Assembly (NCBI GenBank): GCA_018241765.1 | Contig: JAFEDD010000027.1 | Location: 37,592 to 92,979, forward strand | Direction: 5' to 3' | DNA: 55,388 nt | Source: Pseudomonadota bacterium | GTDB taxonomy: Bacteria; Pseudomonadota; Gammaproteobacteria; Burkholderiales; Casimicrobiaceae | Shown: positions 1 through 55,388 of the stretch, piece after piece | Position numbering within the stretch: the stretch's first letter is position 1 | How the letters are laid out: each line of letters opens with the position of its first letter | The notes under the pieces: generated by a model | What the model saw: the letters and a program-made list of their open reading frames with translations, nothing else | What the model was told of the DNA's origin: nothing | The model's database searches: none | Made by a program: the position numbers and the translations under genes

Positions 1-93
1 GATGTTGTCGGCGCTTGCGTCGAGGTAGGGCCGTAGCGCGCGTCCGACGCGCTCGACCTCGTGATCAGGAAGGAGGTTCTGTTTTTGGTTCAT
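1..93 (-). CDS. DUF3619 family protein, N-terminal fragment (runs off the window)
   Basis: Thirty-one codons are visible, beginning MNQKQNLLPDHEVERVGRAL and continuing past the left edge. The start codon overlaps the stop codon of the sigma factor gene in an ATGA arrangement (positions 93 to 90), which implies translational coupling and one operon. In many Burkholderiales a DUF3619 protein follows this type of sigma factor, so the family is assigned mainly from context and from the short N-terminus. Its function is unknown; a membrane-associated partner of the sigma factor is possible but cannot be judged from this fragment. Confidence 0.6.
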   Translation of the reverse strand, partial: MNQKQNLLPDHEVERVGRALRPYLDASADNI

Positions 94-749
94 AACGTGA
101 TCCCTTTCTGGCGCAGCAGCCCTTGCAGGGCATGAACGGCGCGGGAGCAGTGCACTTTCACGCTGCCCTCCGAGCAGCCCATGACCGCGGCTGTCTCGGC
201 AGTATCCATGTCCTCCCAGTAACGCAGCAGAAAGGCTTCGCGTTGACGTGCAGACAGTTGTTGCAGCGCGGCCTCGATCTCCTGCATGGCCTCGCGCTGC
301 TCCAACGCCGCCAGCGGCTGTTCGTTGGCAATGGCACCATCCTGCGCCTCCAGGATTTCGAGCGGGTCGAAGTCGTCGTCGGCGTCGGCGCCAGCCAGGC
401 TCGAGAAATTTGTCGTGTACTGGTTGCGCGTCTTGTTGCGACGAAAGTGGTCGAGAATCGCGTTTTGCAGGATGCGGGTGAAGAGCGGCGGCAGCTCCTC
501 GGCCGGCTTGTCCGCGTAGCTTTCGGTCAGTTTCAGCATCGCGTCCTGCACGATGTCGAGCGCGGCGTCATCGTCGCGCACGGCATACGCGGCATGCTTG
601 AATGCACGGCGTTCGACCGAGGCGAGAAACGCGCTGATTTCTTTGGCTTGAGCCAGGGTGGGGCCTTTCTTCTTCCTGGGCAGCCGCGCGGGCACCGCCG
701 TGAGTTGCGCGATTATAGGCATCGCACCGGAGACGACAGCAGCAAGCAT
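90..749 (-). CDS. RNA polymerase sigma factor, ECF-like sigma-70 family
   Basis: A 219-residue sigma factor with only regions 2 and 4. Region 2 lies at about residues 38-105 (DDDAALDIVQDAMLKL, then LFTRILQNAILDHFRRNKTR). Region 4 lies at about 160-210 with a helix-turn-helix (LSARQREAFLLRYWEDM, then AAVMGCSEGSVKVHCSRA). An acidic linker around residues 120-135 separates them. The ATG at 749 was chosen because GGAGG sits 11 bases upstream; an in-frame ATG at 722 is the alternative. The open frame continues far upstream, but that part is antisense to the neighbouring regulator gene. It directs core polymerase to a regulon not identifiable here. The next gene overlaps by four bases. It is not clearly RpoE: no anti-sigma gene is visible, although the operon runs out of the window. 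Confidence 0.88.
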   Translation of the reverse strand: MLAAVVSGAMPIIAQLTAVPARLPRKKKGPTLAQAKEISAFLASVERRAFKHAAYAVRDDDAALDIVQDAMLKLTESYADKPAEELPPLFTRILQNAILDHFRRNKTRNQYTTNFSSLAGADADDDFDPLEILEAQDGAIANEQPLAALEQREAMQEIEAALQQLSARQREAFLLRYWEDMDTAETAAVMGCSEGSVKVHCSRAVHALQGLLRQKGITL

Positions 750-881
750 CGGGACGCCATCCTCCTTAAAAATACGCGCGAACGCATCGTTGGCCGCGTG
801 GGCTTCGCTGTCGGTTAACGTTGCGGCTACGGGCGGGATGACAGGCGGCACGCGCCGTCGATGAATGGAGGGTGGCGCACG

Positions 882-1613
882 ATGAGCCCACTGATTGTGA
901 CCTTGAAGCGCGTTCTGAAGACGCGCGGCATGACCTACGCGGCGCTGGCGGCGCAGATAGCGTTGTCCGAGGCGAGCGTGAAGCGCCTGTTTTCGCAGGG
1001 AAGTTTCACGCTGGAGCGGCTGGAGGAGGTGTGTGCGGCGCTTGAAATCGACGTGTTCGAACTCGCGCGGCTGGCCCGCGGCGAACAGGCGCGCGCGCAG
1101 GAACTCACGCTGCGGCAGGAGCAGATGCTGGCGAAGGATCGCGCGCTGCTCGGGGTGTTCTATCTCACCTACAGCGGCTGGCAGATCGATGACATCGTCG
1201 CTGCGTACGAGCTGACCCGGGCGCAGGCTTTCTCGTATCTGCGCCGACTCGACGCCATCGGCGTGCTCGACTTGTTGCCGAGCGAGCAGGTGCGCATGAA
1301 AGTCACCCGCAATCTGCGTCTGCGCCGGCGCGGCCCGATCGAACTGGCGTATGGCCGGGCCGCCGTCGGGGAGTTTCTGAGCCCCGAGTTCGACCGTGTC
1401 GGCGGCGTGTTTCGCATCGAATTTCGTGAGTTGTCGTCGGCCAGCTTCGAACTGCTGAAGCGCAAACTCGATCGGCTCGCCGACGAGGTGCATGAATTGG
1501 CTGAGCTCGACAGCGTGCTGCCGTCCCAACAGCGACAGACCATCGGTGTGGCGCTCGGGGCGCGGCCCTGGACGGTGGCGATGGTGGCAGGACTGCCGCG
1601 ACGCAAGACCTGA
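882..1613 (+). CDS. XRE-family helix-turn-helix transcriptional regulator with long C-terminal domain
   Basis: A 243-residue protein. The Cro/CI-type HTH occupies about residues 4-62 (LKRVLKTRGMTYAALAAQIA, then SEASVKRLFSQGSFTLERLE, ending in a helix typical of the fold). The remaining 180 residues contain no motif I can name; they include a second possible DNA-binding stretch (DDIVAAYELTRAQAFSYLRR) and a predicted amphipathic helix near residues 185-215. GGAGGG nine bases before the ATG at 882 fixes the start over an in-frame ATG at 861. It is divergent from the sigma factor gene with 132 bp between start codons, so either protein could act on the shared region. Ligand and targets are unknown. 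Confidence 0.8.
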   Translation: MSPLIVTLKRVLKTRGMTYAALAAQIALSEASVKRLFSQGSFTLERLEEVCAALEIDVFELARLARGEQARAQELTLRQEQMLAKDRALLGVFYLTYSGWQIDDIVAAYELTRAQAFSYLRRLDAIGVLDLLPSEQVRMKVTRNLRLRRRGPIELAYGRAAVGEFLSPEFDRVGGVFRIEFRELSSASFELLKRKLDRLADEVHELAELDSVLPSQQRQTIGVALGARPWTVAMVAGLPRRKT

Positions 1614-1659
1614 AGCTTCGACGCGCCGCGCGGCATGTCTGTGATTTCGGCGCACCATG

Positions 1660-1684
1660 AAAAAACGGGCCTCGCGGCCCGTTT
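1660..1684 (-). terminator. Intrinsic terminator of the lipase gene (possibly bidirectional)
   Basis: A perfect 9-bp stem, AAACGGGCC and GGCCCGTTT (1663-1671 and 1676-1684), encloses the tetraloop TCGC. Read on the minus strand it is followed by six T residues (1665 to 1660), the classical Rho-independent layout just after the lipase stop at 1736. On the plus strand three Ts follow, so it may also stop the XRE gene that ends at 1613. Confidence 0.88.
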
Positions 1685-1735
1685 CGTGGGGGGGGGGCGG
1701 GGCGCTGCGTCGAGCGGCGCACCCACCGATTGGGT

Positions 1736-3190
1736 TTACTGCCCCGAAGCCAGCACGCTTTGGAAGAAGCCGCGAACCGCGACGTTGCAGAACGGCGGCA
1801 CCAGCGTTCCGTGATACGCACCGAGCACGCGCTCGGTCGGTGTTGCGCCGAGCGAGGGGTCCGCCGCTGCGGCAGACACGGCGCCGGCGAACGCCCCGGC
1901 GAGCGTGGGGCCGACCGTCGCCGCGTCTTCGACGTTCATGACCTTCACCAGCGCGCCAGCACCCTTGCTGGCGAACGAAGCGGCCGCATCAGCCGTGTTG
2001 GAGGCGAACACGACCGGGTCCTGTGCGCCAAAGCACATCGCGACGGGGCGGGCAGGCGTCCAGCCGAGCAGGTCGTTCTTCGCGGTGGCTACCCAGACGT
2101 TGTGCTGCGGGTTGGTCATCACGGCCTGGCGATAGCTTTGCTTCACCAGATTCGGCGTGCCGATGCCATTGGCGAACAAGGCGTCGAGCGACGGATTGCC
2201 GGTGACCAGTGCGCCGGTGGCGAAGAGCTTGCCGGGCAGCTTGCCGGTGGCGTAGAGCTGGGTGGTCGACAGCGCGCCGGGAAGCAGCGTCTCGATACCG
2301 TTGGCGTAGGGTGCCTCGTAGGCGTCGCTGGGCGACGAGTAGAGGTTGCCGTAGGCGTTCTGCCAACTGGTGAAGATCATCGGCGTGAAGATCGTCGCGC
2401 CGAGGTTCACACCGCCCGCGAACACCGTCTGGAAGGTCTTCACCAGCGAGTACGGGCCCGACATGTTGCCCGACGCCGTGACCTTGAACTCGCTGCCGAA
2501 GTTGTTCTGCATGGCGCGGTGCGTGGCCATGGAGACGAAACCGCCTTGCGAGTAGCCGGCCAGGAACAGTTTGCCCGAATCGTTGACTCCGATGTTCGGG
2601 AACGCCTTGCGCGCGGCACGCAAGGCGTCGATCATGTCGTTCGATTGCTGTTCGGCGTTGAGATAGGGGTGATAGGGCAGGCGCGAAGCGTCGTAACCGG
2701 CGTAGTTCGAGGTGACGACGACGAAACCCTGCGCCGCGTAGAACGCCGCCAGCAGGGCGGCTTCGCCATTGGCCGGGCTCGCGATGTTGTAGGCCTTCTC
2801 GACGGTGGTGCCGTGGCTGTAGAGCAGCACCGGTCGCGGTCCGCTGCACGCGGCGTCGGTGCCGAGCGGCACCATGATGCCACCCGTGGCGTTGGTGGCC
2901 TCACCCTTCCCGCCGACGGTGTTGTATTCCATGTAATGGAAGTTCACGCCGCACTTGGGCGTGCCGGCCAGCTGCAAGAGGCTTCGTCCGCTGGGCGAGG
3001 CGGAAAAGGTGGCGTTGACATCCGCCGCCGTCGGCATGCTGGTCAGGATGACCGGCGGGTTGGCGACCAATGTGCCGCGGGCGTTGCCGAGATCGATGCT
3101 CGGGCCGGTGGCGACGTCGCCGCCGCCGCTGCACGCCGCCACGACGGCGGCGGCCAACGTGGCCAGAGCGAGCGAACGGATGGTTTTCAT
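1736..3190 (-). CDS. Secreted lipase-family alpha/beta hydrolase, probable lipoprotein
   Basis: A 484-residue protein with a signal peptide ending in VVAAC; Cys20 is the likely lipidation site, placing the mature protein in the outer envelope. The alpha/beta-hydrolase nucleophile is Ser214 in GYSQGG. Asp391 (FGAQDP) and His460 (GAYHG) are likely triad partners. HGTT (126-129) resembles an oxyanion-hole loop. The size and architecture resemble secretory lipases that cut acylglycerols or other esters; the substrate cannot be told from sequence. AAGGAGG lies seven bases before the ATG at 3190. The gene is followed by an intrinsic terminator. fadH, immediately upstream on the same strand, works on unsaturated fatty acids, consistent with lipid use. 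Confidence 0.8.
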   Translation of the reverse strand: MKTIRSLALATLAAAVVAACSGGGDVATGPSIDLGNARGTLVANPPVILTSMPTAADVNATFSASPSGRSLLQLAGTPKCGVNFHYMEYNTVGGKGEATNATGGIMVPLGTDAACSGPRPVLLYSHGTTVEKAYNIASPANGEAALLAAFYAAQGFVVVTSNYAGYDASRLPYHPYLNAEQQSNDMIDALRAARKAFPNIGVNDSGKLFLAGYSQGGFVSMATHRAMQNNFGSEFKVTASGNMSGPYSLVKTFQTVFAGGVNLGATIFTPMIFTSWQNAYGNLYSSPSDAYEAPYANGIETLLPGALSTTQLYATGKLPGKLFATGALVTGNPSLDALFANGIGTPNLVKQSYRQAVMTNPQHNVWVATAKNDLLGWTPARPVAMCFGAQDPVVFASNTADAAASFASKGAGALVKVMNVEDAATVGPTLAGAFAGAVSAAAADPSLGATPTERVLGAYHGTLVPPFCNVAVRGFFQSVLASGQ

Positions 3191-3419
3191 GCAGAGCCTC
3201 CTTGGTTCGAATGCGCGGACTCTCGAAGGTTGCGATGGTGGCCGGCGGGGCGCGGTGCAGCGTCGAGAGCGGAACAGTCTGTGATGTTAGGCGTTTGTCG
3301 TACCGGCGACCAGTGCTGCCACGCGGGTTGCGCAGCGCCGTGCGGGCGCTGTTGCGTTTGTGTTGCCGTTGGCGTGCCCGGACGCGTTTCGAACGGGGTG
3401 CGACACCGGTGGTTGCCGC

Positions 3420-5501
<2,082 letters not shown>

Positions 5502-5572
5502 CTACGCCATTGGTGGTGCTGGCGGTGTCCGGCCAGCGCCTGTTTCGAGCCGCGGCTCTACCGCGGCCACGC

Positions 5573-7639
5573 TCACTGCGGAATGCTCAGGGTGTTGCCG
5601 GAGAACGTGATGGCGTCGGTTGCCGCCGGTGCGCCGCTGAGCGCAGGCAGGTTCGCCGCCGTGATCGCCGGTGCCGCACCGGGCGTGCCGCCGCGCGGGG
5701 TCGTGCGAACCACCTGCGAAGCGGGCAACGGCTTGCCGTTTTTCAGGTGATCGTACATGGCGTCCATCGCGCGGTTGAAGTAGACATGCAGCGGAATGAA
5801 GCGGGTGTCGTACCCCGGTAGCGCGGCATTGCCGATGAAGGCGTCGAAGTGCTGCGCGTTGGTCACTTCGATGTAGCTCAGCTTGCCGCTCGGATCGGCC
5901 ACCTTGCTTTGTGCGACGTAGGGGCGCGACGAGTGATTGACCGGGACCAAGGCGTCGTTGCGACCGTGCACGATGATGGTCGGCTTGCCCTGCAGCTTGC
6001 CGCTGCGCTGGACGGCCTTGATGTTCGCGGCGACGGTGTTGTCGGTCAATTTGCCGGCAATGCAGCGCGCGCCGTCGAGGTTGTAGTCGAACACGCCGCC
6101 GGCGGATGCCGAGCCGGCGCCTTCGATGATCGGGCCACCGGGGTTGTTGAAGTTCACCAGATTGATGCCGCTGGTCGGCGGAATGCCATTGCCGGTGCCG
6201 AACAGGCGGGCGAACGCCGCCGGCGCGATGGCCGTCGGCTTGAAGTCGGCGCCCGTCGCGGCCATGCCGTAACCGCAGAGGTTGTCGGCCACATTGGCCT
6301 GCGCGTAGGTGTTGACGTAGGTGACGGCGATGGCGGGCACGGCGAACGCGAAATGCGAGGCGAGCAGCGCGTCGGATTCCGGGAGCCAGCCGGCGGCATG
6401 GATTTTCGCCAGCGCTTCGTCGGCGCGCGCTGCCGGTGTCGTCGCGCTGAGCAACCCCTTGGTGGCGAGCGAGGCGCAGCGGCCGGCGCCAGCGGTTGCG
6501 TTGACGTAGACGGCGCCCGGTGCGGTGGCAAGCGAGCTGGAGAGCGCCGCGCATGGCTGATAGAGCATGGCCTGTGCCGTGTAATCGAGCAGGCTCTTGC
6601 CGCCGTTGGTGACTGTGGCGCCGGCGAACTTCACGACGGCTCCGCCGCTGCCATCGGGCTGAATCTGGGGTTCGCCGACCGCGACGCCGTCGATGAGCCC
6701 TTCGGTGTCCTGTTCAGCGGCCATGAGCGAAGCGCCGCCACCGTTGGAGACGCTGGAGGCGATCACCAGCGTGTTGTCCGGGCGGAACTTGACCGTCGCG
6801 GCGCCGTTGGCCTTGGGCGCGAGCTCGGCATTGAGCGCAAAGAATGCGAAGCGAATCGCTTGCAGCGTGAACTTGCCCCAGTCCTTCTCGGGGTTCTGCT
6901 GCGAATGCGCGTGCTTGAAGGCGATGCGGTTGTTGGCGGTGGTGCCGGCCGGAACGGTGGCGACGAACTGCGCGCCAGCGCTCTGTGTCGTCGGACGCCC
7001 GAACAGATCGAACACGGTGTTGGTCGCGAGGTCGTGCGCGCCGTTGCCGGTGCCTTTGTCGGTGTAGGCCACGGCGCAGCCTTTTTTCAGCCCCCATTCA
7101 CCGGCCGTCGCGATGGCACCGTAGACGCCGCGTGACCCGGACGACGGCGCGCTGACGATGCACGGGGCATCGGCGTTGAACGTGGAGGGAATCTGCACGA
7201 GCATCGTGACGTTCTGCTTGCCACTGCCGTCGTCGCTGTAGGCGAGGTATTCGACGCCCCCGATCTTGCCTTCGCCGGTGCCGACTGTGCCGTTGGCATC
7301 GATGTTGGGCCCGAACAGGGTGCCGAAGCCGCCATTGGTGGTGACGTCGACCAAGGCGCGGTAGTTGTTGTAGATGGCGAGTCGGCGCAGTTCGGTCGCC
7401 GTCGGATTCAAGGGGTCTGCCACCGTGGGTGACACGGCGCTTTGCAGGCCGCTCTTGCCGAGGCCGGCAGTCAGCAGATCATCGCTGTTGCCGTCGTAGA
7501 GTGCACGCTGCACGGTGCCGGCGACGAAGGACGGTTGCGTGTTGAGCACGACATCGTCACCGGACCCGCACCCGGCGAGCTGCGTGACGACGAGAGCACC
7601 GATGGCGGTGGTGAGCGAGCGGGACAAGGTCGATTGCAA
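5573..7639 (-). CDS. D-(-)-3-hydroxybutyrate oligomer hydrolase family protein, probable lipoprotein
   Basis: A 688-residue protein that should cleave short 3-hydroxybutyrate oligomers released from polyhydroxybutyrate. A signal peptide ends at the lipobox LAGC (Cys24). The family region includes RRLAIYNNYRALVDVTTNGG near residues 85-104 and the conserved SAPSSGSRGVYGAIATAGEW around 163-182. The serine nucleophile is probably Ser298 in SSVSNGGGASL, matching the S-x-S-N-G-G context I recall for this family. A C-terminal HGRND stretch and a nearby histidine could complete the triad. The lipobox implies anchoring in the envelope rather than free secretion, so use of external oligomers is an inference. 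Family is recognised from overall pattern; no alignment was done. Confidence 0.83.
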   Translation of the reverse strand: MQSTLSRSLTTAIGALVVTQLAGCGSGDDVVLNTQPSFVAGTVQRALYDGNSDDLLTAGLGKSGLQSAVSPTVADPLNPTATELRRLAIYNNYRALVDVTTNGGFGTLFGPNIDANGTVGTGEGKIGGVEYLAYSDDGSGKQNVTMLVQIPSTFNADAPCIVSAPSSGSRGVYGAIATAGEWGLKKGCAVAYTDKGTGNGAHDLATNTVFDLFGRPTTQSAGAQFVATVPAGTTANNRIAFKHAHSQQNPEKDWGKFTLQAIRFAFFALNAELAPKANGAATVKFRPDNTLVIASSVSNGGGASLMAAEQDTEGLIDGVAVGEPQIQPDGSGGAVVKFAGATVTNGGKSLLDYTAQAMLYQPCAALSSSLATAPGAVYVNATAGAGRCASLATKGLLSATTPAARADEALAKIHAAGWLPESDALLASHFAFAVPAIAVTYVNTYAQANVADNLCGYGMAATGADFKPTAIAPAAFARLFGTGNGIPPTSGINLVNFNNPGGPIIEGAGSASAGGVFDYNLDGARCIAGKLTDNTVAANIKAVQRSGKLQGKPTIIVHGRNDALVPVNHSSRPYVAQSKVADPSGKLSYIEVTNAQHFDAFIGNAALPGYDTRFIPLHVYFNRAMDAMYDHLKNGKPLPASQVVRTTPRGGTPGAAPAITAANLPALSGAPAATDAITFSGNTLSIPQ

Positions 7640-7838
7640 GAGAACCCCCGGAAGATCAACGTTGGAATTCGTGCGATGACATCATGCACGTTGAACCCAG
7701 TATACGTTCGGCGCGTTCGGCGAACGAGCCATCCGTCTCACGCCGGTGCGACACACTGAGCGTGCTCGCCAGCGTGCGTTCGCAGTCGAATTCGTCGCCC
7801 TGCGTCACATCCCGCACGCTTGGCGTTGCGCGTTCTCG

Positions 7839-9929
7839 CTAAGGGTCGTTGCGCGCGCCGAGTTCGCTTGGGGAGCGGGGCGTGAGCGGTGCTCCGCCAT
7901 CGCGACGGACATCCGGAGCGCCCATGCGCTTGTTGCCACCGAGCTCGAAGCGGGCGTCACCCAGGGCGAGCCCCGAGGCACTCGGTTCGACGAGGCGTTG
8001 GATGCTCGATTTGGCGGCCTGACACGCCCCCGTCGCGCGCCAAGCGAGTGCACCCGAGAGCTGCGCTTCCGAAGGGTCGCCGAGCGCATGGCCGAGGTCG
8101 TCGGCGACGGTGCAGGTGGGTGCAAAGCCGTCGACATAACCGCCTTCGCCCTTCGCGTTGACGCCGGTGAACTGCACGGTGAAGTACGTCGTGCCGCAGT
8201 TGTCGGTGCCGTAGAAGCCGAACGGTTTGCCGCAGGTGGCGCCGCTGCCGATCAGAATGACTTGCACATCGATGCCGCGCAGGCCGTTGATCAGCGCCTC
8301 GGAGGCCGAGCAGCTGCTGCCCGTGGTCAGGATGAACACGCGAGGCAGGTTCAGTGTCGGCAGGCTCTGCCCGCTGGCGAGGCCACCAGGGTAACCGCTT
8401 CCCTTGGTCAGGAAGCCGAGGACATCATCGGGTCCGAAGGGTTTCTTGTCATTCGTCTGCTCGATCTCGAAGGTGCGCCCGGCCGTGCGTGCAGGGCCGG
8501 CGATCATGTAGGCGAGTTGGGATGCGACGTAGAGGTAGCCGCCGCGGTTGTAGCGCAGGTCGAGCACGAGGTCACTGACGCCGGCCGCTTGCAGCCCGGC
8601 GATGGCGTTGGCGACGGCCGATTCGGAGACGAAGGAATTGAACGTCGTGAAGGCGAGGTAGCCGACCTTGCCGCTCGCGGTGTTGATGACACCGCTGACC
8701 GGCACCGGCTGCAGCGCGAGTTGCGCCGAGCGCAGCACGGCGGTCTTGCTTGCGCCGCCGCTGAGCGGCGCAAGCACCAGCGTATGGGTCTCGCCGATGG
8801 TAGCGGGAAAGAGACCGGCGTTCAGCGTGTTGACGCCGCTTTGCGTGTTGTCGTTGACGAGGTCGACACCGTCGACCGTGAGGACGCGGTCGCCGCGACG
8901 CACGCCGGCCAGGTCGGCAGGGGAGCCCGGATCGACCACCGCTACCAGCAATTGTCGTGGCGGCGTGTTGCGCACCATCTGCCACGAAATGCCGTAGCCG
9001 GCGCTGATGCCGGCGCTGGTGTTCTCGACTTCCGAGGTATCGAGCGTGTAGTGAAATCCGCTCTTGTCCTTGGCGAGGCCGGAGAAGGTGACCGCCGGCG
9101 ATTTCAGCCGATTGAAGTAGTCGACGGGATTGCTGAAATCGGCCGCATTCAGGTTGGGAATTTCACGATACCAGAGATAGGTTTCGTCGCTGAACGCGCG
9201 CACCCAGTTCATCTCGTCGGCCAGCGTGCCAGGGCGATCAGGGTAGGGTTTGCCGGTGAGCGGGCTGCTGCCGCTGCGCGGCGCGACGCAGCGATCCTCG
9301 ACCGAGGAGGCGGGCACGAACACGGGACGCGGGTTCGGCGGCGTTGCGCTCGTCACGCAGAACACGGCGCCTTCGCCCGACCATCCTTGCGCGAGCATGC
9401 TGTCGTAGGTGGCGCGATCTACGCTGTAGCGATGGTTGGGCACATTGAGCTGTGCGCTCGGGCGCAGTGCGCGATAGACCGGGATGGGCGCATTGATCGG
9501 ACAGAACCCGCCAATGGCCGGCGTGACTGCGAAATCGAGTCCCTCATTGCTGAAGTTGGGCAGGTTGTAGGAGGCAACGTAGGCACAATCGGCCGGCAGC
9601 CCGTAGAAGTGCGATGAGAACGGTTGCGCCGGATTGACGGCCCAGTTGGAGCCGGTGACGGTGATGCGCCAGCGGCAGACCGGCGACAGCGTTCCGGCGC
9701 CCGAGGCCGACGTCGCGGCAAACGTCATGCCGGTGCGCGCAAAATTGCTGAAGCCGTCGAGCAGCGACTGCTCCTCGGCGCGCCCGGTCAGAAAGTAGGC
9801 ATCGATCGTCTTGTTGTAGTACTCGACGACATTGACCGCTTGCGCCGTGGCGCCGGTGGCTGCCGTGAGCGCGAGGATTCCGCTGAGCAGAGGGGTGAGG
9901 ACACGGAGCATGATGGAGGCGGCGCGCAT
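7839..9929 (-). CDS. Exported S41-family protease with PDZ domain and N-terminal DUF5648-like module
   Basis: A 696-residue protein with a signal peptide (about 1-30, ending ATAQA). Residues 35-192 contain two segments resembling the DUF5648-type repeat, with EYYNKTIDAYFLT and NHRYSVDRATYDSMLAQGWSGEG. A PDZ-like segment (about 325-400; SPADLAGVRRGDRVLTVDGV) is followed by the S41 core. The likely nucleophile is Ser541 in GSSCSASEAL, and LVLDLRYNRGG (454-464) is the conserved strand-turn. It probably processes or degrades envelope or extracellular proteins. No good Shine-Dalgarno precedes the ATG at 9929; the ATG seven codons later is an alternative start. A run of ten G residues sits 45 bp upstream of the start. 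Confidence 0.82.
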   Translation of the reverse strand: MRAASIMLRVLTPLLSGILALTAATGATAQAVNVVEYYNKTIDAYFLTGRAEEQSLLDGFSNFARTGMTFAATSASGAGTLSPVCRWRITVTGSNWAVNPAQPFSSHFYGLPADCAYVASYNLPNFSNEGLDFAVTPAIGGFCPINAPIPVYRALRPSAQLNVPNHRYSVDRATYDSMLAQGWSGEGAVFCVTSATPPNPRPVFVPASSVEDRCVAPRSGSSPLTGKPYPDRPGTLADEMNWVRAFSDETYLWYREIPNLNAADFSNPVDYFNRLKSPAVTFSGLAKDKSGFHYTLDTSEVENTSAGISAGYGISWQMVRNTPPRQLLVAVVDPGSPADLAGVRRGDRVLTVDGVDLVNDNTQSGVNTLNAGLFPATIGETHTLVLAPLSGGASKTAVLRSAQLALQPVPVSGVINTASGKVGYLAFTTFNSFVSESAVANAIAGLQAAGVSDLVLDLRYNRGGYLYVASQLAYMIAGPARTAGRTFEIEQTNDKKPFGPDDVLGFLTKGSGYPGGLASGQSLPTLNLPRVFILTTGSSCSASEALINGLRGIDVQVILIGSGATCGKPFGFYGTDNCGTTYFTVQFTGVNAKGEGGYVDGFAPTCTVADDLGHALGDPSEAQLSGALAWRATGACQAAKSSIQRLVEPSASGLALGDARFELGGNKRMGAPDVRRDGGAPLTPRSPSELGARNDP

Positions 9930-10034
9930 GGTGATGATCTCGACGAGCGGAGTTGACGCAATCCGGTGGTTGAGGGGGGGGGGTGATTCGACGCGCGCAT
10001 GCTAACGCCGTGCGCGATCGATGTCGAACGCATA

Positions 10035-11033
10035 TCACACCTCGAATTCGACACAGAGCGCGGCATGGTCGCTGGCGGCGTTGTGGGCGTAGCCGATGGT
10101 GGGGTAGCGCTCGCCGGTGTATTGACGGCACTTCAGCGTCAGTCCGCGCCGGTTGATGAGGCGCGCCGTGCGTTTGAGCCGAACATCGTGCAGCAGATAG
10201 TCGAGGCGCGAGACTTCCTGGGCGATCGTGTAATAGTGCGTCCAGCGTTCGCTGACAGGCACATCGCCGAAACTGTCTTCGAGCCCCGCACGCATGATCG
10301 GAGCGATCGACGCGCCGCGCTGCGGGTGAGTGTCGTCGACGTTGAGATCGCCGAAGACGATGGGCAGTTTGCCTGCGGCCTGGGCTTCTTTCGCCAGTTC
10401 GGCCACGCGGGCCGCTTGCCGTGCGCGCAATTCATCGGGCGGCAGCGGTTCGCGACGCGAGCCCTTGCCCTGCGATTTGAGGTGATTGGCCATGAAGGTC
10501 AGTGTCTTGCCGTTGACGCGCAGGTCCAGCTCCAGACAGTCGCGCGAGAACAGCGCGTTGCGGGCGAGATAGACCGGTCCGCTGTCGTCGTTGACCACGC
10601 CCCATTCAACGCTTTGGCCCGGCTCCAGGGTTTCATGGGCGTGTGAGCGCAGTCCGAGCACGTCGGCGGCGAAGCCACGGCGCACGCAGATGCCCACGTC
10701 GATGCCACGCCCGTCGTTGCCTTCAACGAGGAAGATGCGGTCGAAGTAGTGCGACAGGTACTGCTGGTTGAAGATGCGCAGCGCGGCGAGGTTCTCGACT
10801 TCAGAGACGCCCAGCACATCGGGCTGCATGTCGAGGATGGCGCGGGCCGTGTTGTCGCGCTGCATGCCGGCGAGCGCAATGTTGCCGTCGGCGCCGTCAG
10901 TGCCACGATCGACGGCGGTGACGCCGACGGCGATCACTTGCCGGTCATAGGGCAGCGCTTCGCTGATCGGGTTGCCGAAGGCGTAGCGGGTGAAGAGGTT
11001 TTCGACGTTGAACCAGCCGACGCGCATGCGCAT
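10035..11033 (-). CDS. Endonuclease/exonuclease/phosphatase family protein
   Basis: A 332-residue protein of the DNase I-like metal-dependent superfamily. Motifs appear in order: WFNVENLF (7-14) with the metal-side Asn and Glu, SEVEN (77-81), MANHLKSQG in the middle, GDLNVDD, and SDHAALCVEF at the C-terminus carrying the catalytic Asp-His pair. No signal peptide is visible, so a cytoplasmic role is likely. The substrate could be nucleic acid or a phosphoester; the superfamily does not decide this. The first ATG (11033) and the third codon ATG (11027) are both possible starts. It lies downstream of a hairpin terminator and upstream of the S41 protease gene on the same strand. Confidence 0.87.
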   Translation of the reverse strand: MRMRVGWFNVENLFTRYAFGNPISEALPYDRQVIAVGVTAVDRGTDGADGNIALAGMQRDNTARAILDMQPDVLGVSEVENLAALRIFNQQYLSHYFDRIFLVEGNDGRGIDVGICVRRGFAADVLGLRSHAHETLEPGQSVEWGVVNDDSGPVYLARNALFSRDCLELDLRVNGKTLTFMANHLKSQGKGSRREPLPPDELRARQAARVAELAKEAQAAGKLPIVFGDLNVDDTHPQRGASIAPIMRAGLEDSFGDVPVSERWTHYYTIAQEVSRLDYLLHDVRLKRTARLINRRGLTLKCRQYTGERYPTIGYAHNAASDHAALCVEFEV

Positions 11034-11057
11034 GAGGAGTACGACGCTGAAAAGGAA

Positions 11058-11080
11058 ACAGGCCGCATTATGCGGCCTGT
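11058..11080 (-). terminator. Intrinsic terminator after the dipeptide-type binding protein gene
   Basis: A perfect 10-bp stem, ACAGGCCGCA and TGCGGCCTGT, with a TTA loop. On the minus strand it is followed by TTTCCTTTTC. It lies 20 bases after the stop codon at 11100, separating this gene from the endonuclease/phosphatase gene that starts at 11033. Confidence 0.8.
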
Positions 11081-11099
11081 GTCGGGAGTGGGTGCGGGT

Positions 11100-12680
11100 C
11101 TATTTGACCGTGATCCACTGATACTCGAGGTAGTTGTCGGCGCGGTGCACGACGTTCACGTTGCTGCGGGCGGCCCACGGGATGACCTGGCGATGCAGCG
11201 GGATGTGGTTCACGGCGTCGTTGTGCGCGAGCAACGCTTCCTTGATCAGCGCTTCGCGCTTCTTCGGGTCGACTTCCTTGCTCTGCGCGGCGGCGGCGGC
11301 ATCGAGCTTGTCGTTCTTGTAGTTGCCGTAGTTGTAGTCGCCAATGCCGCCCGGCGCGCGGTTGCGCAGCACCGGCGTCAGCGTGGTTTCCGCATCGGTG
11401 ATGGCGCCGCCCCAGCCGAGCATGTAGAGCGAGACGTCGAGCTTGTCGAGGCGCGGGAAGTAGACGGCGCGCGGCTGCGCATCGAGCTTCACCTTGATGC
11501 CGATCTTCGCCCACATCGCGGCGAGCGCCTGGCAGATCTTCTCGTCATTGATGTAGCGGTTGTTCGGGCAGTGCATGGTGACGTCGAAGCCATCCTTGTA
11601 GCCGGCCTCGGTCATCAGCTTCTGCGCGGCGGCGACGTCGTACGGGCGGCGCTTCTCGATGGCGGCATCGTTGTAGGCACCAAGCGGCGAGGGGGTGATG
11701 CCGCCGGTCGGGTAGGCCTGGCCGCGCATGAGCTTCGACTTGATCGCCTCGATGTCGACCGCCTGATACATCGCCTGACGAACGCGCTTGTCCTTGAAGG
11801 GGTTCTTGCCCTTCAGGCTGGAGTAGAGCAGTTCATCACGCGCCTGGTCCATGCCGATGAAGATGACGCGGTTTTCGATGCCGTTGATGACCTTGACGCT
11901 GGGCGTTTTCTCCAGGCGATCGAGGTCCTGCGGCGGCGGGTCGAGGATGAAATCCACCTCACCGGAGACGAGGGCGGCGACGCGCGTGGCGTCGTTCTTG
12001 ATGGAGTTGTAGGTGACCGAGGTGACGTTGCCCTCGGGCTTGCCCCACCACTGGTCGTTGCGCTTCCAGATGGTTTTCACGTCGGGCTGGCGGCTGACGA
12101 GTCGATACGGGCCGGTGCCGTTGGCGTTGAGCGAGGTGAACTTCTCTTCCTTGTTCTTGAAGTCGAGCGGCGTTGTCGCGTTGTTTTTCTCGCACCAGAT
12201 CTTGCTCATGATGAAGATCTGGTTGACGTGGTCGAGAAAGATCGGGTTGGGCTCCTTCAGCTTGAACTCGACCGTGTAATCGTCGATCTTCTTCGGCGTG
12301 CCCGACTGGTTGGCGTAGACGCGCAGCTGCGAGGTCGGCGCCTTGGCGCGCTCGATGGAGAAGACGACGTCATCGGCGGTGAACGGTGTGCCGTCATGGA
12401 ACTTCACGCCCCGGCGCAGCTTGAACTGCCAGGTCAGCGGGTCGACCTGCTTCCACTCGGTGGCGAGCCCGGCGCCGAGCTTGAGCTTCTTGTCGCGCAC
12501 GAGCAGGAATTCGTAGACCTGCGAGTTGACCGAGTTGGTCAAGCCTTCGTTCTGCGAATGCGGGTCCATTGTCTGCGGGTCGCCCGAGGCGGCCCAGCGC
12601 AGAGGGTTGGCGCAGACGCTCGTGGCCACGAGTGCGGCGGCGCAGGCGGTCAGGGCGAACAGGTGATTGAGGGTCTTCAT
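11100..12680 (-). CDS. ABC transporter substrate-binding protein, dipeptide/oligopeptide type (SBP family 5)
   Basis: A 526-residue periplasmic solute receptor. The signal peptide ends near residue 24 (SVCA|NPL). The mature start PLRWAASGDPQTMDPHSQNE, the block LTWQFKLRRGVKFHDGTPFT and NGTGPYRL are hallmarks of the DppA/OppA family. The ligand may be a peptide but could be another small molecule. The ATG at 12680 is the only start directly before the signal peptide; the reading frame stays open far upstream, but only as antisense of hrpA. No permease or ATPase gene is adjacent, so its transporter must be encoded elsewhere. A terminator follows at 11058-11080, making it a single-gene unit. Confidence 0.9.
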   Translation of the reverse strand: MKTLNHLFALTACAAALVATSVCANPLRWAASGDPQTMDPHSQNEGLTNSVNSQVYEFLLVRDKKLKLGAGLATEWKQVDPLTWQFKLRRGVKFHDGTPFTADDVVFSIERAKAPTSQLRVYANQSGTPKKIDDYTVEFKLKEPNPIFLDHVNQIFIMSKIWCEKNNATTPLDFKNKEEKFTSLNANGTGPYRLVSRQPDVKTIWKRNDQWWGKPEGNVTSVTYNSIKNDATRVAALVSGEVDFILDPPPQDLDRLEKTPSVKVINGIENRVIFIGMDQARDELLYSSLKGKNPFKDKRVRQAMYQAVDIEAIKSKLMRGQAYPTGGITPSPLGAYNDAAIEKRRPYDVAAAQKLMTEAGYKDGFDVTMHCPNNRYINDEKICQALAAMWAKIGIKVKLDAQPRAVYFPRLDKLDVSLYMLGWGGAITDAETTLTPVLRNRAPGGIGDYNYGNYKNDKLDAAAAAQSKEVDPKKREALIKEALLAHNDAVNHIPLHRQVIPWAARSNVNVVHRADNYLEYQWITVK

Positions 12681-12778
12681 CGAAAGCGGCTCTCGTTGTC
12701 TCGTTGGTAGGCAGTGCGGACGCGGCAAGTCTATCCACGGCGGAGTGATTTGCGTCCATGGATAAACCCTGATGCAAA

Positions 12779-12896
12779 CAACTTCTTTCGAAAAGGCGCA
12801 TCCACGACAGGCTTGCAGCGAAGAATCGCCATAAGTCGACTTTCGGCAATTTCGCGCGCCAAGCCCGTCATGGATGGGCATTTCAGCGCAATGCTG
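12779..12896. repeat. Palindromic intergenic repeat, copy A (diverged)
   Basis: A 118-bp imperfect palindrome centred at 12837.5. The core AAGTCGACTT (12833-12842) is perfect. The inner arms at about 12797-12815 and 12860-12878 pair with three mismatches (for example CAAGCC on the left complement and CAAGCCCGTCATGGATG on the right). Outer arms are decayed but begin at the same 58.5-base distance from the centre as in copies B and C. It lies between the divergent binding-protein and hrpA genes and covers two spurious upstream ATGs of the hrpA frame. Confidence 0.75.
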
Positions 12897-12962
12897 TTGT
12901 GTCGCGACATAGAATTCGCGCCGCGATTGCCCTCCCGTCCGCGTTTTTTTGCCCTGTCTTCC

Positions 12963-15900
12963 GTGCCGTCTTCGATCCCTGACCTCGACCGCAGCGCGCT
13001 GCTGCTTCGCGATTACCGCCGCCTTGCACGCCGTGCGAACGCCGGCGGGCGCGAGCAGCGCGCCGCCGAATGGGCACGCGCGCAGACGCGCTTTCGCGAA
13101 CGTCTGGCCCGGCTGCCCGCCGTTCGCTATGCGCCGGGGCTGCCGGTGTCCGATCGCGCCGATGAGGTCGCGGCGCTGATCCGCGCGCATCAGGTCGTCG
13201 TCGTCACCGGCGAGACGGGCTCCGGCAAGACGACGCAACTGCCCAAGATCGCGCTGGCGGCGGGGCGCGGCCGCCACGGGTTGATCGGCCACACGCAGCC
13301 GCGGCGCATCGCGGCGCGCAGCGTGGCCGAGCGCATCGCGAGCGAACTGGGCGAGGAAGTCGGGCGCTCCGTCGGCTACAAGGTTCGCTTCACCGAGCGC
13401 GGTGACCAGGACGGATTCATCAAGCTGATGACCGATGGCATCCTGCTCGCCGAGACCCAGACCGACCGCCATCTCGAAGCCTACGACACGCTGATCATCG
13501 ATGAGGCGCACGAGCGCTCGCTGAACATCGATCTCCTGCTCGGCTACCTGAAGCAACTGCTGCCGCGTCGGCCCGACCTGAAGGTCATCATCACCTCGGC
13601 CACCATCGACGCGGAGCGCTTCGCGCGGCACTTCGCCACACCGGAGGGTGCCCCGGCGCCGCTGATCGCCATCTCCGGACGCACCTACCCCGTCGAGGTT
13701 CGCTATCGTCCGCCGGCCGCCGAAGAGGACGACGAGGAGCCGATCGAGCAGGCCATCGCCGACGCCATCGACGAACTCTGGCGCAGCGGCCCGGGGGATG
13801 TGCTGGTGTTCCTTCCCGGCGAGCGCGAGATTCGCGAGACGCAGGACATCCTGCGCCGTCGACTGCGGCCAGGCACGGAACTGCTGCCGTTGTTCTCGCG
13901 CCTTGCCGTGGCCGATCAGCAGCGCATCTTCGCCGGCAGCAGCGGGCATCGCGTGGTGCTCTCCACCAACGTCGCCGAGACGTCGCTGACGGTGCCGGGC
14001 ATCCGCTACGTCGTCGACACCGGCCTTGCGCGCTTGAACCGCTACAGCGTCAAGAACAAGGTGCAATTGCTGCAGATCGAGAGGATCTCGCAGGCCAGCG
14101 CCAACCAGCGTGCGGGGCGTTGCGGCCGCGTGGGGCCGGGCATCTGCGTGCGCCTCTATGCCGAGGAAGACTTCGCGCAGCGCGATGCCTTCACCGACCC
14201 GGAGATTCTGCGCTCGTCGCTGGCCGGGGTGATTCTGCGCCTCGCCGCGCTCGGTTTCGGTCGCGTGCAGGACTTTCCGTTCATCGAGCCACCGTCGAGT
14301 CGTGCCATCGCCGATGGCACGGCGTTGTTGCAGGAACTGGGCGCGCTGGCCGACGACGGCGCGCTGACCACCATCGGAGCCGAGCTTGCGCGGCTGCCGC
14401 TCGATCCGCGCATCGGGCGCATGCTGATCGAAGCGAAGCGTCTCGGCGTGCTGGCCGAGGTGCTGGTCATCGCGGCGGCGCTCTCGGTGCCCGACCCGCG
14501 CGAGCGGCCGTTCGAAGCGCGCGACGCGGCCGACCGTGCGCACCAATGGTTCAAGGATGCCAAGAGCGATTTTCTGTCGCTGCTGAACATCTGGAAGTTC
14601 TTCCTCGAACTGCGCGAGGAGGGGGGCCACAAGCAACAAGTCCGCGCCTGTCGCGAAAAATTCCTGAACTGGTTGCGGCTGCGCGAATGGCGCGATCTGC
14701 ACGGACAACTGGTGCAGACGCTGCGCGAACTGCGCTGGAACGTCGATGGCGAACTCGCCCGCGAGGCACCCTTCGAGGCGCTGCATCGCGCGCTGCTGCC
14801 GGGGCTTCTCGGCAATATCGGCGTCAAGAGCGACGAGGGCGATTTCTATCTCGGCGCCCGCGGCATCAAGTTCCACCCCTTCCCCGGCAGCGGCGTCGAC
14901 CGCAAGGGCCTGAAGTGGCTGGTGGCGGCCGAGCTCGCCGAAACCACGCGCCTCTATGCGCGCACCATCGCCCGCATCGACCCGGCGTGGATCGAGCCGG
15001 CCGCCGGGGACGTGGTGACGCGCACCTGGTTCGAGCCGAAATGGGATCGCGCGAGCGGTCAGGTGATCGCCAGCGAACGGGTATCGCTGTACGGACTGGC
15101 CATCGTGCCGCGCCGTCGCGTCAACTACGGCCGCATCGCGCCGGTCGAGGCGCACTCGATTTTCGCGGTGGCGCTGGCGATGGGCGAGGTCGATACCGGG
15201 GCGCCGTTCTATGCCCACAATCTGCGCCTCGTGAAGGAGGTGCGCTCGCTCGAGGACCGCGCGCGGCGCAACGATGTGCTGGTCTCGGATGAGACGATCG
15301 CCGCCTTCTATGCGGCGCGGGTGCCGACCCATATCGCCGGACGCGCCGAGCTCGAGCAGTGGCTGCGCGGCGAGGACCTCGGCGAGCGAGCGCCGGCCGA
15401 GCGTGCCGAGGTTCGCGCGAGCCGCGATCAGGCGCTTCGCTTTACGCGCGAGCAACTGATGCGGCACGGCGCCGAGGCGATCACCGAGGAGCAATTCCCG
15501 AAGACGCTCCGGCTCGGCGATTTCACGGTGCCGGTCAGCTACCGCTTCGAGCCCGGCCATCCGCTCGACGGTGTCACCGCACGCGTGCCGCTGGCGCTGC
15601 TCAATGCGGTCGAACCGCGCTACGCCAGCTGGCTCGTGCCCGGCCTGTGGCGCGACAAGATCGGCGTCTACCTGAAGGGGTTGCCCAAGGCCGAGCGCGG
15701 GCGCGTGCAGCCCGTCCCCGACACCGTCACCGCGTTCCTCGAACTGGCGACGCCGCGTGAGCAGGCGCTGCCCGACGCGTTGCTGGATTTTCTGCGTGAC
15801 TACCTGAATCTGGCGGTCGCACCGTCGGTGTGGGACCGTCTCGAGGTGCCCGCGCACCTGACACTCAACCTGCGCGTCATCGATGATGAGGGCAACGAAC

Positions 15901-16877
15901 TGGCGATGGGGCGCGATCTCGACGCGTTGCAGCAGGAATTCGGCGCGGTGGCGCGGCTCGCCTTCCAGCGCGTCGACGATGACGACGCTGCGGCCACCTC
16001 GGTCGAACGCACCGGCCTCACCACGTGGGCGATGGGTTCGCTGCCGGCGGTGATCGCGGTGCGCCGTGGCGGCCGCAACGTCAACGCCTATCCGGCCTGC
16101 GTCGATGAAGGCGACAGCGTCGCCGTTCGCCTCTTCGAAACCGCGGCCGAAGCCGAGCGCGCGCATCGGCGTGGCGTCGTGCGGCTGGCTTCGTTCGAAT
16201 TGCGCCAGCAGCTGCGTCAGTGGGAGAAGGGCCCCGGCGGATTCACGACCGCCGCGCTGCAACTGAAAAGCGCGATCGGTACGGCGCAGCTTCTGGCCGA
16301 TTTCAATGCCACGCTCGCCGACCGCGCGATCCTCGGTGAAGATCCGCTGCCTCGCGACGAGGCGCACTTTCGGGAACAGGTCGCTCGCGCCAAACAGCGC
16401 CTGCCGGTCGTCGCCGAGGCGCTTGGCCGGACGCTGGCGCAGGTCGCCGAAGCCTACGCCGCGCTTCAGGCGCTCTTGTTCGGGCCGACGGCGCGCAACA
16501 AGACGATCGTGCCGACGCTTGCAGCATGGCGCGACCGGCTCGTCCACTCCGGATTTCTGGCCGCGACGCCGTGGGCTCAACTGCCCCATCTGCCGCGCTA
16601 CCTTCGCGCGCTCGGCAAGCGATTGGACAAGTTCCAGTCGATGCCCGAACGCGAGCGACGCCACGCGCCGCTGCTGGCGGACTACTGGGCGCAATGGCAG
16701 AGCCGGGTTGCCGCCGACGGGGTGACGGCGAGCGACGCGCTGCTCGCGTTTCGCTGGCAGATCGAGGAGCTGCACGTGTCGCTCTTTGCGCAGGAGCTGA
16801 AGACGCCCTACCCGGTTTCCGGCAAACGGCTCGACCGCCTTTGGGATGAAATCGTGGCATCGATGCCACGGTCCTGA
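12963..16877 (+). CDS. hrpA: ATP-dependent RNA helicase HrpA (DEAH box)
   Basis: A 1304-residue DEAH-box helicase acting on RNA, with a known role of E. coli HrpA in translation quality and ribosome rescue. Walker A is GETGSGKT (83-90). The DEAH box is at 180-183 in IIDEAHERSLNID, motif III is ITSATID, and motif VI is NQRAGRCGRVG. The winged-helix, ratchet and large C-terminal DUF3418-type region follow. The GTG at 12963 gives a length nearly equal to E. coli HrpA (1300) and places RDYRRLARR where E. coli has RDRLRFSRRL. Upstream in-frame ATGs at 12870 and 12891 lie inside repeat copy A and would add a non-homologous extension. No Shine-Dalgarno is evident at any candidate. Confidence 0.95.
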   Translation: MPSSIPDLDRSALLLRDYRRLARRANAGGREQRAAEWARAQTRFRERLARLPAVRYAPGLPVSDRADEVAALIRAHQVVVVTGETGSGKTTQLPKIALAAGRGRHGLIGHTQPRRIAARSVAERIASELGEEVGRSVGYKVRFTERGDQDGFIKLMTDGILLAETQTDRHLEAYDTLIIDEAHERSLNIDLLLGYLKQLLPRRPDLKVIITSATIDAERFARHFATPEGAPAPLIAISGRTYPVEVRYRPPAAEEDDEEPIEQAIADAIDELWRSGPGDVLVFLPGEREIRETQDILRRRLRPGTELLPLFSRLAVADQQRIFAGSSGHRVVLSTNVAETSLTVPGIRYVVDTGLARLNRYSVKNKVQLLQIERISQASANQRAGRCGRVGPGICVRLYAEEDFAQRDAFTDPEILRSSLAGVILRLAALGFGRVQDFPFIEPPSSRAIADGTALLQELGALADDGALTTIGAELARLPLDPRIGRMLIEAKRLGVLAEVLVIAAALSVPDPRERPFEARDAADRAHQWFKDAKSDFLSLLNIWKFFLELREEGGHKQQVRACREKFLNWLRLREWRDLHGQLVQTLRELRWNVDGELAREAPFEALHRALLPGLLGNIGVKSDEGDFYLGARGIKFHPFPGSGVDRKGLKWLVAAELAETTRLYARTIARIDPAWIEPAAGDVVTRTWFEPKWDRASGQVIASERVSLYGLAIVPRRRVNYGRIAPVEAHSIFAVALAMGEVDTGAPFYAHNLRLVKEVRSLEDRARRNDVLVSDETIAAFYAARVPTHIAGRAELEQWLRGEDLGERAPAERAEVRASRDQALRFTREQLMRHGAEAITEEQFPKTLRLGDFTVPVSYRFEPGHPLDGVTARVPLALLNAVEPRYASWLVPGLWRDKIGVYLKGLPKAERGRVQPVPDTVTAFLELATPREQALPDALLDFLRDYLNLAVAPSVWDRLEVPAHLTLNLRVIDDEGNELAMGRDLDALQQEFGAVARLAFQRVDDDDAAATSVERTGLTTWAMGSLPAVIAVRRGGRNVNAYPACVDEGDSVAVRLFETAAEAERAHRRGVVRLASFELRQQLRQWEKGPGGFTTAALQLKSAIGTAQLLADFNATLADRAILGEDPLPRDEAHFREQVARAKQRLPVVAEALGRTLAQVAEAYAALQALLFGPTARNKTIVPTLAAWRDRLVHSGFLAATPWAQLPHLPRYLRALGKRLDKFQSMPERERRHAPLLADYWAQWQSRVAADGVTASDALLAFRWQIEELHVSLFAQELKTPYPVSGKRLDRLWDEIVASMPRS

Positions 16878-16932
16878 ACCGGAAGCGATCGCCGATGACC
16901 TAAATTCGATGCCAATGTGCTAGATTGCCGAA

Positions 16933-16949
16933 GTGACGAAATTCGTCAC
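16933..16949. promoter_or_regulatory. Inverted repeat, possible operator upstream of the DUF1631 gene
   Basis: A perfect 8-bp inverted repeat around one base, GTGACGAA-A-TTCGTCAC, lies in the 183-bp gap between hrpA and the DUF1631 gene. Directly upstream is TAGATT (16921-16926), which could be a minus-10 box; no convincing minus-35 was found. The location suits a repressor site, but no regulator can be named. Confidence 0.4.
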
Positions 16950-17060
16950 CTGACACAGGGGGGGGTTGAGGCCATCGCAGGCCCGCCGACGGTTCCGGGT
17001 CACGGTGACACGTGTTCCACCTTCACCACCCCGACTCTCCCGGATTTTTCGCAAGCGACC

Positions 17061-19295
17061 ATGTCGACCGACGCAGCAACCGCACTCTCTCCGCTTGCCA
17101 TTTTCAATGGCTGCCGGGATCTCATGCTGCATCGAAGCAACCTGCAGCTTGCAGCGGCGCTCGATCGCCTGACCGATCTGCTCATCGACAACGCGACCAA
17201 GGCGTTCGAACCGAAGGTGGTCAGTGCATTGCTCGACGCGCGCTCGACGCTGCTGCGCGTGCGCGCCGACCTGAGCGGAACCTTCGCCGAGGAACTCACG
17301 CAACGCCTCGATGGCCGCAAGTCTTGCGCCATGCCGACGGGCACCGAGTCGCAGACCGCCGAGCTTTCGTTGCAGAGCGACGACGTGCTCGATGAATACG
17401 TCGCCGCGCGCACGCTGGCGCGATCCATCGAAAGCGCTTGCCTGTCGCAGCTCCCGCCTTTTCATCAAAAAATTGCGTTCCTGAAGCGCGCGCCGACGCT
17501 GCGGCTCGAGGAAGACCCGTTTTCGCCGCAATCGATCGTCAGCGCGTTGCTCGAAGCCATGCAACAGGGCACCGAAACGACCGCCGAAATTCGCCTGCAA
17601 TGGTTGCGCGGCCTTGCCAGTCTCGGCGGCCTGGGTTTCAATGACGTCTACATCGACCTCAACCGCTACCTGACCGACGCTGGCATCGCCGTGCAGAAGC
17701 CGCGCAGCGCCACCCGACCCGTGGCGCCGCCGCCGGCCGCCGGCATGCCGTCGTTGCCTCCCGATTCCTGGGAGCAGTTTGGCGCCGACGGTGCTGCGAT
17801 GGCAGCGATGGGGCATGCCGTCGATGGGCTTGCCGGTCACGCCGCGCAGCTCGCGGCGCACGCGCAGGCCGCACCGTTGCAGCAACTCGCCAACAACCTC
17901 GTCTCGCTGGTCGAGCGGCTGCACCATGTCATGCCGCAAATCAGCGGCGGGCCGGCCGCATCCGACCCCTCACTGGCCGCGCTGGTGCGCAATCGCGAAG
18001 CGATGCAGGTCAGCGCGGCGCTCGGCTTCGCGCCCGACGGTGCCTATCGCGCGCCGCTCGCCGCAGGTGTCGATCGCCGGTTGCTCGACAGCCTCACCAC
18101 GATGCAGTTGAGCGTGGCACCGCAGGATGCGAGTTCGCCCGCACAGATGGCAAAGACCGTGCTTCGCGACGTCGTGCCGGGCTACTCCACGGGCGAGATT
18201 TCGGTGCTTGATGCCACGACGACGGAACTCGTGGCCATGCTGTTCGATTTCGTGCTCGCGCGACGCGAATTGCGCGACGAAATCAAGGTGCTGCTCGGGC
18301 GGTTGCAGATTCCGATGCTCAAGGCCGCGATGGTCGATCGTGGCTTTTTCTCGCGCAAGAACCACCCGGCGCGCCAATTGCTCAATCGGTTGGCGGACGC
18401 CGGCATCGGCTGGGCGCCCGAGGATGGCGTCAACGATCCTCTCTACCGCAAAATTCAGGAAGTCGTCGAGCACATCTGCCGTGACTTCGTCGATGATTTG
18501 GGCATCTTCACCGCTTCGCTGGTCGACCTCGAGCAGTACATCGCCGAGCAGGAGGAGAACGCCAAGCCCATCATCGAGGAAGAAACGGCAGAGGCGGAGG
18601 CGGCCGATCGCCACATCGCCGCCGTTCGAGAGGCGAAAGACACGGTCGAATCCCGCGTCAACCAGCATGCGCTGCCGGAGCAGGTCAAGGAATTCATCGA
18701 GGTGGCCTGGCAGCCGCATCTGCAGGACGCCTTGCTCGAGAAGGGCCGCGACAGCGCCGAATACAGCAAGGCCGTCGAGGCGCTCGATGAGTTGATCTGG
18801 AGCGTCACGCCGAAGGAGCAACCCGCCGAGCGCGCGCAACTCAGCCAACGCGTCCCCTCGCTCGTCAAACGGCTGCGCGAGGGCTTGAAGTCGCTGTCCA
18901 ACGAAACGGTCACGCCCTTCTTCGACAAGCTCTTCGAAGTGCACTCGGGCCTGCTGCGCGGGGCGACGCCCGAATACGTCGAACCGGAGGAAATTCCGGA
19001 AGCCAGCAACGACGACGTGTCGTTCGATCCGTTCCGCGAACTGGTCAAACAGATGGAGCGCAACCAGTGGATCGAAATGAGTGACGAAAAAGGGGCGCTG
19101 ACCTACGCCAAGCTCGCCTGGGTGAGCCCGCAGGAGACGACGTATCTCTTCACCACGCGGCATGGTCGCAAGGCGGCGTCGCTGGCGCCGGAAGAACTCG
19201 CCGAGTGGTTCCGCACCGATCGCGCGCGACTGATCGAGGCGGAACCGATCGTCGACCGCGCACTGGTGGGCATGTTTCAGGCCGCGTCGGCGTAG
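17061..19295 (+). CDS. DUF1631 family protein
   Basis: A 744-residue protein of the DUF1631 family, common in Beta- and Gammaproteobacteria and of unsettled function. It is largely helical, with no signal peptide or membrane segment. Recognisable stretches are the N-terminal ALDRLTDLLIDNATKAFEPK, the central FDFVLARRELRDEIKVLLGR and KNHPARQLLNRLADAGIGW, and the C-terminal WIEMSDEKGALTYAKLAWVS followed by TTRHGRKAASLAPEEL. That last part resembles a PilZ-like or sensor-like beta fold, a weak inference. A low-complexity Pro/Ala linker lies near residues 215-235. The ATG at 17061 is the first that does not extend into the upstream regulatory region. The next gene starts six bases after its stop, suggesting co-transcription. 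Confidence 0.85.
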   Translation: MSTDAATALSPLAIFNGCRDLMLHRSNLQLAAALDRLTDLLIDNATKAFEPKVVSALLDARSTLLRVRADLSGTFAEELTQRLDGRKSCAMPTGTESQTAELSLQSDDVLDEYVAARTLARSIESACLSQLPPFHQKIAFLKRAPTLRLEEDPFSPQSIVSALLEAMQQGTETTAEIRLQWLRGLASLGGLGFNDVYIDLNRYLTDAGIAVQKPRSATRPVAPPPAAGMPSLPPDSWEQFGADGAAMAAMGHAVDGLAGHAAQLAAHAQAAPLQQLANNLVSLVERLHHVMPQISGGPAASDPSLAALVRNREAMQVSAALGFAPDGAYRAPLAAGVDRRLLDSLTTMQLSVAPQDASSPAQMAKTVLRDVVPGYSTGEISVLDATTTELVAMLFDFVLARRELRDEIKVLLGRLQIPMLKAAMVDRGFFSRKNHPARQLLNRLADAGIGWAPEDGVNDPLYRKIQEVVEHICRDFVDDLGIFTASLVDLEQYIAEQEENAKPIIEEETAEAEAADRHIAAVREAKDTVESRVNQHALPEQVKEFIEVAWQPHLQDALLEKGRDSAEYSKAVEALDELIWSVTPKEQPAERAQLSQRVPSLVKRLREGLKSLSNETVTPFFDKLFEVHSGLLRGATPEYVEPEEIPEASNDDVSFDPFRELVKQMERNQWIEMSDEKGALTYAKLAWVSPQETTYLFTTRHGRKAASLAPEELAEWFRTDRARLIEAEPIVDRALVGMFQAASA

Positions 19296-19300
19296 CCTCT

Positions 19301-19939
19301 GTGCACTCGCTGGGCGTCATCGTGGTCGGCGACTACGCCGTATCCGTCGGCGCCGATGCCCATGTACCCTTCGTTCGCGCCGCGCTGGCAGCCGCCGGTG
19401 GCGGCTGGCGCATCGCCTGGGCGTGGCTCGTGGCGGCCGATCCGGTCGCCGTCGCCGCCGCGCTGCACGAAGCGCAGACGCGGCCGCACCCCGTCGTGTG
19501 CTTCGGTGGCCTGGGCGATGGCTGCGACGATCACGTCCGCGCTGCGTTGGCGGCGCTCGAACGCGGCCGCGCCGACGTCGGTTTGCCTGCGCGCGCCCTT
19601 GCTGACGCCGGGCAGGGGGCGCTGACGTGGGGCAACGTGACGTGCTTTGCCGGCAGCCCCGAGCGTGCGCACCCGGCCTTCCGGGCATGGTGGCAGACGG
19701 CGCTCACCGACACGCAGAGCGCCGGCAACACGGTGCGCGAGTCGATCCGTTGGTGCCTGCCCGAAAGCGCGTTGCACCGAAAGGCGCGATGCGACGCCGC
19801 GCGTCGGCATTCGGATGTGCGGCAATACCTTGCAACGATGCCCGATGGCACGCCGGCGCTCGTGTTCGTCGCACCCAGTCGCGGCAAGGCGCAGGCCGCG
19901 CGCAAAGCCGTGCAGGCACAGATCACGTCGATGCGTTGA
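19301..19939 (+). CDS. Putative MoaB/CinA-like (molybdopterin-binding fold) protein, divergent
   Basis: A 212-residue protein starting with GTG six bases after the DUF1631 stop. The N-terminus SLGVIVVGDYAVSVGADAHVPFVRAAL resembles the start of betaproteobacterial MoaB/Mog-type proteins (family form GLIIIGDEILSGKRxDKHLP). VVCFGGLGDGCDDHVRAAL sits where the family has the GGxGxxxDD binding loop. The typical Glu after GD and the Ser-Gly of the first loop are replaced (GDYAVSVG), so ligand binding may be altered or lost. The C-terminal third (RRHSDVRQYLATMPDGTPAL) is unassigned. The frame is open further upstream, but only inside the DUF1631 gene. The assignment is tentative. Confidence 0.55.
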   Translation: MHSLGVIVVGDYAVSVGADAHVPFVRAALAAAGGGWRIAWAWLVAADPVAVAAALHEAQTRPHPVVCFGGLGDGCDDHVRAALAALERGRADVGLPARALADAGQGALTWGNVTCFAGSPERAHPAFRAWWQTALTDTQSAGNTVRESIRWCLPESALHRKARCDAARRHSDVRQYLATMPDGTPALVFVAPSRGKAQAARKAVQAQITSMR

Positions 19940-19951
19940 CGAGCCATCGCC

Positions 19952-19970
19952 GCGATGCGCGGCGCATCGC
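19952..19970. terminator. Hairpin between convergent genes, possible terminator
   Basis: An 8-bp GC-rich stem, GCGATGCG and CGCATCGC, with loop CGG, in the 48-bp gap between the MoaB-like gene (plus) and pyrD (minus). No U-tract follows on either strand, so intrinsic termination is uncertain. Confidence 0.35.
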
Positions 19971-19987
19971 TGGAGGTTACTGCGCGC

Positions 19988-21013
19988 TCAGGCGCGGGCG
20001 TCGAGCGCGCGGACGAGATCGCCCACGAAGCCGGGGCCGCGATAGATGAGGCCGGTGTAGATTTGAATCAACGCGGCGCCGAGGTCGAGTTTGCGCAAGG
20101 CGTCGTCCGCGCTCATGATGCCGCCCACACCGATCACCGGCACCCGGCCTGCCGCGGCCTTCACCGCCTGCGCGAGCACGGCGTCGGCGCGACGGGTGAG
20201 CGGCGCGCCGCTGAGGCCGCCGCTTTCGGCGGCGAAGCGATGCCCGGCGACTGCCGTACGATCGATCGTGGTGTTGTTGGCGATGATGGCATCGCCGCCG
20301 GCGTCGATGATGGCAGCGACGATATCGCCGATCATGCCATCGTCGAGATCGGGCGCGATCTTCACGGCCAGTGGGCGTCGCGCGCCGCTGGATTGGCTGA
20401 GCACGCGGTTTTCCTGGGCGAGCGTTCGCACCAACGCGGCGACGGAGTCGGGCGCTTGCAGGTCGCGAAGATTCTTGGTGTTCGGTGAGGAAATGTTGAC
20501 CGTGATGTAGTCCGCCGTCGCGTGGACGGCGCGCAGCGCGATCAGGTAATCCTCCGCCGCGCGTTCGATCGGTGTCAGCGCGTTCTTTCCGATGTTGACG
20601 CCGACCGGAATGCCGATGTTGCGTCGTTGCAGGCGCGGAGCCGCGGCGTCGACGCCGTCGTTGTTGAAGCCCAGGCGGTTGATCAGCGCTTCGTGCTCGG
20701 GCAGCCGAAACATGCGGGGCCGCGGGTTGCCCGGCTGCGCCTTCGGCGTGAGCGTTCCGACTTCGATGAAACCGAAGCCGAGCTGCGCGAGGGAGCTGAG
20801 GTGGGCGGCGTTCTTGTCGAGGCCGGCGGCGAGCCCGACCCGATTGCGAAAGTAGAGCCCCATGACTTCGATGGCGCGCGGCGGTGGCAGCGCGCCGGCG
20901 AAGTGGCGCGCGAGGCCGAGGCTGGCGCCGGCATCGAGCGCCGCGAACGCTGCACAATGCGCCTGTTCGGGGTCCAGCGTGAACAGCAGGGGGCGCAGGA
21001 ACGAATAGCTCAT
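19988..21013 (-). CDS. pyrD: Dihydroorotate dehydrogenase (quinone), class 2
   Basis: A 341-residue FMN enzyme that oxidises dihydroorotate to orotate in pyrimidine synthesis and passes electrons to membrane quinones. The N-terminal helical extension (about 1-40, FLRPLLFTLDPEQAHCAAF) is the membrane-contact module of class 2 enzymes. The catalytic base is Ser176 in NISSPNTKNLRDLQ, matching Ser175 of the E. coli enzyme. Other FMN and substrate segments include GLAAGLDKN, NRLGFNNDG, NNTTIDR and PVIGVGGI. Length matches the family. The start codon is 18 bp from that of the divergent mltB, which leaves almost no room for a 5' leader. Confidence 0.96.
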   Translation of the reverse strand: MSYSFLRPLLFTLDPEQAHCAAFAALDAGASLGLARHFAGALPPPRAIEVMGLYFRNRVGLAAGLDKNAAHLSSLAQLGFGFIEVGTLTPKAQPGNPRPRMFRLPEHEALINRLGFNNDGVDAAAPRLQRRNIGIPVGVNIGKNALTPIERAAEDYLIALRAVHATADYITVNISSPNTKNLRDLQAPDSVAALVRTLAQENRVLSQSSGARRPLAVKIAPDLDDGMIGDIVAAIIDAGGDAIIANNTTIDRTAVAGHRFAAESGGLSGAPLTRRADAVLAQAVKAAAGRVPVIGVGGIMSADDALRKLDLGAALIQIYTGLIYRGPGFVGDLVRALDARA

Positions 21014-21031
21014 GCCGCTATTATCTGCGCC
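21014..21031. promoter_or_regulatory. Shared, overlapping minus-10 elements for pyrD and mltB (possible leaderless starts)
   Basis: The 18-bp spacer between the two start codons holds one AT-rich core. On the plus strand TATTAT (21019-21024) ends seven bases before the mltB ATG. On the minus strand GATAAT (21025-21020) ends six bases before the pyrD ATG. Both distances equal the usual minus-10-to-start-site spacing, so transcription could begin at or next to each ATG. A 4/6 minus-35 match, ATGACG, lies 16 bases upstream for pyrD; the mltB minus-35 is weak. Confidence 0.5.
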
Positions 21032-22060
21032 ATGTTGGGTTCGTCATGGCAGCGCGTCGTCGCGGTGGGTGTGTTCGCGCTGTTCGCGGCAACGCTCCGC
21101 GCGGACGATTTTTCCGCACGTCCCGAGGTGGCGGCATTCAAGGCCGAGCTCGTGCGCGAGCATGGTTTCGATGCGGCAGCGCTCGATGCGCTCTTTGCGC
21201 GCGTGCGTCGCAATGATCGCGTGCTCGCGTTGATGGAGGCGCCCATCAAGGCGCCCGTGCCTTGGTATGTCTATTGGCCACGCCACATCGGTGGCGATCG
21301 GCTCGCGCGCGGAACGGCGTTCATGCGGCAAAACCGCGAGGTGTTCGATCGCGCCGAGGCGGCCTACGGCGTGCCCGCCAGCGTGATCGCCGCGATCATC
21401 GGCGTCGAGACGGTCTACGGTCGCATGACAGGCGATTTTCGCGTCGTCGATTCGCTGGCGACGCTGGCATTCGATTACCCGCGCCGCGAGGCGTATTTCC
21501 GCGAGCAACTGAAGGAGCTTTTGTTGCTTGCGCGCGAACAGCAGAAGTCCCCGTTCGACTACGTTGGATCGTTCGCCGGTGCGATGGGTTGGCCGCAGTT
21601 CATGCCCGGCAGTTGGCGCCGCTGGGCGGTGGACTTCGATGGGGATGGGCGCATCGATCTGTGGCGCTCGGCGCCCGACATCATCGGCTCGGTGGCGTCA
21701 TTTCTTGGCGGGCACGGCTGGCAGCGGGGTGAGCCCGTGATGCTGCCGGTCGCCAAACCCTCGGCGGCGGTGCTGGCCACCTTCGACGGTGGGCTCGCGC
21801 CGCGCAAAACGTTGAAGGAGTACCTCGCCGAGGGCATCCGCATCACCGCCAGGGATGCCGACGTGACGCTGCCAGCGGATGATGCGCAGGTAGGGCTGAT
21901 TTCGCTCGACCGCGCCGACGGCAGCGACGAGTACTGGCTCGCGTTCGAGAATTTCTACGTCATCACGCGCTACAACCGCTCGCGCATGTATGCCTCGAGC
22001 GTGTGGTCGCTGGCGTACGCGCTCCGCGCTGCGTTGACGCCCGCTAAACGGGCACCCTGA
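21032..22060 (+). CDS. mltB: Membrane-bound lytic murein transglycosylase B
   Basis: A 342-residue periplasmic enzyme that cleaves peptidoglycan glycan strands to 1,6-anhydromuropeptides. A signal peptide spans about 1-24 (VGVFALFAATLRA|DDF). It lacks a lipobox cysteine, so it may be soluble, like the Slt35 form. The catalytic Glu126 lies in IIGVETVYGR. FAGAMGWPQFMPGSWRRWAVD with DFDGDGRIDLW is the family core and EF-hand-like loop. It is divergent from pyrD with start codons 18 bp apart and has no Shine-Dalgarno, consistent with leaderless expression. Downstream lies repeat copy B. Confidence 0.93.
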   Translation: MLGSSWQRVVAVGVFALFAATLRADDFSARPEVAAFKAELVREHGFDAAALDALFARVRRNDRVLALMEAPIKAPVPWYVYWPRHIGGDRLARGTAFMRQNREVFDRAEAAYGVPASVIAAIIGVETVYGRMTGDFRVVDSLATLAFDYPRREAYFREQLKELLLLAREQQKSPFDYVGSFAGAMGWPQFMPGSWRRWAVDFDGDGRIDLWRSAPDIIGSVASFLGGHGWQRGEPVMLPVAKPSAAVLATFDGGLAPRKTLKEYLAEGIRITARDADVTLPADDAQVGLISLDRADGSDEYWLAFENFYVITRYNRSRMYASSVWSLAYALRAALTPAKRAP

Positions 22061-22086
22061 GCGGGTCGAGCCCCGCATTTCATCGT

Positions 22087-22208
22087 ATCAACTTTTTTCG
22101 CAAAGCCGCATCCATAACGGGCTTGGCACTTGATTCATCGAAAAGTCGACTTTTCACAAAAACGCGTTGCAATCCCGTTATGGATGCGTCTTTCGGCAAA
22201 AAGTTGAT
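22087..22208. repeat. Palindromic intergenic repeat, copy B (best conserved)
   Basis: A 122-bp palindrome centred exactly at 22147.5. Three perfectly paired concentric blocks are visible. The outer 11 bp are ATCAACTTTTT (22087-22097) with AAAAAGTTGAT (22198-22208). The inner 15 bp are CGCATCCATAACGGG (22107-22121) with its complement at 22174-22188. The central 14-bp palindrome is AAAAGTCGACTTTT (22141-22154). It lies between the convergent mltB and queF genes, where it could also act as a terminator or RNA end-protecting hairpin. No target-site duplication was found directly at its edges. Confidence 0.88.
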
Positions 22209-22266
22209 GCATTGCCGAGCATGGCCATGAGGGCGTCAACGAGCCGCGCGACCGGCAGGGTCATCG

Positions 22267-22707
22267 CTACACGGCGGCGGGATTGGCCAGCCCGAAGCGC
22301 GTCAGATCGACCGTCGGTTTCGGCGTCCACCCCTCGGCCTGATGTTCGGCGACGACGTTGGTGTAGATGCCGCCGCGCACGTTCCAGCGCGCGGTGACGC
22401 GGGCGAAACGCGGAGCGATGGCGCGGACGATCGCGTCGAGCACGTCGTTGGTCACTTTCTCGTGAAAGGCGCCGACGTCGCGGAAGCTCCACATGAACAT
22501 CTTCAGCGCTTTCAGTTCGATGCAGGTGGCATCCGCGATGTACTCGATCGTGAAATGCGCGAAGTCCGGCTGCCCGGTGAGCGGGCAGTGGCAGGTGAAT
22601 TCGGGGATCTGAATGTGAATCAGATAATCCCGACCCGGATGCGGATTTGCGAAGGTGTCGAGGTGGGTTTGTGGTGCCGAGGGCGTCGAGGGTTGGCGTT
22701 CAGACAT
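22267..22707 (-). CDS. queF: NADPH-dependent 7-cyano-7-deazaguanine reductase (QueF, type I)
   Basis: A 146-residue unimodular enzyme that reduces the nitrile preQ0 to preQ1 in queuosine tRNA-modification synthesis. The T-fold motifs are clear. The catalytic Cys41 lies in [10 protein letters not shown], with Asp48 following. ELKALK (64-69) is the QueF signature (form ExKSxK) that binds NADPH and substrate, and FHE (81-83) is also conserved. The length matches the short YkvM/QueF-I class rather than the 280-residue E. coli type. No preQ1 riboswitch-like leader was seen. It is divergent from smc; the 140-bp gap contains the smc promoter. Confidence 0.95.
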
Positions 22708-22752
22708 GTTTTTCGTGCAATTTCAAAGGCTTAGGTGGCGCCTTGCAGCACC

Positions 22753-22758
22753 TATAAT
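22753..22758 (+). promoter_or_regulatory. Minus-10 box (TATAAT) of the smc promoter
   Basis: A perfect TATAAT lies 90 bp upstream of the smc ATG in the smc/queF divergent gap. The minus-35 region (TTAGGT, 22731-22736, spacer 16) is a poor match to TTGACA. The predicted transcript would carry a leader of roughly 80 bases and cover smc and probably the genes after it. Confidence 0.55.
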
Positions 22759-22847
22759 CGACTGGATTTTATCGCTGGGCGCGAGGCGACCGAACCGTTT
22801 CCACGGCGCACGGTTGCCCGTCCACTGCTCACCCGTCCCACCGCTCA

Positions 22848-25800
22848 ATGCGCCTTACATCGATCAAGCTCTCCGGGTTCAAGTCCTTCGTCGACCCGAC
22901 CACCATCGCACTGCCCGGGCAACTCGTTGGCATCGTGGGGCCCAATGGCTGCGGCAAGTCCAACGTGATCGACGCGGTGCGCTGGGTGCTGGGTGAAAGC
23001 AAAGCCTCGGCGCTGCGCGGCGAATCGATGGACGACGTGATCTTCAATGGGGGTGGCGAGCGCAAGCCGGTGGCGCGCGCGAGCGTCGAGCTGGTGTTCG
23101 ACAACGCCAGCGGTCGCGCCGCAGGCCAGTGGAGCCAGTACGCCGAGTTGTCCGTCAAGCGCGTCGTGCAGCGTGACGTCGGCTCCAGCTACTACATCAA
23201 CAATCAGGCCGTGCGCCGCCGTGACATCCTCGACGTGTTCCTGGGCACCGGGCTCGGCCCGCGCGCCTACGCGGTGATCGAGCAGGGCATGATCTCGCGC
23301 ATCATCGAGGCCAAGCCGGAAGAGCTGCGCGTATTCCTCGAAGAGGCGGCCGGTGTGTCGCGCTACAAGGAGCGGCGCAAGGAGACCGAGAGCCGCTTGG
23401 GCGACACCCGCGAAAACCTCGCTCGCGTTCACGACATCCAGACCGAGCTCACCTCGCAGGTCGAGCGTCTCGAAGGTCAGGCCAAGGTTGCCGCGCGTTA
23501 CCGCGAGCTGGAAAAGGAAAAGCTCGAAAGCCAGGCGCTGCTGTTCGCGCAGCGGCGCGAAGAGGCGCTCCGACAGCGTGAGTCCGCCGTGCGCGTGCTC
23601 GGCGAGAACGAAACCGCATTGCTGGCCAAAGAGACCGAGGTGCAGGCGCTGGCCACGCAGCTCGAGGCGTTGCGGCAGGACGTGTTCACCCGCAACGACG
23701 CGCAGCACACTGCGCAGGGAGCGTTCTACGAGATCAACTCCGAAGTCACGCGCATCGAGCAGCAGCTCGCGTTCGAGCGCGACCGGGCACAACGCGTGGC
23801 GCAGGAGGTCGAGCAGCGGCAGGCACGCCTCGCGCACGCGCAGGAGCAGGCCGGTCAACTCGAAGAAGCGCTGGCCGACGCCAACGACGCCGTCGCCGTC
23901 GCCTCGGCGAAGCATGTCGAGCAAAAGGAATTCGTCGACACCGCCGGCACTGCGCTGCCACTGGCCGAATCGGCGCTGCGTGCGGCATCCACCGCGCTCT
24001 CCGATGTGCAGCAGGCGATCGGCGCCATCGACAACGATGCGCAGTTGTCGCAACTGAAAAAATCCACGACCGAAAAAAGCATCGCCCAATTGCAGGCACG
24101 GCAACTGCGCCTCACGCAGGAGCGCGAACGCCTCATTGCGCCGGAAGACGCTGAACTGATCGCCATCGATGAGCAGCTCGACGGCGAACGCGCCGAACTC
24201 GAGGCGGCCGAGCAGACTGCGCAGGAGGCGGAGGCCGCCGCCGAGCACGCCGACGAAGAACGCAGTCACCGCCGCGCCGAGCTCGACGTCGCCGCGCGTC
24301 GGCTGAGCGAGCTCAAGGCGCGTGACAGCGCCATCGGCAGCGTGCAGGCGAAGTTCGGCAATCGCGGGGAAGGCCAGTTGCAACGCTGGCTCGACGAACA
24401 CCACGTTCGCGGCGACAAATTCTGGTCGCAACTCAAGGTCGATGCCGGCTGGGAAGATGCGGTGGAAGCCGTGTTGCGCGACCGCCTCAATGCGTTGCCG
24501 CTGGCCTCGCTCGATGATGCGCTGCGCCTGCCGGTGCCGCCGGCACGCTTGACGGTCTACGCCGGCGCGGGCAGCACCGATGCGCGGGCCATCGCTGGCA
24601 ACGTCCTGCTCGCGCACGTCCACGCCACAAGCGCCGCCATCGCAACGTCGGTGGCGCACTGGCTGCATGGCGTGCGCACGGCCGAGACGATGGCGGAGGC
24701 GCTGTCCGCGCGCGCCTCGCTCACTCCGGGTGAGGTCATCGTGACCCGTGAAGGGCATCTGGTCGGCCTCAACAGCATCACCTGGTTCGCGCCCGATGAG
24801 GCCGTGCATGGCGCGATGGCGCGGCAACGCGAACTCAGCGAAATCGCAGCGCAGCTGACCGAGGCGCAGGCCGCGGCGAGCAAGGCCGAAACGGCGTTCA
24901 GCCACGCCGACAAGCGCTATCAGGATTTGCGCGTGCAGGCCACGCAGCAGCGCGGCGCCATCGTCAGCGTCCAGCGCCGCGTGCATAACCTCGAAGTCGA
25001 GCGCATGCAGATCGAGCAGGCGCGAGCGCAGGCGAGCGAACGCACGCAGCAGATTTCCGCCGAACTCGGCGAGATCGGCGAGTCCATCGCCGCCGAACAC
25101 GAGCATGTGCAGGCGCACATCGAGGCCCTCGCGATCAGCGAAGAGAAACGCAGCGCCGCGCATGCCGAACGCGAAGTTCGTCGCGGCGCGCGCAATGAGT
25201 GCGACGTCGCCCTGGTCAAGGCCCGCGAGGTGCTGCGCGGCGCGGAAATCGCGCTGCGTGACGCCATGTACGGCGAACGCGCAGCGCAGGAGCGGGTGCA
25301 GGACCTGTCGCGCCGCATCGCCGCCAATCAGCAGCAAATCAAGGAGCTCGACGCCGACGTCGCGCGCCTGAGCGGAGAACAAAAGAGCATTCTGCTGTCG
25401 CCGCTGGAGGAGGGTTTGCAAGCCCAGCTCAACGTACGCGTCGAACGCGAGGCGGCCTTGAAGCTCGCCCGCGAGGCGGTGGACGCCGCCAACGCCGCGC
25501 TGCGCGAAGCCGACGAGCAACGCCTCAAGCTTGAACAAGAGCTGGAGCCCATTCGCAAGAAGATCGAAGACGCGCGTCTGCGCCAGAACTCCGCCGAGAT
25601 CAACCTGGCGCAGTTCGAAGAGCAACTGGCGGCGCTCAAGGTCGATGCCGACTGGCTGCTCCAGGCGCTCGACCACGCGCCGCGTGCAGCGGAACTGCAA
25701 CGCACGGTGGCGCGGGTCGACGGCGAGATCGCGCAGCTCGGCGCCGTGAACCTCGCCGCGCTGGACGAATTGCAACAGGCCTCCGAGCGCAAGCTCTACC

Positions 25801-26354
25801 TCGATGCGCAGGCGGCCGACTTGGCCGAAGCCGTGCAGACGCTGGAGGACGCGATTCGCCGCATCGACCGCGAAACCCGCGCCCAGTTGCAGGACACCTA
25901 CAACAAGGTCAACGAGCAGTTCGGCCGACTGTTCCCGACGCTGTTCGGCGGCGGGCAGGCGAAGCTGGTGCTGACCGGTGAAGAGATTCTCGACGCCGGC
26001 ATTCAGGTCGTGGCGCAGCCGCCGGGCAAACGAAACTCATCGATCCATCTGCTCTCCGGTGGCGAGAAGGCTTTGACCGCCACGGCCCTCGTGTTCGCGC
26101 TGTTTCAGCTCAATCCCGCCCCGTTTTGCCTGCTGGACGAGGTCGATGCGCCGCTCGATGATCCGAATACCGAGCGCTTCTGCCGATTGGTGCGGGAAAT
26201 GTCGAGCGCAACGCAATTCCTCTTCATCTCGCACAACAAGATCGCCATGGAGATGGCGGAGCAACTGATTGGCGTCACGATGAATGAGCCGGGGGTGTCG
26301 AGGATCGTCGGCGTCGATGTGGCGCAAGCCCTTCGCATGGCAGAGGCTGCCTGA
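22848..26354 (+). CDS. smc: Chromosome segregation protein SMC
   Basis: A 1168-residue condensin ATPase that compacts and helps segregate the chromosome with ScpA and ScpB. Walker A GPNGCGKSNV is at residues 31-40. Two long coiled-coil arms (about 165-480 and 650-1000) flank a hinge around 485-640 (GWEDAVEAVLRDRLNAL, then GEVIVTREGHLVGLNSITWF). The C-terminal head has the ABC signature LSGGEKALTA (about 1068) and Walker B FCLLDEVDAPLDD. Length is typical. No Shine-Dalgarno is seen before the ATG. It opens the smc-zipA-ligA-galU cluster common in Betaproteobacteria. Confidence 0.97.
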   Translation: MRLTSIKLSGFKSFVDPTTIALPGQLVGIVGPNGCGKSNVIDAVRWVLGESKASALRGESMDDVIFNGGGERKPVARASVELVFDNASGRAAGQWSQYAELSVKRVVQRDVGSSYYINNQAVRRRDILDVFLGTGLGPRAYAVIEQGMISRIIEAKPEELRVFLEEAAGVSRYKERRKETESRLGDTRENLARVHDIQTELTSQVERLEGQAKVAARYRELEKEKLESQALLFAQRREEALRQRESAVRVLGENETALLAKETEVQALATQLEALRQDVFTRNDAQHTAQGAFYEINSEVTRIEQQLAFERDRAQRVAQEVEQRQARLAHAQEQAGQLEEALADANDAVAVASAKHVEQKEFVDTAGTALPLAESALRAASTALSDVQQAIGAIDNDAQLSQLKKSTTEKSIAQLQARQLRLTQERERLIAPEDAELIAIDEQLDGERAELEAAEQTAQEAEAAAEHADEERSHRRAELDVAARRLSELKARDSAIGSVQAKFGNRGEGQLQRWLDEHHVRGDKFWSQLKVDAGWEDAVEAVLRDRLNALPLASLDDALRLPVPPARLTVYAGAGSTDARAIAGNVLLAHVHATSAAIATSVAHWLHGVRTAETMAEALSARASLTPGEVIVTREGHLVGLNSITWFAPDEAVHGAMARQRELSEIAAQLTEAQAAASKAETAFSHADKRYQDLRVQATQQRGAIVSVQRRVHNLEVERMQIEQARAQASERTQQISAELGEIGESIAAEHEHVQAHIEALAISEEKRSAAHAEREVRRGARNECDVALVKAREVLRGAEIALRDAMYGERAAQERVQDLSRRIAANQQQIKELDADVARLSGEQKSILLSPLEEGLQAQLNVRVEREAALKLAREAVDAANAALREADEQRLKLEQELEPIRKKIEDARLRQNSAEINLAQFEEQLAALKVDADWLLQALDHAPRAAELQRTVARVDGEIAQLGAVNLAALDELQQASERKLYLDAQAADLAEAVQTLEDAIRRIDRETRAQLQDTYNKVNEQFGRLFPTLFGGGQAKLVLTGEEILDAGIQVVAQPPGKRNSSIHLLSGGEKALTATALVFALFQLNPAPFCLLDEVDAPLDDPNTERFCRLVREMSSATQFLFISHNKIAMEMAEQLIGVTMNEPGVSRIVGVDVAQALRMAEAA

Positions 26355-26404
26355 GTGATGCGCGGGTTTGGCCTTTCGACGTCGCGCGCCGTTGGAGCGA
26401 TGCG

Positions 26405-29726
<3,322 letters not shown>

Positions 29727-29734
29727 GTCTCATC

Positions 29735-30646
29735 GTGACGACCCGTATCCGCAAAGCCGTCTTCCCCGTCGCCGGTCTCGGCACCCGCTTTCTGCCTGCC
29801 ACCAAGGCGATGCCGAAGGAGATGCTGACCGTCGTCGACAAGCCGCTCATTCAGTACGCGGTGGAAGAGGCGGCCGCGGCTGGCATCACCGACATGATCT
29901 TCGTGACGGGCCGCAACAAGCGGGCCATCGAGGATCACTTCGACCGCGCCTACGAACTCGAAAACGAGCTCGAGCGCGCTGGCAAGCAGGCGCTGCTCAA
30001 TGAATTGCAGGCGTCGATCCCGTCCAACATCAATTGCATTTTTCTGCGTCAGGGTGACGCGCTCGGTCTCGGGCACGCGGTGCTTTGCGCGCAGCCGGTC
30101 GTGGGTGACGAGCCCTTCGCGGTGATCCTTGCCGATGAGTTGATTCGCCCGACCTCGGTCGGGACCGGATCGCGCGGAGCGACCGCGCAGCTCGCTTCGG
30201 TGCATTCGCAGTTGTGCGCACGCGGCGGCGGTGTCATCGGCGTGAACTACATGCCGGGCGATTCCATTTCCCGTTACGGCGCGATCAGGATTGCTGCGAC
30301 GGTCAGCCATGATGACGGCGATGCCATGCGCCTTTCCGGATTCGTCGAGAAGCCGAAGGCGGCCGATGCGCCATCGCAATATGGCGCGATCGGCCGTTAC
30401 GTCTTGCCTGCGTCGATCTTCGATTACCTCAAGCGGATACCGAAAGGCGCGAGCGGAGAAATCCAGTTGACCGATGCCATCGCCATGCTTGCTGCTGTCG
30501 AGCCCGTCTTCGCCGTGGAAACGGTCGGTCGCCGCTTCGATTGCGGGACCAAACTGGGCTATCTGGAAGCCACGGTGACGCTGGGGTTGGAGCGCCCGGA
30601 GTTCACCGCCGAGTTCGCCGGCATGCTGCGCGCACTCGTGCAGTAA
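29735..30646 (+). CDS. galU: UTP--glucose-1-phosphate uridylyltransferase
   Basis: A 303-residue enzyme making UDP-glucose from UTP and glucose-1-phosphate. The nucleotide-binding signature is AVFPVAGLGTRFLPATKAMP (about 8-27), with KEMLTVVDKPLIQYAVEEA after it and EKPKAADAPS and GRYVLPASIF later. Length matches the family. The GTG at 29735 gives the usual short N-terminus (VTTRIRKAVFP). A TTG at 29723, overlapping the ligA stop, is the alternative; neither has a clear ribosome site. UDP-glucose is also the precursor of UDP-glucuronate, the substrate of the arn pathway encoded at 41327-48551, though the genes are not adjacent. Confidence 0.95.
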   Translation: MTTRIRKAVFPVAGLGTRFLPATKAMPKEMLTVVDKPLIQYAVEEAAAAGITDMIFVTGRNKRAIEDHFDRAYELENELERAGKQALLNELQASIPSNINCIFLRQGDALGLGHAVLCAQPVVGDEPFAVILADELIRPTSVGTGSRGATAQLASVHSQLCARGGGVIGVNYMPGDSISRYGAIRIAATVSHDDGDAMRLSGFVEKPKAADAPSQYGAIGRYVLPASIFDYLKRIPKGASGEIQLTDAIAMLAAVEPVFAVETVGRRFDCGTKLGYLEATVTLGLERPEFTAEFAGMLRALVQ

Positions 30647-30657
30647 ATTTCCAGCGG

Positions 30658-30686
30658 GTGCAGCGATGCTGCTGCACGGCGCTTTT
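30658..30686 (+). terminator. Possible intrinsic terminator after galU
   Basis: A 7-bp stem, GTGCAGC and GCTGCAC, with a six-base loop lies 12 bases after the galU stop and is followed, after GGCGC, by TTTT. The separation between stem and T-run is longer than ideal, so confidence is moderate. Confidence 0.5.
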
Positions 30687-30772
30687 CGATATGTTGGCGG
30701 CATAAGATTATATCTATGTCATAGGCATGAATTTGTGTAAACTTCACGCATCAAGACTAGGAGGAGTCCGAA

Positions 30773-32008
30773 ATGATGCGCGGAGGAGGCGTCGATATCG
30801 AGGGGCAAACGTGCCCGCGCCAGCGGCGGCGCTGGATGCGTTGGCGTCACGGATTCCTCGCCACCTTCCTTTGCGCTCTCGCTCTCTCGGCCGCTGCCCA
30901 GCAGCCGCTATCGATGCTGGTGGCCATCGAGCCCATCGAAACCGACGCCAACCAGGCCTATGTCCGCGACTACCAGCCGTTGATCCGCCGCCTCGCCGAG
31001 GGTGCGCGCGTCACCATCAATTCCACGCTGTCGCGCGAAATGAGCCGCGAGATGCAGGCGTCGCGCTCGAGTGCTTACGACTTGATGGTGGGGCCTCCGC
31101 ACGTCGTGGGCAGCGCACTTCGTTATCAGTACGAACTGCTCGGCACGTACCCCGGCGATCTCCGTGTCGCCTTCGTTGTCGGGAAGGATTCGCCCATCAA
31201 GAACATCGACGGCCTGAAGGGCACGACCGTCGCGCTGCCCTCCGTTGAGTCCTACGCGGCCTACGTCGGGTTTGGCGAGCTCAACAAGCGGAAGTTCCTG
31301 GCGAAGGATGCCGGAACCACGGTGCGCAATCAAAGCACGCACGAATCGGCACTCTACGCCGTGGAGATCGGGCGTGCCCAGGCGGCCGTCGCCGACGTCG
31401 AGATCGCGAAGGCATGGGCCGCGCGTACCGGCGGCCGCATCATCTACGAATCACCACCGATTCCTGCGATCTCCATCGCGGTGAGCACGGCATTGCCAAA
31501 ACCGTTGCGCGAGCGTCTGCGAGAACGCCTGCTCGATCGCAGCGGCGCCGCTAACCTGTTTGGTCACGCACCGCTGGCGGGAGAGGCCACGACCTTTGCG
31601 TATGTCAACACTTTGACTTACATGACGCCCGCCTTCCTTCCGGGCGCGACCGTGGTCAGTGCGGCGAGGGCGCAGGCGCTGATGGGCGAGGGAGCGCAGC
31701 TCTACGATGTGCGCACCGAAGCGGAGTACAAGCGGATGCACATTCGTGGCGCGAAATTCGTCCCGTACGTCGAGCACAGCAAAAAGGAGATCGGCTTCGA
31801 CCCGAAGCTCGATGTCTTCGATTTCGAGGCGCAAAACATCCCCCACGACAAGCCGCTCGTGTTTGCCTGCAACGGCGAGGAATGCTGGAAGAGCTACAAG
31901 GCCGCAACCCGCGCGATCGCTCTGGGGTATCGTACCGTGTACTGGTTGCGTGGAGGCCTGCCGGAATGGCGTGCGCGCCAACTTCCGGTCGAGTCGGTCA
32001 AGGGCTGA
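30773..32008 (+). CDS. PhnD-like periplasmic binding protein fused to a rhodanese domain
   Basis: A 411-residue exported protein with two modules. After a signal segment (about 24-42, LATFLCALALSAAA|QQP), residues 45-280 match phosphate/phosphonate-type ABC receptors: YDLMVGPPHVVGSALRYQY, LKGTTVALPSVESYAAYVG, then ESALYAVEIGRAQAAVADVE. Residues 293-408 form a rhodanese fold: YDVRTEAEYKRMHIRGAKFV, active-loop Cys366 in FACNGEECWKSYKAA, and VYWLRGGLPEW. The loop has two cysteines (366, 371) and a CW pair, like periplasmic CXXCW rhodaneses. AGGAGGAG before the ATG is a strong ribosome site. No transporter permease is adjacent, so a sensing or sulfur-transfer role is possible. The gene converges on the ABC permease with six bp between stops. 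Confidence 0.78.
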   Translation: MMRGGGVDIEGQTCPRQRRRWMRWRHGFLATFLCALALSAAAQQPLSMLVAIEPIETDANQAYVRDYQPLIRRLAEGARVTINSTLSREMSREMQASRSSAYDLMVGPPHVVGSALRYQYELLGTYPGDLRVAFVVGKDSPIKNIDGLKGTTVALPSVESYAAYVGFGELNKRKFLAKDAGTTVRNQSTHESALYAVEIGRAQAAVADVEIAKAWAARTGGRIIYESPPIPAISIAVSTALPKPLRERLRERLLDRSGAANLFGHAPLAGEATTFAYVNTLTYMTPAFLPGATVVSAARAQALMGEGAQLYDVRTEAEYKRMHIRGAKFVPYVEHSKKEIGFDPKLDVFDFEAQNIPHDKPLVFACNGEECWKSYKAATRAIALGYRTVYWLRGGLPEWRARQLPVESVKG

Positions 32009-32014
32009 ACGGCC

Positions 32015-33217
32015 TCAGCGCCCCGCCAACAAGCGTTCGCTGCCGAGCCGGTAGCGGAGCACCACGAGCGAGAGCGCCGCGATGACGAGCGGCACGACTG
32101 CCATGGCGATCCAGTCGTGCCACGCGATCGGCTCCGCGCGCAGCACACGGTTGAGCACGGCGAACTGGCCGTTCACCGGAACCCAGACATCCCACCAAGG
32201 CGCCTGAGTCTGACGCAGAAAGCTCATCAGCGGCAGCAGTCCGAGCAGCGAGACGCCGACCTGAAGCGAACTTTGTGCCTCCTTCGCCGTCTTGCCGGCC
32301 GCGCCGAATGCCAGCAGTACGGCGGGCACCATCAGCGAAAACGGTGTAAGCACCGCCATGAAGCCGCCGTACTCGCGCCAACCGAAGGAGAACGGCAGGC
32401 CGATGCGATCGAGCGGCACCAGATGCAGCGCCAGCACGAAGCCGAGCAGCGATACCGTCACCGCCAACAGATTGACGGCGCTGACGGCGGCCCATTTTCC
32501 GAGGCTGAGCTCGAGGGTGGTGACCGGAGTCGCCAGCAGCGGCTCCAGCGTCTGTCGCTCGCGTTCACCGGCTGTGACATCCAGGGCGGCCGCGATGGCG
32601 CCCATGAGTCCCGCGAACAGCGCGTAGAAGCCCATGATCTGCAGCATGCGCGAGCCGCGCTGTGATGGTGTCGCCAGGTCGAATTCCTCCATGGTGATCG
32701 GGTCGGCGAGCGCCGGCGCGACACCCCGCAGCACGAGTCGCTCACGACCGATCTGTTGCGCCCAGGACAGCACGGCGGCACGCAGGCTGGCCGCGATCGG
32801 AGCCGAACGCTCACGGCTGCTCTCGGTCACCAGCGTGATGCGGGCAGGGCGCCCGCTCGCCAGCGCCTCGCTGAACCCGACGTCGATGACGAGCACGGCG
32901 TCGAGCGCGCCGGACTTGATGCGAGCCTCGTAGTCCGGCGGGTCGATATCGACCGAGATGGCGTTGCGCTCCATGTGGCGCACGAGATCGGGCGCGAACC
33001 GGGCGTTCACGATGGGGGCTGTGAGGTGTTCCACGCGATCGTTGATCGCACCGGCGCCAAAATAGATGATGCCAAGCACCAATGGGCCAGACAGCGCGAC
33101 GGCGAAGAGACCCCAGAAGATGCTCTTGCGGTCGCGCAGGAGGTCGCGAAGTTCCTTGCGCGTGACACACCACAGGCGCGCGACGTCAAGCGCTCGGGAG
33201 TCGCCAGTTCGACTCAT
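32015..33217 (-). CDS. ABC-2 type transporter permease (NatB-like)
   Basis: A 400-residue membrane protein. An N-terminal helix (SIFWGLFAVALSGPLVLGII) is followed by a large extracytoplasmic domain (about 65-215) and then about five transmembrane segments (IMGFYALFAGLMGAIAAAL; AVSAVNLLAVTVSLLGFVLA; LTPFSLMVPAVLLAFGAAG; VGVSLLGLLPLMSFL; a C-terminal helix). This layout fits exporters of the NatB/ABC-2 type. The motif TAGERERQTLEPLLATPV is the conserved cytoplasmic loop. Its ATG overlaps the ATPase stop by four bases, so the two proteins are almost certainly one transporter. The cargo is unknown; the upstream hydrolase genes suggest a peptide or antibiotic-like compound, which is only inference. 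Confidence 0.87.
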   Translation of the reverse strand: MSRTGDSRALDVARLWCVTRKELRDLLRDRKSIFWGLFAVALSGPLVLGIIYFGAGAINDRVEHLTAPIVNARFAPDLVRHMERNAISVDIDPPDYEARIKSGALDAVLVIDVGFSEALASGRPARITLVTESSRERSAPIAASLRAAVLSWAQQIGRERLVLRGVAPALADPITMEEFDLATPSQRGSRMLQIMGFYALFAGLMGAIAAALDVTAGERERQTLEPLLATPVTTLELSLGKWAAVSAVNLLAVTVSLLGFVLALHLVPLDRIGLPFSFGWREYGGFMAVLTPFSLMVPAVLLAFGAAGKTAKEAQSSLQVGVSLLGLLPLMSFLRQTQAPWWDVWVPVNGQFAVLNRVLRAEPIAWHDWIAMAVVPLVIAALSLVVLRYRLGSERLLAGR

Positions 33218-33993
33218 GCCATCAGCCCCTCGTCGGTGCCGATCAAGCGAACAAATGCATCTTCGAGTGTCGCGAGCCCGGTTGCGGCCAAGGCCTCCGC
33301 CGGTGTTCCGTTGAACGCGACGCGGCCGCGGTTGATGATCACGACGCGATCGCAGAGTGCGGCCACCTCCTGCATGATGTGGCTCGAAAACAGCACGCAC
33401 TTGCCCTTGCGTTTGAGTCCGCGGATCGATTCGCGCATGTGGCGTGTTGCCATGATGTCCAGCCCGTTGGTCGGTTCGTCCAGCAACACCGTCTGCGGAT
33501 CATGGACCAACGCACGTGCGATCGCCACCTTCATCCGTTCGCCCTGAGAGAAGCCCTGTGTCGCGCGGTGCGCGATGGGTTGCAGCCCGAGCTCGTCGAG
33601 CAGCATGTCCGCGCGTTGCGCTGCATCTTCGCGACTCATGCCATGCAGTTGCCCGAAATAGACGATGTTTTCGCGCGCCGTCAGCCGCCAGTAGAGCCCC
33701 TTGGCGTCGCTCAGCACGCCAAGATGCTGGCGCACCTGCGCCCGCTCCGTCTGGATGTCTCGCCCGTCGATCGTCGCGCTGCCGGCGTCGGGCGAGAGCA
33801 TCGTCGCGAGCATTCGAAGGGTCGTCGTCTTGCCGGCGCCATTGGGGCCCAGCAGTCCCGTGATCTCGCCGTCGGCGGCCACGAAGCTGACGTGATCGAC
33901 GGCCCTGATGCCTGGGCTGAGCGGACGTCGCGCAAACAGCGGCTTCTTGCTGTCGGTGGCAAACGACTTGCATAGATCGATCGTCTCGATCAT
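33214..33993 (-). CDS. ABC transporter ATP-binding protein (NatA-like)
   Basis: A 259-residue ATPase that energises the permease encoded next. Walker A GPNGAGKTT is at residues 49-57. The Q-loop region is followed by the signature FSQGERMKVAIARAL, where the canonical LSGGQ is replaced by FSQGE as in several ABC-2 exporters. Walker B is TVLLDEPTNGLD, and the switch histidine is in FSSHIMQE. Its ATG overlaps the stop of the upstream hydrolase gene by four bases and its stop overlaps the permease start by four, so three genes are translationally coupled. Confidence 0.93.
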   Translation of the reverse strand: MIETIDLCKSFATDSKKPLFARRPLSPGIRAVDHVSFVAADGEITGLLGPNGAGKTTTLRMLATMLSPDAGSATIDGRDIQTERAQVRQHLGVLSDAKGLYWRLTARENIVYFGQLHGMSREDAAQRADMLLDELGLQPIAHRATQGFSQGERMKVAIARALVHDPQTVLLDEPTNGLDIMATRHMRESIRGLKRKGKCVLFSSHIMQEVAALCDRVVIINRGRVAFNGTPAEALAATGLATLEDAFVRLIGTDEGLMA

Positions 33994-35483
33994 GGTGCCG
34001 CCACCAAGGGCGATACGTAGAACAGCGGTGGTGGCAACTGGAGATTGCGCTCACAGTCGTGCCTCGCCGCGCCGACCTCCGCGCTTTCGACGAATCGGGT
34101 GATGATTCGGCGTACGCAGGGCAGCGTCGACACGATGTGCCCCGCGTTGGCGACGGTGAGCAAGCGGTGATTGGTGAGCGTCTTCGCGGCCAACTCGGCA
34201 TAGCGCGGCGGCGTGACCGGGTCGACGCGGCCGGACAGCAGCAAGGTGGGAATCGCGCTGACGGTCGGCTCGAAAAATTCGGCGGCCACGCGGCCATGTG
34301 GCAAATCGGTACAGAATCCGTAGAACAACTCGGCGATCGATGCGAACGGCGTATGGGTCGGCGGCTTGCGGTCGAGCATGTCTTCGGCGCACATCACTGC
34401 GAATCGCATCGGTACCGCGATGTCGCCTTCGGTGACCGAGCTGGCGGCCACCGTGCTCAGCAGTGGAGCCGCATCGCCACGCGCGGCGGCATCGAGCAGC
34501 GCCGGCAAGAGGCGCGAACTTTCTGCCTTGTAGAGCAGTGGCCAAGTGAGCATCAACAGGCGGCGATCGCTGAGCGTTCCGGTGATTCGCGTGCCGCTGG
34601 CAGGGTGCAGCAGGCTCACGCGGAGCGGTTGTTGGCGCAGCCGGCTGAGCGTGGTGTCGAAGGCCTTCGCCGCGTTCGGATAGGCCTTGGCACAGCCCGG
34701 CGATGCGGCGCAGGCGGTGAATAGCGCGTCCAGACGTGCGGCGGAGGACCCAAGCGCGTCATCCGGAAGATGCATCGAGGTCGGGGCCACGCCATCGAGC
34801 ACGGCGCTTCGGATTCGCGCCGGGAAGCGCTTCATGTAGCGCAACGCCACGCGCGAGCCGTAACTGCCACCCCACAGATTGATGCGCTTGTGATTCAACG
34901 CCGAACTGATGGCTTCGAGATCGTCGATATAGTCGTCGGTGCGATGAGCAGCGACGTTTCCTTTCATCGTCTCGAGGCATCGCGCCCATGCGCGGCGCTC
35001 GCTCCCCTCGGGGGCAACGAACGCGGCGCTTACCGGATCCATCGTGCCCGTGTCGTTGCCATCGCTCTTGCAGGTCAGTGTCTTGCTGCGGCCGGTGCCG
35101 CGCTGATCGACGAGCACGATGTCACGACGGCGCCGCAACGCACTCAGCGCTTCCACCAAGCCCCCGATGTCGCTGGCTGCCTGTCCGGGGCCGCCGGCCA
35201 GCACATACACCGGATCCGGTTCCGGATTGCGTGTCAGTGCGGGGACGATGGCAACGTGAATTCGCACCGTCGCCGTACCCTGCGGCGTTTCTGGCAACGT
35301 GAACATGGCGCAGCGCGCGGCGTCATCGATGCCGCGCAGGCGGCAGGATTCGAAGAGCGGTGTGTCCGCGCTGGCACTGAACATCGGCGCGGCGGCGGCG
35401 AGGATGGCCGCGATGGCGGTCAGTACGCGCCGTCGCGTTCGGCAGACCCGCCAGAGCCGACCAACGGCCGCTGGCATCGCCAT
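33990..35483 (-). CDS. Exported alpha/beta hydrolase, TAP-like / proline iminopeptidase type
   Basis: A 497-residue protein with a signal peptide (about 10-38, ending FSASA). The hydrolase fold shows VLAGGPGQAASD (oxyanion region, 94-105), DIVLVDQRGTGRS (121-133) and nucleophile Ser207 in LWGGSYGSRVALRY. A later Asp is in SGRVDPVTPP and the His is in NAGHIV. The C-terminal part fits the TAP-like domain of secreted tripeptidyl aminopeptidases. It probably trims peptides or cuts esters in the periplasm. The ATG at 35483 gives a sensible signal peptide; the ATG at 35531 adds 16 residues and is possible. The ABC ATPase gene overlaps its stop, tying this enzyme to an exporter. Confidence 0.85.
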   Translation of the reverse strand: MAMPAAVGRLWRVCRTRRRVLTAIAAILAAAAPMFSASADTPLFESCRLRGIDDAARCAMFTLPETPQGTATVRIHVAIVPALTRNPEPDPVYVLAGGPGQAASDIGGLVEALSALRRRRDIVLVDQRGTGRSKTLTCKSDGNDTGTMDPVSAAFVAPEGSERRAWARCLETMKGNVAAHRTDDYIDDLEAISSALNHKRINLWGGSYGSRVALRYMKRFPARIRSAVLDGVAPTSMHLPDDALGSSAARLDALFTACAASPGCAKAYPNAAKAFDTTLSRLRQQPLRVSLLHPASGTRITGTLSDRRLLMLTWPLLYKAESSRLLPALLDAAARGDAAPLLSTVAASSVTEGDIAVPMRFAVMCAEDMLDRKPPTHTPFASIAELFYGFCTDLPHGRVAAEFFEPTVSAIPTLLLSGRVDPVTPPRYAELAAKTLTNHRLLTVANAGHIVSTLPCVRRIITRFVESAEVGAARHDCERNLQLPPPLFYVSPLVAAP

Positions 35484-35550
35484 CGCGAACGATCCGTCTG
35501 TCGGCGCGATCAGCCCTGGAAACCGCCCCATGCCCGGTGCGTGCGAGCGG

Positions 35551-36066
35551 CTATCGACTGACGTCGGCCGCGCGGCGGACGTCTTCGAGGAAGCGTTGCC
35601 CCACCTCTTTGCCCAATTGCAGGTCGAGGACATGGCGACAGCCGCTGATGGTGTCACGGAGTTCGCGAGCATCGAAGGCACCATCGAGGCGTCGCACCAG
35701 CGGCGCGGCCGCGGTACCCAGCAGCGCTTCGATCCGCTCGATGGCGACACGACGGACGGCGTCGATTTGGGCTGCGCTCGGCTCGGCGAACGCTGTTGGC
35801 GCAACGTTGCCGCTGGCGCCGGCGGCGAAACCGGCGCCAGCACCCGCACCGGCAGTGTCGGCGACGATCAGGCCCTGTCCCTCGAGGCTCGCGAGCAGCG
35901 CGCCGACTTCGGCATGCCGAACGTAGTTTGCAAGCTGTGCCACCGACGCACGGCCGTCGATCAGAATCAGCAGACGGCGCGACTCGGCGCGCAGGCCCAG
36001 CGTGCGGGTGGCGATTTCGTCCACGCCGGCGGCTGTCTTTCGGAAGATGGTGTGGGGTTCGATCAT
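35551..36066 (-). CDS. Uncharacterised small protein with Ala/Gly-rich linker
   Basis: A 171-residue protein I cannot assign. The N-terminal 70 residues (IFRKTAAGVDEIATRTLGLR, RRLLILIDGRASVAQLANYV, then GALLASLEGQGLIV) look like a small winged-helix-type module seen in betaproteobacterial hypothetical proteins. A flexible Ala/Gly stretch follows (about 72-88). The C-terminus is helical (AVRRVAIERIEALLGTAAAP) and ends in LGKEVGQRFLEDVRRAADV. No signal peptide or membrane segment is present. It lies between the penicillin acylase and TAP-like hydrolase genes on the same strand and is probably co-transcribed. A regulatory or DNA-binding role is possible but unproven. Confidence 0.65.
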   Translation of the reverse strand: MIEPHTIFRKTAAGVDEIATRTLGLRAESRRLLILIDGRASVAQLANYVRHAEVGALLASLEGQGLIVADTAGAGAGAGFAAGASGNVAPTAFAEPSAAQIDAVRRVAIERIEALLGTAAAPLVRRLDGAFDARELRDTISGCRHVLDLQLGKEVGQRFLEDVRRAADVSR

Positions 36067-36129
36067 GATTCCGGTGCAAGTATCCCACGGAATGTTTCGA
36101 TGGCGAGCCGGGAAACTTCGCGGAAGATC

Positions 36130-36155
36130 GCTCGGCGGGGCCGGCCCTGCCGAGC
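36130..36155. other. GC-rich inverted repeat after the penicillin acylase gene
   Basis: Thirteen-base arms, GCTCGGCGGGGCC and GGCCCTGCCGAGC, pair with one G-T wobble and no spacer. It lies 12 bases past the stop of the acylase gene on the minus strand and has no U-tract. It may weaken read-through into the next gene or stabilise the upstream RNA end. Confidence 0.35.
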
Positions 36156-36166
36156 CCGCGTCCGAT

Positions 36167-38647
36167 TTATCGCGTGCTGCCCTGCGCTACGCCCTGGAGT
36201 GACAGCTGGCCGCGCGCCGTGGGTCTGGCCAGATCGATGTAGGCGCTGCTGCCGCCTGAGCCCCAACGCGCGGCGAGATCACGATAGTGCGTTGAAAAGG
36301 GGTTGCCCGACTGCCCTGTCGAGAAGATCACGCTGGCCGCGCTTGCGTTGGCTTCGGCCAGATCGTAGACGGCCCGAAGGCTCGCTGAAAACTCGTTGGC
36401 AAACGGACTCGGCGGACGCCCACGCACCTTGCCCACCATCACCGAGTAGGTGTCACCGACGCTTGGTGTGCGCACCTCGAAGAGATCGCGCAGCACCGCC
36501 ACCTGCGAGAAGGGGCGATGCTCGCTGCGTGCGGCATGCGCCCGATCCCAGCGCCATGTCGCCGGGTCCGTCCCCTGCGATGCCTGCAACGCATCGAGCG
36601 CGGCGTCGAACGCGGCGTTCACGATCGCGTCGCAACGACGCTGGCCTGAGCTCGCCTCGGTGCCACACCATGCCGCGTCGTCGCGCGTCAGCACGCCGTT
36701 CATTGCGGTGCGGAAGTCTCGACGTCCATACAACGCGCCGTAGAGAGGCTCACCCATGGGTTTGGCGAACAACCGGCGCGAGACTTCCGCTGTCCACTGC
36801 CAGTAGAGGAACGTGCCGGTGGCCGCATCGCCCGTCGCCGCCGCCAACGGTGACTCCTGATAGCGCTTCAATGCGGCGAGCGCCTTGGGCGCGAGTGGAT
36901 GTTTCGACGATACGCGCGGCAGCCATTGCAGCAGCGTCTGGTCGTGCGTGTGCTTCAGATCGTGTTGAATCTGACGCATGCTTTCGGCGTCGTGATTGCC
37001 CTTGGCCGCCAGCAGTTCTTCGATGCGATGCTTGCGGCCAGGGTGTGCCCACTCGGCGCTGATGAAGTACGGATAGTCATCACCGACGATGCGCTGGTTT
37101 GCGGTGGCGAGGAAGCGGGTGACCGATTGCTGCGGCAGCTGGTCGAACGCGATGTCGCCTACCCAGTCGTAGCGTTCGTCCCAACCCGGCGCCGGTGCCA
37201 GTCCCTGCAGATCGTTGTCCGGACGCCGCAGCGGAACACGACCGGCGGCGATGAATTCGGCGTTGCCGAGTGTGTCGGCCATGACGACGTTTTGTTGCGG
37301 AGCGACGTACAGGCGCAGCGCCTCACGCAACTGGCTCGTCGTCTGCGCCTTGTTCATCGCGGGCGCTGCCAGCACGCTCAAGTTGTCCGCGTCCAGTGCC
37401 GTCCAGCGCAGCGCGATGGCGAAGCGTTTGCCATCGATCGTCTCGCGAAGTGGTCGATTCACGTCCGAGATGATCGGGCCGTGGCGCGATTCTCGCACCA
37501 CGAGCTCATGATCGGATTCGCCGCGAACGCGAATGGTTTCCCGCCGCACCTTCAACGGCTGCCATCCGGCGGGCGTGCGTGCGGCGCCGTCGGAGTTGAC
37601 CTCCTCGAGGTAGAGATCCTGCACGTCGGGACCGGTATTGGTGAAACCCCAGGCGACACCGCGCGTGCGCCCCAGGATGACGGAGGGGGCGCCGGGCAGC
37701 GTCGCGCCGCTGACCTCGATGGCGGGGGCGCGTTGACGGGTGAAGTACCAGATGGCGGGTGCCGCCAGCGAGAGGTGCGGGTCGTTGGCGAGCAGCGGTT
37801 TGCCGCTGGACGAATGTTGTCCATGCACGACCCAGTTGTTCGAGCCGACGCCGTCGACGCCACCGGGGATCGGGTCGATCAGGCCACCGCCGCCCGCGAC
37901 GGCGAGCGGGTCGCGCGTAGCGTTCGCGGACGTCGATGGCGTGGCGCCGCCTTGCGCGTAGACACCGAGTCGGGCGTAGAACGCCTGATAGTCGGCGTGC
38001 CTCGGCAGCCGGGTTCCAGGTGGCGGTGGCAGCAGTTCATCGATGCGCGCCCCCGGCAGTCGGCGCGCCAGTTGCAGGCGCAGGGACTCGGTGCCCCAGT
38101 TGCCGCCGAGGTCATAGGCCATCATGATCGCCCAGGCGACCGTATCGACAGGCTCCCAGTCACCTGGCTTCACGCCAAGCAGCACGAATTCGGGCGGACG
38201 AACCGGCATCGCCTCGCGAGTCCAGGCGTTCACGCCGTCGGCGTACGCCTTCAGCAGCGCTTTCGCCTCGTCCGGCAGTCGGGCGAATTGCGCGGCCGCC
38301 GCGCGGTGGATACCCAGCGTGCGCAGGAAGCGGTCGGCTTCCAACGCCTGCGCTCCAAGCACTTCCGCCAGTTCTCCGCGCCCGACCCGGCGGTTCATCT
38401 CCATCTGCCAAAGTCGATCTCGTCCATGCATGAAGCCCACGCCGAAGGCCAGATCGCGTTCTGACTTCGCGTCGATCGTGGGGATGCCGTCCGAGTCGAT
38501 CGTGATGACCACCTCGCCAATCGGCGCCGCCAACCGGTAGCTCGCCCGCTCCGCGGGGACGCTCCACCACCCATACGCCGCCAACGCGGCGGCGGCGAGC
38601 ACGATGAGCCCCAGAACGGCGCCCGCGCTGCGTTTCAGCCACCGCAT
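36167..38647 (-). CDS. Penicillin acylase family protein (N-terminal nucleophile amidase)
   Basis: An 826-residue amidase precursor with an N-terminal hydrophobic segment (about 9-28, either signal or anchor). The alpha-chain shows [20 protein letters not shown] and [14 protein letters not shown]. The likely self-cleavage site is [10 protein letters not shown], giving Ser269 as the beta-chain N-terminal nucleophile. The beta chain has [16 protein letters not shown], as in the family. Substrates may be penicillins, acyl-homoserine lactones or other N-acyl compounds; sequence alone does not decide. A ribosome site GAGGGG precedes the ATG. The gene is divergent from clpB with 86 bp between starts. 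It leads a same-strand run of five genes ending in an ABC exporter. Confidence 0.93.
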
Positions 38648-38668
38648 GGCCGCCCCTCGAGTGCAATC

Positions 38669-38697
38669 GGTTGAATCATGCCTGGCGGCCCCTACAT
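38669..38697 (+). promoter_or_regulatory. Sigma-32 (RpoH) type heat-shock promoter of clpB
   Basis: GGTTGAA (38669-38675) fits the sigma-32 minus-35 (CTTGAA core). It is followed by exactly 13 bases and then CCCCTACAT (38689-38697), close to the minus-10 consensus CCCCATNT. The predicted start lies about 30 bases before the clpB ATG at 38734. Both the spacing and the C-rich minus-10 are characteristic, and the gene downstream is a classic RpoH target. Confidence 0.82.
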
Positions 38698-38733
38698 TCC
38701 GAAAAGTTCAACATACTTCCCTTGGAGCGCGAC

Positions 38734-41316
<2,583 letters not shown>

Positions 41317-41326
41317 GTTCGGGCGC

Positions 41327-42271
41327 TCAACGGCGCAACGTGTGCTCCAGGGAGACGAGGTACGGCGAGCCCTGCTTCAGCAGGGTTCCCGAGCGTCCGC
41401 CGAGCGTTCCCCATTCGAGTTCGCAAAAGGGCAGTGTGTCGAGGTCGAGGCCATCGACATATTGCCCGGTACCGATGAGCTCGTAACCCTGCTCGCGCCA
41501 GCCGGTGATGAGCCGCTCCATCACCGGGAGCATCGCCATGCCTTCGAGTTCCGCGTGCAGCGTGAACACGTGGTCGCGTCGCGCGTTCGCCGTTTGGCTC
41601 AGCAGACGGTCAGCGACGTTCTCTGGGGTGCAGCCATCGAGCCCGATCATTTCGTCGAGCGTCGGTAGCGTGGTCGGTACTTGCACGACAGGCATGGCCT
41701 CCGCGCGGATGAGCGGCCAGAACGGCCCGGCATCGGCGTGGTCCGAACGGGCGTCCGACGCGTACCGATAGCCCAGCGTGCCTTGCGCGCGCAACGCGTC
41801 GCGGCTCATCTGCCAACCTGCTGCGCCCATCGTGCGTGCGCCCTCACCGAAGACGGCCAGAAAGCGCTCGTGCGCCCGTTGCATCTGCCCGCGCGCCCAC
41901 GCGTCGCCGCGTTGCATCACGCCATCCTGCCACGCGACGTGGTCCCAGCAGTGAATGCCGCACTCGAATCCCGCATCGCGCACGGCGCGCATGACCGATT
42001 GGCCGAGTCGACCGATGTCGGGACCGGGAAGCAGCGTTCCGTACAGCAACGTCTTCAGTCCATAGTTGCTGCGTACCGAAGTACGGCGCACCTTGGCCAA
42101 AAATCCCGGACGGAAGACTCGCTTGAGCGCGCGACCGGTATGGTCCGGCCCCATCGAGAACAGGAACGTTGCGCTCACCCCTTCACGCTGGAAGAGGGCA
42201 AGCAGACGCGGGACCCCCTCCAGCGTGCCGCGTAGCGTGTCGACGTCGACTTTGAGACAAAGAACCGGCAT
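41327..42271 (-). CDS. arnD: 4-deoxy-4-formamido-L-arabinose-phosphoundecaprenol deformylase ArnD
   Basis: A 314-residue NodB-type polysaccharide deacetylase that removes the formyl group from undecaprenyl-phosphate-L-Ara4FN, allowing transfer to lipid A. The start LCLKVDVDTLRGTLEGVPRL carries the first metal-binding Asp (DVDT). FECGIHCWDHVAWQD contains the His-x3-His metal motif (HCWDH). GAAGWQMSRDAL and VFTLHAELEG are further family segments. Length is close to E. coli ArnD (296). The ATG at 42271 is 16 bases after the decarboxylase stop; the frame continues upstream only inside that gene. It is the last gene of the arn operon. Confidence 0.93.
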   Translation of the reverse strand: MPVLCLKVDVDTLRGTLEGVPRLLALFQREGVSATFLFSMGPDHTGRALKRVFRPGFLAKVRRTSVRSNYGLKTLLYGTLLPGPDIGRLGQSVMRAVRDAGFECGIHCWDHVAWQDGVMQRGDAWARGQMQRAHERFLAVFGEGARTMGAAGWQMSRDALRAQGTLGYRYASDARSDHADAGPFWPLIRAEAMPVVQVPTTLPTLDEMIGLDGCTPENVADRLLSQTANARRDHVFTLHAELEGMAMLPVMERLITGWREQGYELIGTGQYVDGLDLDTLPFCELEWGTLGGRSGTLLKQGSPYLVSLEHTLRR

Positions 42272-42287
42272 GGCTCGCGCCAGTCGG

Positions 42288-43343
42288 TCAGAGCGCGTGC
42301 GCTGCGGCGATGGCGCCGGCCTCCTCGCGGTGCGCTTCGAGGATTCGCCGTAGCGAACGTGCCATGGTGACGCGCGGCAGCCAGTCGAGTTCGTCGACGG
42401 TCTGCGTGATGCGGGGCGCACGATCCTGAACGTCCTGATAGCCGGCGCCGTAATAAGCCTCGGCGCTGACCTCGGTCAGTCGCGTTTTCTCGGCGCCGCG
42501 CTGGTATTCGGGATATTCCGGTGCGATCTTGAGCAACATTTCGGCGAGTTCACGCACCGAGTGGTGATTGGCGGGATTGCCGATGTTGTAGATCTTTCCG
42601 CTCGCGATGCCGCGCGGGTTTTCGATGATCGTCATCAGCGCGGCGATCGCGTCTTCGATGTCGGTGAAGCTTCGACGCGCCTTGCCACCGTCGACCAGTT
42701 GGATAGGTTCGCCGCGGATGATGTGGCCGATGAACTGGGTGACCGCGCGCGCGCCGCCCGGATTGCTCGCCGACAGCGAATCGAGGCCGGCGCCGATCCA
42801 GTTGAATGGGCGGAAGATCGTGTAGTCGAGTTCTCCCTTCAATCCATAGGCATGGATGACGCGATCGAGCAACTGCTTCGAAATGGAATAGATCCAGCGC
42901 TGCTTGTTGATCGGGCCGACGATCAGATTGGAGCTCTCGGGGTCGAACTCGCTGTCGGCGCACATGCCGTAGACCTCGGAGGTCGAGGGAAAAATCAATC
43001 GCTTCCGGTGCTTCACGCAAAGGCGAACGATCGGCAGGTTCGCCTCGAAGTCCAGTTCGAACACACGCAGCGGGTCGCGCACGTAGGTGGCGGGCGTGGC
43101 GATGGCCACGAGAGGCAGCACGACGTCGGCCGTGGCGACCTGCTGGTCGATCCATTCGGTGCTCGCGAGCATGTCGCGCACATGGAAGTCGAAGCGCGGG
43201 TGTTCCAGCAGCGGTTGCACGCGATGGTCGCCGAGGTCCATGCCGACGACGTGCCAATCGGTGTTGGCCAGGATGGCGCGGCTCAGGTGATGGCCGATGA
43301 AGCCGTTGGCGCCGAGGATCAGAACTTTTTTCATGGTGGTCAT
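42288..43343 (-). CDS. UDP-glucuronate decarboxylase (stand-alone ArnA C-terminal domain)
   Basis: A 351-residue short-chain dehydrogenase/reductase that oxidatively decarboxylates UDP-glucuronate to the UDP-4-keto-pentose used for L-Ara4N. It aligns by eye with the second half of E. coli ArnA. The Rossmann motif is LGANGFIGHHL (10-20). PSTSEVYGMCADSEFDPE includes the catalytic Ser and Glu, YSISKQLLDRVIHAYG holds the Tyr-Lys pair, and GGKARRSFTDIEDAI contains the catalytic Arg region. The start may be the ATG at 43343 or three codons later. The formyltransferase half of ArnA is a separate gene 34 bp upstream in the same operon, so ArnA here is split. Confidence 0.92.
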   Translation of the reverse strand: MTTMKKVLILGANGFIGHHLSRAILANTDWHVVGMDLGDHRVQPLLEHPRFDFHVRDMLASTEWIDQQVATADVVLPLVAIATPATYVRDPLRVFELDFEANLPIVRLCVKHRKRLIFPSTSEVYGMCADSEFDPESSNLIVGPINKQRWIYSISKQLLDRVIHAYGLKGELDYTIFRPFNWIGAGLDSLSASNPGGARAVTQFIGHIIRGEPIQLVDGGKARRSFTDIEDAIAALMTIIENPRGIASGKIYNIGNPANHHSVRELAEMLLKIAPEYPEYQRGAEKTRLTEVSAEAYYGAGYQDVQDRAPRITQTVDELDWLPRVTMARSLRRILEAHREEAGAIAAAHAL

Positions 43344-43377
43344 GCGGTTCAGGGGGCGCGAGAGGGTGCGCCAGCGG

Positions 43378-44298
43378 TCATTCTTTCACGGAAGCGAGCC
43401 ACGCTTGTGCCGCGTCCGCCGCGAGCGTGTTGCCATCGATGATCAGCGTGAGCGGAATCAGCAGCGTCGCGTCGGCGCAGAAGAATCCCAATCGACCCTC
43501 GCCGTCGGGCACGATGGCGCCGGGATTCGCCGCGCTCGCGGAGGCTGCTGCGCCTGGTCGCGCGCGCGCAACGATGATGTGCTTGCCCGCAAGCTCCGTG
43601 AACGCACCGGGATACGGCGGTGCCACCGCACGCACGAGGTTTGCGATCTCGCGGGCGGGGCGAGTCCAATCGATGCGGCCGTCTTCGGGTTTGCGCCCGG
43701 AATAATAGGAGCCCGCCGCGAGATCGAGCGGCACCCGTGGTGCCGTACCCGCGACCAGTTGCGGCAACGCGCGGTAGAGCGTCAGTTCCGCCGCCACCGT
43801 CACCTTCTGGAATACGTCATGCGCGGTGTCATCAGCGAGGATCGGCACGGCGGTCTGCGCAACGAGATCGCCGGCATCCGGTTTGATGTCCATGTAATGA
43901 AGCGACGCACCGGTTTCGCGCTCGCCGTGCAGCACCGCCCAATTCACCGGCACGCGGCCGCGGTACTTCGGCAGCATCGAGCCGTGCATGTTCAGCGCGC
44001 CGCGCGGCGCGATGGAAAGCAGCTCCGCGCCGAGCATCTTGCGGTAATAGAACGAAAACAGGAAGTTGGGCGCCAGCGCGCGAATGCGGCGCACCGTGGC
44101 TGCGTCATTCGGGTCGTCCACGGTGAGGTGGGGGATGTCGTGCTCGCGGCACACGCTGGCAACCGAGTCGTACCAAATCGTCTCGCCGGGTGCATCCTCA
44201 TGGGTCAGCACCAGCGGCACTTCGATGCCGTGGTCGAGCAGCACGCGCAGGCAGCGCACGCCGACGTTGTGATAAGCGAAGACAACGGCGCGGGTCAT
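43378..44298 (-). CDS. UDP-L-Ara4N formyltransferase (stand-alone ArnA N-terminal domain)
   Basis: A 306-residue N10-formyltetrahydrofolate-dependent transferase that formylates UDP-4-amino-4-deoxy-L-arabinose. It corresponds to residues 1-304 of E. coli ArnA. The start VVFAYHNVGVRCLRVLLDHG is typical. The catalytic Asn-His pair is in GALNMHGSMLPKYRGRVP and the Asp in MDIKPDAGDLV. The C-terminal oligonucleotide-binding-like part is shorter and contains GSYYSGRKPEDGRIDW. Its ATG overlaps the arnC stop by four bases. A separate decarboxylase gene follows after 34 bp. Confidence 0.93.
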   Translation of the reverse strand: MTRAVVFAYHNVGVRCLRVLLDHGIEVPLVLTHEDAPGETIWYDSVASVCREHDIPHLTVDDPNDAATVRRIRALAPNFLFSFYYRKMLGAELLSIAPRGALNMHGSMLPKYRGRVPVNWAVLHGERETGASLHYMDIKPDAGDLVAQTAVPILADDTAHDVFQKVTVAAELTLYRALPQLVAGTAPRVPLDLAAGSYYSGRKPEDGRIDWTRPAREIANLVRAVAPPYPGAFTELAGKHIIVARARPGAAASASAANPGAIVPDGEGRLGFFCADATLLIPLTLIIDGNTLAADAAQAWLASVKE

Positions 44299-45296
44299 GC
44301 GAGGTGGCTGGCGCTCGTGATATCGGTCGCGCCGGGCGGGAACTCGGCCGTCGTCTCGACGACACGGTCGATGACGTAGCGCGGACGGTCGCGCACCTGG
44401 AGGTAGATGCGACCCACATATTCTCCGACCAGCCCGAGGCCGAACAGAACCATGCCGATCAGGAAGAACTCGAGAATGTCGCGGTCGAACAGCGCCTTGA
44501 ACGCATCCCATGGCGGCAGCGTCAGCAGACGATAGGCGATGAGCCCGAGGTAGGTCAGCGCCGAGCCGATGGCGACCGCCATGCCGAGCAATGAAAACAT
44601 CTGCAATGGAACCAACGAAAATCCGGTCATCAGGTCGAAGTTCAGCCGCAGCAGTTGGTACACCGAGTATTTCGATTCGCCCGCCGCGCGTTCGGCGTGC
44701 GCAACCACGACCTCGGTCGGATTCATCGCGAAGGTGTAGGCAAGTGCCGGTATGAAGGTCCGCACTTCACGCGTCTGATTGACGAGATCGATGATGCGGC
44801 GTGAGTAGGCGCGCAACATGCAGCCCTGATCGGTCATCTTGATGCGGGTCGTGCGCTCCCGGATGCGGTTCAGGAGTTTCGAGGCCGCGCCGCGCCACCA
44901 TGCATCGCCGCGCCGCAGGTCGCGAATGGAGCCAACGTAGTCGTGCCCCTCGCGATACGCGGCGAGCAGCTTGTGGATCTCTTCGGGTGGGTTCTGCAGA
45001 TCGGCATCGAGCGTGACGATGATCTCGCCGCGCACATGCGCGAATCCGGCCAATATGGCACTGTGCTGGCCAAAATTGCCCGAGAACAGGATGACGCGCG
45101 TGACGTCGGCGCGGCGCTGCTGTTGATCGAGGAGCAGGGCCGGCGAGCGGTCGCGGCTGCCGTCGTTGACGAAGATCACTTCGTACGCCGTCGCGAGCGC
45201 GTCGAGCGCCGGGTAGAGGCGCGCGAACAGCTCACCGAGCACCGCTTCCTCGTTGTACACGGGGATGACGACGGAGAGCACGGGCGGTGCGCTCAT
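44295..45296 (-). CDS. arnC: Undecaprenyl-phosphate 4-deoxy-4-formamido-L-arabinose transferase ArnC
   Basis: A 333-residue family 2 glycosyltransferase that moves L-Ara4-formyl-N from UDP to undecaprenyl phosphate on the cytoplasmic face. The catalytic core shows LSVVIPVYNEE (8-18), EVIFVNDGSRDRS and the metal-binding DADLQNPPEEI. Two C-terminal transmembrane helices follow (LQMFSLLGMAVAIGSALTYL; FFLIGMVLFGLGLVGEYVG), then the conserved tail RIYLQVRDRPRYVI. It overlaps both neighbours by four bases (ATGA), which implies translational coupling within the arn operon. Confidence 0.94.
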   Translation of the reverse strand: MSAPPVLSVVIPVYNEEAVLGELFARLYPALDALATAYEVIFVNDGSRDRSPALLLDQQQRRADVTRVILFSGNFGQHSAILAGFAHVRGEIIVTLDADLQNPPEEIHKLLAAYREGHDYVGSIRDLRRGDAWWRGAASKLLNRIRERTTRIKMTDQGCMLRAYSRRIIDLVNQTREVRTFIPALAYTFAMNPTEVVVAHAERAAGESKYSVYQLLRLNFDLMTGFSLVPLQMFSLLGMAVAIGSALTYLGLIAYRLLTLPPWDAFKALFDRDILEFFLIGMVLFGLGLVGEYVGRIYLQVRDRPRYVIDRVVETTAEFPPGATDITSASHLA

Positions 45297-46465
45297 CGCC
45301 AGCCCCCTTCGTGAAGCACCTCGGCCAGCGCGCCGCAGACGTAGTCGACATCGTCGTCGTCCAGCCCCGCGTGCAGCGGCAGCGTCAAGGTCGTGTTGGC
45401 GATGAGCTCGGTGTTGGGCAGGTCGCCCGCGCGCCAGCCATCGCGTCGGAACCATGTGGTCAGGTGAGGCGATTCGTAGGAGACGCTGGTGGCGACATGA
45501 CGGGCGCGCATCGCGTCCATGATCTGTGAGCGAGTCGAAGTCATGTGTTCGAGCGGCAGACGGATGGCATGGAGATTCCAGCTGTGCCCCGACTCGTCGC
45601 CCTCGTGCCCCGGGTGTGGCAGATGACCGGCCGGCAGCAGTGCGAGCAGCTTTTCGCGATATCGCTGTGCCAGCGCACGACGATGCCTGCAAAAGCCGTC
45701 GAGTTTGCGCAGTTGCGCGCGCCCGACGGCGGCGTTGACGTCGGGCATGTTGAATTTGCCGCCGGGGAAATCGACGTCACGCGTTTGGTCGGGCAAGCGT
45801 GAGATGCCATGAAAGCGCAGCACCTCGACGCGCCGAGCGTCCGCCTCGTCGTTGCACACGATGGCGCCACCCTCGATCGTGGTCATGTTCTTGTTCGGGT
45901 GGAACGAGAAAAGTGCGATGTCGCCAAAACTGCCGATGGCTCGCCCGCGCCATGACGAACCGATGGCGAGCGCCGCATCCTCGATGACGCGCACTCGGTG
46001 CCGCTCGGCGAAGGCATACAAGGCGTCCATGTCGCACGGAAGTCCGGCGTAGTGGGTCGGGATGATGGCTTTCGTGCGCGGCGTCAGCCGCCGTTCGGCG
46101 TCCGCGAGGTCGATGTTGCGCGAATGCAGATCAACGTCGACGAACACCGCGCGGGCGCCGACCTTGGCCACCATGTTGCCGCTGGAGAAGAAAGTCTGCC
46201 CGCCGATCAAAACCTCATCGCCGGCGCCGATGCCGAGCAGTTGCAGCGCGACTTCGAGCGCGGCGGTTTCACTGGTCAGCATGCGGGTAGGGCGGCCATC
46301 GAAGCGCGCGGAAAGTTCGCCTTCGAGCGCGGTGACGTTGGCGCCGGAGGCGATCCATCCCGAGCGCAGCACGGCATCGACCGCGGTGAATTCCTCTTCA
46401 CCCAGGCGCGGCGCGGCGAACGCCATCATCGGTCGTGGGTTCGGGGTGGGGGCGGATTGCTTCAT
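45293..46465 (-). CDS. arnB: UDP-4-amino-4-deoxy-L-arabinose--oxoglutarate aminotransferase ArnB
   Basis: A 390-residue PLP enzyme of the DegT/DnrJ/EryC1 family that aminates the UDP-4-keto-pentose to UDP-L-Ara4N using glutamate. PLP-related segments are TSETAALEVALQLLGIGAGD, IEDAALAIGSSWRGRAIGSF and FSFHPNKNMTTIEGGAIV, where the Lys of HPNKN is the Schiff-base residue. The ATG at 46465 overlaps the SMR-type gene stop by four bases; a second pair of in-frame ATGs lies 12 codons later. It is the third gene of the arn operon in transcription order. Confidence 0.93.
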   Translation of the reverse strand: MKQSAPTPNPRPMMAFAAPRLGEEEFTAVDAVLRSGWIASGANVTALEGELSARFDGRPTRMLTSETAALEVALQLLGIGAGDEVLIGGQTFFSSGNMVAKVGARAVFVDVDLHSRNIDLADAERRLTPRTKAIIPTHYAGLPCDMDALYAFAERHRVRVIEDAALAIGSSWRGRAIGSFGDIALFSFHPNKNMTTIEGGAIVCNDEADARRVEVLRFHGISRLPDQTRDVDFPGGKFNMPDVNAAVGRAQLRKLDGFCRHRRALAQRYREKLLALLPAGHLPHPGHEGDESGHSWNLHAIRLPLEHMTSTRSQIMDAMRARHVATSVSYESPHLTTWFRRDGWRAGDLPNTELIANTTLTLPLHAGLDDDDVDYVCGALAEVLHEGGWR

Positions 46466-46842
46466 TTGGGCGGATTGACGGTGAGCAGGACGACGCCCAC
46501 GATGATGAAACCGATGCCGAGCAGCTTCTGTGCGCCCAGCGATTCGTTGAACAGCCACCACGCGACGATCGCGTTGACGACGTAGCCGACGGAGAGCAGC
46601 GGGTAGGCGACGCTGACCGGGGCCCGTGAAAGCGTCGCGATCCAGGTGAAGATGCTGATGCCGTAGCACAGAAAGCCAGCCCAGAACCAAGGCACGCGGG
46701 CAATGTCGAGGAGCGTCTGCACGGTGTCTCGGCCACCGAAGCTCACGGTGCCGACGACGTTCGTTCCCGCCTTCAGAAAGAGTTGTGCCGCCGTGTTGAG
46801 CATGACGCTGGCGAGGGCGATGACGAGGGCGGTGGCTGACAT
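46462..46842 (-). CDS. arnE: SMR/EamA-type small membrane protein, ArnE-like flippase subunit
   Basis: A 126-residue protein with four predicted transmembrane helices (ALVIALASVMLNTAAQLFL; VPWFWAGFLCYGISIFTWIA; VSVAYPLLSVGYVVNAIVAW; LLGIGFIIVGVVLL), typical of small multidrug resistance-like subunits. The motif SVAYPLLSVGYV is shared with ArnE/ArnF. E. coli uses an ArnE-ArnF pair to flip undecaprenyl-phosphate-L-Ara4N; only one subunit gene is present here, so it may work as a homodimer or with a partner elsewhere. It follows arnT by 35 bp and overlaps arnB by four bases. Whether it equals ArnE or ArnF cannot be fixed by eye. Confidence 0.8.
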   Translation of the reverse strand: MSATALVIALASVMLNTAAQLFLKAGTNVVGTVSFGGRDTVQTLLDIARVPWFWAGFLCYGISIFTWIATLSRAPVSVAYPLLSVGYVVNAIVAWWLFNESLGAQKLLGIGFIIVGVVLLTVNPPK

Positions 46843-46877
46843 CGGCGCTATTGTCCTATGAAAGCGGCGATCGCCAC

Positions 46878-48551
46878 TCAGCGCGGCCCGTGCCGCGCGA
46901 TGATGACGCGGCGCAGGTCGACCGCGACGACGCGATAGTCGAGACCGGCGAGATCGAAGCGTGGCAATTGGTCGAAATCGGTGATCGCGTAGGCGCGGTC
47001 GAGTGCGTTCCATTCGTCGGCGAAATCGGCGAAATTGAAACGAACCTTGTCCGGCTCGGCGGCGGCACCCAGGCCGAGTTCATCGAGGAAATCGACCAAG
47101 GTGGTGCTGCGTCCCAGGTACGGTTGCAGCGTCTGCTCGAAGAGCCCCACCGAGAAGAAGGGATCGGCATCGCGGTAGTCGGGTTCGACACTGCGGAAAT
47201 CATGCACCAGTTGCTTGCTCGATGTGCTGGCGGCGAGCGTTTCGTAGCCGCTGGCGGCGATGCTGCCGCCGAGCGTGGCCAGCACGGCCGTGGCGATCAG
47301 CGCGTCGAGCCGGCGCCCGCAGCCCTCGAGTCGCCATGCCGTGGCGATGGCGCCTGCAAACACGACTCCTGCGACGATCAGATAGAGCGCGAAGTGCTCG
47401 ACCATGCCCCGCGTGTAGACGTCGTTGACGAACGACGAGCGCGCGAGCGGCGCGAACAGCAACAGCACCGGCACGCTCGCGAAGAGCAACAGCAGGCGAC
47501 GGAAGGCGCGGGGAGAGCTCTCGATCAGGATGGGTGCCAGCAACAGCGCCGCCGCCGGCGTGATCGGGAGCAGATAGGAAGGCAGCTTCGATTTCGAAAG
47601 ACTGAAGAACGTGAAAATGAACAGGCACCAGAGCGTCAGAAAGAGCGGTACGTTCAGCGTTGCGCGCGCAAAGGTGGTGCTTGCACGGTGCCAGCTTCGT
47701 CGGTTCAGAAGTTTCAGCAGCGCCGGCGTCCACGGCATGAGCCCGATGATCACCAGCGGCACGAAGTACAGGAGTGCGCCGGGGCGGTCGTGTTCTTCGC
47801 TTGCGAAGCGTTCGAAGTGCTCGTAGATGAAGAAGAAATTCGCCCATTCCGGGTTGCGTGACTGGACGAGCAGCGGCCACGGCAGCGCGATCAGCGAGAA
47901 CACGAGCGGGCCGCGCCACCACTCGAGTCGGCGCAGCAGCGACCACTGCCGTGAGATCAGCAGGTAGAGCACGAAGATCGCGCCCGGCAGCACGATGCCG
48001 ATCAGGCCTTTCGACAGGAACGCGAGCGCCGCACCTGCCCAGGCCGCCAGCATCCAGCGACGCGTGGTCGCGCTCGATTGCCCTTCGATGCCGAAGCCAC
48101 GCAACATCCCCACCAGCGTGAGCGTCATGAACGCCGTGAGCCCCATGTCGAGCGTGTTGATGTGGGCGATGAAAAAGTAGTAGCACATCGCCCCCAGCGC
48201 CGAGGCGGCGACCCACGCCACGTCGCGCGAGGCCAGCGCGCGCCCCGCGAGCCATGTCAGCAGCAGTCCGAAGACCCCGGCGACGAGTGGCCACGCGCGC
48301 GCGGTGAAATCGTTGAGTCCGAACCCCTTGATTGCCAGTGCCGTGGCCCAGTACTGCAACGGCGGCTTCTCGAAGTACTTCAGATCGTTGAGGCGCGGCG
48401 TCACGAAGTCGCCCGATGCCGCCATCTCGCGCGCAATTTCGGCATAGCGGCCTTCGTCGGGCCGCACGAGTGTCCGCGTGACCGAGGGTATTACCCACGC
48501 GGCGAGAAAGATCGCGGCAAGCAGCGCGAGGACGAGGCGGGGGAACTTCAC
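46878..48551 (-). CDS. arnT: Lipid A L-Ara4N transferase ArnT (family 39 glycosyltransferase-like)
   Basis: A 557-residue integral membrane protein that transfers L-Ara4N from undecaprenyl phosphate to lipid A phosphates on the periplasmic face, lowering net negative charge and polymyxin binding. The N-terminal part has TLVRPDEGRYAEIAREMAAS, with the acidic motif of this superfamily in the first periplasmic loop, followed by LKYFEKPPLQYWATA. About eleven hydrophobic segments precede a C-terminal soluble domain (about 420-557). The GTG at 48551 starts directly before the first helix; a GTG at 48599 is possible. It is the first gene of the arn operon and is divergent from an RND pump. No PmrA-type direct repeat was found upstream. 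Confidence 0.9.
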   Translation of the reverse strand: MKFPRLVLALLAAIFLAAWVIPSVTRTLVRPDEGRYAEIAREMAASGDFVTPRLNDLKYFEKPPLQYWATALAIKGFGLNDFTARAWPLVAGVFGLLLTWLAGRALASRDVAWVAASALGAMCYYFFIAHINTLDMGLTAFMTLTLVGMLRGFGIEGQSSATTRRWMLAAWAGAALAFLSKGLIGIVLPGAIFVLYLLISRQWSLLRRLEWWRGPLVFSLIALPWPLLVQSRNPEWANFFFIYEHFERFASEEHDRPGALLYFVPLVIIGLMPWTPALLKLLNRRSWHRASTTFARATLNVPLFLTLWCLFIFTFFSLSKSKLPSYLLPITPAAALLLAPILIESSPRAFRRLLLLFASVPVLLLFAPLARSSFVNDVYTRGMVEHFALYLIVAGVVFAGAIATAWRLEGCGRRLDALIATAVLATLGGSIAASGYETLAASTSSKQLVHDFRSVEPDYRDADPFFSVGLFEQTLQPYLGRSTTLVDFLDELGLGAAAEPDKVRFNFADFADEWNALDRAYAITDFDQLPRFDLAGLDYRVVAVDLRRVIIARHGPR

Positions 48552-48616
48552 GGCGGCGGATGCTAGCAGAGGGTTCGACGAGCCACCGCAGGTTTCCACC
48601 GACTGGGTTCGCTAAC

Positions 48617-48629
48617 ATGCCGGCGGCAT
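48617..48629. promoter_or_regulatory. Short inverted repeat in the arnT / RND divergent promoter gap
   Basis: ATGCCG-G-CGGCAT is a perfect 6-bp inverted repeat in the 87-bp gap between the divergent arnT and RND adaptor start codons. It could be an operator serving both genes, but it is short and GC-rich and may be chance. Confidence 0.2.
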
Positions 48630-48638
48630 CGTCGCGCC

Positions 48639-49865
48639 ATGTTTCGTGTGTCATCTCCCGTCGCTCCCATGCTCCCATTCTCCGCTCTCCCGCCGCTCGT
48701 GCGCGCCGTCGTGCGTGCGCTCGCCCGATCATTCGTTTTGCTGCTCGCGCTCGCCATCGAGTCCCCGCTGCACGCAGCCGACGAAGCGGCGAAGAACCGC
48801 GTCGCCACGCGAGCGTCGCTGACGGTCAGCGTGGCGCGGTTGGAGTCGTCCATGTGGCCGCGCACGCTGGAGGCAAGCGGCAACATCGCCGCATGGCAGG
48901 AGGCGAGCATCGGGGCCGAAGTCCCTGGGCTTCGACTGAGTGAGGTGCGCGTGGATGTGGGCGATCATGTCCGACGCGGGCAGGTGCTCGCGACGTTTGC
49001 CGACGCGACGATGCGCGCTGAATTGGCGCAGGCCTCGTCGGCCGCGACCGAGGCGGAGGTGAGCCTGGCGGCAGCGCGTGGCAATGCCGATCGGGCGCGC
49101 GCGCTCGCCGGCAGCGGCGCGATGTCGACGCAGGAGATCGAGCAGTACACGAACGCGGCGGCGGCGGCTTCCGCGCGACTCGACTCGGCTCGGGCGGCGC
49201 GCGATGCAGCGCGTTTGCGGCTCGGGTTCGCGCGGGTGGTGGCACCCGATGACGGCATCATCTCCCAGCGCAATGCCACGCTCGGCGCGGTGGCGAATCC
49301 CGGGCAGGAACTGTTTCGGATGATTCGACGCGGCCGCCTCGAGTGGCGAGCCGAAGTCACGGCCTTCGAGTTGGCCGGCATCCGGATCGGACAGCGGGCA
49401 CGGGTGTCGCTGCCAGGCGGTGCGCAGGTCTCCGGCAAGGTGCGGGCGTTGGCGCCCACCGTCGATGCAGCGTCGCGCAACGCCATCGTCTACGTCGAGC
49501 TGGAGCACCATGCGGATGCCCGCGCCGGAATGTTCGCGCGCGGCGAATTCGCGCTCGGCGCGCAGCCGGCGCTCAGCTTGCCGCAGGCCGCCGTCGTCGC
49601 GCGCGATGGCTTCAGCTACGTCTTTCAATTGACCGCCGGCAATCGGGTGACGCAGCGCAAGGTCACGACCGGGCGGCGCGTCGGGGAGCGTGTCGAGATC
49701 ACGGCGGGGCTCGGGGAGGGCGATCAGGTCGCGGCGACCGGCGCGGCCTTTCTCGCCGATGGCGACGTGGTGCGCGTCGCCTCGGAGGCGCCGCCGACGC
49801 CGCCGGCGAAAGCGGAACCTGCGGCCGCTGCGAAGGCGGCGACCGGCAAGGGGCGCGCGCCGTGA
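48639..49865 (+). CDS. RND efflux periplasmic adaptor (membrane fusion protein)
   Basis: A 408-residue adaptor linking an RND pump to an outer-membrane channel. A signal-like hydrophobic segment is near residues 24-46 (FVLLLALAIESPLHAADE). A lipoyl/biotinyl half-motif LEASGNIAAWQEASIGAEVP and its partner VRVDVGDHVRRGQVLATF surround an alpha-helical hairpin (about 118-190, rich in Ala/Arg). FARVVAPDDGIISQRNATLG follows, then the beta-barrel domain. The C-terminus is an Ala/Pro/Lys tail. The start may be the ATG at 48639 or ten codons later. The stop overlaps the pump gene start (GTGA). No outer-membrane factor gene is present in the window. Confidence 0.9.
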   Translation: MFRVSSPVAPMLPFSALPPLVRAVVRALARSFVLLLALAIESPLHAADEAAKNRVATRASLTVSVARLESSMWPRTLEASGNIAAWQEASIGAEVPGLRLSEVRVDVGDHVRRGQVLATFADATMRAELAQASSAATEAEVSLAAARGNADRARALAGSGAMSTQEIEQYTNAAAAASARLDSARAARDAARLRLGFARVVAPDDGIISQRNATLGAVANPGQELFRMIRRGRLEWRAEVTAFELAGIRIGQRARVSLPGGAQVSGKVRALAPTVDAASRNAIVYVELEHHADARAGMFARGEFALGAQPALSLPQAAVVARDGFSYVFQLTAGNRVTQRKVTTGRRVGERVEITAGLGEGDQVAATGAAFLADGDVVRVASEAPPTPPAKAEPAAAAKAATGKGRAP

Positions 49866-52800
49866 TCAACGTCTCGTCGTGGTCGATCCGCAACCCGATC
49901 CCGGCCCTGATGTTCTTCTTCCTGCTGACCTTGGCAGGATTGTTCGCCTTTTCGGCGATGAAGGTGCAGAACTTTCCGGATCTCGATCTGCCGACGGTCA
50001 CGGTGGCGGCGGCGCTGCCCGGCGCCTCTCCGGGACAGCTCGAAAACGAGGTGGCGCGCAAGATCGAAAACTCGATCGCCACCTTGCAGGGCGTCAAGCA
50101 CATCTACACACGGGTGCAGGACGGCGGAGTCACCATCACCACTGAATTCCGGCTCGAAAAGCCGGTGCAGGAGGCCGTCGACGACGTGCGCTCGGCGCTT
50201 GCCCGCGTGCGTGCCGATTTGCCCGGTGATTTGCGTGATCCGGTGGTGCAGAAGATCGATCTTGCGTCGAGTCCGGTGCTGGCCTTCACCATTGCCTCGA
50301 CGCATCTCGACGACGAGGCGTTGTCGTGGTTTGTCGATGACACGCTGAGCCGCAAACTGTTGGCCGTTCCGGGCGTCGGTGCGGTCAATCGGGTCGGTGG
50401 CGTCGAGCGCCAAGTGCAGGTCGAACTCGATGTGGCGCGGTTGCAGGCGTTGCGCGTGAGTGCGGGCGAGGTGTCGCGTCAGTTGCGGCAGGTGCAGATC
50501 GAGGCGGCGGGCGGGCGCACGGATCTTGGTGGGGCCGAGCAGGCGGTGCGTGTGTTGGCCAACGTGAAGTCGGCAGCCGAGCTGGCCGGCTACCAGATCG
50601 CGCTGAACGATGGGCGTCGCCTGCGCCTCGATCAGATGGCGCGCATCCGCGACGGCATCGCCGAGCCACGCTCGGCGGCGCTGCTCGATGGGCAGCCGGT
50701 GATCGGCTTCGAGGTGGCGCGATCGAAGGGGGCGAGCGAGGTCGAGGTGGGCGCCGGGGTTCGTGCGGCGCTGGCGCAGTTGCGGCTGGAGCACCCGGAC
50801 CTGAGCATCAGCGAGTCGTTCGATTTCGTCACGCCGGTGAAAGACGAGTACGAGGCGTCGCTGAAGCTCCTGCTCGAAGGGGCGTTTCTCGCCGTGCTCG
50901 TCGTGTTTCTGTTCCTGCGCGAATGGCGTGCGACGTTCGTCTCGGCGGTGGCGCTGCCGCTGGCGGCCATACCGGCGTTCATTGGCATGCATGCGCTGGG
51001 CTTTTCCATCAACATCATCACGCTCTTGGCGCTGTCCCTCGTGGTGGGCATCCTGGTCGACGATGCGATCGTCGAGGTCGAGAACATCGTGCGCCATCTC
51101 CGGCTCGGCAAGACGCCGTATCAGGCGGCGATGGAGGCGGCCAACGAGATCGGGCTCGCGGTCATCGCCACCACGTTCACGCTGATCGCGGTGTTCCTGC
51201 CGACGGCGTTCATGAGCGGCATCGCCGGCCGCTTTTTCAAGCAGTTCGGGTGGACGGCGGCGCTCGCGGTGTTCGCCTCGCTCGTCGTCGCCCGCATGCT
51301 GACGCCGATGATGGCCGCCTATCTGTTGCGTCCGGCGGTGGGCGAGCATCGCGATCCGCGTTGGCTCGCGCTCTACCTGCGGGCGGCGACGTGGTGCCTG
51401 CACCATCGCTGGATCACGTTGCTCGCGGCGGCGCTCTTCTTCGCGGGCTCCCTGGCCCTCATTCCGTTGTTGCCGACGGGCTTCGTGCCACCGGATGACA
51501 ATTCTCAGACGCAGGTGCGCATCGAGCTTGCGCCCGGCTCCACGCTGGCCGACACCCGCGCGGCTGCCGAACTGGCGCGCTCGCGGGTGATGGCGGTGCG
51601 CTACGTCACCTCGGTCTACACGACGATCGGCGGTGGCGCCGCCGGCAGCGATCCCTTCGTGCCGCAAGGACTCGCCGAAGTGCGCAAGGCGACGCTGACG
51701 ATCCAGCTTGCACCGCGCGCTGAGCGGGCGGTGCGCAAGCAGCCGATCGAGGCCGACATTCGGCGCGCGCTGGAGGCAGTGCCCGGCATTCGCAGCACGG
51801 TGGGCTTTGGCGGCTCCGGCGAGAAGTACATCCTGGTGCTCGCCAGCGACGATCCCGCCGCACTGTCGAGCGCTGCCCGTGCCGTCGAGCGCGATCTGCG
51901 CACGCTGCCCGAGGTTGGCAGCATCATCTCGACGGCGAGTCTCGTGCGTCCCGAGGTCAACGTGACGCCGCGCATCGCCACGGCGGCGGAGCTCGGCGTG
52001 ACTAGCGCCGCAATCGCCGACACGCTGCGGCTGGCGACGGTGGGTGACTACGACCAGTTGCTGCCCAAGCTCAATCTCGCCTCGCGTCAGGTGCCGATCG
52101 TCGTCAAGCTCGATCGCGATGCACGCACCGATCTGGAAACGCTCGGGCGACTCAGCGTGCCCGGCAGCAAGGGGCCGGTGATGCTCGCGGCGGTCGCCGA
52201 TCTCTCGCTCGGCAGCGGGCCCGCGCTGATCGATCGCTACGACCGGGCGCGCAACATCAATTTCGAAATCGAACTGTCGGGCGCGCCGCTGGGCGACGTC
52301 GTCGCCGCGGTGGCCAGGTTGCCCTCGATGCAGTCGCTGCCGCCGGGCGTGCGCGTGGTGGAAGTGGCCGACGCCGAGGTGATGGGCGAACTCTTCGCGA
52401 GCTTCGGGCTGGCGATGCTGATCGGGGTGCTCTGCATCTACGTGGTGCTGGTGCTCCTGTTCCGTGATTTCGTGCATCCGGTGACCATTCTCGCGGCGCT
52501 GCCGTTGTCGCTCGGTGGCGCCTTCGTCGGTTTGCTGCTGGCGCGTGCGAGTTTTTCGATGCCTTCGCTGATCGGGCTCGTCATGCTGATGGGCGTGGCG
52601 ACGAAGAACTCGATCCTGCTCGTGGAGTACGCCATCGTCGCGCGGCGCGATCGCGGCCTCGGCCGCATCGATGCGCTGCTCGACGCCTGCCACAAGCGCG
52701 CCCGCCCGATCATCATGACCACCATCGCGATGGCCGCTGGCATGCTGCCCATTGCGCTCGGCCTCGGTGGCGCCGACACCAGTTTCCGCGCGCCGATGGC

Positions 52801-52963
52801 GATAGCGGTGATCGGCGGATTGATGACCTCCACCGTCCTCTCGCTGCTGGTGATTCCCGCCGTGTTCACCGTCGTCGATGATGTCGAACGCGCCATGCGC
52901 CGCCTGCTTCGTCGCGCCTCGGCACCGCCGCACGCGCCGTCGGCGGCGCCCGATTCGCCCTGA
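49862..52963 (+). CDS. RND family efflux transporter permease
   Basis: A 1033-residue proton-driven inner-membrane pump of the AcrB/MdtB-like superfamily. TM1 begins WSIRNPIPALMFFFLLTLAG. Two large periplasmic loops follow (about 33-330 and 560-860), and twelve transmembrane helices are predicted. TM4 carries the paired acidic residues GILVDDAIVEVENIVRHL needed for proton relay, and KNSILLVEYA marks TM10. The sequence resembles the MdtBC/heavy-metal-free HAE1 group. The GTG at 49862 overlaps the adaptor stop by four bases. The substrate is unknown; its place beside the arn operon suggests envelope stress defence, which is inference. Confidence 0.93.
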   Translation: MINVSSWSIRNPIPALMFFFLLTLAGLFAFSAMKVQNFPDLDLPTVTVAAALPGASPGQLENEVARKIENSIATLQGVKHIYTRVQDGGVTITTEFRLEKPVQEAVDDVRSALARVRADLPGDLRDPVVQKIDLASSPVLAFTIASTHLDDEALSWFVDDTLSRKLLAVPGVGAVNRVGGVERQVQVELDVARLQALRVSAGEVSRQLRQVQIEAAGGRTDLGGAEQAVRVLANVKSAAELAGYQIALNDGRRLRLDQMARIRDGIAEPRSAALLDGQPVIGFEVARSKGASEVEVGAGVRAALAQLRLEHPDLSISESFDFVTPVKDEYEASLKLLLEGAFLAVLVVFLFLREWRATFVSAVALPLAAIPAFIGMHALGFSINIITLLALSLVVGILVDDAIVEVENIVRHLRLGKTPYQAAMEAANEIGLAVIATTFTLIAVFLPTAFMSGIAGRFFKQFGWTAALAVFASLVVARMLTPMMAAYLLRPAVGEHRDPRWLALYLRAATWCLHHRWITLLAAALFFAGSLALIPLLPTGFVPPDDNSQTQVRIELAPGSTLADTRAAAELARSRVMAVRYVTSVYTTIGGGAAGSDPFVPQGLAEVRKATLTIQLAPRAERAVRKQPIEADIRRALEAVPGIRSTVGFGGSGEKYILVLASDDPAALSSAARAVERDLRTLPEVGSIISTASLVRPEVNVTPRIATAAELGVTSAAIADTLRLATVGDYDQLLPKLNLASRQVPIVVKLDRDARTDLETLGRLSVPGSKGPVMLAAVADLSLGSGPALIDRYDRARNINFEIELSGAPLGDVVAAVARLPSMQSLPPGVRVVEVADAEVMGELFASFGLAMLIGVLCIYVVLVLLFRDFVHPVTILAALPLSLGGAFVGLLLARASFSMPSLIGLVMLMGVATKNSILLVEYAIVARRDRGLGRIDALLDACHKRARPIIMTTIAMAAGMLPIALGLGGADTSFRAPMAIAVIGGLMTSTVLSLLVIPAVFTVVDDVERAMRRLLRRASAPPHAPSAAPDSP

Positions 52964-53030
52964 ATTCGGAGCGCCGCGAGCATCGGCTCGTGGGGAGCAT
53001 TTCGGGTTCGCGGGCGTCCGAATGGCGTAT

Positions 53031-53148
53031 CAGCTTTTCATTGAAACCCGCATCCAAAACGGGCTTGGAGCCTGATTTGGCGTAAAGACGACTTTTGCCA
53101 TTATCACGCTCCAAGCCCGCTTTGGATGCGGCTTGTGGCGAAAAGTTG
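53031..53148. repeat. Palindromic intergenic repeat, copy C
   Basis: A 118-bp palindrome centred at 53089.5. Inner arms of 23 bases (53049-53071 and 53108-53130) pair at 22 positions. Outer arms CAGCTTTTC (53031-53039) and GAAAAGTTG (53140-53148) pair with one G-T wobble. The core AAAGACGACTTT (53084-53095) has one mismatched pair. Inner and outer arms lie 40.5 and 58.5 bases from the centre, identical to copy B. Confidence 0.87.
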
Positions 53149-53166
53149 CTTGTTCCGTCGTCGTAG

Positions 53167-53180
53167 GTCTTATATAAGAC
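53167..53180. promoter_or_regulatory. AT-rich perfect palindrome, probable operator upstream of prpE
   Basis: GTCTTATATAAGAC is a perfect 14-bp palindrome in otherwise GC-rich DNA, 167 bp before the prpE start. Similar TCTTATATAAGA-type motifs occur, as I recall, near central carbon and short-chain acid genes in Betaproteobacteria. TATATA within it could also serve as a minus-10. The binding protein is not identifiable here. Confidence 0.55.
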
Positions 53181-53346
53181 TTAAGCTTCGTGTAAGCGCT
53201 CCGGTGCCACAATCCGCGCTGTACATTCCGAAGCATCGCGCCTGCGCGTTCGCGCTGGCGCGCCGGGGTGCACAATGCGCCTTGCCGTCGCCACCCGCGC
53301 CACGGCGCTTGGCGCTCTTGAAACCGCAAGCCAACGGAGGGACACC

Positions 53347-55227
53347 ATGGGTGCGTATCGCGATCACTATCGGCGCTCGATCGAAGCGCGCGACGAATTC
53401 TGGGCGGACGAGGCGAAGCTGATCGACTGGCAGACACCGCCGTCGCAGATTTGTGATTTTTCGCGCCCGCCGTTTGTGCGCTGGTACGTCGGCGGCCGCA
53501 CCAATCTTTGCCACAACGCGGTCGACCGGCACGTCGCCACGCGCGGCGAGCAGACGGCACTGCACTTCATCTCGACCGAAACCGACGCCGAGGTGAAATA
53601 CAGCTACCGTGAACTGCACGCCGAGGTCAACCGGGTGGCCGCGATGCTGCAAAGTCTGGGCGTCGGTCAGGGTGACCGCGTGCTGATCTACATGCCGATG
53701 ATTCCCGAGGCTGTGTTTGCGATGCTCGCCACGGTGCGTATCGGCGCCATCCACTCGGTCGTCTTCGGTGGTTTCGCATCCGCCTCGCTCGCCACGCGCA
53801 TCGATGACGCGCAGCCCAAGGTCATCGTCTCGGCCGACGCCGGCATGCGCATGGGCAAGGTGGTGCCGTACAAGCCACTGCTCGATGCCGCGATCGACCT
53901 CGCCGCGAAGAAGCCGGCCCGCGTGCTGCTGTTCGACCGCAAGCTCGAGCCGATGGCGCTGAAGGCCGGCCGCGACGTCGACTGGGCGGCGCTGCGCGCC
54001 ACGCACCACGAGGCCGCCGTCCCGGTCGCATGGGTCGATTCGACGCACCCGAGCTACATCCTCTACACCAGCGGCACCACGGGCCGCCCCAAGGGCGTGC
54101 AGCGCGACACCGGCGGCTACGCCGTCGCGCTCACCTCGAGCATGCGCAAGGTCTTCGCGCTCGACCCCGGCGAGACGATGTTCTGCACCAGCGACATCGG
54201 CTGGGTCGTCGGCCACAGCTACATCGTCTATGGCCCGCTGCTCAATGGCAACACGACCATCATGTACGAAGGCGTCCCGCTGCGGCCCGACCCCGCCATC
54301 TGGTGGAAGATTTGCGCCGAAAACAACGTGAAGACGATGTTCTCCTCGCCCACCGCCATCCGCGTGCTGAAGAAGCAGGACCCGGACTACATGAAGCGGC
54401 ACAAGCTGCCCGCGCTGCGCTATCTGTTCCTCGCTGGCGAGCCGCTCGACGAGCCCACCGCGCGATGGGTCAGCGACGCGCTGGGCGGCACGGCGATCAT
54501 CGACAACTACTGGCAGACCGAGTCCGGTTGGCCCATCCTGTCGGCGCAGATCGCCGTCGAGGACACGCCGCGCAAGTTCGGCTCGCCCTCGTTCCCGGTC
54601 TACGGCTTCGACGTCGTGCTGAAGAGCGAGGACGGCAGCGCCGTCGGCGCCGACCAGAAAGCCGTGCTCACCATCCGGCCGCCGCTGCCGCCGGGCGCGC
54701 TCAGCACCGTCTGGGGCGACGACGAACGTTTCGTGTCCACCTATTTCGGCAGCTTCCGCGACGAGGCGCTCTACAACACCTTCGACTGGGCCACGCGCGA
54801 CGCCGATGGCTACTACTTCATCCTCGGTCGCACGGATGACGTCATCAACGTCGCCGGACACCGGCTCGGCACCCGCGAAATCGAGGAAGCCGTGCAAGGC
54901 AATGCGCTGGTCGCCGAATGCGCCGTCGTCGGCGTCGCCGATTCGCTGAAGGGGCAGGTGCCGGTCGCCTTCGTCGTGCTGAAGGACCCCTCGCAGGCGG
55001 GCGACGCCGCACGCAGCGCCATCGCCCAGACGGTCGATCGTGAGATCGGCGCCATCGCGCGGCCCGCCGCCGTGCACTTCGTCACGCTGCTGCCGAAGAC
55101 GCGTTCGGGAAAGCTGTTGCGGCGCTCGATCCAGGCGCTGGCCGAAGGGCGTGACCCCGGCGACCTGACGACCATCGAAGATCCCTCCGCGCTCGCACAG
55201 ATCAAGGGCGCGCTCGGTATTGCCTAA
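53347..55227 (+). CDS. prpE: Propionate--CoA ligase (propionyl-CoA synthetase)
   Basis: A 626-residue AMP-forming acyl-CoA synthetase that activates propionate for the 2-methylcitrate cycle. The ATP-binding motif YTSGTTGRPKGVQRDTGGYA is the PrpE-specific version (compare the QRD-GGY sequence in Salmonella PrpE). Further motifs are DNYWQTESGWP, TRDADGYYFILGRTDDVINV and the C-terminal TRSGKLLRRSIQAL with the acetylatable lysine. Length is typical. GGAGG six bases before the ATG at 53347 fixes the start; the frame is open further upstream but without a ribosome site. It stands alone here, without prpB, prpC or prpD. A 120-bp palindromic element follows the stop by 23 bases. Confidence 0.93.
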   Translation: MGAYRDHYRRSIEARDEFWADEAKLIDWQTPPSQICDFSRPPFVRWYVGGRTNLCHNAVDRHVATRGEQTALHFISTETDAEVKYSYRELHAEVNRVAAMLQSLGVGQGDRVLIYMPMIPEAVFAMLATVRIGAIHSVVFGGFASASLATRIDDAQPKVIVSADAGMRMGKVVPYKPLLDAAIDLAAKKPARVLLFDRKLEPMALKAGRDVDWAALRATHHEAAVPVAWVDSTHPSYILYTSGTTGRPKGVQRDTGGYAVALTSSMRKVFALDPGETMFCTSDIGWVVGHSYIVYGPLLNGNTTIMYEGVPLRPDPAIWWKICAENNVKTMFSSPTAIRVLKKQDPDYMKRHKLPALRYLFLAGEPLDEPTARWVSDALGGTAIIDNYWQTESGWPILSAQIAVEDTPRKFGSPSFPVYGFDVVLKSEDGSAVGADQKAVLTIRPPLPPGALSTVWGDDERFVSTYFGSFRDEALYNTFDWATRDADGYYFILGRTDDVINVAGHRLGTREIEEAVQGNALVAECAVVGVADSLKGQVPVAFVVLKDPSQAGDAARSAIAQTVDREIGAIARPAAVHFVTLLPKTRSGKLLRRSIQALAEGRDPGDLTTIEDPSALAQIKGALGIA

Positions 55228-55250
55228 ACTAGTGCAGTGCTTCGCGTAGA

Positions 55251-55370
55251 TTGGTACAAAAAAATGCAACGGATTTGGGTTCGAATCGAGGCGCAAACCG
55301 CAGCCATAGCAAGCTATGGCGAGCATTCGCAACGAAGAGTCGGGACAAAAGACGCGCATTTTTGTACCAA
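55251..55370. repeat. Second type of palindromic element, downstream of prpE
   Basis: A 120-bp palindromic element. The ends are perfect 12-bp inverted repeats, TTGGTACAAAAA (55251-55262) and TTTTTGTACCAA (55359-55370), extending to about 17 bases with a two-base A-tract indel. The centre is a perfect 8-bp stem, GCCATAGC and GCTATGGC (55303-55310, 55313-55320), around AA. The halves between are weakly complementary. It shares no sequence with repeat copies A-C. Directly after prpE it may also end transcription. Confidence 0.75.
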
Positions 55371-55388
55371 GAAGAGCGCAACAATGCA

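Follow-up and report, generated by a model that had tools for sequence, protein, structure and literature searches.

We suggest that the palindromic repeat analyzed here is a composite site in duplex DNA. In the source genome (G000), the copies conserve several sequence boxes whose distances from a two-fold axis are fixed, and the two arms vary independently of each other. We consider it probable, from the pattern of conservation, that each copy is a 124-bp, two-fold symmetric composite site that is held by selection and bound by a putative symmetric protein complex.

The window, i.e. the whole 55,388-nt stretch of DNA that was analyzed (contig C19, positions 37592-92979), holds three copies. 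A sequence-only reading had described them as diverged copies of one repeat, and all three were relocated, with ends within 1-3 bases of those given before. A covariance-model search found no fourth copy in the window at E<=1. The copies, their neighbors and the boxes of copy B are as follows.

12776..12899, no strand: copy A, whole element, covariance-model match, axis at 12837/12838
11100-12680, minus, and 12963-16877, plus: divergent neighbors of copy A, a solute-binding protein family 5 gene and a DEAH-type helicase gene with DUF3418, respectively
22086..22209, no strand: copy B, whole element, covariance-model match, axis at 22147/22148
ending at 22060, plus, and 22267-22707, minus: convergent neighbors of copy B, genes for a transglycosylase SLT domain protein and a QueF-like protein, respectively
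22087..22096, plus: copy B, left outer box, consensus WWCRRCTTTT
22106..22129, plus: copy B, left inner box, the "dialect" box whose sequence differs by species
22133..22136, no strand: copy B, left A/T tract, in which A and T replace each other at 13-14 bases from the axis
22142..22153, no strand: copy B, central box AAAGTCGACTTT, with TCGA at the axis
22159..22162, no strand: copy B, right A/T tract
22166..22189, minus: copy B, right inner box
22199..22208, minus: copy B, right outer box
53028..53151, no strand: copy C, whole element, axis at 53089/53090, with the center ACGA instead of TCGA
49862-52963, plus, and 53347-55227, plus: tandem neighbors of copy C, genes for an AcrB-family pump and an acetyl-CoA-synthetase-type AMP-binding enzyme, respectively

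The distances proposed for the inner and outer arms also hold, with CGCATCCA starting 41 bases and CAAC 59 bases from the axis. Of the perfect inverted blocks described in copy B, the outer block of 11 bp and the inner block of 15 bp stand, while the central block is 16 bp long (8-bp arms) and not 14 bp. A gene for an SMC-type chromosome condensation protein (window positions 22848-26354) lies one gene from copy B, probably by coincidence.

In the source genome (3.24 Mb in 76 contigs, about 90% complete), copy B had 73 BLAST matches, both strands counted, among the best 40 of 190 candidates, which excludes that the resemblance of the three sites is due to chance. A covariance model built from 25 copies (R1) matched all of the best 150 of 1410 candidates, with the palindrome being matched on both strands, and scanning the collected loci with a symmetrized matrix gave 92 distinct copies with no duplicates among them. 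Thus, the earlier description of a dispersed, structured, intergenic family with a fixed geometry is supported. The matrix scores of the 92 copies are 82-156, and the range from the threshold of 25 up to 82 is empty in the ~338 kb of loci scanned, using a matrix partly trained on the same copies and loci picked for holding strong matches. Had decay left as many degenerate copies as intact ones, these ~338 kb would be expected to contain some. There is one half element, at locus L194, and it also accounts for the only strong inner box outside elements in the scanned loci; uptake-like single motifs in this genome were rejected on this ground. In the same loci, another repeat is common to the flanks of some copies (L192, L194, L189, L195, L179 and L183), and near 2480-2590 of L194 a tandem unit abuts the half element. 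Two intact elements lie close together at L146 (axes 2062 and 3004, ~0.9 kb apart) and at L183 (axes 894 and 2062, ~1.2 kb apart), whereas the closest of the 92 sites listed for the congener G005 are never less than 3.5 kb apart.

The half-site profile from the 144 unshifted halves in the source genome consists of CRRCTTTT at 52-59 bases from the axis, AA(A) at 44-46, the inner box at 19-42 (SCGCATCCAYRACGGGCTTGSMGC), A/T at 12-15 and AAAGTC at the axis, with TCGA at 0. In these halves, the box positions mostly contain 1-2 bits of information and the spacers mostly 0.1-0.5 bits. At 13-14 bases from the axis, A and T interchange while G or C almost never occurs, as expected of minor-groove reading of duplex DNA. 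The standard spacing is present exactly in 56 of the 92 copies; 34 have only 1-bp shifts between the inner and outer boxes, and the remaining two also shift an inner box. Counted by half-site, 39/184 are shifted.

The sequence-only reading held that a folded hairpin is the conserved feature. This is not borne out within the source genome, where the arms do not covary: standard pairs amount to 73.5% in 25 copies versus 74.0% in shuffles, identical arm positions to 3534 in all 92 copies versus 3563 +- 35, and arm agreements to 2261 in the 56 copies with standard spacing versus 2297 +- 20. Positions 32 and 33 from the axis, within the inner box, have a modest excess (56 and 57 agreements versus 45 and 48.5 expected). 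Region by region, pairing did not rise above shuffles in G000 or JAEUPL, and the A/T steps in the 92 copies are conserved without complementarity. A small pairing excess is present in G005 (52.1% versus 49.7%, reached in 1 in 1000 shuffles, P 0.001; 64 copies found with a model that rewards pairing) and in the sister-clade species G007 (20 copies, P 0.024), and in their spacers it is ~1.6 sd at register 0. Arm covariation is strong when 56 copies from many species are pooled, which we attribute to each species having its own inner box. The inverted boxes would then account for the folding of the three window copies, which on both strands is more stable than in shuffles (z -3.3 to -9.5). Further copies exist and, as regards the hairpin, they largely keep the sequence without keeping the pairing, an outcome that the sequence-only reading had named as arguing against it. 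The family thereby warns of a common error, i.e. a covariation test for RNA structure on copies pooled across species is passed convincingly, and the signal vanishes inside the window's own genome.

The inner box is the part that differs between species. Across 16 copy sets, some of which come from the same organism and some of which hold only 2-5 copies, the half-site consensuses have in common CARCTTTT, the A/T step and AGTC|GACT, a constancy that is partly built in for the sets from the pattern scan, which fixed the outer and central boxes, while the G000, G005 and G007 sets were chosen otherwise. The inner box differs over the sets and reads CCGCATCCAtaACGGGCTTG in G000, cC.CaTtc.aa.tGGGCTt in G005 and GCCCAgTCAATATGGGC in G006, and is of the CGAC..CGGTCGTT types in G008, JAEUPL and JAKPSO. 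In JAKPSO, element and flank are near-identical at L102 and L119, either by segmental duplication or by assembly redundancy, and no other such pair was seen by eye. G007, with an AlaS that is 70% identical, has a different dyad, CCCAATTNAATTGGG / GCCCAATTNAATTGGGC, in the same register, and keeps CARCT, A/T and TCGA at the same distances as in G000 (20 sites). This genome holds 131 dyad pairs with <=3 mismatches, and none for the reversed control pattern. Of 21 perfect G007 dyads outside the listed pairs, 11 have a partner with >=11 of 17 matches near the expected distance and ten are without a recognizable partner, suggesting that some G007 copies are half-decayed. A reading of single inner dyads in this genome as possible autoregulatory operators was set aside; the partners of the 11/21 are often decayed, and no regulator was identified.

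All 92 copies located in the source genome are intergenic, 91 of the 92 by a crude codon-usage caller and copy A by the window gene calls. Gaps with an element (n=89) are convergent in 28, tandem in 52 and divergent in nine cases, compared to 17, 106 and 28 of the element-free gaps (n=151), and two, 17 and 17 of the element-free gaps of >=130 bp (n=36). In tandem gaps, the element is closer to the upstream stop codon in 41/53 cases (median 38 bp; copy C counted twice). When the genes adjacent to 242 sites are grouped by similarity (>=50% identity), 54 groups include at least two organisms, and in 52 of them the same gene end faces the element. Nineteen representatives of these groups were scanned for a cognate gene and yielded no candidate; most of them are housekeeping genes, including ybaB/recR, gatB, anmK, erpA, a gyrase/topoisomerase subunit A gene and an rsmB-type gene. 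The accD-folC gap contains the element in 9 of the 16 species in which the gene was found, and a variant in G007; no element is visible in this gap in G009, G011, G021 and G023, while G002 and G010 hold a remnant at best. Upstream of alaS, the element is present in six species and in G007. At these two places, framework scores are 17-28 of 28 where the element is present versus 14-16 where it is absent or misplaced.

In ten orthologous pairs of G000 and G005 sites, spacer identity is 16.1 of 44 versus 16.4 in non-orthologous pairs (P 0.66). Among the accD pairs, the closest retain a trace of spacer similarity (26 of 44 for G005-G012). Because orthologous spacers are as unlike as unrelated ones, position and boxes outlast neutral sequence. 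We take this persistence of boxes and place after spacer saturation as the strongest evidence for a probable function in situ. Only 10/64 G005 sites have a correctly facing similar neighbor in common with one of the 92 G000 sites (six of them on both flanks), as do 2/20 G007 sites in a sample that left out the alaS and accD sites. Thus, sites are also gained and lost. The sharing may be underestimated because G000 is ~90% complete and only the best candidates were scored. Overall, the site positions are partly ancestral.

Sampling one genome per species, the R1 model matched 9/21 genomes, all from one Burkholderiales genus, and the family is present in 16/17 species of this genus (G000, G005, G007 and 13 of 14 further congeners). 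The element was found in none of the three other genera of the family that were searched closely. A wider model (R2) with stricter filters matched 6/399 genomes of the order, all of this genus and thus 1/158 genera, when the best eight candidates per genome were scored; with the same scoring, no element was seen in the 157 other genera sampled. A pattern scan of an 84,980-species collection returned 45 stretches, each of which belongs to a MAG with Burkholderiales, Betaproteobacteria or Pseudomonadota in its title. Copy load within the genus is uneven: many congeners have at least 150 matching candidates, G002, G009, G010 and G021 have just 7-17 matches, and G023 has none. The small genomes of the genus, G009 and G023 (2.5-2.6 Mb), have few or no elements and no Y1 transposase match either. 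Copy B had no match in a plasmid collection, and the framework pattern had no exact match in viral contigs. The sequence-only reading had recognized no described family. Rfam gave no matches in the window at gathering score, and nothing describing the element was found in searches of open-licence PMC text. To the extent of those searches, the element is undescribed.

On the complete, single-contig chromosome of G005, R1 listed 92 sites (E up to 0.7, a score of them weak) and R2 added at least one. They fall in all 20 bins, are somewhat denser in the last quarter and depart only slightly from random placement toward evenness (gap CV 0.81 versus 0.99 +- 0.10, P 0.022). A GC-skew sample places the origin near the record start, with parB at 38 kb, and the terminus near 2.0-2.2 Mb; on this chromosome, the sites have no clear origin or terminus bias. 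A regular spacing or an ori/ter pattern is, thus, weak or absent. ParB was rejected as the cognate protein because each of ten genomes, whether or not it carries the element, has one strong ParB_N match (E<=1.6e-35). Weaker additional ParB_N matches are present in G000, G012 and G021, but also in the non-carriers G098 and G269, and this ten-genome search gave no carrier-specific candidate for a cognate protein.

In the model that we favor, a protein, probably as a dimer on each inner dyad with the dyad axes ~33 bases from the center, would bind together with one or more partners that read the constant outer boxes, the A/T steps and the TCGA center, and the complex would assemble on ~120 bp of DNA that is bent or wrapped. 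Changes in the inner box would accompany changes in the specificity of one partner, such that the site set of a genome moves to a new dialect within an unchanged framework. The box-and-spacer profile, the independent halves in G000, the identical register in G007 and the dialects count for this model, as do the persistence of orthologous sites, the empty score range between 25 and 82, and inner boxes that almost never occur alone in G000. Site turnover, the small excess of pairing in G005 and G007, the half-decayed G007 copies and the failure to find a cognate protein count against it. Also, copying should be the only way for a composite site of this length to arise; among the copies of G000 none was seen to be recent, which leaves the turnover hard to explain. 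The residual information in the spacers and the 1-bp shift in many copies slightly weaken the case as well. If the sites are bound by protein, their most likely role, which we put forward tentatively and by analogy, would be to serve as architectural or segregation marks along the whole chromosome, retained for the most part immediately downstream of genes, where promoters would be disturbed least. A role as protein road-blocks or insulators at gene ends would come next, and we regard it as rather doubtful.

An alternative that we consider unlikely is that the element is a non-autonomous mobile palindrome (MITE, ERIC or REPIN-like), which spread early in the genus under a transposase of lineage-changing specificity and of which the present copies are old residents. 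Its copies are dispersed, palindromic and intergenic and number ~100 per genome, and most of the G005 sites examined are not shared with known G000 sites. Moreover, Y1 transposases (Y1_Tnp) were matched in 5/7 congeners tested (11 places listed) and were not found in G009, with few sites, and G023, with none. REPINs, too, have conserved ends, a freer spacer and a proposed co-evolution with RAYTs (PMC3116915). Several observations argue against mobility, and with it against the suggestion of the sequence-only reading that these are MITE or REP/BIME-like elements. Among the 92 copies, no target-site duplication stood out (best of 2268 tests, five observed versus 0.87 expected). Spacer likeness among these copies averages 22.2 of 52 versus 22.15 in column-shuffled sets, and the best pair, at 39, equals the highest of 50 shuffled sets, with a slightly wider spread (3.8 versus 3.5); because spacers are on average no more alike than shuffled ones, there appear to be no recent copies in G000. 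Boxes are kept at old orthologous places after spacer saturation. Finally, no RAYT with matching ends was found at the four transposase loci searched. G000 has two Y1-transposase matches, and the one that was read encodes a REP-associated tyrosine transposase (L360, contig C24, 1000-2200) amid several GTAGG..CCTAC inverted repeats. These repeats look like a true REP/REPIN family in this genome, unrelated to the 124-bp element. At four of the 11 transposase loci, R2 had no matches at E<=10 and the inverted repeats differ from the element; a RAYT partner was rejected for the loci read.

Less probable still is an RNA reading, in which the element would form a structured or terminator-like hairpin at the 3' ends of genes and act on the transcripts of the flanking genes. 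The folding of the window copies, the enrichment of convergent gaps, the proximity to the upstream stop codon in tandem gaps, and the strong covariation across species together with the small excess within G005 and G007 would all fit such a hairpin. However, the covariation follows the dialects and is absent within G000 and JAEUPL, conservation of the A/T steps does not involve complementarity, the half-site profile has no T-run after the arms, and some of the copies are found ahead of a gene (alaS) or between same-strand genes (accD-folC). We give the lowest probability of all to a self-recognition or uptake signal with species dialects, maintained by biased recombination and not by local function. 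Species-specific versions, placement in intergenic regions and at gene ends, and partial turnover of sites are compatible with such a signal, and the dialects of the DNA uptake sequence (DUS) of Neisseriaceae show that the whole motif set of a genome can differ by species (PMC3630211). On the other hand, there are ~100 copies and not thousands, and each 124-bp unit is made up of several boxes with fixed spacing, of which the inner boxes hardly ever occur alone in G000.

Returning to the binding-site model, it is possible, and we hold this tentatively, that the sites belong to a new chromosome-organizing or insulating nucleoprotein system and that, in one genus, the full site set of a genome has changed its sequence several times alongside its binding protein. 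A large number of sites is generally expected to hinder a change in DNA-binding specificity. If the model is correct, the genus would represent a natural experiment in which specificity changes while about a hundred chromosomal sites follow; the nearest case cited for a change of a whole set is that of the uptake-sequence dialects. A genus-specific site set, partly beside housekeeping genes, also provides a defined bait for finding the protein.

The element shares features with several known systems. The foot of REP hairpins is of the GTAG type, while the outer box of the element, WWCRRCTTTT, is without GTAG. As in the REPIN/RAYT system (PMC3116915), inverted conserved blocks lie ~70 bp apart around a freer spacer, in intergenic regions, in ~100 copies and with a genome-specific sequence. 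Unlike REPINs, the element has additional outer boxes, a conserved TCGA center and A/T steps, it flanks no RAYT at the four loci searched, it is without within-genome compensatory changes in G000, and some of its sites are orthologous across species. ERIC, Correia (NEMIS) and MITE-like palindromes are likewise 100-200 bp long, intergenic and present in many copies, with a long predicted hairpin (PMC2229807); by contrast, the 124-bp element has no detected target-site duplication, and its conservation is one of boxes and spacers and not a uniform similarity between copies. The DUS of Neisseriaceae is a short motif in thousands of copies (PMC3630211), and its dialects resemble the element in being species-dependent versions of a genome-wide motif, while the element comprises ~100 symmetric composite sites per genome. 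Among chromosomal systems, the element is comparable to the nucleoid-occlusion and macrodomain sites (Noc, SlmA and MatP), as a candidate set of sequence-specific protein sites scattered over the chromosome; unlike them, it is composite and has no clear origin or terminus bias on the G005 chromosome. The parS sites of plasmids P1 and P7 are composite and combine, around a bend, constant boxes with discriminator boxes that differ by species, and there is one such centromere per plasmid; Noc, SlmA and MatP sites are single short palindromes. For the comparison with parS, the weaker additional ParB_N matches in the ten genomes occur in carriers and non-carriers alike. Thus, the element resembles P1/P7 parS in combining constant with species-specific boxes and differs from it in that ~100 sites are present per genome instead of one per plasmid.
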